DNA of 64,000 bases from Blautia sp. (GTDB taxonomy: Bacteria; Bacillota; Clostridia; Lachnospirales; Lachnospiraceae): NCBI GenBank assembly GCA_017515325.1, contig JAFWGA010000058.1, positions 1-64,000 on the forward strand, given 5' to 3'. The notes under the pieces were generated by a model, which worked only from the letters and a program-made list of their open reading frames with translations, did no database searches and had not been told where the DNA came from. Positions within the stretch are counted from its first letter, which is position 1. Each line of letters begins with the position of its first letter. The position numbers and the translations under genes were made by a program. Shown here one piece after another: positions 1-64,000 of the stretch.

Positions 1-819
1 AATAACTCCCTTGATCCCAATGCCGCATTCGCTCAGGAAATCAATGATCTTTTGCATAGCCTTTGCATCGACAAGACCGCCCCGATAAACATCATATGTT
101 ACAGGCTTCCCATCTTCTGTAACCGCATAAGTAAAGCTTATGATGTTGATATTCTTTCCGGATTTTGCATGGCCTTTTTCGGCAATATCAACACCCTTGC
201 TCTGACAGTCATCATTTGAACCGTCGATGCATAGCCACACACACTCAACCCCGTCTTCTTTGCATTGAAGAGCCCAGCGCTTACGGAAAAGAAGTTCAAG
301 TTCTCTTGTCATTTCCTCTTCAAATAAGCGGGAATACCAGGTATCGCTATATGGAACATAAGAAAACAAAAGCTCATTACGCATTCTGTGTGCGAAGCCT
401 GCGGCATCATCCGTATGATGGATAATGGAATACATAGCGTAATCAACAATAGCAGAGGCCTTATCTGTGCCGTATACATTGTCCAGAATATCTTTGATGC
501 CGATTTTTCTGTTGATTGCATGGATGGCGGTGAACATCCCAATATTCTTCACAACAGGCTTAATTCGCTCTTTTGATATCTTTGCCCATTCAAATGGGAA
601 TATATCCGCATATTGAGATGTAGGATGCATCTTCGTGGTGCTTCCTGGAACCTGATGTCCAATGGTCGTACGTTGAGGACGGGCATATCCTTTTTCTCTG
701 TCATAAGGTGCCTGGAGTACATATTTAATCAGGGCGGGTTTGCCGTTCTTTTGCTTTTCAATCGTTACACGTTCTTTTGGAATGTCTACTTCAAAATATC
801 TGTAAACGGCTATAATTAT
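1..819 (-). pseudogene. IS transposase (IS4/IS1634-like), frameshifted and cut by window edge
   Basis: A reading frame of about 273 codons stays open from 819 to the left edge on the minus strand. Its translation contains VDIPKERVTIEKQKNGKP, then TTIGHQVPG, then FPFEWAKISKERI and WLCIDGSNDDCQSKG. The IDGSND stretch looks like the first acidic catalytic motif of a DDE transposase, and the general look is that of the large transposases of the IS4/IS1634 type (recognition from memory, family not certain). There is no usable start codon in this frame. A neighbouring frame reads NNYSRLQIF immediately before, one base out of phase, so a single-base indel near the A-run at 793-796 probably broke the N-terminus. 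A sigma-A type promoter (TTGCAA, 17 bp, TATAAT on the minus strand) lies upstream around 860-890. The C-terminal part is beyond the window. Confidence 0.6.
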
Positions 820-955
820 TTAATCCTACACATTTTAACTCAGCCCATTTAGTACTAAGTTATATTATAACAGATTAAATAATTATTTGCAAGTAACAAA
901 TCAAGAAAAGCCTTAACTTCCTGTGTTTTTTAACCCTCGACGAGACTTGCGGTCA

Positions 956-1279
956 TCACTCGTCCTCGTCAGGATCATCATAATACTCGAGTTCTAAGCG
1001 TACATCATCTATCATATATCCCAAATCGTCTGATACGCCATAACCCAGAGGATCGGCAGTAGATATGAGGTTTTCGAACTCCGCTTCATGGAGGCTGAAA
1101 AACTCCGGATGCTGTTTTGCATAATTCAGGAATTTTTCGGCCGATGATTCAAGGCTGTTGTAAAATCTTTCTCCAAAGTCACCATAGGCGGCACTGAGCT
1201 CTGCAGCTTCAGTTGCGAAAGCAAGATGCATCAGAGCTTTCGTGCCTTCGTCTACAGTTCTGCCGAGGTAGTCTTTCAG
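956..1279 (-). pseudogene. C-terminal fragment of a small conserved protein (DUF6155-like)
   Basis: The frame opens directly after a TGA and reads LKDYLGRTVDEGTKAL, then MHLAFATEAAELS, then YGDFGERFYNSLESS and ends in an acidic tail (YDDPDEDE). The pattern of an acidic helical protein with YGD...FYNSLES resembles DUF6155-type proteins; this is a weak, memory-based match. No start codon with a ribosome binding site exists at the open end. The only internal Met at 1231 has no Shine-Dalgarno. The piece directly abuts the end of the IS630 remnant, so it is probably the tail of a gene broken by rearrangement. Function unknown. Confidence 0.35.
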
Positions 1280-1425
1280 TCATGACGTCCTTTACTGGTA
1301 TCTGCAGCAAGCAGGATGGCGCATCTGGTTCGGGCATTCACAGAAGATGTTTTCTTCTGAAAACGCATGATCGTTTTTCGCTCCCGATGTGAGAGCATGA
1401 CATGGAAGGAACGTTCTCTTGCCAT
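1276..1425 (-). pseudogene. IS630-family transposase N-terminal remnant
   Basis: A 49-codon ORF starts MARERSFHVMLSHRERKTI and continues through FQKKTSSVNARTRCAILLAAD before stopping at GRHD. The LSHRER...RFQKK...NARTRCAILL pattern is that of the helix-turn-helix N-terminus of IS630/Tc1-type transposases, which are normally about 340-380 aa. Everything after the first 49 residues is missing: the HTH continuation and the DDE catalytic core. The stop falls at the junction with the DUF6155-like fragment. It is a dead remnant. Confidence 0.55.
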
Positions 1426-1474
1426 AGAAATCCTCGATCAGAATGTAAAGCCTCGTTGCAGCAAGTATCTCATC

Positions 1475-1849
1475 TTACTCTTTTCGGGTGAGCTGGCTTT
1501 GTAAGGCAATGACCTTACTTTCCAGTTCCCGGGATTTTGATGTGAGACTTTCAAGGGACTTTTCAATTTGATGGATTTCTGACAGGATATCCGTCACGGC
1601 TTGACTGATTTCTCCTATGTCTGGTAAATGGTGAGCTTGTTCTGTAGGATCAGCTACCTTTATGTTGAAAGGAACATTCCGCGATGGACGTCCTCGTCGG
1701 GCATTTGGGATTATATTTCCTTCTTTATCATACTGGCCGATACAAACTTTTTTCTGGACTTTTTTCTGTTTATCTTCGTTCCAGATATAAGTTGTATCAT
1801 AGGCGTAGTAGGTATCGGTATGTTTGTTGTAAGATTTTGTAATCGACAT
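1475..1849 (-). CDS. small IS-associated protein with coiled-coil tail
   Basis: 124 aa. The ATG at 1849 is preceded by AAGGAGG at a 7-nt spacing, and a promoter lies just upstream. The N-terminal half (TKSYNKHTDTYYAYDTTYIW, then QKKVCIGQYDKEGNIIP and RRGRPS) resembles the N-terminal SH3-like segment found in front of IS4/IS1634-like transposases of Lachnospiraceae. The C-terminal third (residues 80-124) is a heptad-rich coiled coil with leucines and charged residues. Orientation and position suggest it is the first, small ORF of a two-ORF insertion sequence whose larger ORF is the broken transposase at 1-819, with foreign fragments now lying between them. That pairing is inference. It could also be a free-standing gene of unknown function. 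Confidence 0.55.
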   Translation of the reverse strand: MSITKSYNKHTDTYYAYDTTYIWNEDKQKKVQKKVCIGQYDKEGNIIPNARRGRPSRNVPFNIKVADPTEQAHHLPDIGEISQAVTDILSEIHQIEKSLESLTSKSRELESKVIALQSQLTRKE

Positions 1850-1879
1850 GCCTTAGCCTCCTTATGCTAATTATATAAT

Positions 1880-1908
1880 ATAATAGCATACGCAAAGGGC
1901 TTTGGCAA
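1880..1908 (-). promoter_or_regulatory. sigma-A promoter for small IS-associated ORF
   Basis: On the minus strand TTGCCA (1903-1908) and TATTAT (1880-1885) are separated by exactly 17 bp. The predicted transcript starts roughly 25 nt before the AAGGAGG ribosome binding site of the 124-aa ORF. Confidence 0.6.
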
Positions 1909-1986
1909 TATTATTTTAGCTTATTTAGCATTTTGACGCCAGGTTTAGCATTAAAAATGAATGAGACGCTACAATAGTCTTTCGGA

Positions 1987-2298
1987 GTGAAATTTGATAT
2001 AATTCCCTTATTATCGTTTTTCATAAAACGCACAAAGGAGTATACCTTCAAGAAAAACGGCGTAGCGCAGGACCGTGTTAATGGAGTATCGGCAAATGCA
2101 CTCGTGATGCCGATTATCGTGGCCATTTCCATCCTGCACATCCTGATTATCGTTGTGATTCTTATGATCAACTCGGCGAGCAGCAATCTGTCTGCCATTA
2201 CACGTAAGGAGAAAGAAAAAGCACGCATATTATTGCCTGAATTGTTAAAGGGGGTTGACAGATATGCTATATCGTCCTACGCTCAGACAGACAGATAA
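1987..2298 (+). CDS. possible remnant of a membrane sensor N-terminus
   Basis: 103-codon ORF. Residues about 40-63 form one clear hydrophobic helix (VMPIIVAISILHILIIVVIL) followed by a polar, charged stretch (SNLSAITRKEKEKARILL). This looks like the first transmembrane segment of a chemoreceptor or GGDEF-type sensor. No ribosome binding site precedes the ATG at 1987; AAAGGAG at 2035-2040 is followed by no start codon at a normal distance. A weak hairpin with a T-run (about 2287-2316) follows. I consider it either a truncated sensor gene or a chance ORF. Confidence 0.25.
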   Translation: MKFDIIPLLSFFIKRTKEYTFKKNGVAQDRVNGVSANALVMPIIVAISILHILIIVVILMINSASSNLSAITRKEKEKARILLPELLKGVDRYAISSYAQTDR

Positions 2299-2407
2299 AG
2301 TCTGCCCTTTTTTGTTTGCTTAGAAGTTGTATAAAATAGGCAGATTGTATTTGCGGGTATAGTCAGCTGATACAATGTGCTTTTTTACTCTATTTGGTAA
2401 GATTTAA

Positions 2408-3862
2408 ATGCGTTTTCCTGCTGAAGAGAGGATGGTGTGTGCTATCTTGGGAAAAAACAGAATACCAAAACACCTGTTTATACCATTGTTTTGCGCTGTT
2501 GGTACGATTCTTTTTTCTCTCATGCCTGTTTTGGCTGATGATGGAAATGCATTAACGGTCGGTGTGCCTGCGGACCGATGCCCGGTATTCTACCAGGACG
2601 CCGATACGGGCGAGATTATTGGCATTGGCGTAGATTTAATGCGGGCTGTTGCGGAGAATGCCGGGTACGATGTATCGTTCATTCGCATCAAAGAAGCAAC
2701 ACTGAAAGAGGCTTTAGATCATGAGGCTTACGATGTCGTCATGCCTTTCGGAAGTGCTATACAAAGCGCATCCGGAAAGCCAAGCATTGTTACGGACAAT
2801 CTGATACAGACGCCATTTACCCTTGTCACCAAAGGCAATGGAGACCTTCCGCAGCTCAACGATCTTCATGTAGGAATGCTTCACTCCCTTGCAGCCGGGG
2901 CAGAAACTGTTGGGCAGCTATATCCGGGAATGGAGATCACTTTGTATGAAACCATGCCCGACAGCGTGAAGGCGCTCCGGGCTGGCGAGGTGGATGCTCT
3001 GCTGCATAATTCTTATGTTTGGAGCTATGTGCTGCAAAAACCTTCCTATTCCGATTTAAAAGTCCAGCCTGGTGCGATGTTCTCTATGGATTTCCGGGCC
3101 GGTACTTTGGACACACCGCAGGGACATGAGATCATTGACCGCCTGAATGGCGGCATTGCCGAATTGACTGATACACGCAGGCAGGCCATCACCTTGGACT
3201 ATACCTCCCGGAAACTCTATCAATATGGATTTTCAGATTACCTTTACCAGTATGGACTGATCATGCTGTTAGTCGTGCTGCTTATTATAGCGCTGATAGC
3301 TGTCGCTGTACTGAAAAACCGTGCGATCCGTGCGGTGCATGAGGAGAAGCTCCGTCAGTTGGTCGACCATGATCCACTGACGGGGGTGCTCAGTTTGAAT
3401 GGATTCCGGAAACGCGCTGAGGAATTACTGCGCACCCACCCCGACACGCCATATCTGCTCGTTTACGCTAATATCAGGAATTTCAAGTTCATCAACGACA
3501 GTCTGGGTATGTCTTCCGGGGACGAGCTTCTTCGATCCTGGGCAAAACGGACGCAGGCGACTCTTTCAGATGAGGAAGCTATGGGACGCGTTACAGCAGA
3601 CCGGTTTGTTATTCTTCGCCGTAACGGAGGAGATGAAGAACTGCGGAAAGACGACCAGGAGGTGCTTGCTCCGGTACGGACCTATTTTATTGACCAGGGC
3701 AAGGAGAACCGGGTGCTGTTATGTGGAGGCATCTACGTGGTTGCTCCGACAGACCACCAGCAGATAAACATTGACCACATGATGGACTGTGCCCGTATGG
3801 CGGAGAAAAAAGTCCGCGATACCAGAAATGAAGATGATCGCAGAAGGAGTGGAGACCCTTGA
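2408..3862 (+). CDS. solute-binding (family 3)-GGDEF protein, EAL domain lost
   Basis: 484 aa. Residues about 20-45 form a signal/anchor helix, about 48-270 an extracellular bacterial family-3 solute-binding domain (LTVGVPADRCPVFY, GVDLMRAVAENAG, DVVMPFGS, LRAGEVDALLHN), and about 280-303 a transmembrane helix. A cytoplasmic GGDEF domain follows at about 323-478 (DHDPLTGVLSLNGF, ANIRNFKFINDSLG). The active-site loop reads TADRF in place of GGDEF, so cyclase activity is unlikely; such domains usually serve as regulatory modules. Family members of this type normally continue into an EAL domain. Here the frame runs into an out-of-frame junction near 3825 and stops, and the last 50 or so residues of an EAL domain lie in another frame just after it. 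Starts at 2438 or 2441 are also possible (AGAGAGG nearby). Probably a non-functional or sensor-only product. Confidence 0.7.
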   Translation: MRFPAEERMVCAILGKNRIPKHLFIPLFCAVGTILFSLMPVLADDGNALTVGVPADRCPVFYQDADTGEIIGIGVDLMRAVAENAGYDVSFIRIKEATLKEALDHEAYDVVMPFGSAIQSASGKPSIVTDNLIQTPFTLVTKGNGDLPQLNDLHVGMLHSLAAGAETVGQLYPGMEITLYETMPDSVKALRAGEVDALLHNSYVWSYVLQKPSYSDLKVQPGAMFSMDFRAGTLDTPQGHEIIDRLNGGIAELTDTRRQAITLDYTSRKLYQYGFSDYLYQYGLIMLLVVLLIIALIAVAVLKNRAIRAVHEEKLRQLVDHDPLTGVLSLNGFRKRAEELLRTHPDTPYLLVYANIRNFKFINDSLGMSSGDELLRSWAKRTQATLSDEEAMGRVTADRFVILRRNGGDEELRKDDQEVLAPVRTYFIDQGKENRVLLCGGIYVVAPTDHQQINIDHMMDCARMAEKKVRDTRNEDDRRRSGDP

Positions 3863-3989
3863 ACAGGCAGAGTTCCTTCATGACCGGGGCTGCTTTGAAA
3901 TGCAGGGTTATTATTTTTATAAACCTATGCCTGTAGAGGAATTTGAGAGGATAATGAAAGAAGCTGCTGACCGTCCTTACGAAAGATAA
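3828..3989 (+). pseudogene. C-terminal fragment of an EAL phosphodiesterase domain
   Basis: This frame reads MKMIAEGVETLEQAEFL, DRGCFEMQGYYFYKPMP and EEFERIMKEA, the invariant C-terminal end of EAL domains (EGVET glutamate and the QGYY glutamine). The preceding roughly 200 residues of the domain are absent, and the frame differs from that of the upstream GGDEF protein. The arrangement is explained by one internal deletion fusing the end of the GGDEF domain to the end of the EAL domain out of phase. Confidence 0.8.
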
Positions 3990-4043
3990 CCAGCTGGGCG
4001 ATAATTCCGGGGCATGAACCGGGGATACCGTGGAGGGCCGCAT

Positions 4044-7000
4044 ATGGGAACAGTATACCATTTCACCGAAACAGAACTAAGATTTATTGAGAAACAGCCT
4101 GCTCCGCTTGCTGTTTATCAGTTTGTGGACAGGCATGTGTATACGCTTGCCCTGTCTGATGGATTCCTCAGATTATTTGGTTATACGGACAAAGCCGATG
4201 CCTACCGCCTCTCAAACCAGGATGCGCTGATCAACACCCATCCCGATGATGTTGGGAGAGTCAGGGACGCCGTCCATCGTTTTGCTGTGGAGGGCGGCAG
4301 GTACGAGGTGATCTTCCAGGCAAAGATGCACCAGAGCCAGAGGGAGGACTGCCGAATTGTCCACGGTATTGGCGAACATGTTTATACCGATACCGGCGTG
4401 CGCCTGGCATATGTATGGTTTACAGATGAAGGCGAATTTACCGATGATGATACGCAGGCTGCGACATTGAACAGAGTGTTCAATCATGCACTGCATGAAG
4501 ATAGTTTCCTGAAAGCCAATTGCTATGATAATCTGACCGGGCTCCCCAACATGACGCATTTCTTCTCGCTGGCAGAGGAAGGAAAGGCAGCCCTCAAGGC
4601 AAAGGGTGGGAAGGCGGTGATCCTTTATATGGATCTCGACGGTATGAAGAGCTATAACGACAATTATGGATTCGCGGAAGGAGACAGGCTGCTGAAGGCG
4701 TTTGCGCAGGTTCTGGATAAGACATTCGGAAATGAGAACTGCTGTCATATCAGCGCTGACCGCTTTGCCGTATATACCGAAGATGCCAGACTGGAGGATG
4801 TGCTGTACAGGGTTTTCGTGGAAGCGGAAAGGCTAAATGGAGGGAATTCACTTCCGGTCAGGGTTGGCATCTATTATCCGGACAGCATCGAAGAAGTTAC
4901 CGTGAGCACAGCCTGCGATCGCGCAAAGATGGCCTGTGACGCAATCACGAAATCGGGTGCATCCAGTTTCAAGGTTTACAGCAACCGTATGCGCAATGAA
5001 ATCAAAAAACGCCGGTACATTTTGTCACACCTCGACAGGGCAATTTCGGAGAAATGGATACAGGTCTATTATCAGCCGATAGTCAGGTCGGTCAGCGGGA
5101 AAGTATGCAACGAAGAAGCTCTGGCCAGATGGATTGATCCCTCAGAGGGCTTTCTGTCCCCTGCTGACTTTATTCCGATATTGGAAAATGCGGGCCTGAT
5201 TTATAAACTTGACCTGTTCGTGCTGGAGCAGGTGCTGGAGAAAATCAGGATCCTGGAAAATGCGGAGCTCTATATAGTGCCCCAGTCCATCAATCTTTCC
5301 AGGTCCGATTTTGACGTCTGCGATATGGTGGAGGAAATCCGCAAAAGAGTGGATGCCTCCGGAATCAGCCGGGACAGGCTGACGATAGAAATCACAGAGA
5401 GCATTATAGGCAGTGACTTTGAGTTTATCAGGACGCAGGTTGAGCGCTTCCGGAACCTGGGGTTCCCTGTCTGGATGGATGATTTCGGAAGTGGATATTC
5501 CTCGCTGGATGTCCTGCAAAGCATCCGGTTTGACCTGATCAAGTTTGATATGAGTTTCATGAGGAAACTGGATGAGGGTGACAGTGGTAAGATCATCCTG
5601 ACAGAGCTTATGAAGATGGCGACCTCCCTGGGCGTGGATACCATCTGCGAGGGCGTGGAAACTCAGAAGCAGGTTCGTTTCCTGCAGACGATCGGCTGCG
5701 CGAAGCTTCAGGGGTTTTACTACCTGAAGCCTGTCCCGTTTGATGAAATCCTGGAACGGTATAGAAAGGGCATCCAGATTGGATTTGAGAATCCTGGGGA
5801 GACCGGCTATTATGACACAATGGGACGGATCAATCTCTATGACCTGTCGTTTATGGCGAATGTGGATGACAACGTGCTGCGCAATACCTTCGACACGATT
5901 CCAATGGGAATCGTCGAGGTCAGGGAGACCGGAGACAGGATCCGGTTTGTGCGCAGCAATCAGTCCTTTATTGACTTTATGCGCCGGAAAGCCGGCTTTG
6001 GTCCGGACGACAACGCAGAGTACACTGCACCAATGACCGGAACCGGATTTATGAGGATGATTGAGGAATGCCGCATGGGCACAGACCGCGTATTTATCGA
6101 CGAGCAAATAGAAGACGGGTCTGTTGTCCATTCTTTTGCCCGGCGTATTATCGCAAACCCTGTTACCGGCAGTATTGCTTTTGCCGTTGCCATACTCTCA
6201 GTTGACAGGCCACAAAAGGATAAGTTTATCATGGAAAACGGCGGGCTCATTCAGGAGAATGACCAGTCTGGGAAAAAATCTGGTGTTACACAAAAGATTA
6301 CTCAGCTTCAGGAGTCTGTCTCTTCCCTTTTGAATAACATGCCGGGGATGTATTTTACCAAAGAAGCCGGAACAGGGATATATCTGGCCTGTAACCAGGC
6401 CTTTGCGGATTATGCGCACAAGGAGACGCCGGAGGGTGTAGCCGGCCTGACGGACTATGAAATCTTTGACCAGGAGACAGCGGTGCATTTCGTGGAGGAC
6501 GACAAAAAAGCCCTGGCCATGGACGCACCGTATGTGTTCTTCGAGGATGTGCCGGACGCCGCAGGTTGTCAAAAGCAGTTCCAGACAACCAAAATGAAAT
6601 TCATCGACAGCACTGGCAGACAGTGCCTGCTGGGAATGTGCCAGGATGTGACAGAGGCATTCCGGATCAGGCAGGAAAAGGATGTTTACGACCAGGTTAC
6701 CGCAAGCCTTGCCGAACAGTATGATACGCTGTACTATATAGATATCGAAACCAGCACTTATCTTGAGATCTCATCAACGGATGAATACAAAAAGCTGAAT
6801 GTGCCGGCGACCGGGAATGACTTTTTCGCCGAGAGCAGAAGAAGCATCCGCAAATACGTGCATCCTGAAGATCAGTATAAAGTGATGCGTCTGCATTATA
6901 AGGACGTGATGCTGGACAACCTGAAAAACGCCCATTCTTTCTCAATGAACTGGCGCCTGGTGGTGAACGGACAGGTCAGGCATATCCGCCATACAGAGAT

Positions 7001-9713
7001 CCTGTCCAGGGACGGGAAGCACATCATCGTCTGTATCAGGAATATTGAGGCAGAGGTCCAGGCGGAGCGTGCCCTGAGGGAGGACCAGAAGAGGAGCGTT
7101 ACTTATACGCAGATCGCTGAGAGAATGGCGGATCATTATGACATGATCTACTACGTTGACTGCGAAAGTGCTCATTACACAGAGCTCTCCGCGAAAAAGA
7201 AATCCGGTGTATTTAAGATCCAGGATGAGGGCGAGCATTTCTTTGAGACTGCAAGGAAAAATGCGGACAGGCTGATATTTGCTGAGGACAGGAAAAGGAT
7301 CAAACTGTTCCTGATAAGGGATAATCTGATTTCACAGCTTGAGAACAGGCGGCGGCTGACTGAGGATTACCGTATGGTCGTTGATGGGGGAAAAACGCAG
7401 TATACACGTATGTCAGTGACGTATTCCTCCGACAAGACACATTTCATTATCTGTGTGGAGAACCGGGATGAGGATGTGCAGAAGGAAAAGGAACATCTGG
7501 CTGAACTGTCCATGGCGAATGAGATGGCCCGGCGCGATGAACTGACACACACGAAGAACAAGACGGCATACCATGAAATGGAGAAAGTACTGCAGGGACA
7601 GATAGAAGAAGGGAGTGCTTCCTTCGGTATTGTGGTCTGTGATATTAATGGCCTTAAAAGGATCAATGATACAGAAGGACACAAAGCGGGAGACAATTAT
7701 ATCAAGACATCCTGTATGCTGATCTGTAAGATTTTCCATCACAGTCCTGTATTCCGGATCGGAGGGGATGAATTCGCTGTGATCCTTCAGGGGAAGGATC
7801 ATGCGAACAGGGAGAGACTCCTTTCCAGCCTGAGACGGCAGGTGGAAGAAAATACCCGCATCGGCGAAGGACCGGTTATAGCCTCCGGGTTGGCGGAATA
7901 CCAGCCGATTTCTGACCGTTGCGTGGAAGATGTATTCAACCGCGCTGATAACCGGATGTACAAGGACAAAGTCCGCCTGAAGGAACAGAAACTCATCCAG
8001 GAGAGCCATTTTCTTAAAGAGAGGGAAAATATCCGCACGATCAGTGAAGACAGGCGCGTTATGCTGGACACGCTGTATAAGGCGTTCGAGGTGGTCTCTG
8101 AAGGAACTTATGTATACCTCTGTGATATGAAGTATGATTACTCCCGCTGGTCTAAAAACGCGGTGGATGTATACGGCCTGCCATCTGAGTACATGTACGG
8201 TGCCGGGGATATCTGGGAAAACTGTATCCACCCGGAGGACCGGGAAGTCTATCACAAGGGCATTGAAGAGATCTTCTCCGGGAATGCTGCGGGACATGAC
8301 ATGCAGTACCGCGCGAAACGCCTTACGGGAGAATACGATGTTTGTACCTGCCGGGGCGTTGTGATACGGGATCCCTCAGGTGTACCGGATTATTTTGCCG
8401 GCACCATTCGAAACCACGGCATACAGGGGCATATCGATGAACTGACCGGACTCAGGAACCAGTATGGGTTTTTTGAAGATCTGGATGCCTATATCAAGAG
8501 GGATTCACGGATCAGCGTGGTTCTGTTCGGTATCAGCAGATTCTCCGAGATCAACGAGATGTACGGGTATCATTTCGGCAACCGCGTACTGCAGATCTAT
8601 GGGAGGGAAGTTTTCGAACGGACAGGAAACACTGGCCATACCTACAGAATAGACGGGACAAAGTTTGCAGTGATCAGCAACACGCTTTCCATCGAAGAGA
8701 TGAATAAAGAGTATGAGAGTTTCCGCGCATTCCTTCATGAGAGTTTTCAGGTAGATGGCAGGAAGGTCTTACTTGACCTGCATTGCGGCGCACTCCGCGT
8801 GGATAGTTTCGATACAGATTCCCAGACGGTCTATGCCTGCCTGAATTATGCCGATGAGGAATCCAAGCTCCACCAGCAGGGAGGTCTGGTAGAATTCCAT
8901 AATGACCTGAATGAAGAAAACCATCAGCGGCTGGAAAAGATTCATTCGATCCGTGCTTCCATTATGCATGGCTGTGAGGGCTTTTATCTTTTCTATCAAC
9001 CTGTTGTGGACGCGGAAACGGAGCGGTTGATCGGAGCAGAAGCCCTGCTTCGCTGGGAAAATGATCGGTATGGCCTGGTTTCTCCGGATCAATTTATCCC
9101 GATACTGGAATCGGATCCTCTGTTCCCGGAGCTTGGTGAATGGATCATCAGGGAATCTATCCTTGCGGCAAAGCATGTTATTTCTCGGTTTCCCGGTTTT
9201 ATCATGAATGTAAATCTGTCCTATACGCAACTGGAGAAGCCGGACTTTGTGGATATGGTGATCCGGATCTTAAATGAACTGGGGTTTCCGCCTGAGCATT
9301 TATGCCTGGAGGTGACAGAGCGGTGCAGGCTGCTGGACATGGAGCTCCTGAAAAATAAAGTAATCGATCTGAAATCCAGGGGGATCCTGGTTGCGCTGGA
9401 TGATTTTGGAACCAGGTTTTCCTCCATCGGTATCCTTAAAGAAATACCGATCAACATTATTAAGATTGACCGGAGCATTGTGCAAATGATAGAGGAGAAT
9501 GATATAGACAGAAAGATTGTGAAAAATATCGCTGATCTTGCTTCCATCTTCAACGCAAAGGTATGTGTTGAAGGAATCGAGACAGAAGGAATGAGGGACA
9601 TTCTGAAGCTCTATCAAGTGGAAAGCTTCCAGGGATATTATTATGCGAAACCTCTTATGCTTGAACAATTCCTTGAGTGGGTGAATTCATCAATATCATG
9701 GAAGATAAAATAA
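4044..9713 (+). CDS. giant PAS/GGDEF/EAL c-di-GMP enzyme with two EAL domains
   Basis: About 1,889 aa, cytoplasmic (no membrane helix seen). I chose ATG 4044 because GGAGG stands 7 nt upstream; an ATG at 4014 has no such site. Domain order with rough residues: PAS 1-125; GGDEF-1 155-310 with a degenerate SADRF site; EAL-1 335-570, complete (EEALARW, SINLS, EITES, MDDFG, IKFD, EGVET, QGFYY); PAS-like 595-720; PAS 755-880; two related PAS-like repeats 882-1005 and 1018-1145; GGDEF-2 1160-1300 with intact IGGDEF; PAS 1333-1460; GGDEF-3 1465-1600 degenerate (DGTKF); EAL-2 1645-1880, complete (GAEALLRW, VNLS, EVTER, LDDFG, IKID, EGIET, QGYYY). One competent cyclase site and two competent phosphodiesterase sites are therefore predicted in a single chain. 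EAL-1 and its flanks are clearly paralogous to the protein at 33736-37971. Confidence 0.9.
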   Translation: MGTVYHFTETELRFIEKQPAPLAVYQFVDRHVYTLALSDGFLRLFGYTDKADAYRLSNQDALINTHPDDVGRVRDAVHRFAVEGGRYEVIFQAKMHQSQREDCRIVHGIGEHVYTDTGVRLAYVWFTDEGEFTDDDTQAATLNRVFNHALHEDSFLKANCYDNLTGLPNMTHFFSLAEEGKAALKAKGGKAVILYMDLDGMKSYNDNYGFAEGDRLLKAFAQVLDKTFGNENCCHISADRFAVYTEDARLEDVLYRVFVEAERLNGGNSLPVRVGIYYPDSIEEVTVSTACDRAKMACDAITKSGASSFKVYSNRMRNEIKKRRYILSHLDRAISEKWIQVYYQPIVRSVSGKVCNEEALARWIDPSEGFLSPADFIPILENAGLIYKLDLFVLEQVLEKIRILENAELYIVPQSINLSRSDFDVCDMVEEIRKRVDASGISRDRLTIEITESIIGSDFEFIRTQVERFRNLGFPVWMDDFGSGYSSLDVLQSIRFDLIKFDMSFMRKLDEGDSGKIILTELMKMATSLGVDTICEGVETQKQVRFLQTIGCAKLQGFYYLKPVPFDEILERYRKGIQIGFENPGETGYYDTMGRINLYDLSFMANVDDNVLRNTFDTIPMGIVEVRETGDRIRFVRSNQSFIDFMRRKAGFGPDDNAEYTAPMTGTGFMRMIEECRMGTDRVFIDEQIEDGSVVHSFARRIIANPVTGSIAFAVAILSVDRPQKDKFIMENGGLIQENDQSGKKSGVTQKITQLQESVSSLLNNMPGMYFTKEAGTGIYLACNQAFADYAHKETPEGVAGLTDYEIFDQETAVHFVEDDKKALAMDAPYVFFEDVPDAAGCQKQFQTTKMKFIDSTGRQCLLGMCQDVTEAFRIRQEKDVYDQVTASLAEQYDTLYYIDIETSTYLEISSTDEYKKLNVPATGNDFFAESRRSIRKYVHPEDQYKVMRLHYKDVMLDNLKNAHSFSMNWRLVVNGQVRHIRHTEILSRDGKHIIVCIRNIEAEVQAERALREDQKRSVTYTQIAERMADHYDMIYYVDCESAHYTELSAKKKSGVFKIQDEGEHFFETARKNADRLIFAEDRKRIKLFLIRDNLISQLENRRRLTEDYRMVVDGGKTQYTRMSVTYSSDKTHFIICVENRDEDVQKEKEHLAELSMANEMARRDELTHTKNKTAYHEMEKVLQGQIEEGSASFGIVVCDINGLKRINDTEGHKAGDNYIKTSCMLICKIFHHSPVFRIGGDEFAVILQGKDHANRERLLSSLRRQVEENTRIGEGPVIASGLAEYQPISDRCVEDVFNRADNRMYKDKVRLKEQKLIQESHFLKERENIRTISEDRRVMLDTLYKAFEVVSEGTYVYLCDMKYDYSRWSKNAVDVYGLPSEYMYGAGDIWENCIHPEDREVYHKGIEEIFSGNAAGHDMQYRAKRLTGEYDVCTCRGVVIRDPSGVPDYFAGTIRNHGIQGHIDELTGLRNQYGFFEDLDAYIKRDSRISVVLFGISRFSEINEMYGYHFGNRVLQIYGREVFERTGNTGHTYRIDGTKFAVISNTLSIEEMNKEYESFRAFLHESFQVDGRKVLLDLHCGALRVDSFDTDSQTVYACLNYADEESKLHQQGGLVEFHNDLNEENHQRLEKIHSIRASIMHGCEGFYLFYQPVVDAETERLIGAEALLRWENDRYGLVSPDQFIPILESDPLFPELGEWIIRESILAAKHVISRFPGFIMNVNLSYTQLEKPDFVDMVIRILNELGFPPEHLCLEVTERCRLLDMELLKNKVIDLKSRGILVALDDFGTRFSSIGILKEIPINIIKIDRSIVQMIEENDIDRKIVKNIADLASIFNAKVCVEGIETEGMRDILKLYQVESFQGYYYAKPLMLEQFLEWVNSSISWKIK

Positions 9714-9834
9714 ACCGTGCTATCCGCTTACTGGATCGGCCAGATGATGCGGCAAATCCACAAGATTGACCCTGGCGCTCTGACCGGAAAGGAAAGCCTG
9801 TTCATATGAAAAAAGAGATAAAAAGAGATTATTT

Positions 9835-10326
9835 TTGGATCATACTTTTTTCATCGATACGTTGTTTATGGATGTCCTTCACTCCTCAAAAGGGAAAATG
9901 GCACTGTCTCTGTTTTGGGCAGTGATGATCCCGTCACGTTTTCTCGTCGGGCGCTTCTCGCACCATGCGAAAGCAATTCTGGTCACATCCATTATTGCCA
10001 TCCCCTTTACGATGCTTCTGTTGGTGACCGCTTCCAGCCCTGACCTGGTCATGCTGCTGTGTGTACCGCTGGGTTTTGCGAGCGGTGCCATCTATCCCAG
10101 CGTTTTGACTATATTAATGCCATTAGCCGGGAAGCAAACAGCCACAGCAACAGGGATTATTACAGCAACAACAGGAATAGGCGGTGTCGTTTTTACAGCC
10201 ATGACGGGTTCTCTTGCAGACGGTTTCGGTATGCGTGCCGCAATGCTCGTATTGGTGAGCTTTTTTTCGTTGTCTTTGCTGGCAGCATTGGTTGTGATAA
10301 AACAGAACAGGCAGGAAACAGGATGA
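9835..10326 (+). pseudogene. C-terminal half of an MFS transporter
   Basis: 163 codons with four to five hydrophobic helices. The text ALSLFWAVMIPSRFLVGRFS matches transmembrane helix 7-8 of major facilitator transporters, followed by GFASGAIYPSVLTILMP and a GIGGVVFTAMTGSLAD stretch typical of helices 10-11. Full-length members have 12 helices and about 400 aa; the first half is missing, and the region 9714-9834 contains only broken frames. No ribosome binding site precedes any start codon. It is a truncated remnant. Confidence 0.65.
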
Positions 10327-10374
10327 GATACCAACTTGATTTCTAAAAGATAATAAAGAAAGCGGGATGACTCC

Positions 10375-11874
10375 ATGAGAATAGTTTTTTCAATAATCTT
10401 CATAGCCTTAATTGCTGCATTAATAGCGTGCTACAGGAATGTACACAGATCAGAGAAAGCAATCGCTTCTTCTGTCGGACTCTTAATCTGCGCATTGCTT
10501 CCTCCGCTGATCGGAAATTTAATCATCATAGCGTCTTCGGAAGAAACATTATCAACGATCGGTTATTACATCTATTTTCTTGGAATGGACGCAGTCATGT
10601 TCGCACTGCTCAGGTTTACGTTAGACTATTGTGCAATTTCGGGTACGAAGCACAGGAGGTTCTGCGTAATTGCCTATATGCTGCTGGGAATTGATGTTAT
10701 ACAGTATGCTGTCAACCTTTTCACGAAACATGCGTTTGGAACGGAGCCGATAGAGGTTAGTGGAGCAATATACTATAGGCTTAAGCCTTATCTGGGACAA
10801 TCATTTCACCGAATTGTGGATTACGGTATTCTTGCCGCTGTAATTATCATATTTATCATCAAGACGATTAAATCACCGAAAATCAACTCGGAGAGATACT
10901 CCGTAATTCTGGCGGTGATGATCATTACTACGGTTTGGGAAACGGCTTATATCTTTTCAAGAGCCCCCATCGACAGGGCAATGATCGGCTTTGGCGTATT
11001 CGGGCTGCTGGTATACTATCTTGCATTGTTTTACAGACCATTGCGTCTGCTGGACAGCATGCTTGCGAATATGGCCTCTGAGATACCGGAAGCGCTGTTT
11101 TTCTTTGATGCAGGCGGACAATGCATCTGGGCAAACCCTTCCGGAATAAGACTGGTGAATGCACAGGAGGATAACTATGAGCCGGTCGCAAACAATCTGC
11201 GGGAAATGTTTGGTGACTATATGCAGACAGTCTCATCCCAGCATGAGGTTTCAGTGGGAGAGCAAACCAGGAGCTATGTTCTGGAAATGCACAATGTGAC
11301 AGATGAGCGTCAGCGGCCTGTTGGATCGTTCCTGAGTGTCCGGGACAATACGCTTGAGCAGGAAACGCTCCAGCAGGAAATTTATAAAGCCACACATGAC
11401 AGCCTGACAGCTCTGTATAACAGAGCCGGGTATGACCTCCTTCTATCCAACCTTGATTTGAAAACAACGTGTTTGCTTCTGATCGATGCCGATAATTTCA
11501 AAGCAGTCAACGACACCCATGGCCATGAAACCGGTGATAAGGTTCTCCAAAAGATCGCTGAAGCGATCAGGCACAATTTCCGGGCAGAAGATTGTGCGTG
11601 TAGAATAGGCGGAGATGAGTTTGTGGTCTTCATGGTGCATACTGGTGACAAACAAAATGATTTGATTGTTTCCAGGATTGACAGGATCAATGATGAATTG
11701 GCAAATGCAGGCGATGGATTGCCGCCTGTCTCTGTTAGTGCCGGCATAGCGCACGGAGACGAAGGTGTCGAACCAGTACAGTTGTTTGAACGCGCCGACA
11801 GGGCACTATATGAAACGAAAAATCGAGGCAAATGTGGATATACATTCTACATAGAGAATTCAAAAGCGAATTAA
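10375..11874 (+). CDS. membrane diguanylate cyclase (7TM-PAS-GGDEF)
   Basis: 499 aa. Residues 1-225 hold about seven hydrophobic helices resembling the N-terminal 7TM region of sensor histidine kinases. A PAS-like domain lies at about 230-330 (ALFFFDAGGQCIWANPSG) and a short linker helix precedes the GGDEF domain at about 338-495 (THDSLTALYNRAGYD, DADNFKAVNDTHGH, RIGGDEF). The catalytic motif is intact, and an RxxD inhibitory site (RAED) sits exactly five residues before it. An active, product-inhibited diguanylate cyclase is therefore expected, the only one in this window with both features. The ribosome binding site before ATG 10375 is weak (GCGGGATGA). Its stop codon is followed in the same frame by an unrelated carbohydrate-binding fragment. 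Confidence 0.88.
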   Translation: MRIVFSIIFIALIAALIACYRNVHRSEKAIASSVGLLICALLPPLIGNLIIIASSEETLSTIGYYIYFLGMDAVMFALLRFTLDYCAISGTKHRRFCVIAYMLLGIDVIQYAVNLFTKHAFGTEPIEVSGAIYYRLKPYLGQSFHRIVDYGILAAVIIIFIIKTIKSPKINSERYSVILAVMIITTVWETAYIFSRAPIDRAMIGFGVFGLLVYYLALFYRPLRLLDSMLANMASEIPEALFFFDAGGQCIWANPSGIRLVNAQEDNYEPVANNLREMFGDYMQTVSSQHEVSVGEQTRSYVLEMHNVTDERQRPVGSFLSVRDNTLEQETLQQEIYKATHDSLTALYNRAGYDLLLSNLDLKTTCLLLIDADNFKAVNDTHGHETGDKVLQKIAEAIRHNFRAEDCACRIGGDEFVVFMVHTGDKQNDLIVSRIDRINDELANAGDGLPPVSVSAGIAHGDEGVEPVQLFERADRALYETKNRGKCGYTFYIENSKAN

Positions 11875-12042
11875 TATTTCCCGGATACTTCAATAGATCT
11901 TACGGATGATTGGCAGACGTATGAATTCACATTTGAGGTAACTGCCGAGGATGATGACAACGGACGGGTAGAATTTAACATGGGTAAGACTGGTTCCACG
12001 GCCACAATCCATATCAGAAATGTACGGCTTGAGAAAAACTGA
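11875..12042 (+). pseudogene. C-terminal fragment of a CBM4/9-like carbohydrate-binding module
   Basis: 55 codons open after the TAA of the diguanylate cyclase read LTDDWQTYEFTFEVTAEDD, GRVEFNMGKTGSTATIHIRN, VRLEKN. This is the typical last strand set of family 4/9 carbohydrate-binding (CenC-like) modules, which occur at the end of secreted glycoside hydrolases. There is no start, no signal peptide and no catalytic domain. It is a remnant left by a deletion that joined it to the cyclase gene; sharing the cyclase frame is probably chance. Confidence 0.6.
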
Positions 12043-12076
12043 TGGAAAAACAAAAATGAGGTAAAGAATCAAAAAG

Positions 12077-12128
12077 CTCCCTGTATGGAGAGGAACCTTC
12101 TCCGTGCAGGGAGTTTATGGTTCTTTCT
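12077..12128 (+). terminator. Rho-independent terminator after the remnant region
   Basis: CTCCCTG (12077-12083) pairs with CAGGGAG (12107-12113) and the stem continues inward through two G-U pairs to about 15 bp with a 6-nt loop. The following T-tract is interrupted (TTTATGGTTCTTTCT), so strength is moderate. Confidence 0.55.
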
Positions 12129-12212
12129 ACATAAAATATTTTTCACTTTTTTTGTAACGAATCTGAAATTCGCACGTCTAATCTATGAAACCGGATGAAA
12201 AGAGGTGATGAT

Positions 12213-12281
12213 GTGGCCAGGGAAGAGACAGAAAAACTGTACGAGGCATATTGGGTGTACGTAAAAATATCTGGCATTTAA
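12213..12281 (+). pseudogene. N-terminal stub of an ECF sigma factor
   Basis: A GTG codon preceded by AGAGGTGATG opens a 22-codon frame reading VAREETEKLYEAYWVYVKIS and then stops. The ETEKLYEAYW start is like region 2 of extracytoplasmic-function sigma factors. The rest (about 150 aa) is missing. The upstream bases (about 12150-12200) look like a genuine leader. The call is memory-based and rests on few residues. Confidence 0.35.
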
Positions 12282-12530
12282 GAAACGAGGACGGTGGATT
12301 ACACCGCTCCCGTTTTGCAAAAGTGTTCTTTTAAAATGTAGAATCGGTCAACAGGGTGAGGGAAGCCATGGAACAGATTGGCAGCAAAACATGCACAAAA
12401 TGTAGTATCTGATTTTGTGAAATAAGACAAATTTCATATAAAATATCAAGAATTTTTTGCTTTTTACACAAAATTGTTAAAGAAGGGAAAAAGTGGGCCA
12501 GACTGGGCCAGAAAGCACAATTCAAACAAT

Positions 12531-12572
12531 TCAAAAAAAAGAAGCGGAAGCCCTGAAAATAAAGGCTTCCGC
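12531..12572 (-). terminator. Rho-independent terminator of tRNA-Leu
   Basis: On the minus strand a perfect 9-bp stem (GCGGAAGCC at 12544-12552 with GGCTTCCGC at 12564-12572) is followed by eight T residues. It begins 14 nt after the 3' end of the tRNA. Confidence 0.9.
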
Positions 12573-12585
12573 AACTCTCAAACCA

Positions 12586-12669
12586 TGCAGGAGATGGGAC
12601 TTGAACCCACACGATCTTGCGACCACAGGCACCTGAAGCCTGCGCGTCTGCCAATTCCGCCACTCCTGC
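12586..12669 (-). tRNA. tRNA-Leu (anticodon CAG)
   Basis: 84 nt without encoded CCA. The acceptor arms GCAGGAG/CTCCTGC pair fully with discriminator A. The anticodon stem CAGGC/GCCTG encloses loop TTCAGGT, giving anticodon CAG. A long variable arm (GGTCGCAAGATC) and a T-loop GTTCAAGTC confirm a class II leucine tRNA. A strong terminator follows. Confidence 0.96.
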
Positions 12670-12841
12670 ATTTCAGTTCGCTCTCTCGCGACTGCTTGCA
12701 TATCATATCGCAAAAGCGGGTTCCTGTCAATAACTTTTTTAAAAAAATTTTTATTTATTGTTAGCGCACGAATTTACATTGTAATTCTCTCCCTGTCGTT
12801 TTATACTGATTCACACCAAACAGTAAAGGGGAAACAGAAGT

Positions 12842-14359
12842 ATGATGGGAAAAGTATGGCTGGTTGGCGCTGGCCCCGGGGATGCCGGACTGATGACCCT
12901 GCGGGGAAAGGAAGTGCTGGAGCAGGCGGATGTCGTGGTTTATGACGCTCTGGTGGGCCAGGGCATTCTCACGATGATTCCGGACAGGGCAAGGCTGATC
13001 TTTGCGGGGAAGAGGGCAGGGAAGCATTTCCTGAAGCAGGAAGAAACAAACGAAGTGCTTCTCAAGGAGGCTTTGGCAGGCAATAAGGTGGTCAGGCTCA
13101 AGGGAGGAGACCCCTTTCTTTTCGGCCGCGGGGGAGAGGAGCTGGAGCTTCTGACCCGGCATCAGGTTCCCTTCGAGATCGTTCCAGGGATTACCAGTGC
13201 GATCGCAGTGCCGGCTTACAATGGGATACCGGTTACTCACCGGGATTTCTGTTCCAGTGTACACGTGATCACTGGCCATAAAAGAGCATCGCAGTCCTAT
13301 GATATTGATTTTGAAGCCCTGGTTCGAACGAAGGGGACCCTGGTTTTCCTGATGGGGATCTCTGCCCTGCCGGATATCTGCCATGGATTGTTGAAGGCTG
13401 GTATGCCTGCCCGGATGCCTGCCGCCGTCCTGGAGAAAGGTACCAGTGCCGCTCAGCGACGGATCTGCGCCACCCTTGGCAGTCTTGAGGAGGAATGCCA
13501 AAAAGCCCAGGTGAATACTCCTGCCATCATCGTGGTGGGAGAGGTATGCTCACTGGCCGAAACCTTCTCCTGGTATGAGAAAAGACCTCTGGCAGGAGTG
13601 AAGGCTGTGGTTACCAGACCCAGGGAGCTGGTCTCCGGTCTGGCACAGCTCTTACGCCAACAGGGGGCTCAGGTGCTGGAGCTGCCCTCCATTCATACTC
13701 TTCCGATTCTGACAGACGAGGATACCCGGCGCCATCTCCGGAAGCTTTCAGAGGGGGAATATGACTGGCTGGTCTTTACCAGTCCCAGCGGGGTAAGGAT
13801 TTTTTTGGAAAAGGTGAAAGAGCTACAGGATTTTCGCGTGATGAGTAAGGCTCGGTTTGCCGTCATCGGGCAGGGCACACAGAAGGAACTGGCAAAATAT
13901 GGCTTCAGAGCGGATTTCATTCCTTCTTCCTTCGATGGAGAGACCCTGGGGAGAGAACTGGCGGGCCTATTGCCGGCAGGAGCGGGCGTGCTGATCCCAA
14001 GGGCATCGATCGGCAACCAGGAGCTGGTCAGAGCACTTCGGGCAGTGGAAGGGGTTCGGATTACAGACTGGCCTACCTACCGGACCGAATACGTTTCTTC
14101 CCGCGTGATAGATATTAAGGAACTGTTTGAAAGCGGGGAAGCGGATTTTGCTGTCTTCACCAGCGCGTCCACGGTCCGGGGCTTCGCCAATAGCGCAGGG
14201 GACCTGGATTTTACGAAAGTGAATGCGGTCTGCATCGGACGCCAGACCTGTCAGGCTGCGCAGGAGTACGGCATGAGAACCTGGACGGCACAGAAGCCTA
14301 CCCTGGACGATCTGGCTGCCTGTGTAGAAAAGGCAGCGCTTGAATTGAGGCAGAGGTAA
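12842..14359 (+). CDS. cobA-hemD: uroporphyrinogen-III C-methyltransferase / uroporphyrinogen-III synthase fusion
   Basis: 505 aa. Residues 1-245 are the SUMT methyltransferase (GKVWLVGAGPGDAGLMTL, DVVVYDALV, GKRAGKH, RLKGGDPFLFGRGGEE, PGITSAIAVPAYNGIPVTHR), which uses SAM to make precorrin-2. Residues about 255-505 are HemD, which cyclises hydroxymethylbilane (TRPRELVSGLAQLLRQQGA, YDWLVFTSPSGV, FTSASTV). This fusion is common in Clostridia and feeds sirohaem or cobalamin synthesis. Here it stands alone: no hemA, hemC, hemB or cob gene is adjacent. ATG 12842 and 12845 are both possible behind AAAGGGGAAAC. It is flanked by the tRNA on one side and a very strong terminator on the other. Confidence 0.95.
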   Translation: MMGKVWLVGAGPGDAGLMTLRGKEVLEQADVVVYDALVGQGILTMIPDRARLIFAGKRAGKHFLKQEETNEVLLKEALAGNKVVRLKGGDPFLFGRGGEELELLTRHQVPFEIVPGITSAIAVPAYNGIPVTHRDFCSSVHVITGHKRASQSYDIDFEALVRTKGTLVFLMGISALPDICHGLLKAGMPARMPAAVLEKGTSAAQRRICATLGSLEEECQKAQVNTPAIIVVGEVCSLAETFSWYEKRPLAGVKAVVTRPRELVSGLAQLLRQQGAQVLELPSIHTLPILTDEDTRRHLRKLSEGEYDWLVFTSPSGVRIFLEKVKELQDFRVMSKARFAVIGQGTQKELAKYGFRADFIPSSFDGETLGRELAGLLPAGAGVLIPRASIGNQELVRALRAVEGVRITDWPTYRTEYVSSRVIDIKELFESGEADFAVFTSASTVRGFANSAGDLDFTKVNAVCIGRQTCQAAQEYGMRTWTAQKPTLDDLAACVEKAALELRQR

Positions 14360-14371
14360 GGCCCTCTCAGA

Positions 14372-14420
14372 AAAAGGAGCCCGGCGTGTACGTCTGTATC
14401 GTACACGCCGGGCTCCTTTT
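14372..14420. terminator. bidirectional terminator between cobA-hemD and hsp20
   Basis: A perfect 21-bp inverted repeat (14372-14392 with 14400-14420) around a 7-nt loop, with A-run on the left and T-run on the right arm. It serves both converging genes. Confidence 0.95.
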
Positions 14421-14429
14421 CCCTGCTGC

Positions 14430-14870
14430 TTATCCCTCGATGGAGATATATTTCTTTTCTTCCACTTCTCTCTTGACTTCCTTGGGGAAGGTGATCTTCA
14501 GCACACCGTTATCATACTTTGCGTGAATATCCTCATGGGTGAGATCCTTGCCTACGAAGAATGTCCTGGAGCAGCTGCCGGCATAACGCTCTCTGCGCAG
14601 ATATTTGCCATTTTCGTCCTTGGTATCCTTATCATCGGTACGGGAAGCCTCGATGGTCAGATATCCGTCCTTCAGATGCAGCTTCATCTGCTCTTTATCA
14701 AATCCGGGCAGATCAACAGCCAGCTCATAGTTGCCGTCCACCTCACGAATATCCGTTTTCATCAGAACCTTTCTCCATTCATCGGCGGAAGGACGATGGG
14801 GCTCTCTCATTGCGGGAAATCTCATAAAATCATCAAACAAATCTTCTCCAAAAATACTCGGTACTAACAT
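14430..14870 (-). CDS. hsp20: Hsp20 small heat shock protein
   Basis: 146 aa. The start is ATG 14870, because AAAAGGAGG lies 7 nt upstream; a further-upstream Met at 14897 lies inside the leader. It has the alpha-crystallin fold at about 38-138 with the elements VDLPGFDKEQMKLHL, YLTIEASR and the signature Y.NGVLKITFPK. It is an ATP-independent holdase that keeps unfolded proteins refoldable for ClpB and DnaK. Its promoter is overlapped by a CIRCE operator, so HrcA should repress it. It diverges from clpB, which has the same operator layout. Confidence 0.95.
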   Translation of the reverse strand: MLVPSIFGEDLFDDFMRFPAMREPHRPSADEWRKVLMKTDIREVDGNYELAVDLPGFDKEQMKLHLKDGYLTIEASRTDDKDTKDENGKYLRRERYAGSCSRTFFVGKDLTHEDIHAKYDNGVLKITFPKEVKREVEEKKYISIEG

Positions 14871-15009
14871 GATAAATCCTCCTTTTATTCTCTGCACCTC
14901 TTAACGAAGATGCCTTTGTTTACATAATTTAGTGAACCAGGAGCAGGCTTGAGCACAAATCCCTTCCTGGACTTTTCCTGCCGTGGCTTTGCTCCTGTGT
15001 TCTGGTGTT

Positions 15010-15038
15010 ACTATACCACCTGTTGTTAGCACTGTCAA
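15010..15038 (-). promoter_or_regulatory. hsp20 sigma-A promoter
   Basis: On the minus strand TTGACA (15033-15038), a 17-bp spacer and TATAGT (15010-15015). The start would lie near 15003, giving a leader of about 130 nt that contains a GGAGCA...TGCTCC inverted pair. Confidence 0.88.
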
Positions 15039-15052
15039 TAGGTGAGTGCTAA
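15026..15052 (-). promoter_or_regulatory. CIRCE operator (HrcA site) of hsp20
   Basis: TTAGCACTG-N9-GAGTGCTAA, one mismatch from the canonical CIRCE inverted repeat TTAGCACTC-N9-GAGTGCTAA. It covers the -35 box of the hsp20 promoter, so bound HrcA would exclude RNA polymerase. Confidence 0.93.
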
Positions 15053-15190
15053 TTTTTTTATTTTTTTTGAACCCCGCATTGTCTGTATCTCATCCGGAGC
15101 AAGAAGCATTTTTAAGGCTCTCTCTTCTATGTCTGTTTTTATAGGAAAATGCGACCTGTGCTTTTGTTCCCCGCACAGGTCGAAAAAAAA

Positions 15191-15217
15191 TTAGCACTCA
15201 AAGCTTGACGGTGCTAA
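15191..15217 (+). promoter_or_regulatory. CIRCE operator (HrcA site) of clpB
   Basis: TTAGCACTC-N9-CGGTGCTAA: the left arm is canonical, the right arm matches at 7 of 9 positions. It overlaps the -35 box of the clpB promoter in the same register as at hsp20. A separate 10-bp hairpin lies at about 15162-15182, upstream of it. Confidence 0.88.
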
Positions 15218-15233
15218 CAAAACATGCTATATT
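15205..15233 (+). promoter_or_regulatory. clpB sigma-A promoter
   Basis: TTGACG (15205-15210), a 17-bp spacer, TATATT (15228-15233). Transcription should start near 15240, about 25 nt before the clpB start codon. Confidence 0.88.
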
Positions 15234-15263
15234 CAAATTGTCATTAAGAAAGGAGGGGAACCT

Positions 15264-17891
15264 ATGAATATCAAGAAATTTACTCAGAAATCTCTGGAAG
15301 CTGTTCAACAGCTTGAAAAGGTGGCTTATGAGAATGGAAATCAGGAGGTCGAGCAGGAGCATCTCTTGTATGCGCTGCTTACACAGGAGGACAGCCTGAT
15401 TCTTAAGCTGATCGAAAAAATGGAGATAAATAAGGAATATTTCCTTCAGAGCGTTCAGCGCGCTCTGGATGCTCGGGTTAAGGTCTCTGGAGGAGACCTG
15501 CATATCGGCCAGTATCTGAACAAGGTCCTGGTCAGTTCGGAGGATGAGGCGAAGGCCATGGGAGATGAATATGTCTCCGTAGAGCATCTTTTCCTCGCCC
15601 TCATTTCCAATCCCAGCCCATCAGTCAAAAAGCTGTTCAGGGAATTTGGGATCACCAGGGAGCGCTTTCTGCAGGCTCTTTCCACTGTGAGAGGGAATCA
15701 GCGGGTGGTAAGCGACAATCCCGAAGCTACCTATGATACTCTGGTAAAGTACGGTGTGGATCTGGTGGACAAGGCCAGAAACCAGAAGCTGGATCCTGTC
15801 ATTGGCCGGGATTCCGAGATCAGAAATGTCGTTCGTATTCTTTCAAGGAAAACCAAGAACAATCCGGTTCTCATCGGTGAGCCAGGCGTCGGCAAAACGG
15901 CTGTGGTGGAAGGCCTTGCCCAGCGGATCGTGGCCGGAGACGTGCCTGAGGCATTAAAGGAAAAGACCATCTTTGCCCTGGATATGGGAGCCCTGGTGGC
16001 AGGCGCAAAGTACAGGGGAGAATTCGAGGAACGGCTGAAGGCTGTTCTCGAGGAAGTAAGAAAGAGTGAAGGGAAGATCATTCTCTTTATCGATGAACTT
16101 CACCTGATTGTAGGGGCGGGTAAGACCGATGGGGCTATGGACGCCGGAAATATGCTGAAGCCTATGCTGGCGAGAGGAGAGCTCCATTGCATTGGCGCCA
16201 CCACACTGGATGAATATCGAAAATATATAGAGAAGGATGCCGCACTGGAGCGGCGTTTCCAGCCGGTTATGGTGGATGAGCCGACCGTAGAGGATACGAT
16301 CTCCATTCTCCGTGGCCTGAAGGAGCGGTACGAGGTCTTCCATGGCGTAAAGATCACCGACAGTGCCCTGGTGGCCGCGGCAACCCTTTCTCACCGCTAT
16401 ATTTCGGACCGCTTCCTTCCGGACAAGGCAATCGACCTGGTAGACGAAGCCTGTGCCCTGATCAAGACAGAACTGGACTCCATGCCCACAGAGCTGGATG
16501 AACAGCGCCGTAAGATCATGCAGCTGGAAATTGAGGAATCCGCCCTGAAAAAAGAGACGGACAATCTGAGCCAGGAGCGTCTGGCAGCTCTCCAGAAGGA
16601 GCTGGCGGAGATGAGGGATACCTTCAATGCTCAGAAGGCTCAGTGGGACAATGAAAAGCATGCGGTAGAACGGCTGCAAAAGCTGCGTGAGCAGATTGAG
16701 GAAGTCAACCGCCAGATCGCCAAAGCCAAACAGGAATATGATCTGGAAAAGGCTGCCCAGCTCCAGTATGGTGAACTGCCCCGCCTGATGCAGCAGCAGG
16801 AGATCGAAGAAAGCAAGGCGCGGGAGGGTGGCCAAAAGCTGGTACACGAAGCAGTCACGGAGGACGAGATTGCCCGTATCATCTCCCGCTGGACCGGAAT
16901 ACCTGTCACCAGATTAACCGAGGGAGAACGCGCCAAGCTTCTGACCCTGGAGGATCAGCTTCACAAGCGGGTGATCGGACAGGAGGACGGTGTCAGACGT
17001 GTCAGCGACGCTATCCTCAGATCCAAGGCCGGCATTAAGGATCCGACCAAGCCTATCGGCTCTTTCCTCTTCCTGGGTCCTACGGGTGTCGGCAAGACTG
17101 AGCTGGCAAAGGCTCTGGCGGAAAATCTCTTTGACGATGAGCAGAATATGGTCCGTATCGACATGAGTGAGTATATGGAGAAGTTTTCCGTCTCCAGACT
17201 GATCGGAGCGCCCCCAGGATATGTCGGCTACGAAGAGGGTGGTCAGCTGACCGAGGCAGTACGCAGAAAGCCTTACAGCGTTGTTCTTTTTGACGAGATC
17301 GAAAAGGCTCATCCGGATGTCTTCAACGTTCTTCTTCAGGTGCTGGATGACGGCAGGATAACGGATTCTCAGGGGAGAACCGTGGATTTCAAGAACACCA
17401 TCCTGATTATGACCTCCAATATCGGTTCGCCTTATCTGCTGGAGGGAATTGACCAGAATGGGGAAATCCTGCCTGAAGCAGAAAAACGGGTCATGGATGA
17501 TCTGAGGAACCACTTCCGTCCGGAGTTCCTGAATCGTCTGGACGAGGTGATCCTCTTCAAGCCATTGACCAAGGACAATATCGGTATGATCGTAGATCTG
17601 ATGGTTCAGGACATGAACGCCCGCCTGGCCGATCAGGAGCTGAAGCTGGAGCTGACAGACGAGGCAAAGCATACGGTGATAGAAAACGGCTACGATCCTG
17701 TTTACGGAGCCCGTCCGCTGAAGCGTTATCTGCAGAAATATGTCGAAACCCTGGCGGCAAAGAAGATTCTTTCCGGAGAAGTACACACCGGCGATATTCT
17801 GCTACTGGATTACCAGCATGGGGAATTCCTGATTGAAATCGTGAGTCATAGGGACGGTTCTCATGACTCAAAATCTGATACCTCAGTATAA
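15264..17891 (+). CDS. clpB: ClpB protein disaggregase
   Basis: 875 aa, full length for the family. AAAGGAGGGG stands just before ATG 15264. Order: Clp N-domain 1-150; AAA-1 about 160-400 with Walker A GEPGVGKT and Walker B ILFIDELH; the long ClpB-type middle coiled-coil about 405-530 ([34 protein letters not shown]), which separates ClpB from ClpC; AAA-2 about 560-780 with GPTGVGKTE and [14 protein letters not shown]-terminal D2-small domain 780-860. A hydrophilic tail ([10 protein letters not shown]) extends slightly beyond the usual end. It threads aggregated proteins in an ATP-driven hexamer together with DnaK and small Hsps. Control by HrcA is expected from the CIRCE operator. Confidence 0.97.
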
Positions 17892-17902
17892 AAAGTATGA
17901 AA

Positions 17903-17949
17903 GCGGCCTTTTTACCCGGACATTCGGGTAAAAAGGCCGCAGTTTTTTT
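17903..17949 (+). terminator. clpB terminator, shared with converging gene
   Basis: A perfect 16-bp stem (GCGGCCTTTTTACCCG with its complement at 17925-17940), 6-nt loop, then AGTTTTTTT on the plus strand. It lies 10 nt from the 3' end of the converging c-di-GMP gene. Confidence 0.95.
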
Positions 17950-17954
17950 CCACT

Positions 17955-20900
17955 TCACATTCTCTCAGACAAAGCGATGCATTTTTCAATGCGGGCTTTG
18001 ACGATCTCAATGTCCGGATACGGTTTGGGAATGAAATCCATGGCTCCCATCTTCAGGCACTCCAGCTCTGCCTTCTGATCGACAGTCACGACGACCACGG
18101 GGACAGACCTCAGCGTCTGATCCGCCTGCATCCGGGCCAATACCTCCTGACCAGTCATGTTCGGCATGACCAGATCAAGGATAAGCAGCGAGATTTCATT
18201 TTCCCGATTCCGAAGCATTTCCAGCGCTTCAAGACCATCGGTTGCATAATAGATCTCATAGTCGTTACACAGCAGTTCTCCCAGCATTTCCCGGTTACAC
18301 GCAATATCATCGGCAATCAGGATATGTTTCTTGGTTTTGCGCTTTGGCATTTCAACACTGGTAATGGCACAATACCCAGGATAAATGATCTGGCGTGCCG
18401 TAAAACGGAAGTGCCTGCCGTTCAGAGGATGATCGAATTCACCTTCAACGATTTTACCATCCAGAGCCGCGCTCTTGACGTCCTGATACCATTCATCCCC
18501 AAGAAACGGGAAAACTTCCCGTACAGTGTGTCCGAGCAGCTCTTTTGCTTCATGGCCGAAGAGATTCTCATACTGATGGTTGACATAAAAGAAAACTGCA
18601 TCGTAACGGCCGCTGTTCTCTGCGTAGGTCACATGAAACACCGCATAGGGGACGGGAAGGTCGTCAAACATGTAAAAGATTTCCAATGCATGATCGATAC
18701 GGCTCTCCGCTGAAATATTCTGATCGTAATCCGCGTGCAGGCGCATTTCCGTGTTCTTGTTTTGTTCCTCGATATTCAGGTACTCCGAATAAAGCGCATA
18801 GCCCACGGAGAGATACAAGGTGACCGGCTTTCCGTCAATTTCCCGGACAGAGTTGCCGATCGCTTTTATCTTTTTGCGGAGCTGATGAGCCTCTTCGCGG
18901 TTTTCGACCTGCTGCAGCACGGTAAAATTTCGTCCCGCATATCGGCCGATGGCACTTCTGGTCCCGAACCCTTCGCTGAGCGCATGTCCAAAGGCGCCCA
19001 GAACCTTATCGCCAAAGTCGAAGCCATATTGTTCGTTGAGTGTGCTGAAATCGTTGATTTCGATGTGGATGCGGACAAAATCTGTGCCCCTCAGATAATA
19101 CTCATCCTGGAAAGCTTCTGCTTCTTCTGCGATTCCACGGGAATTGAGCAGCCCGGTGAGAAGATCCCGCCGCGAGTTTTCTCTTCCCCGCTGGTCATTG
19201 ATGTCCAGCGATTCCTTGTCGATGAAACAGCCAAGCAGCCCTGTGATTTCACCATTGACGTCATAAAGCGGTGCCTTACTGGCCAGGATTGCTTTGTTTT
19301 CTCCATGGCACATACAGTTTCCGGGCATATTCAGGAAGGTAACACCTTCATGGATGACCTTATATTCATCGTTCATATAAAGATCGGGATGCACATGCCA
19401 GCCCAGATCTTCATCATTTTTGCCGATAATCTCTTCCGCAGATGCAAACCCGTAAAAGTCCAGAAAGGCCTGGCTGGCACCGAGGAATCGGCGATCCCGG
19501 TCCTTCCAGAAAAGGCGGAGCAATTTCGAACGGATCAGATTGTTCCAGAGCTGGTCCGCCGTATAGGACCCGTCTTCATACAGCTTCGCCTGGCTGCCTG
19601 AAACAATGAGGTTTTTTGCAATGTCATGAATGTTCCGGACGAGCACAAAAAAATTATCGTCATCGATTCTGAGCAGGGTATACTCCTTCCACGCATATTG
19701 TCCATGACGGACGTTGGAACGGAAGGCCTCAGAGAAGCTGATGCTTCCGCTTTCCCGCAGCCGGAAAGACAGATACACCGGATCAAGGATACGGACAAAC
19801 CGATCCCTGTCCTCCGGATAAATATATCGCAGGGAATATTCCTGCGCCAGCTTTTGGATACCATGCCGGTTGGAAAGCAGGTCTTCTCTGGTGTCAGTGT
19901 AGAGAGGCCTGATACTGTCTTTCTTATAATTGATGAGCGTAATGCGCTCATACAGAGCATAGATCTGGCGGACGGAGTCGTCCAGATACTCGGTTTTTTC
20001 CGACTGCGTATCCTTTGTGAGATTGGTAATGGAGATGAGAACACAATATTTATCGCTGGTCTGAATCATACGACGTGCTTTGATTTCGAAATACTGTTCG
20101 TTAATCGTAAAGAGCATCCTGCCGTCCCCATTGACCTTGACGGAATCCATCAGATTGATCATATTCCGCGTGAGCATGTGATAGGGCTGAGGCTGGCAAA
20201 GCATCTCCTGGGTGAATACTCTGGTAAACATGCCTGCGCTGTGCGCGGTATCCTCAAATGCCGTATTATAAAAGAGTATCCTGAAGAATTCGGCAGAGAA
20301 TTCTGCCAGGGCCAGCGGGATACTGTTGAGCTGCCTGGCTGTGCTGATGGCATTATATTCTGCCCTCTTCATAAAGGGAACGGCGCTTAGATAATCGATT
20401 TTTCCGATTTCATCGTAATAATGCCGATCATGTGGAAGCTCAATCCGGATTCCCTGCTTCTGTATATGCGCGATGGCCTTTTCGTAGGGCATGGGTTTCC
20501 CGAAATAATAGCCCTGCACTTTTTCACAGCCGATATCACGCAGATAGGCAAACTGCTCCTCAGTTTCGTTCCCTTCCACGAGAGTGTGGACATCGATGAC
20601 CTTGGCCATTCGCACGATGGCAGCCACGATTCGTTTTGATCGAAGATTGAAGGGCTGCAGAAAACTCATATCCAGCTTTAGCTCATCAAAGGAAAATTCC
20701 TTAAGAACGTTCAAAGACGAATAGGCACTGCCGAAATCATCCATCCAAATCTGATAACCCGCCGAACGGAACCGTTCCACGATTCTCATCAAGAGATCCT
20801 TTTGCTCGGCCATGACGCTCTCGGTGATTTCAAAATAGACAAAGTCGTGTGGAATCCGGTAATCGCTGACAATGTCATCCACGATCCTGAAAATGTCACA

Positions 20901-21224
20901 CAGCGTAAAATCGAGTCGGGAGAGATTCACGGATACCGGGATGGGTGTCTCCCCGCTGGCAATGGAGCTCCGGATCCTGGCGCATACCTGTCTGAGGATT
21001 TCGGCATCCAGCCTGTAGATCATTCCTTCCTGCTCCAGTACAGGGATGAATTCATCCGGCCAGATCATGCCGATTTCAGGATCGATCCAGCGGGCAAGCG
21101 CCTCAAAGCTGCACAGCTGTCTCGTGGAAGTGCGGATGACCGGCTGGTAATAAGGCTGTATGAATCTCATCGCAAGGGCTGCTTCAAAGCTTTCGATAAT
21201 GTGCATGCTCTTGTTCTCATCCAT
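17955..21224 (-). CDS. EAL-PAS-GGDEF-PAS-receiver c-di-GMP phosphodiesterase
   Basis: About 1,089 aa. Start ATG 21224 is chosen because AAAGGAGA lies 9 nt upstream; the frame extends 17 codons further without a site. Domains: EAL 15-255 with all key residues (FEALARW, SVNLS, EITES, MDDFG, LKLD, VEGNE, QGYYF); PAS-like 275-395; PAS 555-685 (LFWKDRDRRFLGASQAFLDFYG); GGDEF 690-828 with a degenerate AGRNF site; PAS 845-958; C-terminal receiver 965-1089 (HILIADD, LILDLVMPN with the acceptor Asp, VVVTVD, PKPY). A catalytic domain at the N-terminus with a receiver at the far C-terminus is the reverse of most response regulators. It should hydrolyse c-di-GMP under phosphorylation control. The hybrid kinase/HPt pair at the right end of the window is a possible but unproven partner. 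Confidence 0.9.
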   Translation of the reverse strand: MDENKSMHIIESFEAALAMRFIQPYYQPVIRTSTRQLCSFEALARWIDPEIGMIWPDEFIPVLEQEGMIYRLDAEILRQVCARIRSSIASGETPIPVSVNLSRLDFTLCDIFRIVDDIVSDYRIPHDFVYFEITESVMAEQKDLLMRIVERFRSAGYQIWMDDFGSAYSSLNVLKEFSFDELKLDMSFLQPFNLRSKRIVAAIVRMAKVIDVHTLVEGNETEEQFAYLRDIGCEKVQGYYFGKPMPYEKAIAHIQKQGIRIELPHDRHYYDEIGKIDYLSAVPFMKRAEYNAISTARQLNSIPLALAEFSAEFFRILFYNTAFEDTAHSAGMFTRVFTQEMLCQPQPYHMLTRNMINLMDSVKVNGDGRMLFTINEQYFEIKARRMIQTSDKYCVLISITNLTKDTQSEKTEYLDDSVRQIYALYERITLINYKKDSIRPLYTDTREDLLSNRHGIQKLAQEYSLRYIYPEDRDRFVRILDPVYLSFRLRESGSISFSEAFRSNVRHGQYAWKEYTLLRIDDDNFFVLVRNIHDIAKNLIVSGSQAKLYEDGSYTADQLWNNLIRSKLLRLFWKDRDRRFLGASQAFLDFYGFASAEEIIGKNDEDLGWHVHPDLYMNDEYKVIHEGVTFLNMPGNCMCHGENKAILASKAPLYDVNGEITGLLGCFIDKESLDINDQRGRENSRRDLLTGLLNSRGIAEEAEAFQDEYYLRGTDFVRIHIEINDFSTLNEQYGFDFGDKVLGAFGHALSEGFGTRSAIGRYAGRNFTVLQQVENREEAHQLRKKIKAIGNSVREIDGKPVTLYLSVGYALYSEYLNIEEQNKNTEMRLHADYDQNISAESRIDHALEIFYMFDDLPVPYAVFHVTYAENSGRYDAVFFYVNHQYENLFGHEAKELLGHTVREVFPFLGDEWYQDVKSAALDGKIVEGEFDHPLNGRHFRFTARQIIYPGYCAITSVEMPKRKTKKHILIADDIACNREMLGELLCNDYEIYYATDGLEALEMLRNRENEISLLILDLVMPNMTGQEVLARMQADQTLRSVPVVVVTVDQKAELECLKMGAMDFIPKPYPDIEIVKARIEKCIALSERM

Positions 21225-21374
21225 GAAAAGCTGTCTCCTTTGTATAGTATGCGTGCGAAGTAACTGCGGAATCATGCCGCTTGCAGCGGCGTAAACTCGA
21301 CCTGGTAAATATGAACCGGAATGCAGACATTTTGTTCGTTTACCATAAGTTGAATGTCCGTTCGCTCACATTAC

Positions 21375-21403
21375 AGTATAAGGTATTATCTGTGCTGCAT
21401 CAA
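21375..21403 (-). promoter_or_regulatory. promoter of EAL-receiver gene
   Basis: On the minus strand TTGATG (21398-21403), a 17-bp spacer and TATACT (21375-21380). The leader of about 145 nt contains a GCCGCT/AGCGGC hairpin around 21280-21295. Confidence 0.72.
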
Positions 21404-21462
21404 GTGTGAATATGCCGGGATCAGGGCTTTTTCTATACAGGGTAGAAAAACGGAACAGAGTT

Positions 21463-21471
21463 TGTTATAAT
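21463..21471 (+). promoter_or_regulatory. extended -10 promoter of HD-GYP/GGDEF gene
   Basis: TG-T-TATAAT with no clear -35 box at 17 bp. It lies 70 nt before the GGAGG-preceded start codon at 21541 and diverges from the promoter at 21375-21403. Confidence 0.55.
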
Positions 21472-21540
21472 CACTTTACTGTCATAATACGCGGTTCGCA
21501 GCGTGCGGGCTGCCGGCCTTGTAGTTACACGGAGGCAACA

Positions 21541-24500
21541 ATGGAAAAAGGAACCGGCTTGAAAAACAGGGTCCCAGAAGGACTGCCTTGTGGTCAGTTT
21601 GTTTATAGTGCTGAGGGAGATCAGAGTATCCTTTATGCCGACAGCAATGTCGTGCACCTGTATGGATGCCAAAGCTTTGAAGAGTTTATCGATTATATCG
21701 GCAACAGCTTTCACAATATGGTTCATCCGGACGATTTAGAGACAGCGGAGCATGCCATTAACGCTCAGACGCTGGAGAGCGGGCATCGGCATGATTATTT
21801 AAGATACCGGATTATCACTAAACAGGGCGACATCCGCTACGTTGAAGATTTTGGTCATATTGTCTTTGATGAAAAAGGACACGCTTACTACTATGTCTTC
21901 ATAGCCGATGTGAAGCAGGAGGAATATGTCAACGAATATTACAACAGCTTTGCCGAGGGGCAGATCGACGCCATGAACTGGAAGGTGGATCACCTGACTG
22001 GCCTTAAGAATATTGTGGCCTTCCGGGAAGAACTGGAGAGCTGCGCCGGCTTCCCCGTGACAGAGATGTGTACCGTTGTGGTCTTCGACATCATCGGCCT
22101 GCAGAAGGTAAACCGTAATTCCGGAAGAAACGAGGGGGACAATCGCATCCGCTCTCTGGTACAGTCGGTTTACAGTCACATGCCGAAGGACAGTTCTGCT
22201 TATCGCGGATATGATGCGGAAATCATTGTCGTCTGTCGGAACATGGCGGAAAAGGATGTCATCAACCAGATCAAGGAAACCGTCAGGTCCTGCCATAGCC
22301 GGGTCTTTTTCGGGGTCGCCTCAACGCTTGGGGCAATTATCAATACCGGCAGTTCCAGAAAAAAGGGTACCGTCCTGCAGGCGCTGGAAGAAGCACAGTA
22401 TGATCTGAATGTGAAAAAGATGCTCCATGAGGAGTCCGCCAGATCTCAATCCCTGACTTCTCTTGTCCGGGCCCTGGAGGAGGTGGACCAGGACACGGAG
22501 GAGCATGTCATGCGTACCCGCAGTATGGGCATTGCGCTGGGAAAGCGCCTGGGCTTGTCTGACGCCCAGCTAACCACGCTTGAACTGTTATGTCTTCTGC
22601 ATGATATCGGAAAGATCGCAATTCCTCTGGAAATCCTGAATAAGCCGGGAAAACTGACGGATGCAGAGTGGGCGGCCTTGCGGTCTCACGCCGACAAGGG
22701 CTATGAGATTGCCCTTGCGTCAAAGGAATTGAAGCCCATTGCCGAATATATCAGGTATCATCATGAGCGCTGGGACGGAAAGGGATATCCGCTGAAGCTT
22801 TCCGGTGAGGATATTCCGGTGTTGTCGCGCATCATCTCCATCGTTGATGCCTATGACGCAATGGTCAATGACCGTTGTTATCGCAAAGCCTTGTCCGTGG
22901 AATACGCGATGAAGGAAATCTCAGATAACGCGGGAAAGCAGTTCGATCCAGACATGGCAGGGGAATTTCTGGAATTGCTGCTGGAGAGTCCGGAGCTGGC
23001 AGTGGGCAAGAAAACAGGGGCCGGAGAGGTGCGGGTGTTCAGGACAAGCGCGGAGCAGAAAGCAGAGGCGGTCAATACGCAGCCTGTGATCTTCTGCGAG
23101 TACGAGCTGGATGTGGAAGACCGAATCATTGGGGCTGATCCTACCTTCGAGGCGATTACCGGTTACTCGCAGGATGATTATCTGGGGAAAATGAGCCAGT
23201 TCGATCTGATACCGCCGGGAGACCTGGACGACTATCTGGTGCAGGTCGGGAATCAGTTCTCGAAATCAAATACGGCTTTGCTGCGGCATCGCATTCAGCG
23301 TAAGGACGGTACAATCCTCAGTGTGATATGCCATGGAGAACGCCAGTTCGATTCCGCGACCAGAAGCTTTAAGAGCACCATTCAGATCTATGAGGTGGGT
23401 GACGAGAAGGAGAAATCCGTACACAGGCGGCAGGAAACGGAAAGAAGCATCCAGGGAGAGGATACTGCCGCAAGGGAAGCCTACGAAAAACTGCAAAGCA
23501 CCAGCATCATGTATAGTCATCTTGCCCACGCACTGGCCCGCGGCTATACGGATCTGTACTATGTCAACATGGACACGGATGAGCTCATCGAATTCCACAC
23601 CGATGACGAGAAGGGCGTGCTTACCGAGGCACGGCGGAGCGCAGATTTCTTTGAGGGCTGTGTGCGCGACGCCAGGCTCTACGTTTATCCGGAGGACCAG
23701 GAGAAATTCATAAAGGCCATGAATAAGGACCATCTCTGTGCCGCCCTGGATCGGTTCCGGGTGTTTGAGATGATTTACCGCAGAAAGAAAGAAGGAAGAA
23801 TCTTCTATGTGAATATGAAGGTTACCCGGATGGAGGACGATCAACGAGTGATTGTCATTGCCGTGTCCGATATCGATGAGCTGATGCGGCAGCGTCAGGC
23901 GGAGGAACGGATCCAGGAGGAGCGGATCATCTACGCCCGTCTTCACGCTCTGGCCGGCAACTGTATCTGCATTTACGTTGTGGATCCCGAGACAAATCAA
24001 TACCGTGAATTCCATGCAACCGACAATTATGCAGAGTGCTTTGCGCAGGAAAAGGAGGGATCGGATTTCTTCGAGAAGGTTCGGAAGGCTGGCCTCATCT
24101 ATAATTACCCTGAGGATCTGAACCGTTTCCTTTCTGCCTTTACCAGAGCGAATGTGATGGCGGAGATCGAACGCAGCGGTATCTTTACCCTTGGATATCG
24201 TATTTTAATGAAAGGGGAACCACTTCATGTCCAGCTGAAAGCTGCCATGGTAGACGAAAAGGAAGGCCCTCGTCTGGTTGTCGGTCTCTACGACATCGAT
24301 GCCCAGATACGACAGGAGGAAGAATTCAGCAGGCGCCTGGAGCAGGCACAGGTCCAGGCCAATATTGACGCTCTGACCGGGGTCAGGAACAAGCATGCTT
24401 TTCTGGAAGCCGAGGTGAAAATGGATCTGCAGATTAAAGAGCATCGTCAGCCTCCCTTTGCCATTGTGATGTTTGATGTGAACGATCTGAAAAAGGTGAA

Positions 24501-24837
24501 TGACACTTTCGGACATCAGGCGGGAGATCAGTATATCCGTGATGCCTCCGAAATCATCTGCAATATCTTCAAGCACAGTCCCGTATTTCGCGTTGGCGGT
24601 GATGAATTTGTCGCGATTTCCCAGGGGAAGGATTATGCGGAGATCGAGAAGCTGATCAGAGAAGTGGCTGATCACAATGCAAAGGCATCCGCCGCCGGTG
24701 GGATTGTGATTGCCTGCGGGATGTCGAAGCATCAGAACGATGAATGTGTGGCCGTCGTTTTTGAGCGAGCCGATCATAACATGTATGAGAACAAAAATGT
24801 CCTGAAATCATCCGGAAAGAGAAAAGGAACAGAGTAA
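21541..24837 (+). CDS. PAS-GGDEF-HD-GYP-PAS3-GGDEF bifunctional c-di-GMP enzyme
   Basis: About 1,098 aa, cytoplasmic. ATG 21541 has GGAGG 5 nt upstream; the frame runs 45 codons further back with no site. Domains: PAS 20-133; degenerate GGDEF 148-267 (GYDAE); HD-GYP phosphodiesterase 303-483 with HDIGK and HHERWDGKGYP intact; PAS 513-620; two PAS-like repeats 656-783 and 795-923 of the same type as in the proteins at 4044 and 33736 (LYYVNMDTDELIEFHT, YVVDPETNQYREFHAT); intact GGDEF 940-1087 (DALTGVRNKHAF, DVNDLKKVNDTFGHQAGD, RVGGDEF). No RxxD inhibitory site is visible (FKHSPVFRVGGDEF). One chain thus carries a probable cyclase and a probable HD-type hydrolase, a much rarer pairing than GGDEF with EAL. 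Confidence 0.9.
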   Translation: MEKGTGLKNRVPEGLPCGQFVYSAEGDQSILYADSNVVHLYGCQSFEEFIDYIGNSFHNMVHPDDLETAEHAINAQTLESGHRHDYLRYRIITKQGDIRYVEDFGHIVFDEKGHAYYYVFIADVKQEEYVNEYYNSFAEGQIDAMNWKVDHLTGLKNIVAFREELESCAGFPVTEMCTVVVFDIIGLQKVNRNSGRNEGDNRIRSLVQSVYSHMPKDSSAYRGYDAEIIVVCRNMAEKDVINQIKETVRSCHSRVFFGVASTLGAIINTGSSRKKGTVLQALEEAQYDLNVKKMLHEESARSQSLTSLVRALEEVDQDTEEHVMRTRSMGIALGKRLGLSDAQLTTLELLCLLHDIGKIAIPLEILNKPGKLTDAEWAALRSHADKGYEIALASKELKPIAEYIRYHHERWDGKGYPLKLSGEDIPVLSRIISIVDAYDAMVNDRCYRKALSVEYAMKEISDNAGKQFDPDMAGEFLELLLESPELAVGKKTGAGEVRVFRTSAEQKAEAVNTQPVIFCEYELDVEDRIIGADPTFEAITGYSQDDYLGKMSQFDLIPPGDLDDYLVQVGNQFSKSNTALLRHRIQRKDGTILSVICHGERQFDSATRSFKSTIQIYEVGDEKEKSVHRRQETERSIQGEDTAAREAYEKLQSTSIMYSHLAHALARGYTDLYYVNMDTDELIEFHTDDEKGVLTEARRSADFFEGCVRDARLYVYPEDQEKFIKAMNKDHLCAALDRFRVFEMIYRRKKEGRIFYVNMKVTRMEDDQRVIVIAVSDIDELMRQRQAEERIQEERIIYARLHALAGNCICIYVVDPETNQYREFHATDNYAECFAQEKEGSDFFEKVRKAGLIYNYPEDLNRFLSAFTRANVMAEIERSGIFTLGYRILMKGEPLHVQLKAAMVDEKEGPRLVVGLYDIDAQIRQEEEFSRRLEQAQVQANIDALTGVRNKHAFLEAEVKMDLQIKEHRQPPFAIVMFDVNDLKKVNDTFGHQAGDQYIRDASEIICNIFKHSPVFRVGGDEFVAISQGKDYAEIEKLIREVADHNAKASAAGGIVIACGMSKHQNDECVAVVFERADHNMYENKNVLKSSGKRKGTE

Positions 24838-24877
24838 AAATCACCGCATCATGGGAATCTCTTTTCACCTGACAGGG

Positions 24878-24923
24878 AAAAAGCCGTCTCCTCTCTCATG
24901 ATATAAAGAGGAGACGGCTTTTT
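24878..24923 (+). terminator. terminator of HD-GYP/GGDEF gene
   Basis: AAAGCCGTCTCCTCT pairs with AGAGGAGACGGCTTT around a 12-nt loop, ending in five T residues. Confidence 0.92.
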
Positions 24924-25024
24924 GTAACGGAAGAGTCAGCACTTTGCACTCCGCTGCAAGGTGAGTATCGCTATGGTCGAACAAAGAATGGAACAAAAAA
25001 ACGAACGAAATGATGAATGAAATG

Positions 25025-25053
25025 TTGAACAGGACACGGGAATTGTGTATAAT
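25025..25053 (+). promoter_or_regulatory. sigma-A promoter of the sensor/binding-protein gene run
   Basis: TTGAAC (25025-25030), a 17-bp spacer, TATAAT (25048-25053). The start is expected near 25060. It is the only clear promoter I find before the run 25151-33644, so it may drive several of these genes. Confidence 0.85.
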
Positions 25054-25082
25054 AAAACGTGGTTTTCTATGACATTTTTGGG

Positions 25083-25132
25083 AAATGCGTAACTACGAAG
25101 CACATAGCCCTGAGTAGTTGCATTTGTTTTTT
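25083..25132 (+). terminator. leader terminator (possible attenuator) before sensor gene
   Basis: AAATGC-gt-AACTAC (25083-25096) pairs with GTAGTT-GCATTT (25114-25125), followed by GTTTTTTAAG. It lies between the promoter at 25025-25053 and the ribosome binding site at about 25139, so it would end transcription inside the leader unless bypassed. What relieves it is not visible. Confidence 0.6.
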
Positions 25133-25150
25133 AAGAATAGGAGACAGGAC

Positions 25151-26011
25151 ATGAATCAATCAGAAAAGAAAGGCAACGGCGGGATTTCTATCCACTTGAT
25201 CCATGGAATCATGCTGGTCTGTGCAGTGGCTATCGTGTCGCTTCTGGGGGCATCCACATTTCAGTCCTCAAGCATGTTCACCACTCTGTCCAACGAAGCC
25301 GGCAACTATATCGTCCGTCAGAAGGCAGCGCATGATCTGATGGAGGCCTCTGACTACCTGACGGAGATGGTACAGCGTTTTACACAGGACGGAGAAACAC
25401 GCTATCTCAACAATTATTTCGAAGAGGCTCTTGTCTCCAAGAGGAGGGAAGCGGCCATCTTGGCCATGTCGGAAAACGAGGCCGATCAGAGCCTGGTACA
25501 GCAGCTGAAGGAAGCCATGGAGGAATCCATGACGCTCATGTACCGTGAGTATTATGCCATGAAGCTGGTTGTTGATGCCAAAGAGATTCAGGACTGCCCG
25601 GATACGATAGACGCGATAGAGCTGAAGGATGAGGATGTCTTCCTGTCCCTCGATGAAAAAATGGAGCTGGCGCAGGATATGGTGATGGGTATCGAGTATT
25701 ATGCCAGCAAGGACAGGATACGCACGAAGCTGAAATCCGCGCTTGAGATGCTGGATCAGTCGATGTACAATACCCGCCAGAATACAGGCGCCGAGATGAT
25801 GCGCCAGCTTTCCTTTTACAGAATCATGCTCATCATTTTTACCTTCCTGCTGGTTCTTCTGCTCGCGGTGGTTGCAGGCTTCTGCACGATTCCTCTCATC
25901 CGGGCTTCCCGTAGTATGAAAAGAGATGAACCGATACCTGTCGCCGGCGCAAAGGAATTCAGGAGACTGGCTGAAGAATATAACAGGATGATTAATTCCG
26001 GGGAACCATGA
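25151..26011 (+). CDS. membrane sensor protein without output domain
   Basis: 286 aa. Start ATG 25151 is preceded by AGGAGA. One transmembrane helix (about 13-37), an external alpha-helical sensory domain of about 180 residues rich in acidic helices (40-220), and a second helix (about 228-252) are followed by a short HAMP-like segment (RASRSMKRDEPIPVAGAKEF) and EYNRMINSGEP, then stop. In related proteins this KEFRRLAEEYNRM segment leads into a GGDEF domain. None follows here in any frame. It is therefore either a truncated diguanylate cyclase or a sensor that works through another protein. The gene behind it encodes a solute-binding protein, a plausible partner. Confidence 0.7.
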   Translation: MNQSEKKGNGGISIHLIHGIMLVCAVAIVSLLGASTFQSSSMFTTLSNEAGNYIVRQKAAHDLMEASDYLTEMVQRFTQDGETRYLNNYFEEALVSKRREAAILAMSENEADQSLVQQLKEAMEESMTLMYREYYAMKLVVDAKEIQDCPDTIDAIELKDEDVFLSLDEKMELAQDMVMGIEYYASKDRIRTKLKSALEMLDQSMYNTRQNTGAEMMRQLSFYRIMLIIFTFLLVLLLAVVAGFCTIPLIRASRSMKRDEPIPVAGAKEFRRLAEEYNRMINSGEP

Positions 26012-26110
26012 CCGTTGATAGAAAATGATAATGAACATTCCGCGGTGCATAGCACCGGAATTGCCGGGTAAGGATGTCGGAAACCGGCATTTTTAGATGA
26101 GGAGAATGCT

Positions 26111-27022
26111 ATGCTGAAAAAGCACTGTTATGTGGTTTTGCCTGTCCTGATCCTTGCTTTGGCAGCTCTTGCCTGCTCCTTGCCGGCTGCTGCCGAAAAT
26201 GAGCAGGCTGATGAATATGTGGAGAATGAGTGGAATTTCGTGGACGAAGCTATGGATATCAGCCAGGGTATTCCGGATCAGGCTACCGGCATCCTGGGGC
26301 GGATCGAGAGAAACGGTGTTCTGCGAGTCGCGGTTCAGCCTGATCTGGCGCCCTATATCTGTACAGATCAGGACAGGAACTCCGACGGAGCCTTAAAGGG
26401 TGCGGATATCTGTCTGGCCAGTCTAATCGCGGAGCGGATGGGGGTAGAGCTGAGCATTCTGGAGCTGGATGCCATGCAGATCCTTCCGGCACTGACAGAG
26501 GAGCAGTGTGATCTGACTATTTCCGCCGTTTCTTTTACGCCGAGCAGGGCTCTGAACTATACCATGTCAAAAGGGTATTATTATCCTGAGAGCGAGCCGA
26601 ATATCAGCTTCCTGATTCATAAAGACTCTCAGAGCCGGATCAGGGATCTGGCGGACATGAAGGGATGCGTGATCATTACCCAAAGCAATTCTCTGGCTGA
26701 GACCGTCGGGACGGAGCTTTTGCATGATTATCTGGAATTCCGCCGGGTTTCTTCCGTGAAGGCTGTTTACGAAGCCGTGGAAAAGAAAACGGTGGATGTG
26801 GGCATTGTGGATATCAATATCACCAGGCTTTATCTGGAAAATAACCCCGATTGTGGACTGCATGTGATGGAGGATCTGGTCTATTCTCCGGCCAGACAGT
26901 ACCAGGGATACAGAGTTTGCGCAAAAAAAGGGGAAACACAGCTGATTGCTTTTGTCAATGGTGTAATCGATGAGATTCTGGAAAGCGGTGAATATGAGAG
27001 CTGGCTTGAAGAAACCATGTGA
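26111..27022 (+). CDS. family-3 solute-binding protein, orphan
   Basis: 303 aa. N-terminal signal peptide (hydrophobic 7-22, then AALAC, then LPAAAEN; either a lipoprotein-like Cys or an AxA cleavage). A spacer follows, then a type-II periplasmic-binding fold at about 58-300 (NGVLRVAVQPDLAPYICTDQ, GADICLASLIAERMG, CDLTISAVSFTPSRA, GYYYPE, DLADMKGCVIITQSNSLAETVG, AVEKKTVDVGIVD). Such proteins bind amino acids or similar small polar ligands outside the membrane. No permease or ATPase gene is adjacent. Its neighbours are a membrane sensor and an HD-GYP protein, which suggests ligand sensing rather than uptake. Confidence 0.85.
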   Translation: MLKKHCYVVLPVLILALAALACSLPAAAENEQADEYVENEWNFVDEAMDISQGIPDQATGILGRIERNGVLRVAVQPDLAPYICTDQDRNSDGALKGADICLASLIAERMGVELSILELDAMQILPALTEEQCDLTISAVSFTPSRALNYTMSKGYYYPESEPNISFLIHKDSQSRIRDLADMKGCVIITQSNSLAETVGTELLHDYLEFRRVSSVKAVYEAVEKKTVDVGIVDINITRLYLENNPDCGLHVMEDLVYSPARQYQGYRVCAKKGETQLIAFVNGVIDEILESGEYESWLEETM

Positions 27023-27056
27023 CGGAACAGTTATGATTACGGAAGGAAGAAAGCAA

Positions 27057-30000
27057 GTGAAGAAAGAAAGGATACATACACTGTTTTTTTCCCTGCAGAT
27101 TTTGCTCTGTCTTTTCCTGAACTGGGGAGGGGATCGGATCGTATCCCGCTTGAACTGGCCTGTCTGGCTGGACTCAATAGGAACGGTATTATGTGCTTAT
27201 CTGCTGGGACCATTTTGCGGGGCGGTTGTAGGGGCAAGCACAAATATTCTGGGGCATATTCTCTATGGGATTTCCATGTATTATAGCCTGGTCAGCATCC
27301 TGATTGCCGTGATTGTCGGCTTTGCCGCCCGGAAAAACAAACTGAACACCCTTCTGGATATCCTGAACGTCAGCGCTGTTCTGTCTCTGGCCGTTACCGT
27401 GGCAGCTTACCCTATCAACCTGCTGATCAGCTCAGGCAGCACGGGAAACAGTTGGGGTGACGCAGTGATCGGTTTTTTAAGAGGCATGGGAATTCCTTCC
27501 TGGGCCGGTCTGCTGGTGGGGCAGCTGTATGTGGAATTGCTGGACAAGCTTGTCATTCTGCTGGCACTCTTTATTGTGACAAAGCTCTTTCATCTGGTCA
27601 GAAGACTCACGAAACGATTTCCCTTCCACAGGCCGGAACAGGGAGCCGGATCAAAGCAGACCCTGCTTCTGTTCCTGGGAGCAGGGCTTTTGTCCCTGGC
27701 AATAGGATCGGCTCACGTGACGCAGGCCGGGGAGGCAGATGTCAGCTACAGTGATTACGTGCAGACGATTTATTCAACATCCAACGGCCTTCCCTGTGGA
27801 GAATCCAACGATATCGCCATGACCGGAGACGGAATTATGTGGGTGGGGACCTATGCCGGTCTTTACCGCAACAATGGGCAGGAGTTCCGCTGGATGGACA
27901 GCTTTGATTCTGTCCGCAATGTCAACTGCCTCTATGTTGACGAAGAAGGCAGACTTTGGATCGGAACCAATGACAAAGGCCTCTCCATCATGATCAATGA
28001 AGAGGTGGTGAATGTGATTGATGAAAGCCAGGGGCTGCCCTCCAATTCCGTCAAATCCATCATCCGAAGCTCCGACGGGTATTACTATGTCGGGACTGCC
28101 GGCAGTATGCAGGTTCTCACCCTCAACTGCGGTCTGAAGCGGCTCAGGACTCTCTCTGAAGTCAGCTATGCGGAACGGCTTGCCGCGGATCAGAGAGGAA
28201 ACGTCGCCGCGGTCAACAATGATGGTGTCCTGTTTCTGATGAGACAGGGACGGATCCTGGTTTCCGGAAAGCTGCCGCAAAACGGCCCCCTGTATAAAAG
28301 CTGTACCTTTGACCCGGACGGCATCCTTTTGGTGGCGACTACCGGTGATGAGATTTATCGGTACGATATCAGCAAGGATACCTTTGAGCCTCTCGATGTC
28401 ATAACATGTCCGGGACTGGCTACAATAAAAACGCTCTGTTATCTGGATAACGGAGATCTCATTGTCTGTGCGGACAACGGGATTGCCTGTATCGACAATG
28501 AAGGGACTTTTGAAAAAATCAATACCAACGAGTTTAACAATTCCATCGATCATATGCTTAAGGATTATCAGGGAAACCTGTGGTTCACCTCCTCCCGCCT
28601 TGGTCTTTTGCGCATGGCGCCTTCGGATTTCCGTGATATCTACAGAACGACAGGCATGGACAGCAAGGTGGTCAATACCGTTGTCCGGTGGAATGACATT
28701 TACTATTTCGGTACCGACAAGGGAATGGACGCCGTGGACCTGAAAGGAAGGGAGGCTTTGAGTGACGCCGTAACGGAACGCTTCTCCGGTCTCAGGATCC
28801 GATGCATGATCGTTGATTCGCAGAACCACCTCTGGGTCTGCACCTATGGAAGCGGGCTGGTGGAGCTGGAGCCGGATGGGACAGAACATCTCTACAACAG
28901 TGAAAACGGTTCCTTCGGAAATCGTGCCAGAGTAGTCAGGGAATTAAGAGACGGGACGATTCTGGCAGCCGGGGATACCGGCCTGAGCTTTATCCGGGAT
29001 CATATCGTGGAAGACACCATCAGCCGTTCGGCAGAGAGAATCAGCAGCATGGTGCTGACGATCACGGAGCTGGAGGACGGAAGGATTCTGGCCGGTACAG
29101 ACGGGGACGGGATCGCAGTGATCCAGAACAGAAAGGTAGCCAGGATGCTGGACACCAAGGACGGATTGGGCAGCGCAGTGATTCTCAGGACGGTGCTGGA
29201 TCAAAGCACCGGTGGTGCTTTTGTCGTGACAAGCAATGGCCTGTGTTACATGTATGCAGATGAGACAATCCGCCAGCTCAACAATTTCCCCTATTTCAAC
29301 AATTATGATATCTGGATTAAAGATGGGGAAAGCCTGTTTGTGCTTTCCAGCGCGGGGATTTACATCGTGGACAGAAAGGAGCTGCTTAGTGGCAAAGACG
29401 ACCTCTCCTATGACCTTCTGAATACTCGCCGTGGGCTGAGCGGAAGCCTGACGGCAAATGCCTGGCTCTGGTACAGTGAGGAAAGTGGGGAATTGTTTCT
29501 TCCCTGTGATACAGGCGTATTTGCTGTGAATACAAACAGCTTCTTCTCCAGCTCAAATGTCTATCGCATGGCTGTGACAGGAATCTGGATGGAAGGCAGA
29601 TTCCACCGCATCCGGAACAATACCTCTGAGGTGATCCCCAGGGGAACCAGCAGGATTGAGATTGTCCCGGAGATTATCAACTATACAGTCCAGGATCCCT
29701 ATGTCGGCTACATGCTGGAAGGCTTTGACACAGAGTGGACGATAGTGCCTCAGAATCAGCTGGGATCCATTACCTATACCAATCTGCCGACGGGGGATTT
29801 TGCCTTCCATCTGGCGGTTTTTGATAATAATCAGGAGAGGGTATTGGCCCAGCGCACGTACAAAATCTCGAAAGAGATGGAATTGTATGATAACAGCTGG
29901 TTTATTCTCTATATCCTTGTGCTTCCCATGTTCACAGTATGCTGGCTTTCCTTCTCCCTGCTTAAGAGACATGAAATGAAGATCAAAGCCCAGCTGGACC

Positions 30001-30758
30001 AGGCCAATCGGCAGATCGAGATGGGCAAGCAGACGGTGATCGCCATAGCGCGTACCGTCGACGCAAAGGATGAGAGAACCAGTGAGCACAGCAAACGCGT
30101 TGCCATCTACTCCAAACAGATCGCAGAGCGGCTGGGCCTGGACGAGAAGCAGTGCCAGGATATCGAATGGGCTGCCCAGATGCATGATATCGGCAAAATC
30201 GCCATCCCCGATGCCATCCTGAACAAGACCTCCCGGCTGACAGACGAAGAATATGCCATGATGAAATCACATACCACCCGCGGAGCGGAGATCCTGAAGG
30301 ATTTTACCCTTTTGGATCATGTGATCGAGGGAGCGGAATATCACCATGAACGCTATGACGGAAAAGGATACCCCAAAGGGCTGAAGGGAGAGGAGATTCC
30401 TCTCTATGCCAGAATCATCGGGGTTGCGGATGCCTTTGACGCTATGACGGCCAATCGTATCTACCGCAAGCAGATGGATTTCGGTTATGTGCTTGGGGAG
30501 CTGGAAAAAGGACGCGGAACGCAGTTTGATCCTCAGTTTGTGGATATCCTCCTGCAGTTGATCCATGAGGGAACGATAGACCTCAATAAGATCTATCACG
30601 TATCGGAAGAGGATGCTGCCGCAGCGGAAAAAAAGAAACAGGAAGAAGCGGCATCAGCCAGACAAGAAGCTGCAGTCAGCGCTGAGGCTGCAGAGCAGGG
30701 GAAAGTCGGAGCAGACGCATCGGGTCAGAAGACGACGGAGCAAGGGGGGGAATCATGA
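27057..30758 (+). CDS. membrane HD-GYP phosphodiesterase with transporter-like and beta-propeller sensor domains
   Basis: About 1,233 aa. GTG 27057 has GGAAGGA 10 nt upstream; ATG 27033 in the same frame is the alternative. Residues about 5-180 form five to six helices reminiscent of ECF-transporter S-components (VWLDSIGTVLCAYLLGPFCG, GASTNILGHILYG). Another helix lies at about 201-221. Next is an outside beta-propeller of regulator-type repeats at 238-828 (YSTSNGLPCGESNDIA, MWVGTYAGLYRNNG, LWIGTNDKGLSI, SQGLPSNSVKSI, LWVCTYGSGLVELEP), then a Y_Y_Y-type beta-sandwich at 861-934 (YMLEGFDTEWTIVP, ITYTNLPTGDFAFHL) and a last helix at 948-968. The cytoplasmic HD-GYP domain is at 991-1171 with HDIGK and HHERYDGKGYP, followed by an Ala/Glu/Lys-rich tail. 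It should hydrolyse c-di-GMP in response to an outside ligand. It overlaps the next gene by 4 nt. Confidence 0.88.
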   Translation: MKKERIHTLFFSLQILLCLFLNWGGDRIVSRLNWPVWLDSIGTVLCAYLLGPFCGAVVGASTNILGHILYGISMYYSLVSILIAVIVGFAARKNKLNTLLDILNVSAVLSLAVTVAAYPINLLISSGSTGNSWGDAVIGFLRGMGIPSWAGLLVGQLYVELLDKLVILLALFIVTKLFHLVRRLTKRFPFHRPEQGAGSKQTLLLFLGAGLLSLAIGSAHVTQAGEADVSYSDYVQTIYSTSNGLPCGESNDIAMTGDGIMWVGTYAGLYRNNGQEFRWMDSFDSVRNVNCLYVDEEGRLWIGTNDKGLSIMINEEVVNVIDESQGLPSNSVKSIIRSSDGYYYVGTAGSMQVLTLNCGLKRLRTLSEVSYAERLAADQRGNVAAVNNDGVLFLMRQGRILVSGKLPQNGPLYKSCTFDPDGILLVATTGDEIYRYDISKDTFEPLDVITCPGLATIKTLCYLDNGDLIVCADNGIACIDNEGTFEKINTNEFNNSIDHMLKDYQGNLWFTSSRLGLLRMAPSDFRDIYRTTGMDSKVVNTVVRWNDIYYFGTDKGMDAVDLKGREALSDAVTERFSGLRIRCMIVDSQNHLWVCTYGSGLVELEPDGTEHLYNSENGSFGNRARVVRELRDGTILAAGDTGLSFIRDHIVEDTISRSAERISSMVLTITELEDGRILAGTDGDGIAVIQNRKVARMLDTKDGLGSAVILRTVLDQSTGGAFVVTSNGLCYMYADETIRQLNNFPYFNNYDIWIKDGESLFVLSSAGIYIVDRKELLSGKDDLSYDLLNTRRGLSGSLTANAWLWYSEESGELFLPCDTGVFAVNTNSFFSSSNVYRMAVTGIWMEGRFHRIRNNTSEVIPRGTSRIEIVPEIINYTVQDPYVGYMLEGFDTEWTIVPQNQLGSITYTNLPTGDFAFHLAVFDNNQERVLAQRTYKISKEMELYDNSWFILYILVLPMFTVCWLSFSLLKRHEMKIKAQLDQANRQIEMGKQTVIAIARTVDAKDERTSEHSKRVAIYSKQIAERLGLDEKQCQDIEWAAQMHDIGKIAIPDAILNKTSRLTDEEYAMMKSHTTRGAEILKDFTLLDHVIEGAEYHHERYDGKGYPKGLKGEEIPLYARIIGVADAFDAMTANRIYRKQMDFGYVLGELEKGRGTQFDPQFVDILLQLIHEGTIDLNKIYHVSEEDAAAAEKKKQEEAASARQEAAVSAEAAEQGKVGADASGQKTTEQGGES

Positions 30759-31948
30759 AAAAAAAGCATATCCTTACGGTACTCATCTGCGCCGCTGTCC
30801 TGCTGTCTGCCGCCTTGATGACCGGATACTGGAACGAAAAGACAGTCAGCAGGGCGCTGGTCGTGGGCTTTGTCTATTCGGAGGATGAAAGCACGCCCTA
30901 TACCGCCAATTTCGTCCAGGCTCAGCGCAGACTGGAGGAGGAATTCGGCGATAAGGTGAAGATACTGACCAGAAGCAATGTTCTCAGCGATGATGCCGAG
31001 CGCCCCATGCAGGAGCTTGTCAGAGAAGGCTGTCGGATTATTTTCATCAATATGGATACCGATATTCCCGTCACCCTGGCCATGGAGCATCCGGAGGTGG
31101 AATTCTGCCAGATCTCCATGCCGGATATCACTCTGGAGGGTACAACGGAAAATTATCATACCTTTAACGGCGAGATTTATCAGGCCCGCTATGTCAGCGG
31201 AATTATCGCCGGCATGAAGCTGCGTGAGCTTCTGGACACCGGGGAGCTGCTGCCCAGGGAAGCCCTGGTGGGCTATGTGGGTGCCAATTCCAGCACAGAG
31301 GTCATATCCGGCTATACCGCCTTCTTTCTGGGGGTTCAGAGCGTAGCGCCCGAGTCTGTCATGAAGGTACGCTATACCGGAAGCTGGAGTAATTTCAGTG
31401 CTGAGAAAGAAGAGACCAGGAAGCTGATCGATGAAGGCTGCGTGATCATCGCCCAGCATGTCAATACCATGGCGCCGGCCATCGTCTGTGAGGAGGCTTC
31501 CGCTGCAGGGAAAACCGTATATCATGTGGGCTATCATCAGGGAATGATGGATGTAGCGCCTTCCTGCGCTTTGGTCAGCATCAGGACCAACTGGTCTCCC
31601 TATGTTCTGGAGGCTGTGCAGGCAGTTATGAATAAGCAGAATATCGAGAAAAGCGTAAAAGCAAACGTCCATGGCAGGGATTTAAGCGCAGGCTTCGAAA
31701 GCGGCTGGGTCGAACTGCTGGATCTGAACGATACCATCGCGGCATATGGCAGCCAGGAGAAGGCCGAAAAGGCTATCGATAGCTTGAAAAAGGGAAAAAC
31801 CAAGGTTTTCTATGGAAACTATACCGGGGTCAACCCCAGAAATTCTTCAGACACCATTGATTTAAATACGGAATTTATAGAGAATCAGAATTCATCCAAC
31901 CCCTCCTTCTCTTATATCCTGGATCGGGTTATTCAGGTAGAGAATTAA
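30755..31948 (+). CDS. BMP/PnrA-type solute-binding protein
   Basis: 397 aa. Starts with ATGA overlapping the stop of the HD-GYP gene, behind AAGGGGGG, so the two are translationally coupled. Signal segment at 5-25 (ILTVLICAAVLLSAALMTG). A type-I binding fold of the BMP (PnrA/TmpC) family follows: ALVVGFVYSEDESTPYTANF, RSNVLSDDAERPMQELVREG, IFINMD, TFNGEIYQARYVSGIIAGM, GYVGANSSTEVISGYTAFFL, GCVIIAQHVNT, YHVGYH. Family members bind nucleosides and related ligands. No ABC permease or ATPase gene is adjacent. The coupling to the HD-GYP gene makes a ligand-presenting role for the propeller/S-component receptor the most economical guess. Confidence 0.85.
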   Translation: MKKKHILTVLICAAVLLSAALMTGYWNEKTVSRALVVGFVYSEDESTPYTANFVQAQRRLEEEFGDKVKILTRSNVLSDDAERPMQELVREGCRIIFINMDTDIPVTLAMEHPEVEFCQISMPDITLEGTTENYHTFNGEIYQARYVSGIIAGMKLRELLDTGELLPREALVGYVGANSSTEVISGYTAFFLGVQSVAPESVMKVRYTGSWSNFSAEKEETRKLIDEGCVIIAQHVNTMAPAIVCEEASAAGKTVYHVGYHQGMMDVAPSCALVSIRTNWSPYVLEAVQAVMNKQNIEKSVKANVHGRDLSAGFESGWVELLDLNDTIAAYGSQEKAEKAIDSLKKGKTKVFYGNYTGVNPRNSSDTIDLNTEFIENQNSSNPSFSYILDRVIQVEN

Positions 31949-31997
31949 GGACAAGGTAACTGTTTGACTTTTGTGATGTGGGAGGAGGCAAACAGAT

Positions 31998-33644
31998 ATG
32001 AAACTGTTTTATCCTGGTAAAGTCATCATAAGCTTTTTGTTCCTTTTTGCCCTCCTGCTTTCCTCTGCGGCCTGTTCCCTGGAACGAGGGGATTCTGCCC
32101 TGCAGCAGGAACAAACCACGGAACCAGATATTTCCCACTTCCTTGTTGCTGTGGAAGACGAACCGGATACCGTGGATTTTCAGTGTACTACCATCCATTA
32201 TACCATTGCTCAGAATGTTTTTAACCGGTTGGTGGAGATGGAAGGCAACGAAGCCGGAGGTATGGATATTCTCCCCTCCCTGGCTGAGTCCTGGGAGGTA
32301 TCCGAAGACGGACGGGTGTATACCTTTCACCTCCGGGAAAATGTCGCTTTCAGCAATGGGGCGCCTCTGACCGTATCGGATGTGCTTTATTCCTTTATCA
32401 GGCTCCTGACTCACCCGGACTCCTGCAATCAGGATATTCTGGATGTGGTTGTGGGGGCGGAGGAGCTCATGGATGGGAAAACCTCGGGACTGGAAGGGTT
32501 TCAGGTTCTCGGTGAGCATGATTTCTCCATCACGTTGAAACAGCCATTTGAGGCTTTTTTGGCAGGATTGTCCATGCCAGGGGCTTCTATCATGGATGAA
32601 GAAACCACCAGGGAAGCCGGCCCTCGGTTCGGACTTGACCCTGCCTGGACCATAGGAACGGGATCCTTTATCCTCCGGAAATGGACACCGGAGGTGGGAA
32701 TGCTTCTAACCGCAAATCCCAACTGCTGGCAGGGACCTCCTGCCTGTGAAGGACTTGACCTTCGTTTTCTGACAGAGCCGGAGGAGATTCAGAACCTGTT
32801 TGACAATGGTGAGCTGGATATCCTGGATTTGGATGAGGTAGGGGACTATGCGGAGTTTTACATTCACGGAGACATCTATCAGGAAAGATTATTCCGGGTT
32901 CCCCGCATTGGTATCGTTTATATTGCCCTCAACGAAGCGACTCCCCCGCTTAATGACGTAAAGGTCAGAAAGGCCATGCAGCTGTCCCTGAACCGTGCCA
33001 TCCTGCTGAATGTGGTATACAGTGGATTAGGAGCTGTGGAGAATGGGATATTTCCTCACGGCTTGTATGGCTTCAATCCCGAGCTGCCTGAGATTCCCTT
33101 TGACCCTGATGAAGCCAAAGCCCTGCTTGCCAAGGCCGGATACCCTGATGGATTTGATCTGACTGTTCAGGTCAAATCTTCCTCTACCCAGTGGGAAATG
33201 ACCCTGATGCGGCTGGCCGCCTCTATGTGGGCGAAAACAGGCATTCGGGCAAGGATTATCGTCCTGGACGAGGATGAATTTATGAGCCTTCGGAAAAGAG
33301 GTGAGATTACCTGCTATACGGCTATGTGGACAGCGGATTTCAATGACCCGGATAATTTTATCTATACCTTTTTCGGAAACCGCGAGAATACTGTGAACCG
33401 CAGCCTCTGTTACCCGAACGAAGAGATTATGGGGCGGGTGAGGGAAGCCAGGAGCATTACCGATCCGGAAACACGCCTTGCTGAGTACAGGGAGCTGGAA
33501 CGAATCATCATACAGAAGGACGCTGCCTGGATTCCTTTGTTTTCCCGATTGCGGGTGTATGTATTATCCGAGCGGGTGGAAGGTGTCCAGGCCTCCTGGA
33601 ATGGTTCTGTAAAAAACAGGTATCGGGATGTCGTCATCAAATAA
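31998..33644 (+). CDS. family-5 (OppA-like) solute-binding lipoprotein, orphan
   Basis: 548 aa. Lipoprotein signal with lipobox SSAAC at about residue 26. A full family-5 binding protein follows: FLVAVEDEPDTVDFQ, FNRLVEMEG, LPSLAESWEVSEDGRVYTFH, LRENVAFSNGAPLTVSDVLY, DPAWTIGTGSFILRKWTP, NDVKVRKAMQLSLNR, AKALLAKAGYPDGFDLTV. Binds peptides or similar ligands. GGAGG stands before the ATG, and the gene lies 49 nt behind the BMP-type gene, probably in the same transcript. The usual oppBCDF genes are absent. The third orphan binding protein in 8 kb. Confidence 0.88.
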   Translation: MKLFYPGKVIISFLFLFALLLSSAACSLERGDSALQQEQTTEPDISHFLVAVEDEPDTVDFQCTTIHYTIAQNVFNRLVEMEGNEAGGMDILPSLAESWEVSEDGRVYTFHLRENVAFSNGAPLTVSDVLYSFIRLLTHPDSCNQDILDVVVGAEELMDGKTSGLEGFQVLGEHDFSITLKQPFEAFLAGLSMPGASIMDEETTREAGPRFGLDPAWTIGTGSFILRKWTPEVGMLLTANPNCWQGPPACEGLDLRFLTEPEEIQNLFDNGELDILDLDEVGDYAEFYIHGDIYQERLFRVPRIGIVYIALNEATPPLNDVKVRKAMQLSLNRAILLNVVYSGLGAVENGIFPHGLYGFNPELPEIPFDPDEAKALLAKAGYPDGFDLTVQVKSSSTQWEMTLMRLAASMWAKTGIRARIIVLDEDEFMSLRKRGEITCYTAMWTADFNDPDNFIYTFFGNRENTVNRSLCYPNEEIMGRVREARSITDPETRLAEYRELERIIIQKDAAWIPLFSRLRVYVLSERVEGVQASWNGSVKNRYRDVVIK

Positions 33645-33735
33645 ATGAAAAAGATTCCTTTTGCCGAAGTGACGGAACCCCCATCCGAAAACAGTTTGTC
33701 AGACCAGAACATGCGTTCTGCGAGGAGAGATGATA

Positions 33736-36700
33736 ATGCATTCCATTCGAATCAGAATCACGGTAATTACCATCGTTGCAATCATCACGACTATTCTGTG
33801 CGTGTTTGCGGCGTCTTTTGCTACGCTTAGAGCGGAAAACAACCGGAACTCTGTGGAAAAGATGAGCCTGATTGGGCAGGATACAAAGAAGTCTATCGAG
33901 AAATATACAGAGAGTATTGAACATGCTATTGAGATGATCACCAATATTGCTTCGGATTCTCTGGACAGAGTGATTCTTGCCGAAAACGGAGCAATCGGAT
34001 CGAATGAGAGGCCGGCCGAACGTGATCCTGAGCAAAAAGCACGGCTGGATACTTATCTTACAGGCTACTGTGCCGGGATTCAGGAAATCTTTACCGGTAT
34101 CGCAAGCCATACGCATGGAATCATTTCCTATTATTTCTGTATAAATCCGAAGATCAGCGGGACAGTCCACGGCTTTTTCTTTTCCAGAGTCGGCAAAACC
34201 GGCTTTGAAGAAAAGGAGCCCTTGGACGCGGCTCGGCTGGATCCTGATGATACAGCCCATAACACCTGGTATTATACTTCGATACAGCGTGGACGTCCCT
34301 CCTGGATAGGCCCCTATACCGCCCAATCTCTGGGAGAGCTTTGGATTTGTTCCTATACTGTCCCACTGTATCGGTCAGGTACCTTGATTGGCGTGATCGG
34401 AATGGACATTCCTGTTGATATTCTGATCGATCAGGTTGATTCGATACGGGTCTATGATACAGGATTTGCCAGCCTGCTTGAAGAAAACCGTGTTCTTTAC
34501 CATCCGGAAAGAGAATTCGGGAGTGTGCTGGAGGCTTCCGATCTTCCCTTCAGCGAGGAGCTTTACAGGCAGGACAAGAGCGGAGACGAGCTGATCCGCT
34601 ATACAAAAAACGGAGAAGAGCGGCAGCTGTCCTTCTGTACCCTGACCAATGGCATGAAGCTGGTCATTGTTGCCCCCACAAGGGAAATCAATGCGGCATG
34701 GCTCCGGCTTGTCAATAACAACCTGTTGATCACAATGGCTATTATCATTGCTTTTGTTGTGATCATCATGCTGGTGATGCGGGCAATTACCCGCCCCTTG
34801 TTGCTGCTTACCGCAGCCTCCCAGAGACTGGCCGATGCAGATTACGATGTTGACCTGAACTATCAGAGACGGGACGAGGTTGGTACCCTGACCATCGCTT
34901 TCAAGAAGATGCGGGATCAGATCAGACAATATATTGATGACCTGAATCGTCAGCTTCTGACCGACAAACTGACGGGGCTGCCAAATGTCAGACATTTTTT
35001 CAGACTTGCGGCAGCCGAGAGAGAGCGCTTGCTTGAGCAGGGCAAACAGCCCGCTATGCTTTATTTTGATATTCTGGGAATGAAGCACTACAATCGGCAG
35101 TTCGGCTTTGAAGCGGGAGACCGGTTGATTTGTGAATTTGCAGGATTCCTTTCCCGGCATTTCGGCCGGCAGAATGTCTGCCGATACAGTGGGGATCATT
35201 TTGCGGCGGTAGCTGAGGAGCAGGGGCTGGAGGAAAGCCTGGAGGAGTTTTTCCGGGAATGCCAAAGCGCAGACAGCGGGAAGCCTATTCTTGTCAAAGC
35301 CGGAATCTATCCCTACAGACTGGAGGACGTTGACGTGAATGTTGCCTGTGACCGGGCAAAGCATGCCTGCGACCAGAACAAGTCGCTTTTGGCTTCCGGT
35401 TATTCCTGGTTTGACAATAATATGTTAAAGCAAGGAGAGCTGTATCGCTATATCTACAATAATCTGGATCGGGCTTTGTCTGAGGGCTGGATTAAGGTGT
35501 ATTACCAGCCGATTATCCGGGCCGCGGATGGCAAGGTTTGTGACGAAGAAGCTCTGTCCCGCTGGATCGACCCTGTCATGGGCTTCATTTCCCCAGCCGA
35601 TTTTATCTATGTGTTAGAGGATTGCAGACTGATTTACAGACTGGATCTGTATGTGCTGGAGCAGGTTCTGGAAAAGATGAAACAACAGGCTGAGGCAGGT
35701 TATTATGTCGTGCCCCAGTCCGTCAATCTATCCCGTTCCGATTTTGATGCCTGTGATATCGTGGAAGAAATCAGAAAGCGGGTGGATGACGCTGGAATGG
35801 ATCGTTCTCTGATCACCATCGAAATTACGGAAAGTGTAATCGGCAGTGACTTTGACTTCATGAAAAAACAGGTTGACCGCTTCCGGAGTCTTGGCTTCCC
35901 GGTGTGGATGGATGATTTTGGGAGCGGATATTCTTCCCTGGACGTGCTCCAGCAAATCCATTTTGATCTGATCAAGTTTGATATGAAGTTTATGGAACAC
36001 TTTGATGAAGGGGACGAAAGCAAGATCATTCTGACAGAGCTGATGAAGATGGCCTTCGGTCTCGGAATGGAAACCGTGTGCGAGGGGGTGGAGCAGGAGA
36101 ACCAGGTGGATTTCCTGCGTGAAATCGGCTGTACGAGGATTCAGGGATACTATTATGGCAAACCCCTTCCCTTCGAAGGAATTCTTACTCTGCTTGAAAA
36201 AGGGTTGCCCTTGGAATTTGAAAACCCGGCGGAGTCGGAATACTATGCTGTTACCGGCCGGATCAATCTTTATGATATGGCGGTACTTCTCGATGACAAT
36301 GATGAAAACCTGCGGCACTATTTTAATACCCTGCCTATGAGCATCCTGGAGGTCAATGGAAACAAGGTGAAATATTACCGCTGCAACAAATCATACCGTG
36401 ACTTTTTGCAGCGCACCTTAGGTGTTGACCTCAGAATAGAAGAAATGGATTATTTAGCCATGCCTGAGGGAATCGGAATAGCGTTTATGAATGCAGTGGT
36501 CCAGTGCAGCAGGGGCGGAAAACGAGTGTTGGTGGATGAAAGAGTCAATGAAGATACTACGATACATGCTTTCGTCCGACGAGTAGCGGTCAACCCGGTT
36601 TCCGGAACGGTGGCTGTTGCGGCAGCAGTTCTCGCAGTGGTCAAAGAGGGAGAGAATGCAGGGACCAATTATGCCCAGATTGCGAAGGCTCTGTCTGCGG

Positions 36701-37971
36701 ATTATGTGAATCTCTACTATGTAAATCTTAATACCGGGAAATTCACGGAATATAATCCCGATGCAGCCAGAGAGAATCTTACCTTAGAGCGCCATGGCGA
36801 GTATTTCTTTACCATTAGTCGCGAGGAGGCAAAACAAAAGATATACAAGGACGATCAGGAGTATTTTATCAGCGCTTTTCATCGGGAAAATATAGAGAAA
36901 AATCTTGACGAACAGGGGGCGTTTACCCTTACCTACCGTTTGCTGATCGAAGGGAAACCAACCTATGTCACGATGAAAGCCGTGCGTATGCCTGGAGATC
37001 GGTCGCACATCATTATCGGTGTCAGCAATGTGGACGCGCAGATGCGGCAGAAGGAAGTACTTGCCCGGATTCAGGCGGAGCGGGCTACCTATTCCAGGGT
37101 CAGCGCCCTCACACAGGATTACATTTGTATCTATACGGTTGATCCGGAAACCAATCAGTACACAGAGTACATTGCAACAGAGGACTACGCCGAGCTTTCC
37201 TTACCGAAGGAGGGAGATGATCTGTTTGCCCAGTCCCGTATAGAAAGCGTCCGCTATATTTATCCCGAAGACCTGAGGAAATTCCAGACTCTGTTTACCC
37301 GGGAAAACATACTGGGAGAAATCCAGAAGAATGGCATTTGTGCTTTTCGCTATCGGATGCTGCTGGATGGCGAGCCGACCTATGTCGGACTCAAAGCCGC
37401 TCTTGTGGAGGAAAATGACGGTCCCCAGCTTATCATCGGGATCAATAATGTTGATGCACAGGTCACGCGGGAAATGGAGTATGAATTGCAGTTGTCAGAG
37501 GCACGCAGTAAAGCAAATCTTGATATCCTTACCGGAGTGAAAAACAAGAATGCCTATGAACAGATGTCAGAGTCATTGTCACGGCAAATCGAATGGGGAC
37601 AGTCCGTAAGATATGCGATTGTGCTATGCCAGGTAAAGAACCTTGCCCTTGTAAACGAAAGCAAAGGCAGAGAAGCAGGGGATCAACTTATTCGTGAGGC
37701 CAGTACCCTTGTCTGCGAAACCTTTAAGCACAGTCCTGTTTTCCGAGTGACAGGAGACCAGTTTGCTGTCATTGCACAGGGCTATGACTTTGATTACGTG
37801 GATGTATTGTTAAAGAGCCTGAGAGCGACAATCCTGAGGGAAGAGCTGCCTGTTTCCTGCGGAATGGCGAAATATGATGAAACGGAGGGAGTATCTGCCG
37901 TCTTTGCCCGCGCGGAAGGGATCTGCCGTGGAGAAAACAATATTGATGATACTATAGGATGCGCACAATGA
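33736..37971 (+). CDS. dCache-HAMP-GGDEF-EAL-PAS3-GGDEF phosphodiesterase
   Basis: About 1,411 aa. ATG 33736 is 8 nt behind GAGGAG (ATG 33730 is only 2 nt away). Transmembrane helix 5-28; outside double-Cache sensor about 35-325 (LDTYLTGYCAGIQEIF, YYTSIQRGRPSWIGPYT, IGVIGMDIPVDILIDQ); helix 331-351; HAMP 351-405; GGDEF 408-555 degenerate (SGDHF); EAL 565-821 complete (EEALSRW, SVNLS, EITES, MDDFG, IKFD, CEGVE, QGYYY); PAS-like 841-971; two PAS-like repeats 975-1103 and 1116-1245; second GGDEF 1261-1404 degenerate (TGDQF). Both GGDEF sites are altered, so a pure phosphodiesterase is expected. From the GGDEF domain onward the order parallels the protein at 4044-9713, including nearly identical stretches around EITES and MDDFGSGYSSLDVLQ. 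Confidence 0.9.
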   Translation: MHSIRIRITVITIVAIITTILCVFAASFATLRAENNRNSVEKMSLIGQDTKKSIEKYTESIEHAIEMITNIASDSLDRVILAENGAIGSNERPAERDPEQKARLDTYLTGYCAGIQEIFTGIASHTHGIISYYFCINPKISGTVHGFFFSRVGKTGFEEKEPLDAARLDPDDTAHNTWYYTSIQRGRPSWIGPYTAQSLGELWICSYTVPLYRSGTLIGVIGMDIPVDILIDQVDSIRVYDTGFASLLEENRVLYHPEREFGSVLEASDLPFSEELYRQDKSGDELIRYTKNGEERQLSFCTLTNGMKLVIVAPTREINAAWLRLVNNNLLITMAIIIAFVVIIMLVMRAITRPLLLLTAASQRLADADYDVDLNYQRRDEVGTLTIAFKKMRDQIRQYIDDLNRQLLTDKLTGLPNVRHFFRLAAAERERLLEQGKQPAMLYFDILGMKHYNRQFGFEAGDRLICEFAGFLSRHFGRQNVCRYSGDHFAAVAEEQGLEESLEEFFRECQSADSGKPILVKAGIYPYRLEDVDVNVACDRAKHACDQNKSLLASGYSWFDNNMLKQGELYRYIYNNLDRALSEGWIKVYYQPIIRAADGKVCDEEALSRWIDPVMGFISPADFIYVLEDCRLIYRLDLYVLEQVLEKMKQQAEAGYYVVPQSVNLSRSDFDACDIVEEIRKRVDDAGMDRSLITIEITESVIGSDFDFMKKQVDRFRSLGFPVWMDDFGSGYSSLDVLQQIHFDLIKFDMKFMEHFDEGDESKIILTELMKMAFGLGMETVCEGVEQENQVDFLREIGCTRIQGYYYGKPLPFEGILTLLEKGLPLEFENPAESEYYAVTGRINLYDMAVLLDDNDENLRHYFNTLPMSILEVNGNKVKYYRCNKSYRDFLQRTLGVDLRIEEMDYLAMPEGIGIAFMNAVVQCSRGGKRVLVDERVNEDTTIHAFVRRVAVNPVSGTVAVAAAVLAVVKEGENAGTNYAQIAKALSADYVNLYYVNLNTGKFTEYNPDAARENLTLERHGEYFFTISREEAKQKIYKDDQEYFISAFHRENIEKNLDEQGAFTLTYRLLIEGKPTYVTMKAVRMPGDRSHIIIGVSNVDAQMRQKEVLARIQAERATYSRVSALTQDYICIYTVDPETNQYTEYIATEDYAELSLPKEGDDLFAQSRIESVRYIYPEDLRKFQTLFTRENILGEIQKNGICAFRYRMLLDGEPTYVGLKAALVEENDGPQLIIGINNVDAQVTREMEYELQLSEARSKANLDILTGVKNKNAYEQMSESLSRQIEWGQSVRYAIVLCQVKNLALVNESKGREAGDQLIREASTLVCETFKHSPVFRVTGDQFAVIAQGYDFDYVDVLLKSLRATILREELPVSCGMAKYDETEGVSAVFARAEGICRGENNIDDTIGCAQ

Positions 37972-37995
37972 TTTATCAAAAGAAAGGGGAATATC

Positions 37996-38508
37996 ATGGA
38001 ATTCAGAGAAGTCATCAAAGCCCGTTACTCATGCAAGAAATATTCAGGCCGTCAGGTTGAGCCAGAGAAACTGACAGCTATTCTCGAAGCCGGCCGCCTT
38101 GCGCCTACCGCAAAGAATCTGCAGGAACAGCATATCTATGTTGTTCAGTCGTCAGAGCTTCTGGCCAGGATTGATTCCCTCACCCCATGCCGCTATGGCG
38201 CTCCGACTGTCCTGGTTGTCGCCTTTGACAGGAACAATGTCTTTACCTATCCGGGTGGAAAGAGGGATTCCGGGGTTGAGGACGCAACCATCGTAGCCAC
38301 GCATATGATTCTGGCAGCCGCAGATGAAGGAATAGACAGCTGCTGGCTCAACTTCCTTGACCCGGAAAAGGTGGCCGAAGCCCTTGGCTTACCGGAGAAT
38401 GAAGAGGTTTTAATGCTCCTGGATCTGGGATATGCCGCAGAAGGCGCCGGCCCGCTTGCCAATCATGCAAGCAGAAAGGAATTAAGCCAGACGGTCAGCT
38501 ATCTGTAA
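37996..38508 (+). CDS. nitroreductase-family flavoprotein
   Basis: 170 aa, a compact member of the family. Begins MEFREVIKARYSCKKYSG, the FMN-contacting R-x-S-x-RKY-type start, then LEAGRLAPTAKNLQEQHIYVV, GAPTVLVVAFD, DATIVATHMILAAADEGIDSCW and LDLGYAAEG. These enzymes reduce nitro-aromatics, quinones or similar electron acceptors with NAD(P)H. AAAGGGG precedes the start, 24 nt after the signalling gene. The physiological substrate cannot be told from sequence. Confidence 0.88.
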   Translation: MEFREVIKARYSCKKYSGRQVEPEKLTAILEAGRLAPTAKNLQEQHIYVVQSSELLARIDSLTPCRYGAPTVLVVAFDRNNVFTYPGGKRDSGVEDATIVATHMILAAADEGIDSCWLNFLDPEKVAEALGLPENEEVLMLLDLGYAAEGAGPLANHASRKELSQTVSYL

Positions 38509-38509
38509 G

Positions 38510-39070
38510 GAGAAAGGCGTATCTGCGGCAGCGGCATTCAGCGCTGTTCGCAAGATCGAGGATATCGGCCTGCTGCCCGGTCGGAGCATTGCTTCAGCCA
38601 TTACGGCTTTTATCGCGCAAAACAAAGGCGCGAAGGACGACAAGCGCGTGGACCAGGGCTGCAATCGAGGGCTGAGCCTGGAATTCGCTGTGGGTCTGGC
38701 AATGTGCCTTGTGGTGCTTTTTCTGAGGCGTCCGCTCATGACGTTGTTTACAAAGGATAGCGATATCGTTGAAAACGGTGTGCGCTACTTCAACATCATC
38801 GGCTTCTGCTATTGGCTGCCCTGCCTTACCAACGGGCTTCAGGGCTATTTTCGCGGCATCGGCCGCATGACCGTTACGCTGTTTGCGACATTGACACAGA
38901 TTTCTGTGCGCGTGCTGGCTACGGTATTGCTGGTGCCTGTTATGATGATTCCAGGGGTCGGTCTGGCCTGTGTGCTGGGCTGGTGTGCCATGCTGAGCTG
39001 GGAGGCGCCATTGCAGCGGTATCTGAGAAAAAGTACTCTCCGGAAGCGCATCGATGAAACAGAAAATTAA
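38510..39070 (+). pseudogene. C-terminal fragment of a MATE-family exporter
   Basis: A frame of about 185 codons reads GVSAAAAFSAVRKIEDIGLL, SIASAITAFIAQNKGAKDD, FLRRPLMTLFTKDSD, VRYFNIIGFCYWLPCLTNG, QGYFRGIGRMTVTLF. This is the second half of MATE multidrug exporters (about 450 aa). It has no start codon of its own: the frame begins inside the end of the nitroreductase gene, one base out of phase. The first six to seven helices are missing, so the gene was truncated by fusion to the nitroreductase. Confidence 0.8.
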
Positions 39071-39163
39071 GAAGTGTTCTGCTGTTGATGCATAAAATGT
39101 TTGTTTAGAATATAATAAACAGACAAATAAGCTAATTCACAAGAAAAAAACTTAAAATAATGC

Positions 39164-39192
39164 TTGACAAATAAAATATATTGTGATATAGT
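39164..39192 (+). promoter_or_regulatory. strong sigma-A promoter of the alpha-hydroxy-acid dehydrogenase leader
   Basis: TTGACA (39164-39169), a 17-bp AT-rich spacer, TATAGT (39187-39192). An inverted repeat TGTTTA-N8-TAAACA at 39102-39121 lies upstream and might be an operator. The leader that follows is about 285 nt. Confidence 0.92.
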
Positions 39193-39307
39193 AACATCAT
39201 CAAAAGAAAAGAAGAAAACAAACAAACAAATAAATCAAAGAAACGAGGTATAGTCCAATGCGCTAATAATGAAATACCCCGAAATAATTGAATAAAGGAG
39301 GTCAGAA

Positions 39308-39331
39308 ATGAGATTATTTGAACCGTTCTGA
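39308..39331 (+). CDS. leader peptide MRLFEPF
   Basis: A 7-codon ORF with an ideal ribosome binding site (AAAGGAGG, 6 nt before ATG). It ends at a TGA that directly touches the 5' arm of a strong terminator (39332-39374). A highly translatable mini-ORF placed immediately before a terminator is the layout of a transcription attenuator in which ribosome position decides folding. The peptide has no run of one amino acid, so stalling by amino-acid shortage is not obvious; stalling by a drug or by its own sequence is possible. The sensed signal is unknown. Confidence 0.6.
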   Translation: MRLFEPF

Positions 39332-39374
39332 AGGGCGTTCCAATGACGAGAAAGTTGGAACGCCCTGTTTTTTT
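39332..39374 (+). terminator. attenuator terminator in leader of hydroxy-acid dehydrogenase
   Basis: A perfect 12-bp stem (39332-39343 with 39355-39366), 11-nt loop, then GTTTTTTT. It stands about 110 nt before the start codon of the next gene, with the strong promoter upstream, so read-through must be controlled. Confidence 0.9.
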
Positions 39375-39377
39375 ATG

Positions 39378-39426
39378 GCAGGGGCGCCAAAAGGAAGATG
39401 TCTTCTGACGGTGACCGGCGCCCTGC
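39378..39426 (+). promoter_or_regulatory. second leader hairpin, downstream of the attenuator
   Basis: GCAGGGGCGCC (39378-39388) pairs with GGCGCCCTGC (39417-39426), one bulge, enclosing a 28-nt loop with AAAAGGAAGATG. A GCCGC...GCGGC-like element follows. With the terminator it forms a structured leader. No known riboswitch class was recognised. Confidence 0.5.
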
Positions 39427-39483
39427 CGCGAGGTAGAGCTGCCGTAAGGAGACGTCGTAAGCCAAGAAAGAGAGGAATCTGTT

Positions 39484-40377
39484 ATGTCCGACATGATCGG
39501 CAATTCCAACAGGATTACAAGGCAGTATCTGGATTCACTGCTGATTGAGACCAGGTATATGAATTCTGCCGTCCCTGATTTAAAGATGGAGCTATATGGA
39601 AAGGTATTTGAATCTCCCATCATGACAGCGGCTTTATCACATCTGGATCATTTCATGTATGAGGGGGCGACATCACAGTATGCGGAGGGAACGGCCAAGG
39701 CAGGCGCCATCCTCTGGCTGGGAATGGCGGAAAAGAAGGAAGTTGAGTTGTGTGCTTCCACCGGAGCAGACATGGTAGAGATTATCAAGCCATACTCTGA
39801 CAGATCCCTGATCAGCCAGAAAATCAGGCATGCCGAAAAGCTGGGGCTTTTTGCGGTGGGGATTGATATTGATCATGCCTTTGCTGAGGATGGCACACTC
39901 GATCATGTCGATGGATATGAGATGGCACCTATTACGACAGAGGAATTGTCCGGAATCTGCTCCTCGACGAAGCTCCCGGTTATCGTGAAGGGGGTTCTCA
40001 GTCTTTATGATGCCAAAGAGGCTGTAAAGGCCGGCGCAAAGGGAATTGTCCTGTCTCATCACAACAATCGGATAGAGTACGCGATTCCACCCTTGAAGCT
40101 TCTTCCTGTCATCCGTAAGGAGATTCCTGAAGACATCCCGATTTTTGTGGATTGTGAGATACGGACTGGCATGGATGCCTTCAAAGCGATTGCTCTTGGG
40201 GCTACGGCAGTGTGTATAGGAAGACCGCTCATGACTGCCATCAAAAAGGACGGCGCTGAAGGCGCTGCAGCTTATCTGATGAAGGCAAATGATGAGCTGA
40301 GAAAGGTGATGGCCTACACGGGATGCCGGGATCTTTCCCATATCGATGCGAGTCTGATCCTGAGTAATGGGTTGTGA
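39484..40377 (+). CDS. FMN-dependent alpha-hydroxy-acid dehydrogenase (LldD-like)
   Basis: 297 aa. GAGAGG lies 8 nt before ATG 39484. A TIM barrel of the lactate/glycolate oxidase family: SPIMTAALSHLDHFM, YAEGTAKAGAILWLG, KLPVIVKGVLSLYDAKEAVK, AKGIVLSHHNNR, DIPIFVDCEIRTGMDAFKAI, ALGATAVCIGRP. The conserved Lys of the VKGV strand and the FMN-phosphate loop (DCEIRTG, IGRP) are present. The usual SNHGGR active-site signature reads SHHNNR, keeping the His. It is shorter than the 340-380 aa of typical members, mainly at the N-terminus. The substrate is a 2-hydroxy acid, not further definable. Confidence 0.8.
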   Translation: MSDMIGNSNRITRQYLDSLLIETRYMNSAVPDLKMELYGKVFESPIMTAALSHLDHFMYEGATSQYAEGTAKAGAILWLGMAEKKEVELCASTGADMVEIIKPYSDRSLISQKIRHAEKLGLFAVGIDIDHAFAEDGTLDHVDGYEMAPITTEELSGICSSTKLPVIVKGVLSLYDAKEAVKAGAKGIVLSHHNNRIEYAIPPLKLLPVIRKEIPEDIPIFVDCEIRTGMDAFKAIALGATAVCIGRPLMTAIKKDGAEGAAAYLMKANDELRKVMAYTGCRDLSHIDASLILSNGL

Positions 40378-40384
40378 ATGTGAA

Positions 40385-40432
40385 AAAAGCCTGACTGAAC
40401 AGTTGCCATTGTTCAGCCAGGCTTTTGTTTTC
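40385..40432 (+). terminator. terminator of hydroxy-acid dehydrogenase gene
   Basis: AAAAGCCTGACTGAACA pairs with TGTTCAGCCAGGCTTTT with one mismatch zone, followed by GTTTTC. Confidence 0.9.
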
Positions 40433-40537
40433 TGGCGCTATTTTTGATCATTTGGTGATTCATTTCTCATTTCTTTTCTTCCCCCCATCTGTAAAACAGC
40501 AGTATCATGCCCCCGCCTTTTATAGGCATACGAAGCG

Positions 40538-40705
40538 ACGGTGGAATCATATATCGACATCGCGGCGGAGAATCCGGATATCGGCATCGCTCCTCTTCCC
40601 GTGTTTGAAAAGCCGGCTACCATCGGCTGGGCAGCCTGCTGTGAGATGTCAGCCTCTACCGAGCATCCCCAGGAGGTATTTGACTTCTTCCGCCTATCTT
40701 TATAA
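40538..40705 (+). pseudogene. C-terminal fragment of a family-1 sugar-binding protein
   Basis: About 55 codons: TVESYIDIAAENPDIGIAPL, FEKPATIGWAACCEMSAST, EHPQEVFDFFRL, then TAA. The phrase 'IGIAPLP...GW...ISA.S.HP.EA..FF' is the conserved late segment of extracellular sugar-binding proteins of ABC importers. No start, signal or N-domain remains. Confidence 0.6.
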
Positions 40706-40713
40706 TACGCTGA

Positions 40714-41385
40714 ATGCTGCACGGTGTGGGGCAGGTTCTGATGGATCTGGTGGAGCACCCGGATTATATGCATGCTCTGGCCAGGAAGCTGACGGACATC
40801 TTTCTGGATAAGGTGCGCCAGTATGAGGACCTGAATCTCTTTGAAGGATATCAGGATTCGGTGCACTGCACCAGTGCCTACAGCAGCCAATTGCCGGGAA
40901 AGGACTGTGACGGGGTTCATTTCCGGGCTAAGGATGTCTGGGGGAGAGGTGCAGCCCAGGTTTTCGTCTCCGTGTCCCCGGCTATGCGGGAGGAGTTTGA
41001 CATTCCCTATATGGCAGAGGCTATGGAGCCCTTTGGACTGGTATATTACGGATGCTGTGAACCCCTGCACAATCAGATCGACATTATCTCCCGGATTCCG
41101 CATCTAAGGAAGGTCACTGTGACGCCCTGGGCGGATTATGATCTGGCAGCCGAACAGATCGGGAAAAAATATGTTTATTCCGCCAAGGCATCTGCTGCAG
41201 CGGTAGCGCTGGATACCTTTAATGAGGATCAGGTTCGCGCTGAGCTGAGGAAGATAACCGACGCCTGCTGCCGCAACGGATGTCATTTTGAACTGGTGCT
41301 GAAGGATGTCAGCACGGTCTCCTATCATCCGGAGCATCTTCAGAGATGGGAAAAAATCGCAAGGGAATTCATCCCCGAGGATTGA
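40714..41385 (+). pseudogene. C-terminal part of a URO-D-like (corrinoid methyltransferase-type) protein
   Basis: 223 codons. Contains MDLVEHPDYMHALARKLTDI, FRAKDVWGRGAAQVFVSVSP, EPFGLVYYGCCEPLHNQIDI, HLRKVTVTPWADYDLAAEQI. These match the uroporphyrinogen-decarboxylase superfamily, here the branch near methyltransferases that act on methylated compounds and corrinoid proteins. Family members are 350-450 aa; roughly the first half is missing, and there is no ribosome binding site at ATG 40714. It follows the sugar-binding fragment by 8 nt, so a deletion joined two unrelated genes. Possibly translated but unlikely to be functional. Confidence 0.65.
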
Positions 41386-41485
41386 ATTTTCGTGGTGGTT
41401 TGTTATATTCTTATGGGGTCAGTAAAGATTTCGACCTGTGCGGTTATGGAAAGACTCAGCCTCTCGGCGGAAAGGGAGAATAAGC

Positions 41486-42607
41486 ATGGATTTCAGAAAG
41501 CTTGCGGAATATCTGGACACTTTACCAGAGGCAGGAGTTCCTTCCTGCGATATGGTGATTTATCAGGATCACAAACCCATTTTTCGACATATGGCGGGCT
41601 TCAGGGATGAGGAGCATACCCAGCCTTTGCGCGGGGATGAGACCTACTGCCTGTATTCCTGCTCCAAGCTGGTTACATCCTGTGCGGGGCTGCAGCTGGT
41701 GGAAAAGGGGCTGCTGCGGCTTGACGATCCGGTGAGTCTCTACCTGCCGGCTTATGAAAAGCTGACAGTCCGGTCGGAAAAAGGAGAGGTGCCGGCGAAG
41801 AACACGATGACGATCCGGCATCTGTTCAGTATGCAGAGCGGCCTGAATTATGAGCTGAAGGCTCCGGTCATTCTTGATCTGCTGGAACGCACTAAGGGAT
41901 ATGCCACCACGCGGGAGATTGCGGATGCGCTGGCTGCGCAGCCACTGGAGTTTGAACCGGGGACAGATTTTCTTTACAGCCTGAGTCATGATGTGCTTGG
42001 GGCTGTGGTTGAGGTGGTGAGCCGGAAAAGCTTTGGAGACTATCTGAAGGAGAATATTTTTGACCCGCTGGGACTTGGGACAATCGGTTTTCGGATGAAG
42101 GCTCCGGACAGACAATGTGCCCAATATCGCTGTCGGGAAGAAGATGGCAGGATAGTCCCCATTACAAAGGACGTCGCAGACCACCGGCTTAGTGAACGCC
42201 ATGAGAGCGGGGGAGCCGGCCTGATCAGCGATATCCGGGACTATATTACCTTTGCGGACGCCATGGCCTGCGGCGGTGTCGGAGAACAGGGGGCAGCCAT
42301 CCTGAAGCCGGAGACGATCCAGATCTGGAGTGCCAACCAGCTGGTGGGCAAGGCGAGAAAGAGCTTCGACGAATGGAACCGCCAGGGATATTCCTACGCA
42401 CTGGGGGTCAGAACCAGGGTGGATCTCAGCAAGGGAGGCAGCGGGGCGATCGGGGAATTCGGATGGGACGGCGCCGCCGGTTCCTGGACCATGGTTGATC
42501 CTGTGCTACATCTGAGCGCCTTCTACGCGATGCACGTCAAAAACTTTGGCTATTCTTATGACGTCATCCATCCTACCCTGCGGAAAATGATATACGAAGG
42601 GTTGTGA
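41486..42607 (+). CDS. serine hydrolase of the class C beta-lactamase / EstB family
   Basis: 373 aa. ATG 41486 follows AAAGGGAG. The nucleophile motif SxxK is SCSK at about residue 58 (YCLYSCSKLVTSCAGLQL). A second motif corresponds to Y-S-L in FLYSLSHDVLG instead of the common YSN. Other family marks: LEKGLLRLDDPVSLYLP-type helix, TIRHLFSMQSGLNYE, IFDPLGLGTIGFRM and a late HESGGAGLISDIRDY stretch. No signal peptide, so probably a cytoplasmic esterase or peptidase-like enzyme rather than a drug-inactivating lactamase. The substrate is unknown. Confidence 0.85.
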   Translation: MDFRKLAEYLDTLPEAGVPSCDMVIYQDHKPIFRHMAGFRDEEHTQPLRGDETYCLYSCSKLVTSCAGLQLVEKGLLRLDDPVSLYLPAYEKLTVRSEKGEVPAKNTMTIRHLFSMQSGLNYELKAPVILDLLERTKGYATTREIADALAAQPLEFEPGTDFLYSLSHDVLGAVVEVVSRKSFGDYLKENIFDPLGLGTIGFRMKAPDRQCAQYRCREEDGRIVPITKDVADHRLSERHESGGAGLISDIRDYITFADAMACGGVGEQGAAILKPETIQIWSANQLVGKARKSFDEWNRQGYSYALGVRTRVDLSKGGSGAIGEFGWDGAAGSWTMVDPVLHLSAFYAMHVKNFGYSYDVIHPTLRKMIYEGL

Positions 42608-42622
42608 TCCCTTTACTACTTG

Positions 42623-42652
42623 TTGACGGGGGGGCTGTCCGTATGGTAAGAT
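42623..42652 (+). promoter_or_regulatory. promoter of Na/Pi cotransporter gene with long leader
   Basis: TTGACG (42623-42628), an 18-bp G-rich spacer, TAAGAT (42647-42652). The leader from about 42660 to 42883 is about 220 nt. It contains GCCTGTTTCCACGTCAGGC (42692-42710) as a hairpin and a GCCGCC...GGGGGCGG pairing (42714-42731). No known riboswitch class was recognised there. Confidence 0.5.
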
Positions 42653-42883
42653 GACAATAATTGTACAGTCATGTATGATTCCAGTGTATAAAGCCTGTTT
42701 CCACGTCAGGCTTGCCGCCGTTGGGGGCGGATTGTGGGAGTGTCTGGACGGAATAAACCGTAGGAATCATTTTTGGCAGTTGAATCATGAACGACCTGGG
42801 CAGCACGAGCTTCGCAGGGGATTGCGAGGTGTGTGCAGAACAGTTGCAGATGACCTCAGAAAGAAGTAAGGGAGGGGCCTGTT

Positions 42884-44704
42884 TTGGATATCATTTCCAT
42901 GATTTTGTCATTGCTTTGCGGCGTAGCGCTCTTTATGTACGGTATGTCCCTGATGGGAGACGGACTCAAGAGTGTAGCCGGTGATAAGCTGGAGTCCTTT
43001 TTATACCGGATGACCAACACACCGCTAAAGGGCATGGCCCTGGGGACGGCTGTAACATCTGTCATTCAGTCCTCGTCAGCCACCACGGTGATGGTCGTTG
43101 GTTTCGTTAATTCCGGTATGATGAAGCTTAGCCAGGCGATCAGCATCATTATGGGGGCAAATATAGGAACCAGTATTACAGGCTGGATTCTCTGTCTGTC
43201 CTATATAGAAGGAGCCGGAGGGGTAACAAAGCTGCTCTCTTCTTCTACGATTGCCGCGGTAGCGGCGATAAGCGGAACGCTCATCAGGATGATCTCCAAG
43301 CGTTCGGCCCATAAGCATCTGGGCAGTATCCTGCTCGGCTTTGCCATTCTGATGGTTGGCATGCAGATGATGAGCGCTGCCGTGTCTCCTCTGAAGGAGA
43401 GCGAGGTCTTTACGGAGGCCATCACTCTTTTTTCTAATCCCATCCTTGGTATTGTTCTGGGTATCGGTATGACGGCCATCCTGCAGAGCGCATCTGCTTC
43501 CATCGGTATTTTGCAGGCTCTGTCCATGACAGGCGCTCTGACCTTTTCGGCAGTATTTCCGATCATCCTGGGTATCGGCGTAGGAGCCTCATGTCCGGTT
43601 CTGTTTTCTGCCATCGGCGCAAACAAAAACGGTCAGAGAAGCGCCATCGTTTATCTTTTGATCAATGTCATCGGTGCCGTCTTGTGGGGAGTCGGTTTTT
43701 ACGCGGCAAATGCTGCCTTTTCTTTCCACTTTATGGATTTGACAATGGGGCCTGTGCTGATTGCCCTGGTCAATTCTGTCGTCCGTGTCGTCGCGGGATT
43801 TCTGCTCTTCCCCTTTATCAGACAGATCGAGAAGGCGGTATGCGTTCTGATCAAGGATTCTGCCGAGGATATCGAGGATCAGCAGGACAATGCCGATTTT
43901 GACCTGCTGGACGAGAGATTCCTCCTGTCACCGGCGCTTGCCCTTGGCCAGTGTAACCGTGTCATCCTTGGCATGACGACGAAGGTGGGGAAAAACGTAT
44001 CGAGGTCTTTAAACCTGATTCTGGAATATGTGGAAAAGAAATATGCCAAGGTTCAGCGCAAGGAGGATCTGATCGATAAGTATGAATCAAAGCTGGGCGC
44101 TTATCTGACGGTGCTTTCGAAGAAGGAAATGAGTTCTGAACAGAGCAGGCAGACTATGTATGATCTCAGAGCAATCGGTGACCTGGAGCGGATCGGGGAC
44201 TATGCATCTGCCATAGCCCATGTGACAAAGGAAATGCATGAGAACAATATCAGCTTCTCTGCGGAAGCAAGGCAGGAGATGAATGTGATGATCGAGGCTG
44301 AGAGGGCAATCGTGAAGAAAGCCTTGCTCTCATACCGGGAGAATAACCTGGAAGAGGCAATACAGGTCAAGCCTTTTGCCGCTGCGATCAGCAGTCTGTG
44401 TGAAATCCTGAGCGCCCGTCATATTTACCGGCTTTCCATGGGGGAATGTGACCTGATACAGGGAAAGTCCTTTACCGAGCTGCTCAACTTTTTTGAGCGG
44501 ATTGCTTCCCATTGTGTTGTTATTTGCGGCATTGTCAGAAGGGCTTATCAGGAGAATCCGGATTATCATGTGCATTCCATGAAGGCGAGAGAGCTGACGG
44601 AAGAGGAATACAACCGTTATTATGAAGGCTTTCTTGCGGAATATGACATCAGCAGGAATATGGACCGGCAGGTTAGCGTTGAGGAGGAAACAGCGGGAGA
44701 TTAA
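42884..44704 (+). CDS. Na+/phosphate cotransporter family protein with PhoU domain
   Basis: 606 aa starting at TTG 42884 behind GGGAGGGG. Residues 1-310 carry two inverted NptA-type repeats with the QSSSATT signature (GTAVTSVIQSSSATTVM) and the second copy (GIGMTAILQSASASIGIL), plus eight or so membrane helices. Residues about 340-560 form a helical PhoU-like cytoplasmic domain (DLERIGDYASAIAHVTKEM). It imports phosphate driven by sodium; the PhoU part is thought to regulate it. It stands as a single gene with its own promoter and terminator. Confidence 0.93.
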   Translation: MDIISMILSLLCGVALFMYGMSLMGDGLKSVAGDKLESFLYRMTNTPLKGMALGTAVTSVIQSSSATTVMVVGFVNSGMMKLSQAISIIMGANIGTSITGWILCLSYIEGAGGVTKLLSSSTIAAVAAISGTLIRMISKRSAHKHLGSILLGFAILMVGMQMMSAAVSPLKESEVFTEAITLFSNPILGIVLGIGMTAILQSASASIGILQALSMTGALTFSAVFPIILGIGVGASCPVLFSAIGANKNGQRSAIVYLLINVIGAVLWGVGFYAANAAFSFHFMDLTMGPVLIALVNSVVRVVAGFLLFPFIRQIEKAVCVLIKDSAEDIEDQQDNADFDLLDERFLLSPALALGQCNRVILGMTTKVGKNVSRSLNLILEYVEKKYAKVQRKEDLIDKYESKLGAYLTVLSKKEMSSEQSRQTMYDLRAIGDLERIGDYASAIAHVTKEMHENNISFSAEARQEMNVMIEAERAIVKKALLSYRENNLEEAIQVKPFAAAISSLCEILSARHIYRLSMGECDLIQGKSFTELLNFFERIASHCVVICGIVRRAYQENPDYHVHSMKARELTEEEYNRYYEGFLAEYDISRNMDRQVSVEEETAGD

Positions 44705-44712
44705 GAAAAGAG

Positions 44713-44740
44713 AAAAGGAGCCTGACAAGGCTCCTTTTTT
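44713..44740. terminator. bidirectional terminator after Na/Pi gene
   Basis: AAAAGGAGCC (44713-44722) pairs with GGCTCCTTTT (44729-44738), 6-nt loop, T6 on the plus strand and A4 on the other arm. The structured repeat starts at the next base. Confidence 0.92.
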
Positions 44741-44831
44741 ATCCCAGAGCCGCGTTATGAGTTTTTCCGACTAACGTCGGAACGCGGCTCGGGGAGGGGG
44801 GTAGAGAGTCGGCTGCGCCTCCCTCTACCCT
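44741..44831. repeat. structured about 90-bp repeat, copy 1
   Basis: Starts ATCCCAGAGCCGCGTTATGA and ends CTCCCTCTACCCT. Two hairpins: AGCCGCG...TTCCGAC-taac-GTCGGAA-CGCGGCT, then GGGTAGAG...CTCTACCC. Copy 2 at 57531-57620 differs at only a few positions. The right end overlaps the last codons and TAG stop of the polyferredoxin gene. Confidence 0.9.
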
Positions 44832-45916
44832 ATTGACAGTGGCGCCGAAAGGAAGATGCGTTTGGCGCAGCGTCGGCAAAGGGGCGGATCTGTTCCAGGC
44901 AGCAGCACGGCGCCGCATTCGGTACAGGACAGGCTATGGACGCGTATCAGCGCGAGTTGGTCAAGATGGGGAACCGCAAGGGGAAAAAGCCCGTCAAGCC
45001 CACCATGGGGACAAAGCTTCACACAGAGGGTGCAGGCACTGCACTTGTATGGCTCGATCAGGATCAGGCGGGTTTCGCCATCCTCCTGCCGGATAGTGAG
45101 CGCCTTATGAGGACATACTTTTTCGCAGATGCCACAGCCAAAGCAGTCCGTATTGAAACGGGGAAGCCAAAGCCGGTATGAGCGCTCTGCCGCTTTTTCC
45201 TCTCTGACAGCCTTTGCAAGCAGACGTCTGAGCCATAGCCCGTCTCCCTTGTCATCCGTAAGAAAGGGGAAGCGCTCTTCTGCCTTTTCTACTGCCCGCC
45301 TGGTTACTTTCCCAAGGAGGTGGGAGAAAAGCTCTTGCCGGGTCATTGTTTTTTCAGCAGTGGGGGATTGCCGGATCCGGGGGACTGCCTCCTTTGCCCG
45401 GATCTGTCGAATCTGCCGGAGAAAACGATCCTTCCCCAGAAAAGCCTCAAGCTTTTGCAGATTCTCCTCCAAAAGAATGCGCCGGGCCTGTTCCGGGCAG
45501 CTGTCACAGTTACGTACAATCAGGATCAGCTCACCCTTCAAGGCCAGCAAGGCCAGTAGCTCCCAGTCAAGGGCGGCCAGACATCCCACATGTATTTCGC
45601 CCTGTTGTGTGTCTCGATGGCAGGTTATGCGAAGAGGCATAGCTTCCTGCATCGCTTCGGTATAATCCCGGCGTGTCTCCGCAGAGGGAATCAGGGCAAG
45701 GGAGGGACAGGCGGATACGCAGAGGGAACAGTCCCTGCATCGTTCCCAGCTGACAGCCTCACCGCTTCGGGCTGGAAATACCTGGCTGGGACACAGGTCT
45801 GCGCATATGGTACAGGGATAGCGCCGCTGCAGACGGTTCAGGCAGCGCTGGGGCTGAACCGTCGGATGGGCTGTGGAGCCTATGCTGTCAAGAATGGTTT
45901 CATGGATAAGATTCAT
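44825..45916 (-). CDS. polyferredoxin-like 4Fe-4S protein
   Basis: 363 aa, no signal peptide or membrane helix. An N-terminal pair of cluster motifs (CTICADLCPSQVF and CRDCSLCVSACP), a central non-cysteine alpha/beta part with CHRDTQ and NCDSCPEQARR, a charged linker (170-240), a second pair of clusters (CFGCGICEKVCPHKAL, CSACTLCVKLCPHGGL), and a C-terminal zinc-ribbon-like CTECG...CRRC. It is an electron carrier of unknown partner. It diverges from the radical SAM gene, so the two probably work together. The stop codon lies within the repeat at 44741-44831. Confidence 0.75.
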   Translation of the reverse strand: MNLIHETILDSIGSTAHPTVQPQRCLNRLQRRYPCTICADLCPSQVFPARSGEAVSWERCRDCSLCVSACPSLALIPSAETRRDYTEAMQEAMPLRITCHRDTQQGEIHVGCLAALDWELLALLALKGELILIVRNCDSCPEQARRILLEENLQKLEAFLGKDRFLRQIRQIRAKEAVPRIRQSPTAEKTMTRQELFSHLLGKVTRRAVEKAEERFPFLTDDKGDGLWLRRLLAKAVREEKAAERSYRLWLPRFNTDCFGCGICEKVCPHKALTIRQEDGETRLILIEPYKCSACTLCVKLCPHGGLDGLFPLAVPHLDQLALIRVHSLSCTECGAVLLPGTDPPLCRRCAKRIFLSAPLSIG

Positions 45917-46027
45917 AGCAATTCCTTATAAAAGTTCTATTGCGACGAAAGAAGTGCGCTTTCCGACGCAACCACAAAGCATATAGCACACTTCCGATGA
46001 ACATAAGTATATAGAGGAGGGAAAACG

Positions 46028-47359
46028 ATGCCAGAAGAAATCACCCGCAGCAATATCAGCCGGATCCGTAATCCTGTCTTTCGGGGCTATGCCGGCATGT
46101 ATCTGGATATCTACGAGGATTTTCTGGGACAGGTTTCCTCATTTGGCCTGCCCTTTGACACAGCCTCTTCTTTGGAAGCTCAGATACAAGGAGAGCGCGC
46201 TGCCCTGAAAACCATGTCTGAGGTGACAGCGCGTTCTGAGGATGCCAGCTTTGTCTATCGGCGCATCTCTTCTGCCTGTGAGGCCTGCCGTCAGGGCATT
46301 AACACACTGACGAGCCATATCTCCTTCCGCTGTCATCGCAGCTGCTTCTTTTGCTTTAACCCCAATCAGGAGAACTACGAGGGACATCTGGCGCAGAAAA
46401 ACGATTGGCTGGCAGAGCTGAAGGCTTATCATAGTGCCGGGCAGGGCCTCACCCACATCGCACTGACAGGGGGAGAACCGCTTCTGCACCCGGAGGAAGC
46501 CGCAGCCTTCTTCCGCACAGCCCGTGAGCTTTACCCTGAGTCGCATTTACGTCTGTATACCTCCGGCGATCTGCTGAACGAACTCCTTCTTGCTGAGCTG
46601 CGCGACGCAGGACTGGATGAGATCCGATTCAGCTGTAAAATGGAAGACACGCCGGAGATGAGGAATAAGGTACTGGACAGGATAAGTCTGGCAAAGGCTT
46701 ACCTTCCATGTGTGATGGTGGAGATGCCGGTCATGCCGGACAGGGAAATGCAGATGCGGGACCTGCTCCTTCGCCTGGATGAGATTGGCATCTGGGGCAT
46801 CAATCTCCTGGAGCTTTGTTTTCCCTATCACAATGCACAAGCCTTTCGTACCCGTGGCTTTTTCCTGCGGTATCCGCCCTACCGGATCCTCTATAACTTC
46901 TGGTATGCCGGTGGGCTCCCTGTGGCAGGCAGTGAGCTGATTGCCCTGCGCCTGGTTCGATTTGCAGCTGAAAAGGGATTATCTCTGGGCCTTCATTATT
47001 GTTCACTGGAAAATAAGAATTTCGGCCAGATGTATCAGCAGAACCATCATCCCGGTTTGATCCACCCGACGCTGTTCTTTTCTGAGCGTGACTATTATCT
47101 GAAGACGGTCAAGGCCTTCGGGACAGATGCAGCTCTTGTCAAAAGAATCTTTGACAAACACCGGAACAATCGCTATCTCTATCAGGCTCAGGCAGGCTAT
47201 ATCCAGATCCATCCGCAGGATGTCTCATTGCTGCAGGGAAGGAATGTGGAGCTGGCCCTCTCCATTAATGTCTTAGAGGAGAGGGAGGGAGAAAGGGTCA
47301 CGCGGGAGCTGAAGCTGCTGCGCGTCACGCCTTGCGACTGTGATCCCCAAATGCTCTGA
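46028..47359 (+). CDS. radical SAM protein
   Basis: 443 aa behind a strong GAGGAGGG. The cluster motif is CHRSCFFC (Cx3Cx2C) at about residue 103, followed by the SAM-binding GGEP motif (THIALTGGEPLLHPEEAA) and the ribose-binding strand around LRLYTSGDLL and EIRFSCK. The N-terminal 95 residues and the C-terminal 150 are not from a family I recognise. The C-terminal part contains CDCD in LLRVTPCDCDPQML. It may modify or assemble a partner protein. The divergent polyferredoxin is a natural electron donor for the radical SAM cluster. Substrate unknown. Confidence 0.82.
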   Translation: MPEEITRSNISRIRNPVFRGYAGMYLDIYEDFLGQVSSFGLPFDTASSLEAQIQGERAALKTMSEVTARSEDASFVYRRISSACEACRQGINTLTSHISFRCHRSCFFCFNPNQENYEGHLAQKNDWLAELKAYHSAGQGLTHIALTGGEPLLHPEEAAAFFRTARELYPESHLRLYTSGDLLNELLLAELRDAGLDEIRFSCKMEDTPEMRNKVLDRISLAKAYLPCVMVEMPVMPDREMQMRDLLLRLDEIGIWGINLLELCFPYHNAQAFRTRGFFLRYPPYRILYNFWYAGGLPVAGSELIALRLVRFAAEKGLSLGLHYCSLENKNFGQMYQQNHHPGLIHPTLFFSERDYYLKTVKAFGTDAALVKRIFDKHRNNRYLYQAQAGYIQIHPQDVSLLQGRNVELALSINVLEEREGERVTRELKLLRVTPCDCDPQML

Positions 47360-47388
47360 GGCTCGACAACAGGGTGATACCCTTTTCA

Positions 47389-48612
47389 TCAATTCAGCAA
47401 TTGATGGGAGGTCCATTCTACCGTGTTTTCCTGAAAAGCCCGGGCGATAACAGAATAATCAAGAACCCTTGACTGATTGGTTCTCAAAAAAGAGGTCAGC
47501 TTTGACACGTTTTCCTCGAAGGGCTCCTCCGTGTTGATGATCACGCAGTTTTCATACCTTTCCAGATAGGGGAGGCAGGCATCCTTCTGGCTGAAGCTGA
47601 TATGAATGATCGGCTTGCCGGTAGAGATATATTGAATCAATTTGGAGGGAAGGACATCCTCAGCCAGATTTCCTATATTCAGGAGAAAATGGGCGTCATG
47701 ATAAATGGATAGCAGTTCATCCGGGCTGACGTAGTCCTTCCATTCGATCTGGGAGGCTGTTTTGTCACTGTAATCCCGGACGACTTCGGAGCAGCCCCTG
47801 GAATAAAAGCAGGCTTTATAGCGTACTTTCTTTTGATAAAGTGCACCGAGCAGGGACAAGACATATTCCGGAGGCCGGATCTGCGCGGATAAGCTGCCGG
47901 CATAAACGATAAAGGGATCAGGAATGGAATGCTTCGGCTGCCTTTCCCTGTGAATCTCATCATAATAGGCCTGATCGATCAAGGGAATGTCAGCGGCTAC
48001 GTATTTGACTTCGGAGGCATTTGGGGCAGACGAAAAGGAGGCATCGTGGGATCTCATATATACAATTTTATCTGCCCGAGAATGGATCCTTTCTTCTGTT
48101 TTCTTTATCTTTTGAAAAAAGAATCGTCTCCATCCTGTCTTTAAATACTGATCATCGGTTAATGTATCCAATTCATAGATGACCCGCCGGCAAAGTGGTT
48201 CTTTTCCCAGAGAAGCTAAGGCCAGAGCCGCGTCGACAGGATGGACTACCGCTACGATCGTATCAATCTCATATCTCGATAAAATGAACTTCAGTTTTTT
48301 CTGAAAGGCGGCAGCCATTTTTTTCCCGATCATGGGATAAGGGGGTTCTGTCAATAAAGACCAAAGAATAAAGACTTTCCGTTTTATGCCTCTGGTTTTA
48401 CCGGAATACAGGTCATTGTCAAGGCAGCGATTGGACTGAACCGTAACTATTGTTTCCTGTTCTGTTTCCTGCATTTTCTCTTCATTGCCATAGCAGATGA
48501 CATAGACATGATATCCTTTCCTTTTCAGGTCTTCGATTACCGCTCTGACGCATATTCCATTGGCCGAGGCTTTGGGCGTATAGTTGCCAAGCATGAATAA
48601 TATCTTCTTCAT
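47389..48612 (-). CDS. glycosyltransferase (GT4-like)
   Basis: 407 aa. GT-B fold features: N-terminal KILFMLGNYTPKASANGICV with the glycine-rich acceptor loop, and C-terminal donor half with DPFIVYAGSLSAQIRPPEYV, LSIYHDAHFLLNIGNLAEDV, LPSKLIQYISTGKPIIHISF (the E/K...S-T-G-K-P-I segment). It transfers a sugar from a nucleotide donor to a growing cell-surface glycan. It is the last gene of a three-gene run with a GT2 and a flippase, 3 nt after the GT2 gene. Confidence 0.85.
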   Translation of the reverse strand: MKKILFMLGNYTPKASANGICVRAVIEDLKRKGYHVYVICYGNEEKMQETEQETIVTVQSNRCLDNDLYSGKTRGIKRKVFILWSLLTEPPYPMIGKKMAAAFQKKLKFILSRYEIDTIVAVVHPVDAALALASLGKEPLCRRVIYELDTLTDDQYLKTGWRRFFFQKIKKTEERIHSRADKIVYMRSHDASFSSAPNASEVKYVAADIPLIDQAYYDEIHRERQPKHSIPDPFIVYAGSLSAQIRPPEYVLSLLGALYQKKVRYKACFYSRGCSEVVRDYSDKTASQIEWKDYVSPDELLSIYHDAHFLLNIGNLAEDVLPSKLIQYISTGKPIIHISFSQKDACLPYLERYENCVIINTEEPFEENVSKLTSFLRTNQSRVLDYSVIARAFQENTVEWTSHQLLN

Positions 48613-48615
48613 CCT

Positions 48616-49623
48616 TTACTTCCTCTGTTTTTTGATTAACAGCCTGGTATACAGACCTTCCAATAGCTTGAGCAGTCTGGGGCTTACCTTGAAGATATGG
48701 AATCTCAGCTTTGCGCGGTCAGGAAGGGAGGAGTATATCCTGCTTTTTCGTAAATTGGGATAATTATCCTTAAACTCTCTGATGCACTGCGCTTTTTTTT
48801 CTTCCACATCACTGATCCTGTTGTTTTTCACTGTCCTTGTATATAGCAGGACAGCAACGGATGTCTTTCGATAGAGAATGAAATCTCCAAAGTCCGGATA
48901 ATAGGTCTGAATAAAGTCTTCATAAAAGCGGGTGCAGGCATGCTTGTCCCAGTACATGGCGTCTGTCGCGAAGCTTCGGCTGACGCTGTCAAATCTCACG
49001 GTGACGTAGTAATAGGCCTCGTTCACCTGGACGTAGGAATCACATCGATGCAGAAGCTGGGGGATGACCTGAACGTCCCCGCTCATCGCTTTCTCAGGGA
49101 AGCTGACCCCATCAAATAATCGCGCTCTGATCAGGGCGCCGGTCATGGTGTGGCTGATTTTGCCGGTCACAAGATAATCCCAGACCATCTGGCTTTTATC
49201 CTGATAGGTCCTGTTTCCAAACAAGGTCTTTTTGATCAGGGTTTCGTCTTCACTGACAAAAAAATATCCGCCCTGGACGAAATCAGCCCCGGACTCAGTC
49301 TGAACAAGGAGCAATTCGGACAGAAGGGAAGGATCCAGGTAATCATCATTGTCAACAATAACCACAAAATCGCCGGTGACATGGGCCAGGCATTTATTGT
49401 AAGCTGCGGCAACCCCTTCATTTTCCTGATGTATGACGATAAAACGGTCATCCATGCAGGAAAACCTGTCGCAGACAGCTCCACTGCCGTCCGTTGACCC
49501 ATCGTCGACCAATATCGCTTCTATGTTTCGATAGGACTGATTCGCAATGCTGGACAGGCATTTTTCCAGATAATGCCCCGCGTTATAGACCGGTACAACC
49601 AGGGAAACCTTCTTCTCACACAT
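48616..49623 (-). CDS. family 2 glycosyltransferase
   Basis: 335 aa. Start ATG 49623 behind AGGTGAT. The GT-A fold of GT2 enzymes is clear in the first 200 residues: VSLVVPVYNAGHYLEKCLSS, IEAILVDDGSTDGSG, FVVIVDNDDYLDPSLLSELL (the metal-binding DxD as DND). The C-terminus has basic helices (KLLEGLYTRLLIKKQRK). It adds a sugar to a lipid-linked glycan at the inner membrane face. It lies between the flippase and the GT4 gene. Confidence 0.93.
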   Translation of the reverse strand: MCEKKVSLVVPVYNAGHYLEKCLSSIANQSYRNIEAILVDDGSTDGSGAVCDRFSCMDDRFIVIHQENEGVAAAYNKCLAHVTGDFVVIVDNDDYLDPSLLSELLLVQTESGADFVQGGYFFVSEDETLIKKTLFGNRTYQDKSQMVWDYLVTGKISHTMTGALIRARLFDGVSFPEKAMSGDVQVIPQLLHRCDSYVQVNEAYYYVTVRFDSVSRSFATDAMYWDKHACTRFYEDFIQTYYPDFGDFILYRKTSVAVLLYTRTVKNNRISDVEEKKAQCIREFKDNYPNLRKSRIYSSLPDRAKLRFHIFKVSPRLLKLLEGLYTRLLIKKQRK

Positions 49624-49643
49624 AACAATCACCTGAAAATCAC

Positions 49644-51191
49644 TTATTTTTTTCGAATCTTATTCCGGATCATCTGTAAGCTGGTCACAGTTTCCTTTGG
49701 CCCGAAAACAACCAGGGCCATGAAGCAAAGGACAACAATTCCGCAAAGCCCCCCAAAGGATATTAATCTTAGCCATGAGTTCAGAACAAAGCCTTTTTTG
49801 CCGGCTGCGATGATGGCAAATGAAATGACAGAGCAGGTCAATGCTTTGATCAGGACAGGATAAAAGGTGGTTTTATTCACCTTCAGGTTTCTGCATGCGT
49901 ATAGGGGAATAAAAATGCCAATCCAGATTACCTGCAGGGAGGAGCTGATAATGGGAAGTGAAATCAGGCCAGGGCTCCATATTCTGTATACCAGATAGGA
50001 AAGCAGCAGATTCATCATGCCGCTGAACAAAGTATATAAGGCAGGTATTTTGACCTTATTCATCACCACATTCAGATTCGTCAGAGACCACATACAGCAG
50101 ATGATCAGGTGGGGAATGATGGTTATCAACGACAGGAAGGAAAGATAATTCCCGTTTTCCCCTGGTGTCCAGATAGAGAAGAACTCACTGGCCAAAGCAG
50201 AAAAAACAGTTATGATCGAACAGCCCAGTATACCGATTACACTTTGAGCTGTCTTTATCTCCTTAATCATTCCGCTTTTATCAGATGCCGCATATCTGTA
50301 GGTAATCACGGGATAAAAAATGCCGACCAGCATGACGATCACGCCGTTGATGAACTGTGGTACCGTATTCACGATCGAATAGGATCCGGATGCGCTGGCC
50401 CCATAAAAGACATTGGCCAGTACCATTGATAAGCCGGCAAGCAGGGTGTTGCCAAAGGTATTGATTGCGTTCCATATGCTTGCCTTAAAGAGCTCTTTCG
50501 TGTGTGAAAGAGAGATATTAGCTACGCTGAGCCGGATGTCGGGAAGCAGTGTTCTGGTATAGAATATCTGAAAGAGGATATTTACTGTTGCGACAGCCAG
50601 GGCTACTATCCCAACGTATACGATTGAAGGGGGAAGAAAACGGTACAGGAGAAAGAATAACAGCAGTCGGAGCACTGCAGTGACAAGCTCTCTCAGGGAT
50701 CGTAAATCGATTCTGTTTTTCGCGAAGGTTGCAATACCAAAAACGGAAGAGGATATGTTTATGAGGGCTGAGGAGAAAACCAGTACAAAAAGGGCCTTAA
50801 TAGCCGCTTCCGAATTGACCGGAACCTCCATAAACCGATCCAGGAGGATAACAATCAGGGCCATTGGGATTAAAAGCAATCCGCTAAGAATCAGATTCGC
50901 GGCAAAGGTCGATGAGAAATACTTATTGGCCTCCTCATCCTCCTCCTTCACGATGGAAACGGTAACAAAGCGGCTTGCCATGGAATTCATGGCATTAGTC
51001 AATACAGACAGATAGCTGACAATGGTGTTTGCGATAGGATAAAAGCTATAGGTTTCCTTTCCTAAGGTGTTGATGAGAAAAGGGGTCAGAATAAATGAAA
51101 TAATGATGTTGGCAGAATAGGAGACAATGTTTGCAGCCATATTGATTGCCATCTGTTTTCTGCTGATATTTTTATTAAAATCCTTTGCCAT
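49644..51191 (-). CDS. polysaccharide flippase (Wzx/MOP superfamily)
   Basis: 515 aa with about 12-14 membrane helices, starting AINMAANIVSYSANIIISF and ending in a basic tail. It carries marks of oligosaccharide flippases (ILTPFLINTLGKETYSFYPI, MASRFVTVSI). It should export the lipid-linked glycan built by the two downstream glycosyltransferases. It is the first gene of the operon, preceded by GTGAGGCCC. No polymerase or sugar-nucleotide genes are in the window. Confidence 0.9.
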   Translation of the reverse strand: MAKDFNKNISRKQMAINMAANIVSYSANIIISFILTPFLINTLGKETYSFYPIANTIVSYLSVLTNAMNSMASRFVTVSIVKEEDEEANKYFSSTFAANLILSGLLLIPMALIVILLDRFMEVPVNSEAAIKALFVLVFSSALINISSSVFGIATFAKNRIDLRSLRELVTAVLRLLLFFLLYRFLPPSIVYVGIVALAVATVNILFQIFYTRTLLPDIRLSVANISLSHTKELFKASIWNAINTFGNTLLAGLSMVLANVFYGASASGSYSIVNTVPQFINGVIVMLVGIFYPVITYRYAASDKSGMIKEIKTAQSVIGILGCSIITVFSALASEFFSIWTPGENGNYLSFLSLITIIPHLIICCMWSLTNLNVVMNKVKIPALYTLFSGMMNLLLSYLVYRIWSPGLISLPIISSSLQVIWIGIFIPLYACRNLKVNKTTFYPVLIKALTCSVISFAIIAAGKKGFVLNSWLRLISFGGLCGIVVLCFMALVVFGPKETVTSLQMIRNKIRKK

Positions 51192-51541
51192 ATGGGCCTC
51201 ACTTATTCTTTTGGGCGCTTATTATCTTTATTTGATACGGCTCAGTACGCTGCACTTGGCAGTTCCTTTTTATTTTTGGAATAGGATAGCAAGGCAGGCA
51301 TTTGCTGGGGAAATATGCTGTTGTTCTTTTGCTATAGTAATGCTATTTTACTTCAGAATGGTAGGAAATTCAATGCTGCAGGAAGATAAACACAACAAAA
51401 AGAACTATGATCGTAACGACTCAGTCCACAGCCTGCATTTGCAGCGGGAAATGGATGAGACAGTAGGATTCCTTTTGTTAGCATTGACTAACATCTGCCT
51501 CTGGCGATATAATAGATTTATCACATTCATGCGCATACTAT
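51192..51541. other. intergenic region between divergent glycan and molybdoenzyme operons
   Basis: 350 bp with no gene I can support. It must hold two divergent promoters, but no convincing -35/-10 pair was found for either. The AT-rich stretch around 51265-51360 is the most likely place. Confidence 0.5.
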
Positions 51542-51543
51542 AA

Positions 51544-51659
51544 TGGTTCCGAGCTGTTCGCTGCCCTTCGGGTAGGTTCAGCCTATGAGCAGCAGGGGCA
51601 ACCGTGCTGCTTGCCGGATTTGCGAAGGAACGCTGATGGACCACGGCTTTTGCCGGGGT
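51544..51659 (+). promoter_or_regulatory. structured leader RNA, candidate molybdenum-cofactor riboswitch
   Basis: GGTTCC (51545-51550) can pair with GGAAC (51627-51631) to close a multi-arm structure. Inside lie GAGCTG...CAGCC with CTGCCC-ttc-GGGTAG on top, and AGCAGCA...TGCTGCT. A final hairpin ACC-ACGGC-TTTT-GCCG-GGGT (51640-51659) follows. CCGAGC, GGTTCAGCC, GGGGCAACC and GGAACGCTGATG look to me like parts of the Moco RNA motif. The element stands directly upstream of a TorD/DmsA/DmsB operon, where that riboswitch class is known. The pairings are seen; the class assignment is from memory. Confidence 0.5.
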
Positions 51660-51737
51660 TTATTCAGTGTTCTTTTTTTTGTCATTTCTCATCCGAAGAC
51701 ATTGTGCCAGAAAACGGAACTTCAGTTTACTGAGGAG

Positions 51738-52442
51738 GTGAAAGCGATCGATAGAGAGGAAGCCTGTGAATTGCTGCTTGTGAATCGGAACTATCTGTAT
51801 CAGCTGATGTACAAGGCCTTTGCCCGGGAGCCGGATCCGGCATTTTTGAGTATCTTGACGGCACCTCATACCGGAGAGTGCTTTTCCCTTTTGGGCGGCG
51901 AGGTGCTGGAAGCAGTGCCGGCTTATCTGGCCCGGTTAGGAGCCGAGCGGGAAAAAGAAAAGGCTCTGGAAGACATAAAGGAGGAGTACACCCGGCTTTT
52001 TGTCGGTCCCATTGAGCCGGAAGCCCCACCCTGGGAGTCTGTGTATGTGGGAGAGGGAGGCCTGCTCTTTCAGGAGAGTACCCTGAAGGTTCGGGAGTGT
52101 TACCGCCGCTTCGGCCTTTTGCCGGAGGAATACCGGCGGGTAGCGGACGACAGTCTGGCGCTGGAACTGGCCTTCATGGCAGAGCTTTCACAACGAAGCG
52201 TAGACGCCTTTGAAGGGAAGGAGGTTGGTACACTTTCACAGACACTGGAAGCAGCCAGGGATTTTCTTACGGAACACCTGCTGGTCTGGATACCGCAGCT
52301 TTCCAGGAAGGCCGCTAAGGCAAAGACAGACCGGCTTTATCCCCGTCTTTTACGGATACTGGACAGCTTTTTAAAAAAGGATCTGGAAACCCTGAATGAC
52401 CTTTTGGTGATGGCAAAGAAAGGAGAAAACGCACATGATTGA
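51738..52442 (+). CDS. TorD/DmsD-type molybdoenzyme chaperone
   Basis: About 234 aa. All-helical TorD family: LLLVNRNYLYQLMYKAFARE, then IKEEYTRLFVGP with the conserved E-Y-x-R-L-F, PPWESVYVGEGGLLFQEST and a VADDSLALELAFMAEL helix. It binds the twin-arginine leader of the DmsA-like enzyme and holds it for cofactor loading. The start is uncertain. GAGGAGG (51732-51737) overlaps GTG 51738, and the codon at the ideal 8-nt distance is ATC 51747. The frame stays open further up to 51585, but that stretch is the leader RNA. It overlaps the dmsA-like gene by 8 nt. Confidence 0.85.
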   Translation: MKAIDREEACELLLVNRNYLYQLMYKAFAREPDPAFLSILTAPHTGECFSLLGGEVLEAVPAYLARLGAEREKEKALEDIKEEYTRLFVGPIEPEAPPWESVYVGEGGLLFQESTLKVRECYRRFGLLPEEYRRVADDSLALELAFMAELSQRSVDAFEGKEVGTLSQTLEAARDFLTEHLLVWIPQLSRKAAKAKTDRLYPRLLRILDSFLKKDLETLNDLLVMAKKGENAHD

Positions 52443-55122
52443 AGACCTTCTGAACGCGAAATTCAGTCGTCGGGACTTTCTCAAGGGAACTGTCGCTGCT
52501 ACCGCGGCGGTGGCTGGGCTCAGGATTGCCGGCGGAGGAGAAAACCGTCTCTACGCAGCCGAGGAGGATACTGCTCCTGCCGGTGCTCCCATCGTTAACG
52601 ATGCAGCCGAGGACGGCAAATGGGTCGCGGCTCCCTGCTGGCACAACTGCGGTGGCAAATGCCTTGTCCGCGCCTATGTTAAGGACGGTGTGATCGTCCG
52701 GCAGGGCACCGACGACTTCAATACTGACGATGATGTGAACCGTCAGCAGAGAGCCTGCCTGCGAGGCTTTTCCCAGCAGTATCAGGCCAGGGGACTGGAT
52801 CGCCTCAAATATCCCATGAAGCGCAAGAACTGGAGTCCGGACAATCCCAATCCTGAGCTGAGAGGCCAGGACGAGTGGGAGCGCATCTCCTGGGACGAGG
52901 CTGCGGCTTATATCCACGATGAGGTGGAGCGCATCAACTCTACCTATGGAGACAACTCCATCCTGACCTTTGGAGGGGGCTGCTCAAGCCTTCTCAACAA
53001 GCTGGACATCAATTACCTCACCACCTGGACCACCAGCTCCTGGGGAACCTGGTTTGCTCCCGGTGTTCTGGGCTGGGGAGACGGCTGTAACTACTACGAC
53101 TGCCAGAACGACCGTCTGGATTTCATGAACTGTGACTATGTGGTGGCCTTCGGCTATAATCCTGCCTGGTCATCCCTGGGCAACGCAACCAATTACGCCT
53201 TGTCCTGGAAGAAGGCAGGCGCTAAGTTTATTATCTTTGATCCTATTTACACCGATACATCTGCTATTCTGGATGCGCAGTGGGTTCCCATCCGCCCTGG
53301 TACCGATATGGCTGCCATGATGGCTATGTCCTATGTGCTGCTGGAGGAGGATCAGGACGGATCCCTCATCGACTGGGATTTCCTGGATCGCTGCTGCCTT
53401 GGCCAGGATAAGGATCATATGCCGTCTGATGTCAAATCCGACGAGAATTATTTTGATTATCTTCGTGGTGAGTACGACGGTATTCCCAAAACCCCTGAGT
53501 GGGCTGAGGAGCTCTGCGGTGTTCCTGCCGATACGCTGCGTGAGGTAGCGCGTATCCTGGGCAAGGACAACAACGTTGCCATTCTCTCCTCCTGGGCCAG
53601 TGCCCGCACCTACGATACGGAACAGCTGCCGCAGACGGCAATCTGCCTGGGCGCCATGGGCGGCCATATTGGGAAAAGCGGCAATTCTGTCGGCCCTACG
53701 GCATGGAATCACACCAACAACTTCGGCCCCCGTCTGGTAAAGGCAGGCTCCGGCGGGTCATCCGGGGCGACAGGCGGCAGCGGAGCAGCCACTCTGATCT
53801 GCGATAATCAGGTCTGGAAGGCTGTCAAGGGAGAACCCTTTAACCCCACCGCAATCTGGAACGATCTGAACGAGGCTGGCCCCGACGGCTGGAAGGATGT
53901 TGTGGCTGGCTACGATCTGACCAAGCGTGTAGAATATATTACTGCCCCCATCAAAATGATATGGACCACAAACAAGGCCAAGCTCACCACCTGTGAGGGT
54001 GCCAAAGAAGGGGTGGAGGCTATGCGCTCTGTGGAGTTTGTGGTAGGCCAGGGTCACTTCCTTACCGCTACCAATAAGTACGCTGATATCGTTCTTCCCA
54101 TCACCACCAATTGGGAACGGGAGGGCTCCTATGTCTGGGAGGGTTACATGAACCGGGACATTCTGCTGATTAACCGCGGTATGCTCGATCCCTTCTTTGA
54201 ATCCAAGAGCGATGAGGAAGCCATGATCTGTATCGGCGAGAAGTTCGGTCTCGCCCCTGAGATGTGGGGAACCGTTTCCGAGAAGCAGCGTCTTTTCAAT
54301 GCTGTCGCTACCAGCACTGTCATCAAGGAAGACGGCCAGAGCTGGGAAAACCTTGTCTCTGTCACCGAGGAAGATATCGAGGAATGGGGCGTAGATGGTC
54401 AGCCCCAGGAGGGGCGTATCCCCATTGCCAAGTATATGGCGGATGGTCTGTATCGTGTGGACCGTCATATCGGCGATAATTTCGGCTTTATTCACAAGAA
54501 GGAGTTCCGCGATGATCCCGAGGGTCACCCCATCTCCACCAGCACCGGCAAGATTGAATTTGCCAGCCAGTCCTGGGCAGATATCCTGAACTCCCAGGGA
54601 TATTCCGAGGAAGAATACAGTGCCATTCCCAAGTATCGTGTCCCGACCCAGGGCTATGAGGATACCTTTGTGGACCGTGAGCTTGGCGGAGAAAAGACGG
54701 CGTATCCTCTCCAGTGCATCAATCCTCACTACCAGCGCCGCTCTCACTCCATCTTTGACAATGTCCCTTGGCTGCGCGAGGTCTGTCCGAACCCGGTATT
54801 CCTGGCCAAAAAGGATGCCCAGGAGCGCGGTATTGCAGAAGGGGATACCGTAAAGATTTCCTCCGTGTATGGCGAAACTTTGCGCAAGGCCTATCTCACA
54901 GCACGTCTTATGCCGGGGGTGGTCGGTCTGCCCCATGGACCATGGATCCGCGTTGATGAGAGCACAGGGATAGACCAGAGCGGATCCGAGAATTATATTA
55001 CGGGTCAGGTTGCCCGTGGTCTGGGCTGCAGCGGTTACAATACTCTGAATGTGGAAGTCGTGAAGTATGACGAGGAGATCCCGGATGATGTGGAGATCCC
55101 TCAGACGATTCTGTTTGAGTAA
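52435..55122 (+). CDS. molybdopterin oxidoreductase, DmsA-like catalytic subunit
   Basis: 895 aa. Twin-arginine leader (SRRDFLKGTVAATAAVAGL) at residues 9-30, so the folded enzyme is exported. A 4Fe-4S site CWHNCGGKC (Cx3Cx3C) at about 68-76 with a fourth Cys in RACLRG. The large molybdopterin domains follow (ISWDEAAAYIHDEVERIN, YVVAFGYNPAWSSLG, DPIYTDTSAILDAQWVPIRP, TDMAAMMAMSYVLLEED), with the C-terminal nucleotide-binding barrel at about 730-890 (VFLAKKDAQERGIAEGDTVK). It resembles the DMSO/TMAO reductase group of anaerobes; the true substrate is open. I could not identify the Mo-ligating residue with confidence. Insertion KAGSGGSSGATGG at about 438-450 is a flexible Gly/Ser loop. Confidence 0.9.
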   Translation: MIEDLLNAKFSRRDFLKGTVAATAAVAGLRIAGGGENRLYAAEEDTAPAGAPIVNDAAEDGKWVAAPCWHNCGGKCLVRAYVKDGVIVRQGTDDFNTDDDVNRQQRACLRGFSQQYQARGLDRLKYPMKRKNWSPDNPNPELRGQDEWERISWDEAAAYIHDEVERINSTYGDNSILTFGGGCSSLLNKLDINYLTTWTTSSWGTWFAPGVLGWGDGCNYYDCQNDRLDFMNCDYVVAFGYNPAWSSLGNATNYALSWKKAGAKFIIFDPIYTDTSAILDAQWVPIRPGTDMAAMMAMSYVLLEEDQDGSLIDWDFLDRCCLGQDKDHMPSDVKSDENYFDYLRGEYDGIPKTPEWAEELCGVPADTLREVARILGKDNNVAILSSWASARTYDTEQLPQTAICLGAMGGHIGKSGNSVGPTAWNHTNNFGPRLVKAGSGGSSGATGGSGAATLICDNQVWKAVKGEPFNPTAIWNDLNEAGPDGWKDVVAGYDLTKRVEYITAPIKMIWTTNKAKLTTCEGAKEGVEAMRSVEFVVGQGHFLTATNKYADIVLPITTNWEREGSYVWEGYMNRDILLINRGMLDPFFESKSDEEAMICIGEKFGLAPEMWGTVSEKQRLFNAVATSTVIKEDGQSWENLVSVTEEDIEEWGVDGQPQEGRIPIAKYMADGLYRVDRHIGDNFGFIHKKEFRDDPEGHPISTSTGKIEFASQSWADILNSQGYSEEEYSAIPKYRVPTQGYEDTFVDRELGGEKTAYPLQCINPHYQRRSHSIFDNVPWLREVCPNPVFLAKKDAQERGIAEGDTVKISSVYGETLRKAYLTARLMPGVVGLPHGPWIRVDESTGIDQSGSENYITGQVARGLGCSGYNTLNVEVVKYDEEIPDDVEIPQTILFE

Positions 55123-55134
55123 GGAGGGTAAGAG

Positions 55135-55722
55135 ATGGCACAGTATGGATTCTATTTCGATCAGACCGTGTGCGCCGGCTGCCACACCTGTCAGATCGCC
55201 TGCAAGGATAAAAATCGTCTCAGTGTCGGCACACTTTACCGCAAGGTGAGAACCTTTGAGGTCGGAGAGTTTCCCAATCCCGGCATTTATCATCTGGCTA
55301 CAGCCTGCAACCATTGTGATAATCCCGCCTGTGTGGAAGCATGTCCTACAAAGAGGACGGTAAAGGACGAAGAGACCGGTCTGGTCTGCCATGACGCCAA
55401 TATCAAGTGTCTGGGTGAGATGTGCCAGATGTGCGTGAAAGCCTGTCCCTATGATCACCCGGTCTACATCCCGGATCAGGATGAGGTAGGCAAGTGCAAC
55501 GGCTGCATCGAACTGATCCGTAAGGGACAGGAGCCGGCCTGCGTGACCAGCTGTATGATGCGGGCTTTGAAATTCGGCCCTGTGGAAGATTTGAAAAAAC
55601 AATATGGCGAAGACCTGGTGACAGAGCTGCCCTGCTTCCCGGATGGGGGAACAGGATCAAACTTCCTGATCCAGCCCAGCAGATTTGCCCAGGAAGAGGA
55701 CTTTGAAGAAAAGAACCCGTAA
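55135..55722 (+). CDS. DmsB-like 4Fe-4S electron-transfer subunit
   Basis: 195 aa behind AAGGAGGG, 12 nt after the catalytic gene. It carries four ferredoxin-type motifs: CAGCHTCQIACKDKN; CNHCDNPACVEACPT; CLGEMCQMCVKACPYD (an extra residue relative to the usual Cx2C); CNGCIELIRKGQEPACVTSC. It passes electrons to the DmsA-like subunit. The third partner of classic enzymes, the membrane anchor DmsC, is absent: a terminator for the opposite strand and another gene follow. The electron donor must therefore be soluble or encoded elsewhere. Confidence 0.92.
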   Translation: MAQYGFYFDQTVCAGCHTCQIACKDKNRLSVGTLYRKVRTFEVGEFPNPGIYHLATACNHCDNPACVEACPTKRTVKDEETGLVCHDANIKCLGEMCQMCVKACPYDHPVYIPDQDEVGKCNGCIELIRKGQEPACVTSCMMRALKFGPVEDLKKQYGEDLVTELPCFPDGGTGSNFLIQPSRFAQEEDFEEKNP

Positions 55723-55723
55723 A

Positions 55724-55774
55724 AAACAGGAGGCGGTCAGCAGCTCTCAGCAAGTGAGAGCTGCTGACCGCCTC
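55724..55774 (-). terminator. terminator of the mannitol-dehydrogenase-family gene
   Basis: A perfect 20-bp stem (55730-55749 with 55755-55774), 5-nt loop. On the minus strand it runs into six T residues; on the plus strand no T-tract follows, though the strong stem may still protect the dmsB-like mRNA. Confidence 0.88.
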
Positions 55775-55790
55775 ATTCGTTGCAGAAGCA

Positions 55791-57404
55791 TTATTTCTCA
55801 AGGTACCGTACCAGAGTCGCCCGTACTGCACCAGGGCCGGCAAGCTCCTCACGGAAGATGTTTTCTATCTTTTCGCCCAGTCCGGCTGCATACAGATCCA
55901 CGCCCCAGATATTGGCGTTGGACAGTATTGGCCTCAGCTGTCCTTCATAGGTCTCTGGCCTTCCGAGGCAGATGTCCTTCAGCTGTTCGGTCAGCTCCTC
56001 GTCCATGGGATCGGGAGCCAGGGAATAGCTCTTTCCTTCATCGTCCACAGCCAGCAGGTAACGCAGCCAGCCGGCTATGGCCACCGGAATGCCGTTGAGA
56101 TTAGCGGCAGTGCCGTCCTTGGCCATGTATGCCTTGATTGTCTCGCCGAAACGGAAGGCTACGCCCTGGGAAATGTCAGTACAGATACGCTGGCTGGTAT
56201 CGCCAAGATATTTGTTGGGGAAACGTTCGTGAATGACCTCATCAATAAAAGCCTTGGGAGAAAGGATACCGGGATCCTCCACGACAGGAAGCCCTTCTCT
56301 GTATCCCACCTGATCAGCCAGTATCGAAAGCTGAGGATCACTCATACCGTCGGCAAACAGTTCATAGCCCAGCAGCACGTCATAGGGTCCCAGTGCGGTG
56401 TGAATGGGATTCAGACACGCGGTAACCTTCATGCGCTCGGACCTGTTCACCGTCGCGCGATCGGTCATATACACACCCGCCTTTTCCAGGGGCGGCCGGC
56501 CATTGGGGAAATTGTCCTCCACCACCAGATACTGTGGGCCTTCGGCATTGACAAAGGGGGCGATATAGGTGCGTTTGGACGTGATAACCGGCTGCATATC
56601 CTCCACGCCGTCCGCCTCCAGGGCATTGGCTATTTCTACACTGGGTCGTGGTGTGATTTTGTCGATCATCGTCCAGGGGAAGCTGATGACCGTCTCATCC
56701 GACACATAGTCCACAAAGCTCTGCTCCACAAAGTTCTTTTTCTGCCATTCCCTGGCAGTCTCAATGACAGAATTCCGAAGCTTTTCCCCGTTGCGGGCTA
56801 CATTGTCCATACTGACCAGCGTCAGCGGGTATTTGCCCGCCTGGTACCGGGCATACAGCATGGCGGTAACGATGCCCATGGCTCCGGTTACCTTTTCCGG
56901 CCCATTGTCCATATCAGCCTGGACATAGCCAAAATACCTCCCCTCAGAGTTGTGCAGCGCGTAACCCTTCTCGGTGATGGTAAAGGTGGCCATCTGAAAG
57001 GCCGGATGAGTAAACACGGCTTTCATCCGTTTCCATGCCTTTGGGTCGGCAGACTGTGCCTTGATCGCTTCGCTCAGCGGACCAAGGACAGATTTTTCCA
57101 CACTGCCGTCGGCCTTCAGAATGACGGCAAGGGCCAGATTGTCGTAGGGCTCATAAATCTTATCCACGACCTCGTAATCGAAGGTCTCTATGCAGGTGAT
57201 ACCACGATCCATCAGACCCTCACGGAGCAGGCGGTCTGCAATGCTGCCCACAAAGATGCGAAAGATGTTGCCAACCCCAAAATGTGCCCACCGGGGATCG
57301 GCCACAGTCAGCTTTGCCAATGCCTCTGCATCATATGGCGGCAGTTCAATACCAGCCTTCTCCCATGCCGCGGTATCCTTGAGGCCATCATAATTCAGTT
57401 TCAT
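55791..57404 (-). CDS. mannitol dehydrogenase / fructuronate reductase family enzyme
   Basis: 537 aa behind AAGGAGGAAG. N-terminal Rossmann part with HFGVGNIFRIFVGSIADRLL in place of the GxGxF motif of the family, then LTLVSMDNVARNGEKLRN (the conserved S-C/M-D-N motif), SFPWTMIDKITPRPS, the Lys of TACLNPIHTALGPYD (N-x-x-H-T) and a C-terminal helical domain. It oxidises a polyol or reduces a keto-sugar acid with NAD. Together with the SDR and the sugar ABC transporter at 57633-62148 it fits sugar-alcohol use. The exact polyol cannot be told; fructuronate or tagaturonate reduction is the main alternative. Confidence 0.85.
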   Translation of the reverse strand: MKLNYDGLKDTAAWEKAGIELPPYDAEALAKLTVADPRWAHFGVGNIFRIFVGSIADRLLREGLMDRGITCIETFDYEVVDKIYEPYDNLALAVILKADGSVEKSVLGPLSEAIKAQSADPKAWKRMKAVFTHPAFQMATFTITEKGYALHNSEGRYFGYVQADMDNGPEKVTGAMGIVTAMLYARYQAGKYPLTLVSMDNVARNGEKLRNSVIETAREWQKKNFVEQSFVDYVSDETVISFPWTMIDKITPRPSVEIANALEADGVEDMQPVITSKRTYIAPFVNAEGPQYLVVEDNFPNGRPPLEKAGVYMTDRATVNRSERMKVTACLNPIHTALGPYDVLLGYELFADGMSDPQLSILADQVGYREGLPVVEDPGILSPKAFIDEVIHERFPNKYLGDTSQRICTDISQGVAFRFGETIKAYMAKDGTAANLNGIPVAIAGWLRYLLAVDDEGKSYSLAPDPMDEELTEQLKDICLGRPETYEGQLRPILSNANIWGVDLYAAGLGEKIENIFREELAGPGAVRATLVRYLEK

Positions 57405-57477
57405 GGACTATCTTCCTCCTTACCATATATCGATCTCTGATTATTCTTGCGAACGAAATGGACTGCCGATCGGAACT

Positions 57478-57530
57478 TAAAAACAGGGCCGGACAACCAT
57501 CGTTTTGCGGCTGTTCGGCCCTGTCTTTTT
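57478..57530. terminator. bidirectional terminator between ABC operon and polyol dehydrogenase
   Basis: ACAGGGCCG (57483-57491) pairs with CGGCCCTGT (57516-57524) and GACAACC/GGCTGTT extend it partly. T5 follows on the plus strand and T5 on the minus strand. Confidence 0.85.
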
Positions 57531-57620
57531 ATCCCAGAGCCGCGTTATGAGTTTTTCCGACTACCGTCGGAACGTGGCTCGGGGAGGGGGTAGAGGTGCG
57601 GCTGCGCCTCCCTCTACCCT
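57531..57620. repeat. structured about 90-bp repeat, copy 2
   Basis: Same ends as copy 1 (ATCCCAGAGCCGCG ... CCCTCTACCCT). Changes against copy 1 include AACGTGGCT for AACGCGGCT, which keeps the stem by a G-U pair, and small changes in the loop between GGGTAGAG and CTCTACCC. As in copy 1, it starts right after the T-tract of a terminator. Confidence 0.9.
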
Positions 57621-57632
57621 AGTTCAATCATA

Positions 57633-58610
57633 TCAGTTTGATTTTCCTCTGTTGGACATGCAGTCGAGACCAACAGCGGCTGCAAGTACCAGACCCTTGA
57701 CCACCATCTGGATGTACTCGGAAACATTCATAAGAATCAAACCGTTTGTCAGGCAGCCAATGATCAGGACACCGGCAACTACGCCTGAAATACGCCCGAC
57801 ACCACCGTTGACTGAAACACCGCCCAGCACGACGCAGGTGATAACATCGAATTCCTTGCCTTTACCGACAGTAGCCTGGGCCGACCCGGTACGGGAAAGC
57901 ATAACGATACCGGCCAGAGCTGCGAAGAAACCGGAAAGAGAATAGATCAGGATCTTCATTTTGTCAACAAGAATACCGGAAAGCTCAGCAGCTTCCTCAT
58001 TACCGCCGATGGCATAGAAATAACGGCCGAAATAGGAGCGGTTCAGGATAAAGCTGCCTATTGCCAGGCACGCAATCATGATGATCGCGCCCCATGGAAT
58101 AGAGATAAAGGGCAGGTCCAAGGTCCAGCGGGCAAAAAAGTTGAATTCCGGATAGACCTTGTTAAAACCGGAAATGGGCATGCCGGAAGTCAGAATGTAA
58201 GCCAGCCCCTCGAACACAGTCTGGGAAGCAAAGGTAGCGATCAATGCAGGAATACCAATCTTGGCAACCATCAGACCATTCAGCAGACCAATGACCGTAC
58301 CCATAATCAGTACACACAGAACGGCAATCGTCCAGTGACATTTCATGTTTACCATCATATAAGCACAGACCATATTCACCAGAGTGATGATGGAACCGAT
58401 GGACAGGTCGATGCCTGCAATCAGAATGACGAAGGTCATACCTACGGAAGCAATGCCGTAGTAGGAAACCTGCCGGAAAATGTTCGTAATGTTGTTGGTC
58501 GTTACAAATGTGCCATTACTGAAGATGCCAAAGAAAACTACTTCGATCAAAAATACCAGCCAGATGGCATTCTGGCGGAGCAGATTTTTCGTGTTTGACT
58601 TTGTTGCCAT
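57633..58610 (-). CDS. sugar ABC transporter permease (RbsC/MglC family)
   Basis: 325 aa. ATG 58610 behind AAGGGGGT. Eight to ten helices with the BPD_transp_2 marks: GMTFVILIAGIDLSIGSIIT, NGLMVAKIGIPALIATFASQ, GRYFYAIGGNEEAAELSGI, DVITCVVLGGVSVNGGVGRI. It forms the membrane channel with the ATPase gene directly upstream (1-nt gap between its stop and this start region). Confidence 0.95.
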   Translation of the reverse strand: MATKSNTKNLLRQNAIWLVFLIEVVFFGIFSNGTFVTTNNITNIFRQVSYYGIASVGMTFVILIAGIDLSIGSIITLVNMVCAYMMVNMKCHWTIAVLCVLIMGTVIGLLNGLMVAKIGIPALIATFASQTVFEGLAYILTSGMPISGFNKVYPEFNFFARWTLDLPFISIPWGAIIMIACLAIGSFILNRSYFGRYFYAIGGNEEAAELSGILVDKMKILIYSLSGFFAALAGIVMLSRTGSAQATVGKGKEFDVITCVVLGGVSVNGGVGRISGVVAGVLIIGCLTNGLILMNVSEYIQMVVKGLVLAAAVGLDCMSNRGKSN

Positions 58611-58611
58611 A

Positions 58612-60132
58612 TCAGGATACCCCCTTTTCGGCCGCTTGATCCACAATGGCTGAGGCCATCGTCATAATCGTGTCTGCGTTAAACTCTTCCTTTTTCAGCT
58701 CACCTGTCATCTCATGCTCTGCCAGTACAATAATACGGTCACTCATACCGATCAGCTCTTCCATCTCAGAAGAGATCATCAGCACGGCCCGGCCCTGTTC
58801 TACCAGATCATTGATGAGCTTATAGATTTCGTATTTCGCACCGACGTCAATACCTCTGGTGGGTTCATCAAAGATGATGAGCTGGGAATCTGCCGCCAGC
58901 CACTTGCCCAGGATAACCTTCTGCTGATTGCCGCCGGACAGATTCTTCACCTGCTGGTTGATGCTCGGACACTTGATCTGTATTTCCTCGCGATATTTTT
59001 CTGCGCGCTGCCTCTCGACTTTTTGGTTTATGACGCTCCACTTGGAAATGCGATCGTAGGTGGGCATATTGATGTTGTTTTTGATGGAAACCCCAAGCAG
59101 TGCACCGTGGCGTTTTCGATCCTCCGGCACCAGAGCAATGCCCAGGTCGATTGCTTCACGGGGCGATCTGGGATTGATCTCCTTTCCGTTCAGGAAGATC
59201 TGACCGGATTCCTTGGGATGGGAGCCAAAGATGACCTGTGCCAGCTCTGTACGTCCTGCGCCAACCAGGCCGCCCAGGCCAAGAACTTCACCGGCGTGAA
59301 TTTTCAGGGACATATTCTTGTCGCCGTTTCCGTTGACGTTCTTAAGCTCCAGCACCACCTTGCTCTCGTCTATGCAGGGCTTGCGCTCGGGATACTTCTG
59401 GGTCATCTCGCGGCCCACCATCATACGAATCAGCTGGTCTACCGTAGCCTGGGGGGTAATCAGCGTGTCTACGTATTCGCCGTCACGGATTACTTCGATA
59501 CGATCAGAAAGCCGGAAAATCTCTTCCAGGCGGTGAGAAATATAAATGATGGAAACGCCTTTCTTTCTGAGGAGCTCCACCACGTCAAACATCGCTTCAA
59601 CCTCGTTGTTGGTAAGCGGCGCAGAAGGCTCATCCATGATCAAAACCTGTGCGTTCTGCTGAACTGCCTTGGCAATCTCTATCATCTGCTGATAGCCTAC
59701 AGACAGATTCTTGACCAGCTCCCTGGGATTGATCTTGATGCGCAGATGCTCGAAGGCTTTGGCAGCCTCGGCCTCCATGGCCTTCTTGTCTATGGTGATA
59801 CCCTTTCTGATGGGGTGACCCAGAAACATGTTCTCTGCAGCGGAGAGCTCCTTGACGTTGTTGAACTCCTGATAGATGATGGCAATACCATTTTCCGCAG
59901 CCAGCTGAGGCGTCATGCGGTCGAAGGTCTTGCCGTTGATCTTGATCTTTCCCGATGTCGGGACCACGGCTCCGGAACAGCACTTGATTAAGGTGGATTT
60001 CCCCGCACCGTTCTCGCCGATTAAGCCGAGGACTTCGCCCCGGCGCAGCTGAAGCGTCACATCCTTCAGCGCCACAACGCCAGGATATTCCTTTCTGATG
60101 TGCTCCAGTTCAAGCACAAAATCTTCGCTCAT
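58612..60132 (-). CDS. sugar ABC transporter ATP-binding protein (RbsA/MglA family)
   Basis: 506 aa with two ATPase halves. First: GENGAGKSTLIKC (Walker A), LSVGYQQMIEIAKAV (signature), VLIMDEPSAPL (Walker B). Second: degenerate P-loop GGLVGAGRTELAQVIFG, LSGGNQQKVILGKWL (signature), LIIFDEPTRGIDVG. It powers import of a monosaccharide or polyol. Confidence 0.96.
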   Translation of the reverse strand: MSEDFVLELEHIRKEYPGVVALKDVTLQLRRGEVLGLIGENGAGKSTLIKCCSGAVVPTSGKIKINGKTFDRMTPQLAAENGIAIIYQEFNNVKELSAAENMFLGHPIRKGITIDKKAMEAEAAKAFEHLRIKINPRELVKNLSVGYQQMIEIAKAVQQNAQVLIMDEPSAPLTNNEVEAMFDVVELLRKKGVSIIYISHRLEEIFRLSDRIEVIRDGEYVDTLITPQATVDQLIRMMVGREMTQKYPERKPCIDESKVVLELKNVNGNGDKNMSLKIHAGEVLGLGGLVGAGRTELAQVIFGSHPKESGQIFLNGKEINPRSPREAIDLGIALVPEDRKRHGALLGVSIKNNINMPTYDRISKWSVINQKVERQRAEKYREEIQIKCPSINQQVKNLSGGNQQKVILGKWLAADSQLIIFDEPTRGIDVGAKYEIYKLINDLVEQGRAVLMISSEMEELIGMSDRIIVLAEHEMTGELKKEEFNADTIMTMASAIVDQAAEKGVS

Positions 60133-60198
60133 TGCGCAGCCTCCTTACTTGAAGAATGGGATGTTGGGTCTTCCTTTTTCCTATTCCCCATATGTAAC

Positions 60199-60230
60199 GT
60201 GCGCCCCTCCCAGAGAAGGAAGGGGCGCAC
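60199..60230 (-). other. intercistronic stem-loop between binding-protein and ATPase genes
   Basis: A perfect 10-bp stem (GTGCGCCCCT with AGGGGCGCAC), 12-nt loop, no T-run behind it on the minus strand. Typical of sugar ABC operons, where it stabilises the abundant binding-protein message. Confidence 0.6.
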
Positions 60231-60248
60231 TGGGAAAAAATATTGATG

Positions 60249-61286
60249 TCAGTTGGACTTTGTCATGCCATCCATGACTTCCTCAGCGGTATCCTCTGTG
60301 AAACGGTTTACGGGGCGGAATACGTTTTTCGCGCCTACTTCGTCAGCCAGGATCAGAGCATACATCTGAGCACAGGCCAGAGCTGTATCATGATCGGAGC
60401 CTTCGAAACCGATAATGCCCTTTGCGGGATAGGTGGGATCTGCCAGCTGCTCGAGCTGCTGCATGGTAACGTCGGTAGTAAACACGCCCATATCTTCGGG
60501 GATGTCACCGCCTGTATGGATATTCAGAGCTTCATCGGCACCGATCATAGCGCCTGCGCCAACACCTGCAACAACCTTTACATTCGGATATGCCTGCAGA
60601 GTGGTCTCGACACCTTCCTGTGCCTCAAGGGGCTCGATACCATAGTTGGTAGCAACGATTTCGTACTTGCCGGCAGCATCTTCCAGACCGGCCTTGATGC
60701 CGTTTTCACGCTCAACCAGAACAGGGGTATCTGCCTTGCCGATCACGATAACCTCTGCCTTGTTGTCCTCGGTGAAATGCTCGTTGATGAACTCGGCAGC
60801 CATCTGGCCGATTACTGTACCAAGATAGGTGTTGTCCAGAATCCAGTTGGCATCGGTGTTTTCCAGCGGGTCATCCCAGCACATCAGCTTGATGTCCGGA
60901 TACTGCTCACGAACCATGCCGAGAGCGTCATCAGCGCCGGCGGGATCCTGCGGATGAACCATGATCAGATCGCATCCATTGGCGGCAAAGTTTTCAATCT
61001 GACCCTGCTGGTCAATCGCATTCTGGTTGCAGCCCAGGATGGTGAATTCGGCGCCGGCCTCTGTCAGAATGCCGTCAAGAGCGGTCATAACGCCAGCCCA
61101 GTAGGGGTTCTTCAGATCCTGGATGGTGATGCCGAGCTTCTTTCCCTCTAATACGGAAAGGTCTGCCTTGGCATAGAATTCAGGATCGGACTGGATGCCT
61201 TCGGTAGAGCCGGTATCGGCTTCCGTTGCCATTACGCAGGTGCTCAGCATCATAGTCGCAAGCAGCATAGCTAAAATTCTTTTCAT
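60249..61286 (-). CDS. sugar-binding protein (RbsB-type)
   Basis: 345 aa. Signal peptide MKRILAMLLATMMLSTCVMA with a Cys near residue 17 (possible lipid anchor). A type-I periplasmic-binding fold follows (KKLGITIQDLKNPYWAGVMT, ILGCNQNAIDQQGQIENFAA, NGCDLIMVHPQDPAG, DTPVLVERENGIKAGLEDAA, KVVAGVGAGAMIGADEALNI). It delivers the ligand to the permease/ATPase encoded downstream. The D-N-P-Y-W type sugar-binding positions suggest a pentose, hexose or polyol. Confidence 0.94.
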   Translation of the reverse strand: MKRILAMLLATMMLSTCVMATEADTGSTEGIQSDPEFYAKADLSVLEGKKLGITIQDLKNPYWAGVMTALDGILTEAGAEFTILGCNQNAIDQQGQIENFAANGCDLIMVHPQDPAGADDALGMVREQYPDIKLMCWDDPLENTDANWILDNTYLGTVIGQMAAEFINEHFTEDNKAEVIVIGKADTPVLVERENGIKAGLEDAAGKYEIVATNYGIEPLEAQEGVETTLQAYPNVKVVAGVGAGAMIGADEALNIHTGGDIPEDMGVFTTDVTMQQLEQLADPTYPAKGIIGFEGSDHDTALACAQMYALILADEVGAKNVFRPVNRFTEDTAEEVMDGMTKSN

Positions 61287-61371
61287 TGTACTTCTCCTTT
61301 GTGTGATTTATATTTTTACGCCTTACAGCGCAAAGTTCGGGATAAGTTAACGATACAGGATTTCGTTCTGA

Positions 61372-62148
61372 TCAGAAGCAGGTGAAGGCACCGTCGATGA
61401 TAAAATCAGAGCCGGTGGTGAAGGTAGATGTATCGCCCGCCAGGTACACGCAGATGCTTCCCAGCTCTTCTGGCTTGCCCAGGCGGCCCATGGGAGCCAT
61501 CGCGTTCCACTGCTCAATGAGGGCCTTAAGGTGAGGCGCGCTCAGCACCAGGTCGGTACCGATGTATCCGGGGCTGATGGAATTGACACGTACGCCGCGT
61601 TTCGCCCATTCAATGGCCAGGCTCTTGGTCAGCTGAATGACAGCCGCTTTCGATGCATTGTATGCGCACTGAGGCTGAGGCACATTCACAATGTGTGCGC
61701 TCATGGACGCTGTATTGATGATGGAGCCGCCGCCGTGGGCAAGCATGTATTTTCCGGCGATGGTGTCGGTAAGGAACACAGAATTGAGATTGACATCCAT
61801 GTTCTTTAACCACTGTTTATAGGTCATCTCATCTGCCGGAGCATTAATGCAGATGCCGGCGTTGGCATGGCAGAAATCCAGGCCGCCCAGCTCGGCAACA
61901 ACGGTGTCAACCATCTTCTGCACATCTTCTTCATTGGTTACGTCGCACTTGATGGCAATGGTCTTGCGTCCCGTGGCCTCGGCGATCTCCCTGGCTGTCT
62001 GCTCCGCCACTTCAATGTCAAGGTCCACAATGGCCACATCCGCGCCTGCTTCTGCAAAGGCGGTAGCCGTGCATTTGCCGATACCGCGGGCTGCACCGGT
62101 CACAAAGCCCTTTTTGCCGTCCAGTCTCATTTTTTCAATAATACCCAT
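61372..62148 (-). CDS. SDR-family polyol dehydrogenase
   Basis: 258 aa behind GGAGGAAAAG. Classical short-chain dehydrogenase: GFVTGAARGIGKCTA (TGxxxGIG), VDLD (NAD-preferring Asp), CDVTNEED, NAGI, SIINTASMSA (catalytic Ser), YNASK (Tyr and Lys), ISPGYIGTDL. Closest in look to D-arabinitol/xylitol-type dehydrogenases. First gene of the operon SDR - binding protein - ATPase - permease. Confidence 0.93.
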   Translation of the reverse strand: MGIIEKMRLDGKKGFVTGAARGIGKCTATAFAEAGADVAIVDLDIEVAEQTAREIAEATGRKTIAIKCDVTNEEDVQKMVDTVVAELGGLDFCHANAGICINAPADEMTYKQWLKNMDVNLNSVFLTDTIAGKYMLAHGGGSIINTASMSAHIVNVPQPQCAYNASKAAVIQLTKSLAIEWAKRGVRVNSISPGYIGTDLVLSAPHLKALIEQWNAMAPMGRLGKPEELGSICVYLAGDTSTFTTGSDFIIDGAFTCF

Positions 62149-62222
62149 ATCTTTTCCTCCTTAACTCTTCGGAAATGACGATATTTCAATGCTATTAAAA
62201 ATGTAAAAAAGTTATTTATGTA

Positions 62223-62252
62223 ATTATATCCATTGACAGGGGGGACTGTCAA
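62223..62252 (-). promoter_or_regulatory. polyol operon promoter with overlapping palindromic operator
   Basis: On the minus strand TTGACA (62247-62252), an 18-bp spacer, TATAAT (62223-62228). A perfect 7-bp inverted repeat TTGACAG-N6-CTGTCAA covers 62233-62252, that is the -35 box and most of the spacer, so a repressor could block the operon there. No regulator gene lies nearby. Confidence 0.82.
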
Positions 62253-62378
62253 CCTAGCATTATGCATAAAATCGGGAATCGAATTCTGTGCAATTTGCGC
62301 ATTGCCGTTTTTTACCAATAATCTTGCGAGACGGCCGGATTGATTTCGGCATTTTGTTGGGAGGGAGGGCATCCTATA

Positions 62379-62419
62379 CAAAAAAACGACATTCGTGGAG
62401 TGCTGTCCACGAATGCCGT
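62379..62419 (-). terminator. terminator of hybrid kinase/HPt genes
   Basis: ACGGCATTCGTGGA pairs with TCCACGAATGTCGT (one mismatch), 6-nt loop, then T-run on the minus strand. It lies 80 nt past the HPt gene. Confidence 0.88.
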
Positions 62420-62498
62420 TTGTATCGGTCATTTTAGAGACGCCCAGGTCGAAAGCTTAGTAACCGTGAAGCGCAAAGCGCCGGGCAGGATCAGCAGA

Positions 62499-62867
62499 TC
62501 AGCCTTTGGAAAATGCCTCGATCTTTGATCTGGTATCAAGGTAGAGATCGCTCAGGGCATTGATTTTAGCTGCTACTTCTTCATCTGTGAGCTTACGGGG
62601 GGTGCCGGGCCGGAATTCCTCGGACAGCTCGCTGGCTTCGCCGGCAAGCTTAGGCAGGCCGAGATTGAAACAGACCCCCTTCAAGGAATGAGCACTGATG
62701 AAAAGCTCCTTGTAATTCTGATTCTTCCATGCGTCCATAAGAGAGCTGTAGGAAGGATCCTCCAGCAGCTTTTTGATAAAGCGCTCGATTATCTTATCCA
62801 TTTGCAGTATCTTTTTTGCCGCCTGGAAATCGCCCCCGATAGAATCATATAATTCCTGTACTGTCAT
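62499..62867 (-). CDS. HPt phosphotransfer protein
   Basis: 122 aa. A four-helix HPt fold with the phospho-accepting His in ELFISAHSLKGVCFNLGLP and a following EASELSEEFRPG helix. ATG 62867 overlaps the TGA of the hybrid kinase gene by 4 nt, behind GAGGAGG. It should relay phosphate between the receiver domains of the kinase and a separate response regulator. The receiver at the end of the EAL protein (17955-21224) is one candidate, and is inference only. Confidence 0.92.
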   Translation of the reverse strand: MTVQELYDSIGGDFQAAKKILQMDKIIERFIKKLLEDPSYSSLMDAWKNQNYKELFISAHSLKGVCFNLGLPKLAGEASELSEEFRPGTPRKLTDEEVAAKINALSDLYLDTRSKIEAFSKG

Positions 62868-64000
62868 TTTTGTTGCCTCCTCTTTTCAATTCCGACATTT
62901 TCCTGATATACCCATTTTACCAAGGTACGCTTCAGCTGTTCAATATCGATCGGTTTGGCCAGATGCGTATTCATTCCTGCTTCAAGACACTTCTGGGCAT
63001 CCTCGGCAAATGCGTCGGCAGTCATGGCTATGATGGGAATCCGGACAGCGTCAAGCCGTTTCAGGGACCGGATGGCTTCTGATGCCTCAAGACCATTCAT
63101 GTTCGGCATTCTCAGATCCATCAGTATGGCATCATATGTCCCTTCCGGATTGTTTTCAAACTTTTCCAATGCCTGCAGCCCATCCTCAGCGTGGTCAACG
63201 GTGGCTCCGTTCTCCTCGAGAAACATGGTGGCGATCTCTGCGTTGAGTTCGTTATCTTCGGCAAGCAGAATATGCATGCCGGATATATCGGCAGTATTGC
63301 TATCCGGCCCTTTATCTTCGTCAGACAGTTCAGATCCGTCAGACATATACTTCCGGAGTTCATAGTACAGAGTGGATTTAAAGAGGGGTTTAGGGATGAA
63401 GCCGTTAATTCCGGCAGCCTTTGCTTCACCCTCGATATCCATCCAGTCATAGGCGGAAATAAGCTTGATCGGTAAGTCGTTCCCTACTGCGGTTCGGATC
63501 TGCTTTGCGGTATCTATGCCATTTGTCTCATCCAGTTTGTAATCGATCAGTACAATGAAATAGGGATCACCCGCCTCTTCGGCAGCTGTGACCCTGGCAA
63601 CGGCATCCTTCCCCGACAGGGTCCAGTCCGGACGGGCACCTAATTCGGTCAGCGAAAGCTCGGTACACCGGCACAGCTCTTCGTTGTCGTCTACGATCAG
63701 GATCCTCCAGTCAGGAAGCTGCATGTTCTCACCGTCCATGCTTACCCGCTCAAGATCAAGGGTGACATGGAAGGTTGTTCCCACTCCCGGTGCCGTATCG
63801 ACGTCGATCGTGCCTCCCATGGCATCTATGATATATTTTGTGATAGTAAGGCCGAGGCCTGTTCCCTGGGTTTTGTGAACCCGGCGGTTATCCTCCCTTT
63901 CAAATGCATGGAAGAGCTTTTCCTTGAATTCCGGAGACATCCCCATGCCGGTATCGCTGATGGACAGATGGGTACGGACATAAGCCTCTCCTGCGGGAGA
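62864..64000 (-). CDS. hybrid sensor histidine kinase, C-terminal part (ATPase, two receivers)
   Basis: 378 codons visible; the sensor and dimerisation parts lie beyond the right edge. The visible start is the end of the ATPase domain with DTGMGMSPEFKEKLFHAFE (G1 box) and GTGLGLTITKYIIDAMGG (G2). Receiver 1 (WRILIVDDNEEL, VLIDYKLDETNG, LISAYD, IPKPL) and receiver 2 (HILLAEDNELNAEI, AILMDLRMPNMNG, IAMTAD, AKPID) both keep the phospho-acceptor Asp, the T/S and the Lys. It works with the HPt protein encoded directly behind it. Confidence 0.93.
   Translation of the reverse strand, partial: SPAGEAYVRTHLSISDTGMGMSPEFKEKLFHAFEREDNRRVHKTQGTGLGLTITKYIIDAMGGTIDVDTAPGVGTTFHVTLDLERVSMDGENMQLPDWRILIVDDNEELCRCTELSLTELGARPDWTLSGKDAVARVTAAEEAGDPYFIVLIDYKLDETNGIDTAKQIRTAVGNDLPIKLISAYDWMDIEGEAKAAGINGFIPKPLFKSTLYYELRKYMSDGSELSDEDKGPDSNTADISGMHILLAEDNELNAEIATMFLEENGATVDHAEDGLQALEKFENNPEGTYDAILMDLRMPNMNGLEASEAIRSLKRLDAVRIPIIAMTADAFAEDAQKCLEAGMNTHLAKPIDIEQLKRTLVKWVYQENVGIEKRRQQK

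Follow-up and report, generated by a model that had tools for sequence, protein, structure and literature searches.

Binding-protein genes beside two membrane c-di-GMP enzyme genes in a Blautia genome

Gene layout and receptor architecture

The window analysed here, a stretch of 64,000 nucleotides from a Blautia sp. contig, carries a cluster of genes for solute-binding proteins and membrane-bound c-di-GMP enzymes, with the following features:

25025-25053, + strand: sigma-70-like promoter candidate (TTGAAC-17-TATAAT) ahead of the cluster, a consensus match only
25151-26011, + strand: membrane protein of 286 aa with two predicted helices and no output domain; no Pfam match
26111-27022, + strand: SBP3, a family-3 solute-binding protein (SBP_bac_3, profile match E 6.5e-20)
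27057-30758, + strand: HD-GYP receptor of 1,233 aa, with ECF-S-like membrane domain, propellers, Y_Y_Y, transmembrane helix and HD-GYP
27057-27641, + strand: ECF S-component-like N-terminal membrane domain of the receptor, about residues 1-195 (profile NF045596)
27744-29840, + strand: Reg_prop propeller repeats and Y_Y_Y domain of the receptor (profile matches)
30051-30536, + strand: HD-GYP (HD_5) domain of the receptor, with HDIGK and HHERYDGKGYP motifs
30755-31948, + strand: BMP/PnrA-like binding protein of 397 aa (Bmp profile, E 1.4e-22)
31998-33644, + strand: OppA-type binding protein with a lipobox-like Cys (SBP_bac_5, profile E 4e-79)
33730-37971, + strand: dCache-HAMP-GGDEF-EAL protein of 1,413 aa with two GGDEF stretches, the putative OppA partner

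Profile matches confirm that SBP3, the receptor, BMP and OppA, as named in a first-pass annotation of this DNA, are all real and lie on one strand. The first protein is indeed a membrane protein with two predicted helices and without output domain, and the BMP start at 30755 overlaps the receptor end at 30758 by the 4 nt reported. The cluster was also described as free of permease and ATPase genes, and none was found among the genes scanned from 25151 to 37971. The mass of the receptor, previously given as "1.2-kDa-scale", has to be corrected to about 137 kDa, estimated from its 1,233 aa. Of the "one clear promoter", the consensus match at 25025-25053 stands, but it is weak evidence, because such matches exceed those in shuffled sequence over the whole stretch (25 found; shuffled mean 13.3, sd 4.0). 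The gene at 33730-37971, the relevant neighbour of OppA, falls just beyond the range 25151..33644 that the annotation covered. The gene arrangement itself exceeds chance.

The receptor frame ends at 30758 and starts with GTG at 27057, or with an alternative ATG at 27033 that would extend it to 1,241 aa. Pfam matches cover Reg_prop (1.3e-24), Y_Y_Y (6.7e-9) and HD_5 (1.4e-44). The N-terminal domain is similar to ECF S components without reaching formal family membership: the NF045596 match, though its E-value is 5.7e-21, reaches 75 bits where the cut-off is 180, and PF07155 stays below threshold (24.4 versus 26.7 bits). A further hydrophobic segment follows near residues 200-220, and the topology drawn from these segments suggests that the propeller/Y_Y_Y part is extracellular. 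With both its HD and its GYP motif present, the protein is a predicted HD-GYP c-di-GMP phosphodiesterase. HD[IV]GK is kept in 100/100 BMP-linked receptors and HHER[YF]DGxGYP in 78/100, while 12 have another residue for P and 10 show neither pattern. Propeller hybrid two-component sensors possess a Reg_prop/Y_Y_Y outer architecture, and the receptor has a similar outer propeller and Y_Y_Y part; it differs from them in its HD-GYP output, its N-terminal ECF-S-like domain and its separate binding protein.

The HD-GYP receptor and its BMP neighbour

Related loci were sampled with the sensor half of the receptor as query, leaving BMP out of the query, in two sets: a named-genome set of 80 loci and a survey of 299 genomes of the same bacterial family. 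The receptor group occurs in 25/299 family genomes (own included). Named strains have it too, among them Butyrivibrio sp. NC2007 (L173), as do named metagenome-assembled genomes with other taxonomic labels. In a phylum-wide draw it was found at E<=1e-150 in 3/398 genomes, the own one among them, and all 3 belong to the same family.

The first-pass annotation saw its strongest hint in the coupling of BMP to the receptor, and this is borne out as the strongest link in the cluster. In the named-genome set, 5/80 loci are cut off by a contig end, and in all 75 with room BMP is the gene immediately downstream of the receptor. The same holds for 22 of the 24 family-survey matches scoring at least 850 bits, so that the receptor does not occur mostly without BMP, the pattern named as a possible refutation. 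Weaker survey matches with room have BMP beside them in 0/20 cases, and 2 changes suffice to explain the distribution of BMP on a 123-receptor tree. The occurrence is reciprocal: among the 299 genomes, receptor-type BMPs form a set of 23 matches of at least 464 bits (the next has 290), comprising the own genome and 22 receptor-linked copies. Of these, 22 adjoin a receptor and the other (G191) is split over two contigs with its first part adjoining; with that exception, the 299 genomes yielded no receptor-type BMP at a distance from a receptor. The gap between the two genes is negative in 72/99 pairs and exactly -4 in 61/99. Other neighbours vary, the next commonest gene cluster apart from SBP3 being present in only 15/99 loci, scattered. 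The genes of a BMP-importer operon (ATPase, two permeases) are absent beside the window BMP, and ATPase or permease genes are not among the frequent neighbour clusters of the 99 linked loci. For the strong receptor matches G088 and G327, BMP is absent from the neighbouring position and was not detected elsewhere in the genome, so BMP is not strictly required by the receptor. The receptor and BMP trees correlate at 0.848 (91 pairs), a value which shows co-inheritance only and may reflect shared descent; we dropped it as proof of contact. The searches with the sensor half thus identify receptor and BMP as a single unit. The evidence consists of gene order and homology throughout, in loci that share ancestry.

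The window BMP scores 80.5 bits against Bmp/PnrA-like PF02608 (cut-off 24.1). All 92 receptor-linked BMPs form a single clade (SH-aLRT 100), apart from the importer BMPs. A second suggested refutation, that relatives would sit beside permeases that were merely lost here, does not hold either: importer BMPs group separately and lie in operons of their own, and the window BMP is therefore not an importer protein minus its permeases.

AtzT (6pi5) and 3s99 are described as purine-binding BMP-like proteins, AtzT with a guanine KD of about 110 nM (PMC6834077). The window BMP belongs to the same family and has the same aromatic sandwich residues that hold guanine in AtzT (PMC6834077), its AtzT-like pocket comprising Y49, W211 and E182 (aromatic sandwich plus Glu). 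Among receptor-linked BMPs the sandwich Tyr is kept in 84/92, the Trp in 86/92 and the Glu in 87/92; the Tyr position differs in 8/92, and the equivalents of Ser97 and Asn220 (AtzT numbering) vary. Importer-linked BMPs carry the same pocket residues, which are thus no mark of the sensory branch. Our best guess for the ligand is a purine base or a compound with a similar ring; sugars, predicted for almost all Bmp-family members in a binding-protein survey (PMC9602780), count against this guess. At its N-terminus the window BMP has a hydrophobic helix and lacks a lipobox. Absence of a lipobox is weakened as a marker of receptor-linked BMPs, given that a crude pattern finds a lipobox in 8/92 of these but also in only 9/29 importer-linked BMPs. 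In receptor-linked BMPs the core is preceded by a median of 37 residues (range 35-70) and the linker has 11-20 residues, versus 11-65 in importer-linked ones; this rather constant N-terminus is their only distinctive trait.

Could BMP nevertheless feed a BMP-type ABC importer encoded elsewhere, the pairing only co-regulating uptake and c-di-GMP? AtzT is thought to serve uptake (PMC6834077), whereas the window BMP is tied to a receptor. In favour of this, the own genome does hold a complete BMP importer with its own BMP (L043), and importer-linked BMPs share the pocket residues. Against it, importer BMPs sit on other branches within their own operons. A permease match was obtained in 11/21 receptor-BMP genomes, some of them weak, and none at E<=1e-5 in the other 10/21, in a test with one query protein that may miss divergent permeases. 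The pair is carried by 22 family genomes; the 21 tested did not include G355, G131, G213 or most of the genus genomes. As receptor-type BMPs in the 299 genomes also stay with their receptor, the split G191 copy aside, we regard an uptake role as quite unlikely. Elsewhere, BMP genes lie ahead of a chemoreceptor gene in 5 loci and of a hybrid-kinase gene in 1 locus, likewise without permeases.

SBP3, OppA and other binding-protein neighbours

SBP3 lies upstream of the receptor in 61/77 named-genome loci with room and in 0/45 family-survey loci, and is therefore an optional, lineage-specific addition; its Arg146 is kept in 59/59 aligned sequences (window included). In 8/80 loci a relative of the 25151-26011 protein stands immediately ahead of SBP3; in 4 others it lies some 4 kb upstream. 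Read by eye, the C-terminal end of this protein looks like a HAMP remnant.

OppA belongs with another gene. All 11 of its closest relatives precede a dCache-GGDEF(-EAL) gene, here 33730-37971, while 13/14 more distant relatives head importer operons and the remaining one is cut by a contig end. Near the HD-GYP receptor, OppA occurs in 2/80 loci (L150, L151), divergently and with its own GGDEF-EAL partner. This gene order points to OppA as the partner of the downstream GGDEF-EAL gene, not of the HD-GYP receptor. We thus reject the proposal that all three binding proteins serve one receptor, with OppA tracking the dCache-GGDEF-EAL gene and SBP3 being optional. The broader proposal, an outside ligand-recognition module, survives in part: permease-less binding proteins are tied to a c-di-GMP receptor, but OppA goes with the downstream gene.

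The absence of nearby permease genes would also fit a decayed transporter operon that lost its permease and ATPase and left the binding proteins behind. This is most improbable, and we reject it: 99 other loci repeat the gene order without permeases and keep the pocket residues, OppA is likewise permease-free in 11 loci, and no relatives on these BMP and OppA branches were found with permeases, importer BMPs having separate branches and operons.

Binding-protein genes of other families have similar neighbours. In L237 and L254, receptors that share the sensor half but lack BMP are immediately preceded by an SBP_bac_1 protein; in L338 a DctP protein precedes a dCache-GGDEF gene.

Proposed sensory pairs and their relation to known systems

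We consider it probable that the cluster encodes two neighbouring binding-protein/receptor sensory pairs resembling NspS-MbaA. The sequences show the pairing of the genes, their reciprocal occurrence, the separate clades, the conserved pocket residues and the lack of permease genes nearby; ligand identity, ectodomain contact, membrane anchoring and topology, and direction of effect are what we infer in this scheme. In the first pair, BMP would be tethered to the membrane by its N-terminal helix, bind a small ligand such as a purine base, and dock on the receptor's propeller outside the cell, altering HD-GYP activity inside and shifting the c-di-GMP level. Further, lineage-specific inputs to the same receptor may come from SBP3, which probably binds an amino acid, and from the membrane protein without output domain. 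In the second pair, the OppA lipoprotein (probably binding a peptide) would act likewise on the dCache-GGDEF-EAL protein.

Instead of docking on the propeller, BMP could pass its ligand to the ECF-S-like domain, making that domain the actual sensor or a transceptor. In favour of this, the N-terminal domain is similar to ECF S components, which bind small molecules. The AxxxA pattern, by which S components contact EcfT, is however present within the first 45 residues of only 13/100 receptors, and the NF045596 match is below its family cut-off, as given above. Furthermore, 17/22 weaker family-survey relatives also show a match to the membrane-domain part, their outputs being different or similar, and BMP is absent from all of those with room. 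We hold this route to be rather unlikely and retain propeller docking.

That ligand-loaded binding proteins act on receptors, including c-di-GMP enzymes, is an established principle (PMC9602780). In Vibrio cholerae, the binding protein NspS controls the membrane c-di-GMP enzyme MbaA encoded next to it (PMC8967002), and homologs are reported from Sinorhizobium (PMC9993111). Here too, a binding protein is encoded beside a membrane c-di-GMP enzyme, with overlapping coding regions in both systems (PMC8967002) and no neighbouring transporter genes. NspS, however, binds polyamines and targets a GGDEF-EAL protein in a Gram-negative periplasm (PMC8967002), whereas the window pairs, in Gram-positive Clostridia, combine BMP with an ECF-S-like/propeller/HD-GYP receptor and OppA with a dCache-GGDEF-EAL protein. 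Neither joins a polyamine-type protein to GGDEF-EAL, the first being Bmp/HD_5 and the second SBP_bac_5/GGDEF-EAL. By analogy, the pairs may work like NspS-MbaA, but they are not members of that type.

Only SBP_bac_3, out of 27 Pfam families in the periplasmic-binding-protein clan, had been studied in c-di-GMP networks by 2022 (PMC8846402). A search of titles and abstract beginnings of openly licensed PMC articles returned no description of BMP or OppA with HD-GYP or GGDEF-EAL receptors. The novelty would lie in the binding-protein families (BMP, OppA) and the receptor architecture; the principle itself is already known.

Gut and rumen bacteria appear to have reassigned nutrient-binding proteins as co-receptors of membrane c-di-GMP enzymes. 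To our knowledge, most c-di-GMP enzymes have no known stimulus. For a receptor group present in 25/299 genomes of the family, the associated binding protein points to a specific class of ligand, which makes the receptor signal directly testable, and annotation as an importer part should not be the default for BMP and OppA genes without permeases. A wider reading, which we offer tentatively and with some doubt, is a widespread Gram-positive system for outside sensing, in which a membrane-anchored, purine-binding BMP would be the usual co-receptor of ECF-S-like/propeller/HD-GYP proteins and OppA, alongside it here, would serve a dCache-GGDEF-EAL enzyme as its peptide co-receptor. A single c-di-GMP balance would then respond to purines, amino acids and peptides outside the cell, and the recruitment of many families (BMP, OppA, SBP_bac_1, DctP) as dedicated co-receptors for membrane receptors may be a general habit of this bacterial family.

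Gene content of the two pairs and their surroundings

The five genes of the first-pass annotation were confirmed in the sequence, together with the 4-nt overlap between the BMP and receptor genes and the absence of any permease or ATPase gene between 25151 and 37971.

25151-26011: membrane protein gene, no Pfam match
26111-27022: family-3 binding protein, SBP3 (SBP_bac_3, Pfam E 6.5e-20)
27057-30758 (+): HD-GYP receptor (Pfam Reg_prop/Y_Y_Y/HD_5)
30755-31948: PnrA-like binding protein, BMP (Bmp, Pfam E 1.4e-22)
31998-33644: OppA-type binding protein (SBP_bac_5, Pfam E 4e-79)

Receptor residues of about 1-180 weakly match an ECF-transporter S component (NF045596, 5.7e-21, 75 bits vs a cut-off of 180), and the hydrophobic segments comprise a multi-helix N-terminal part, a further helix near residue 200 and another near 946. 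From these segments we infer a multi-helix membrane domain plus the helix at about 200, propellers outside the cell, the helix at about 946 and HD-GYP inside. The output-less membrane protein (25151-26011) resembles part of a GGDEF protein encoded two genes behind the receptor of another locus (L169, 14840-16249; 113 bits), as if it were a diguanylate cyclase sensor minus its output.

Genes for c-di-GMP proteins are unusually dense in window positions 2408-37971, a stretch that ends in the two pairs, BMP with the receptor and OppA with a dCache-GGDEF-EAL protein (33730-37971). It also holds:

2408-3862: SBP_bac_3-GGDEF fusion
4014-9713: EAL/GGDEF/PAS protein, 1,899 aa
10375-11874: 7TM-GGDEF protein
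17955-21275 (-): EAL-PAS-GGDEF-receiver protein
21406-24837: HD-GYP/GGDEF/PAS protein

A 140-aa piece at 38648-39070, whose match is restricted to MatE positions 72-156 of 161, may be a relic of a MATE transporter gene.

Association of the BMP protein with the HD-GYP receptor

In a first survey of 41 genomes, searched by BMP, the three closest BMPs (46-50% identical) followed the same SBP3-receptor pair, with no importer genes present, and BMP-type ATPase and permease genes adjoined the BMP in all of the next 17 contexts (L034-L050). To avoid the bias of a BMP-led search, we used the receptor sensor half alone as query (alignment A4, four sequences, three of them originally found via BMP). Among the best 80 of 312 relatives in named genomes, BMP immediately followed the receptor on the same strand in 75/75 loci with room, the other five being cut off by a contig edge; one of the 80 (L156) is probably the source of a query sequence (G003:C73), with which its match position agrees. 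The SBP3-receptor-BMP trio also occurs in three MAGs labelled Chloroflexi, Flexilinea and Anaerolineaceae (L149, L153, L155), by either transfer or binning error. In the family survey (299 genomes, 298 genera), the sensor half matched at E<=1e-150 in 46 genomes, at 46 places besides the window's own. BMP adjoined 22 of the 24 places of at least 850 bits, none of the 20 with room among 22 weaker places, and none of the 10 with room among 12 still more distant propeller paralogs, which lack the membrane domain. The possibility raised by the first-pass annotation, that the receptor mostly occurs without its binding protein, thus does not hold for BMP.

Searched reciprocally, BMP profile A3 hit 23 places of at least 464 bits in the same 299 genomes (next match, 290 bits). 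They fall in the window's own genome and in the 22 others whose BMP is linked to a receptor, and their coordinates adjoin the receptors in all but G191, where the BMP gene is divided between two contigs and its first part follows the receptor. This test is as sharp as the receptor-led one. The BMP partner can be lost, since G088 and G327 keep strong receptors without an adjoining BMP and no BMP was detected anywhere in either genome. On a tree of 123 receptors (18 of 141 were dropped because the sensor half was not spanned), BMP presence requires two changes, consistent with a single gain and a single loss (L228, L230), the latter two being long branches that may be joined falsely according to the tree tool. 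Neighbour clustering of 99 linked loci placed BMP at +1 in 99 (by selection) and SBP3 at -1 in 58; any other cluster reached at most 15 loci, the 15-locus one in scattered positions. Arg146 of SBP3, presumably the arginine with which amino-acid binding proteins hold the carboxylate, is kept in 59/59.

The reading that BMP belongs with permeases merely lost here is not borne out: receptor-linked BMPs fall into a single clade (92 rows, SH-aLRT 100; quick LG+G4 tree, long-branch warnings elsewhere in it), separate from 29 importer-linked, five chemoreceptor-linked and one kinase-linked BMPs. Among 21 receptor-BMP genomes tested (all of the 22 from the family except G355, G131 and G213, and few from the genus), a BMP-type permease matched at E<=1e-5 in 11, in some weakly, and was not found at that threshold in 10, nine of them at least 90% complete. 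The chemoreceptor-linked BMPs are lipoproteins encoded directly before the chemoreceptor gene in five genomes (L270-L274; three partners Pfam-confirmed as sCache-MCP, two read by eye). The kinase-linked one, with a short N-terminal helix, precedes a hybrid histidine kinase (HisKA-HATPase-receiver-Hpt; L275, 3696-7536) and runs 65 nt into its gene (mechanical start codons). Neither kind has adjoining permeases. Proteins of about 640 aa without evident signal peptide match BMP weakly (L277 4764-6692 in the window's own genome, L278-L284, L052, L053, L057-L059), and in L279 the Pfam Bmp match is confined to residues 294-454.

Receptors L234-L254 combine a related ECF-S-like/propeller sensor half with a histidine kinase, a GGDEF domain or another HD-GYP output, and none of these receptors with room has BMP beside it. 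In some BMP-linked receptors the GYP motif ends in L, V, I, A, M or C with HDIGK kept (L217-L222, L224, L225, L227, L231-L233). Five neighbour genes were scanned beside BMP-less receptors. SBP_bac_1 proteins lie directly upstream of same-sensor-half receptors in L237 (2662-3927; Pfam identifies the receptor as a hybrid histidine kinase) and L254 (10891-12111; kinase motifs), and the scanned genes of L244 and L234 held no binding protein. In L257, of the window's own genome, an SBP_bac_8/SBP_bac_1 gene (9331-10923) overlaps a propeller paralog; because two 6-helix proteins, probably permeases, precede it, this may be a shared importer protein.

OppA and the dCache-GGDEF-EAL protein

The proposal that all three binding proteins serve the HD-GYP receptor is not supported for OppA, which in 11/11 close relatives goes with a counterpart of the downstream gene (here 33730-37971). 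A search with the dCache part of that gene across 299 genomes of the family and 64 of the genus gave 65 places besides its own, of which we examined 18, namely all 11 of at least 259 bits and 7 of 54 weaker ones. OppA lies directly upstream in all 11 strong places (gaps -80 to +253, mechanical picker), with no permease beside it, and is absent from the seven weaker ones, among which L337 lacks upstream room. Conversely, the OppA protein search (cut-off E 1e-80) returned 11 relatives of at least 629 bits, exactly these loci; of 14 more distant relatives (314-549 bits), 13 precede Opp permease genes, and the remaining one is truncated at the end of its contig. OppA stands near the HD-GYP receptor in 2/80 loci (L150, L151), where it is divergent and has its own GGDEF-EAL partner. 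At another of the seven weaker places (L338), a DctP binding protein (3945-5090) lies 1 nt upstream of a dCache-GGDEF gene.

Ligand pocket and proposed mode of action

The nearest solved relatives of the window's BMP are 3s99 and AtzT (6pi5), a protein in which guanine is described as sandwiched by Tyr45 and Trp194 and bonded by Asn218, Asn220, Glu165 and Ser97 (PMC6834077). By alignment, with the paper's numbering taken as chain number plus 5 (own count), the equivalents are Y49, W211, H235, N237, E182 and M100. Among 92 linked BMPs, the pocket keeps Tyr in 84, Trp in 86, Glu in 87, His in 85 and either Asp (57) or Asn (26), and the Ser97 position varies. Importer-linked BMPs have similar pocket residues, and the conservation therefore shows that a ring-binding pocket has been retained rather than that the ligand is a special one. 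A purine base is our best guess for the ligand; a survey of binding proteins predicts that almost all members of the Bmp family bind sugars (PMC9602780).

Sequence comparison shows the pairing of the genes and the dedication of the binding proteins to their receptors. The ligand-loaded binding protein would dock on the outer part of its receptor and thereby may alter the c-di-GMP enzyme inside the cell. This resembles NspS-MbaA of Vibrio cholerae, in which a binding protein acts on a c-di-GMP enzyme and the coding regions are reported to overlap (PMC8967002), as those of BMP and receptor do. Both pairs described here use other binding-protein families, however, and the first has another output, so that they would work like NspS-MbaA but are not members of that system. 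That binding proteins act on receptors is already established (PMC9602780, PMC8846402), and none of the papers listed in our search of the openly licensed literature was seen to describe BMP paired with an HD-GYP receptor or OppA with a dCache-GGDEF-EAL protein; we therefore regard the two pairs as a new form of an established principle, with a broad reach within the Lachnospiraceae.
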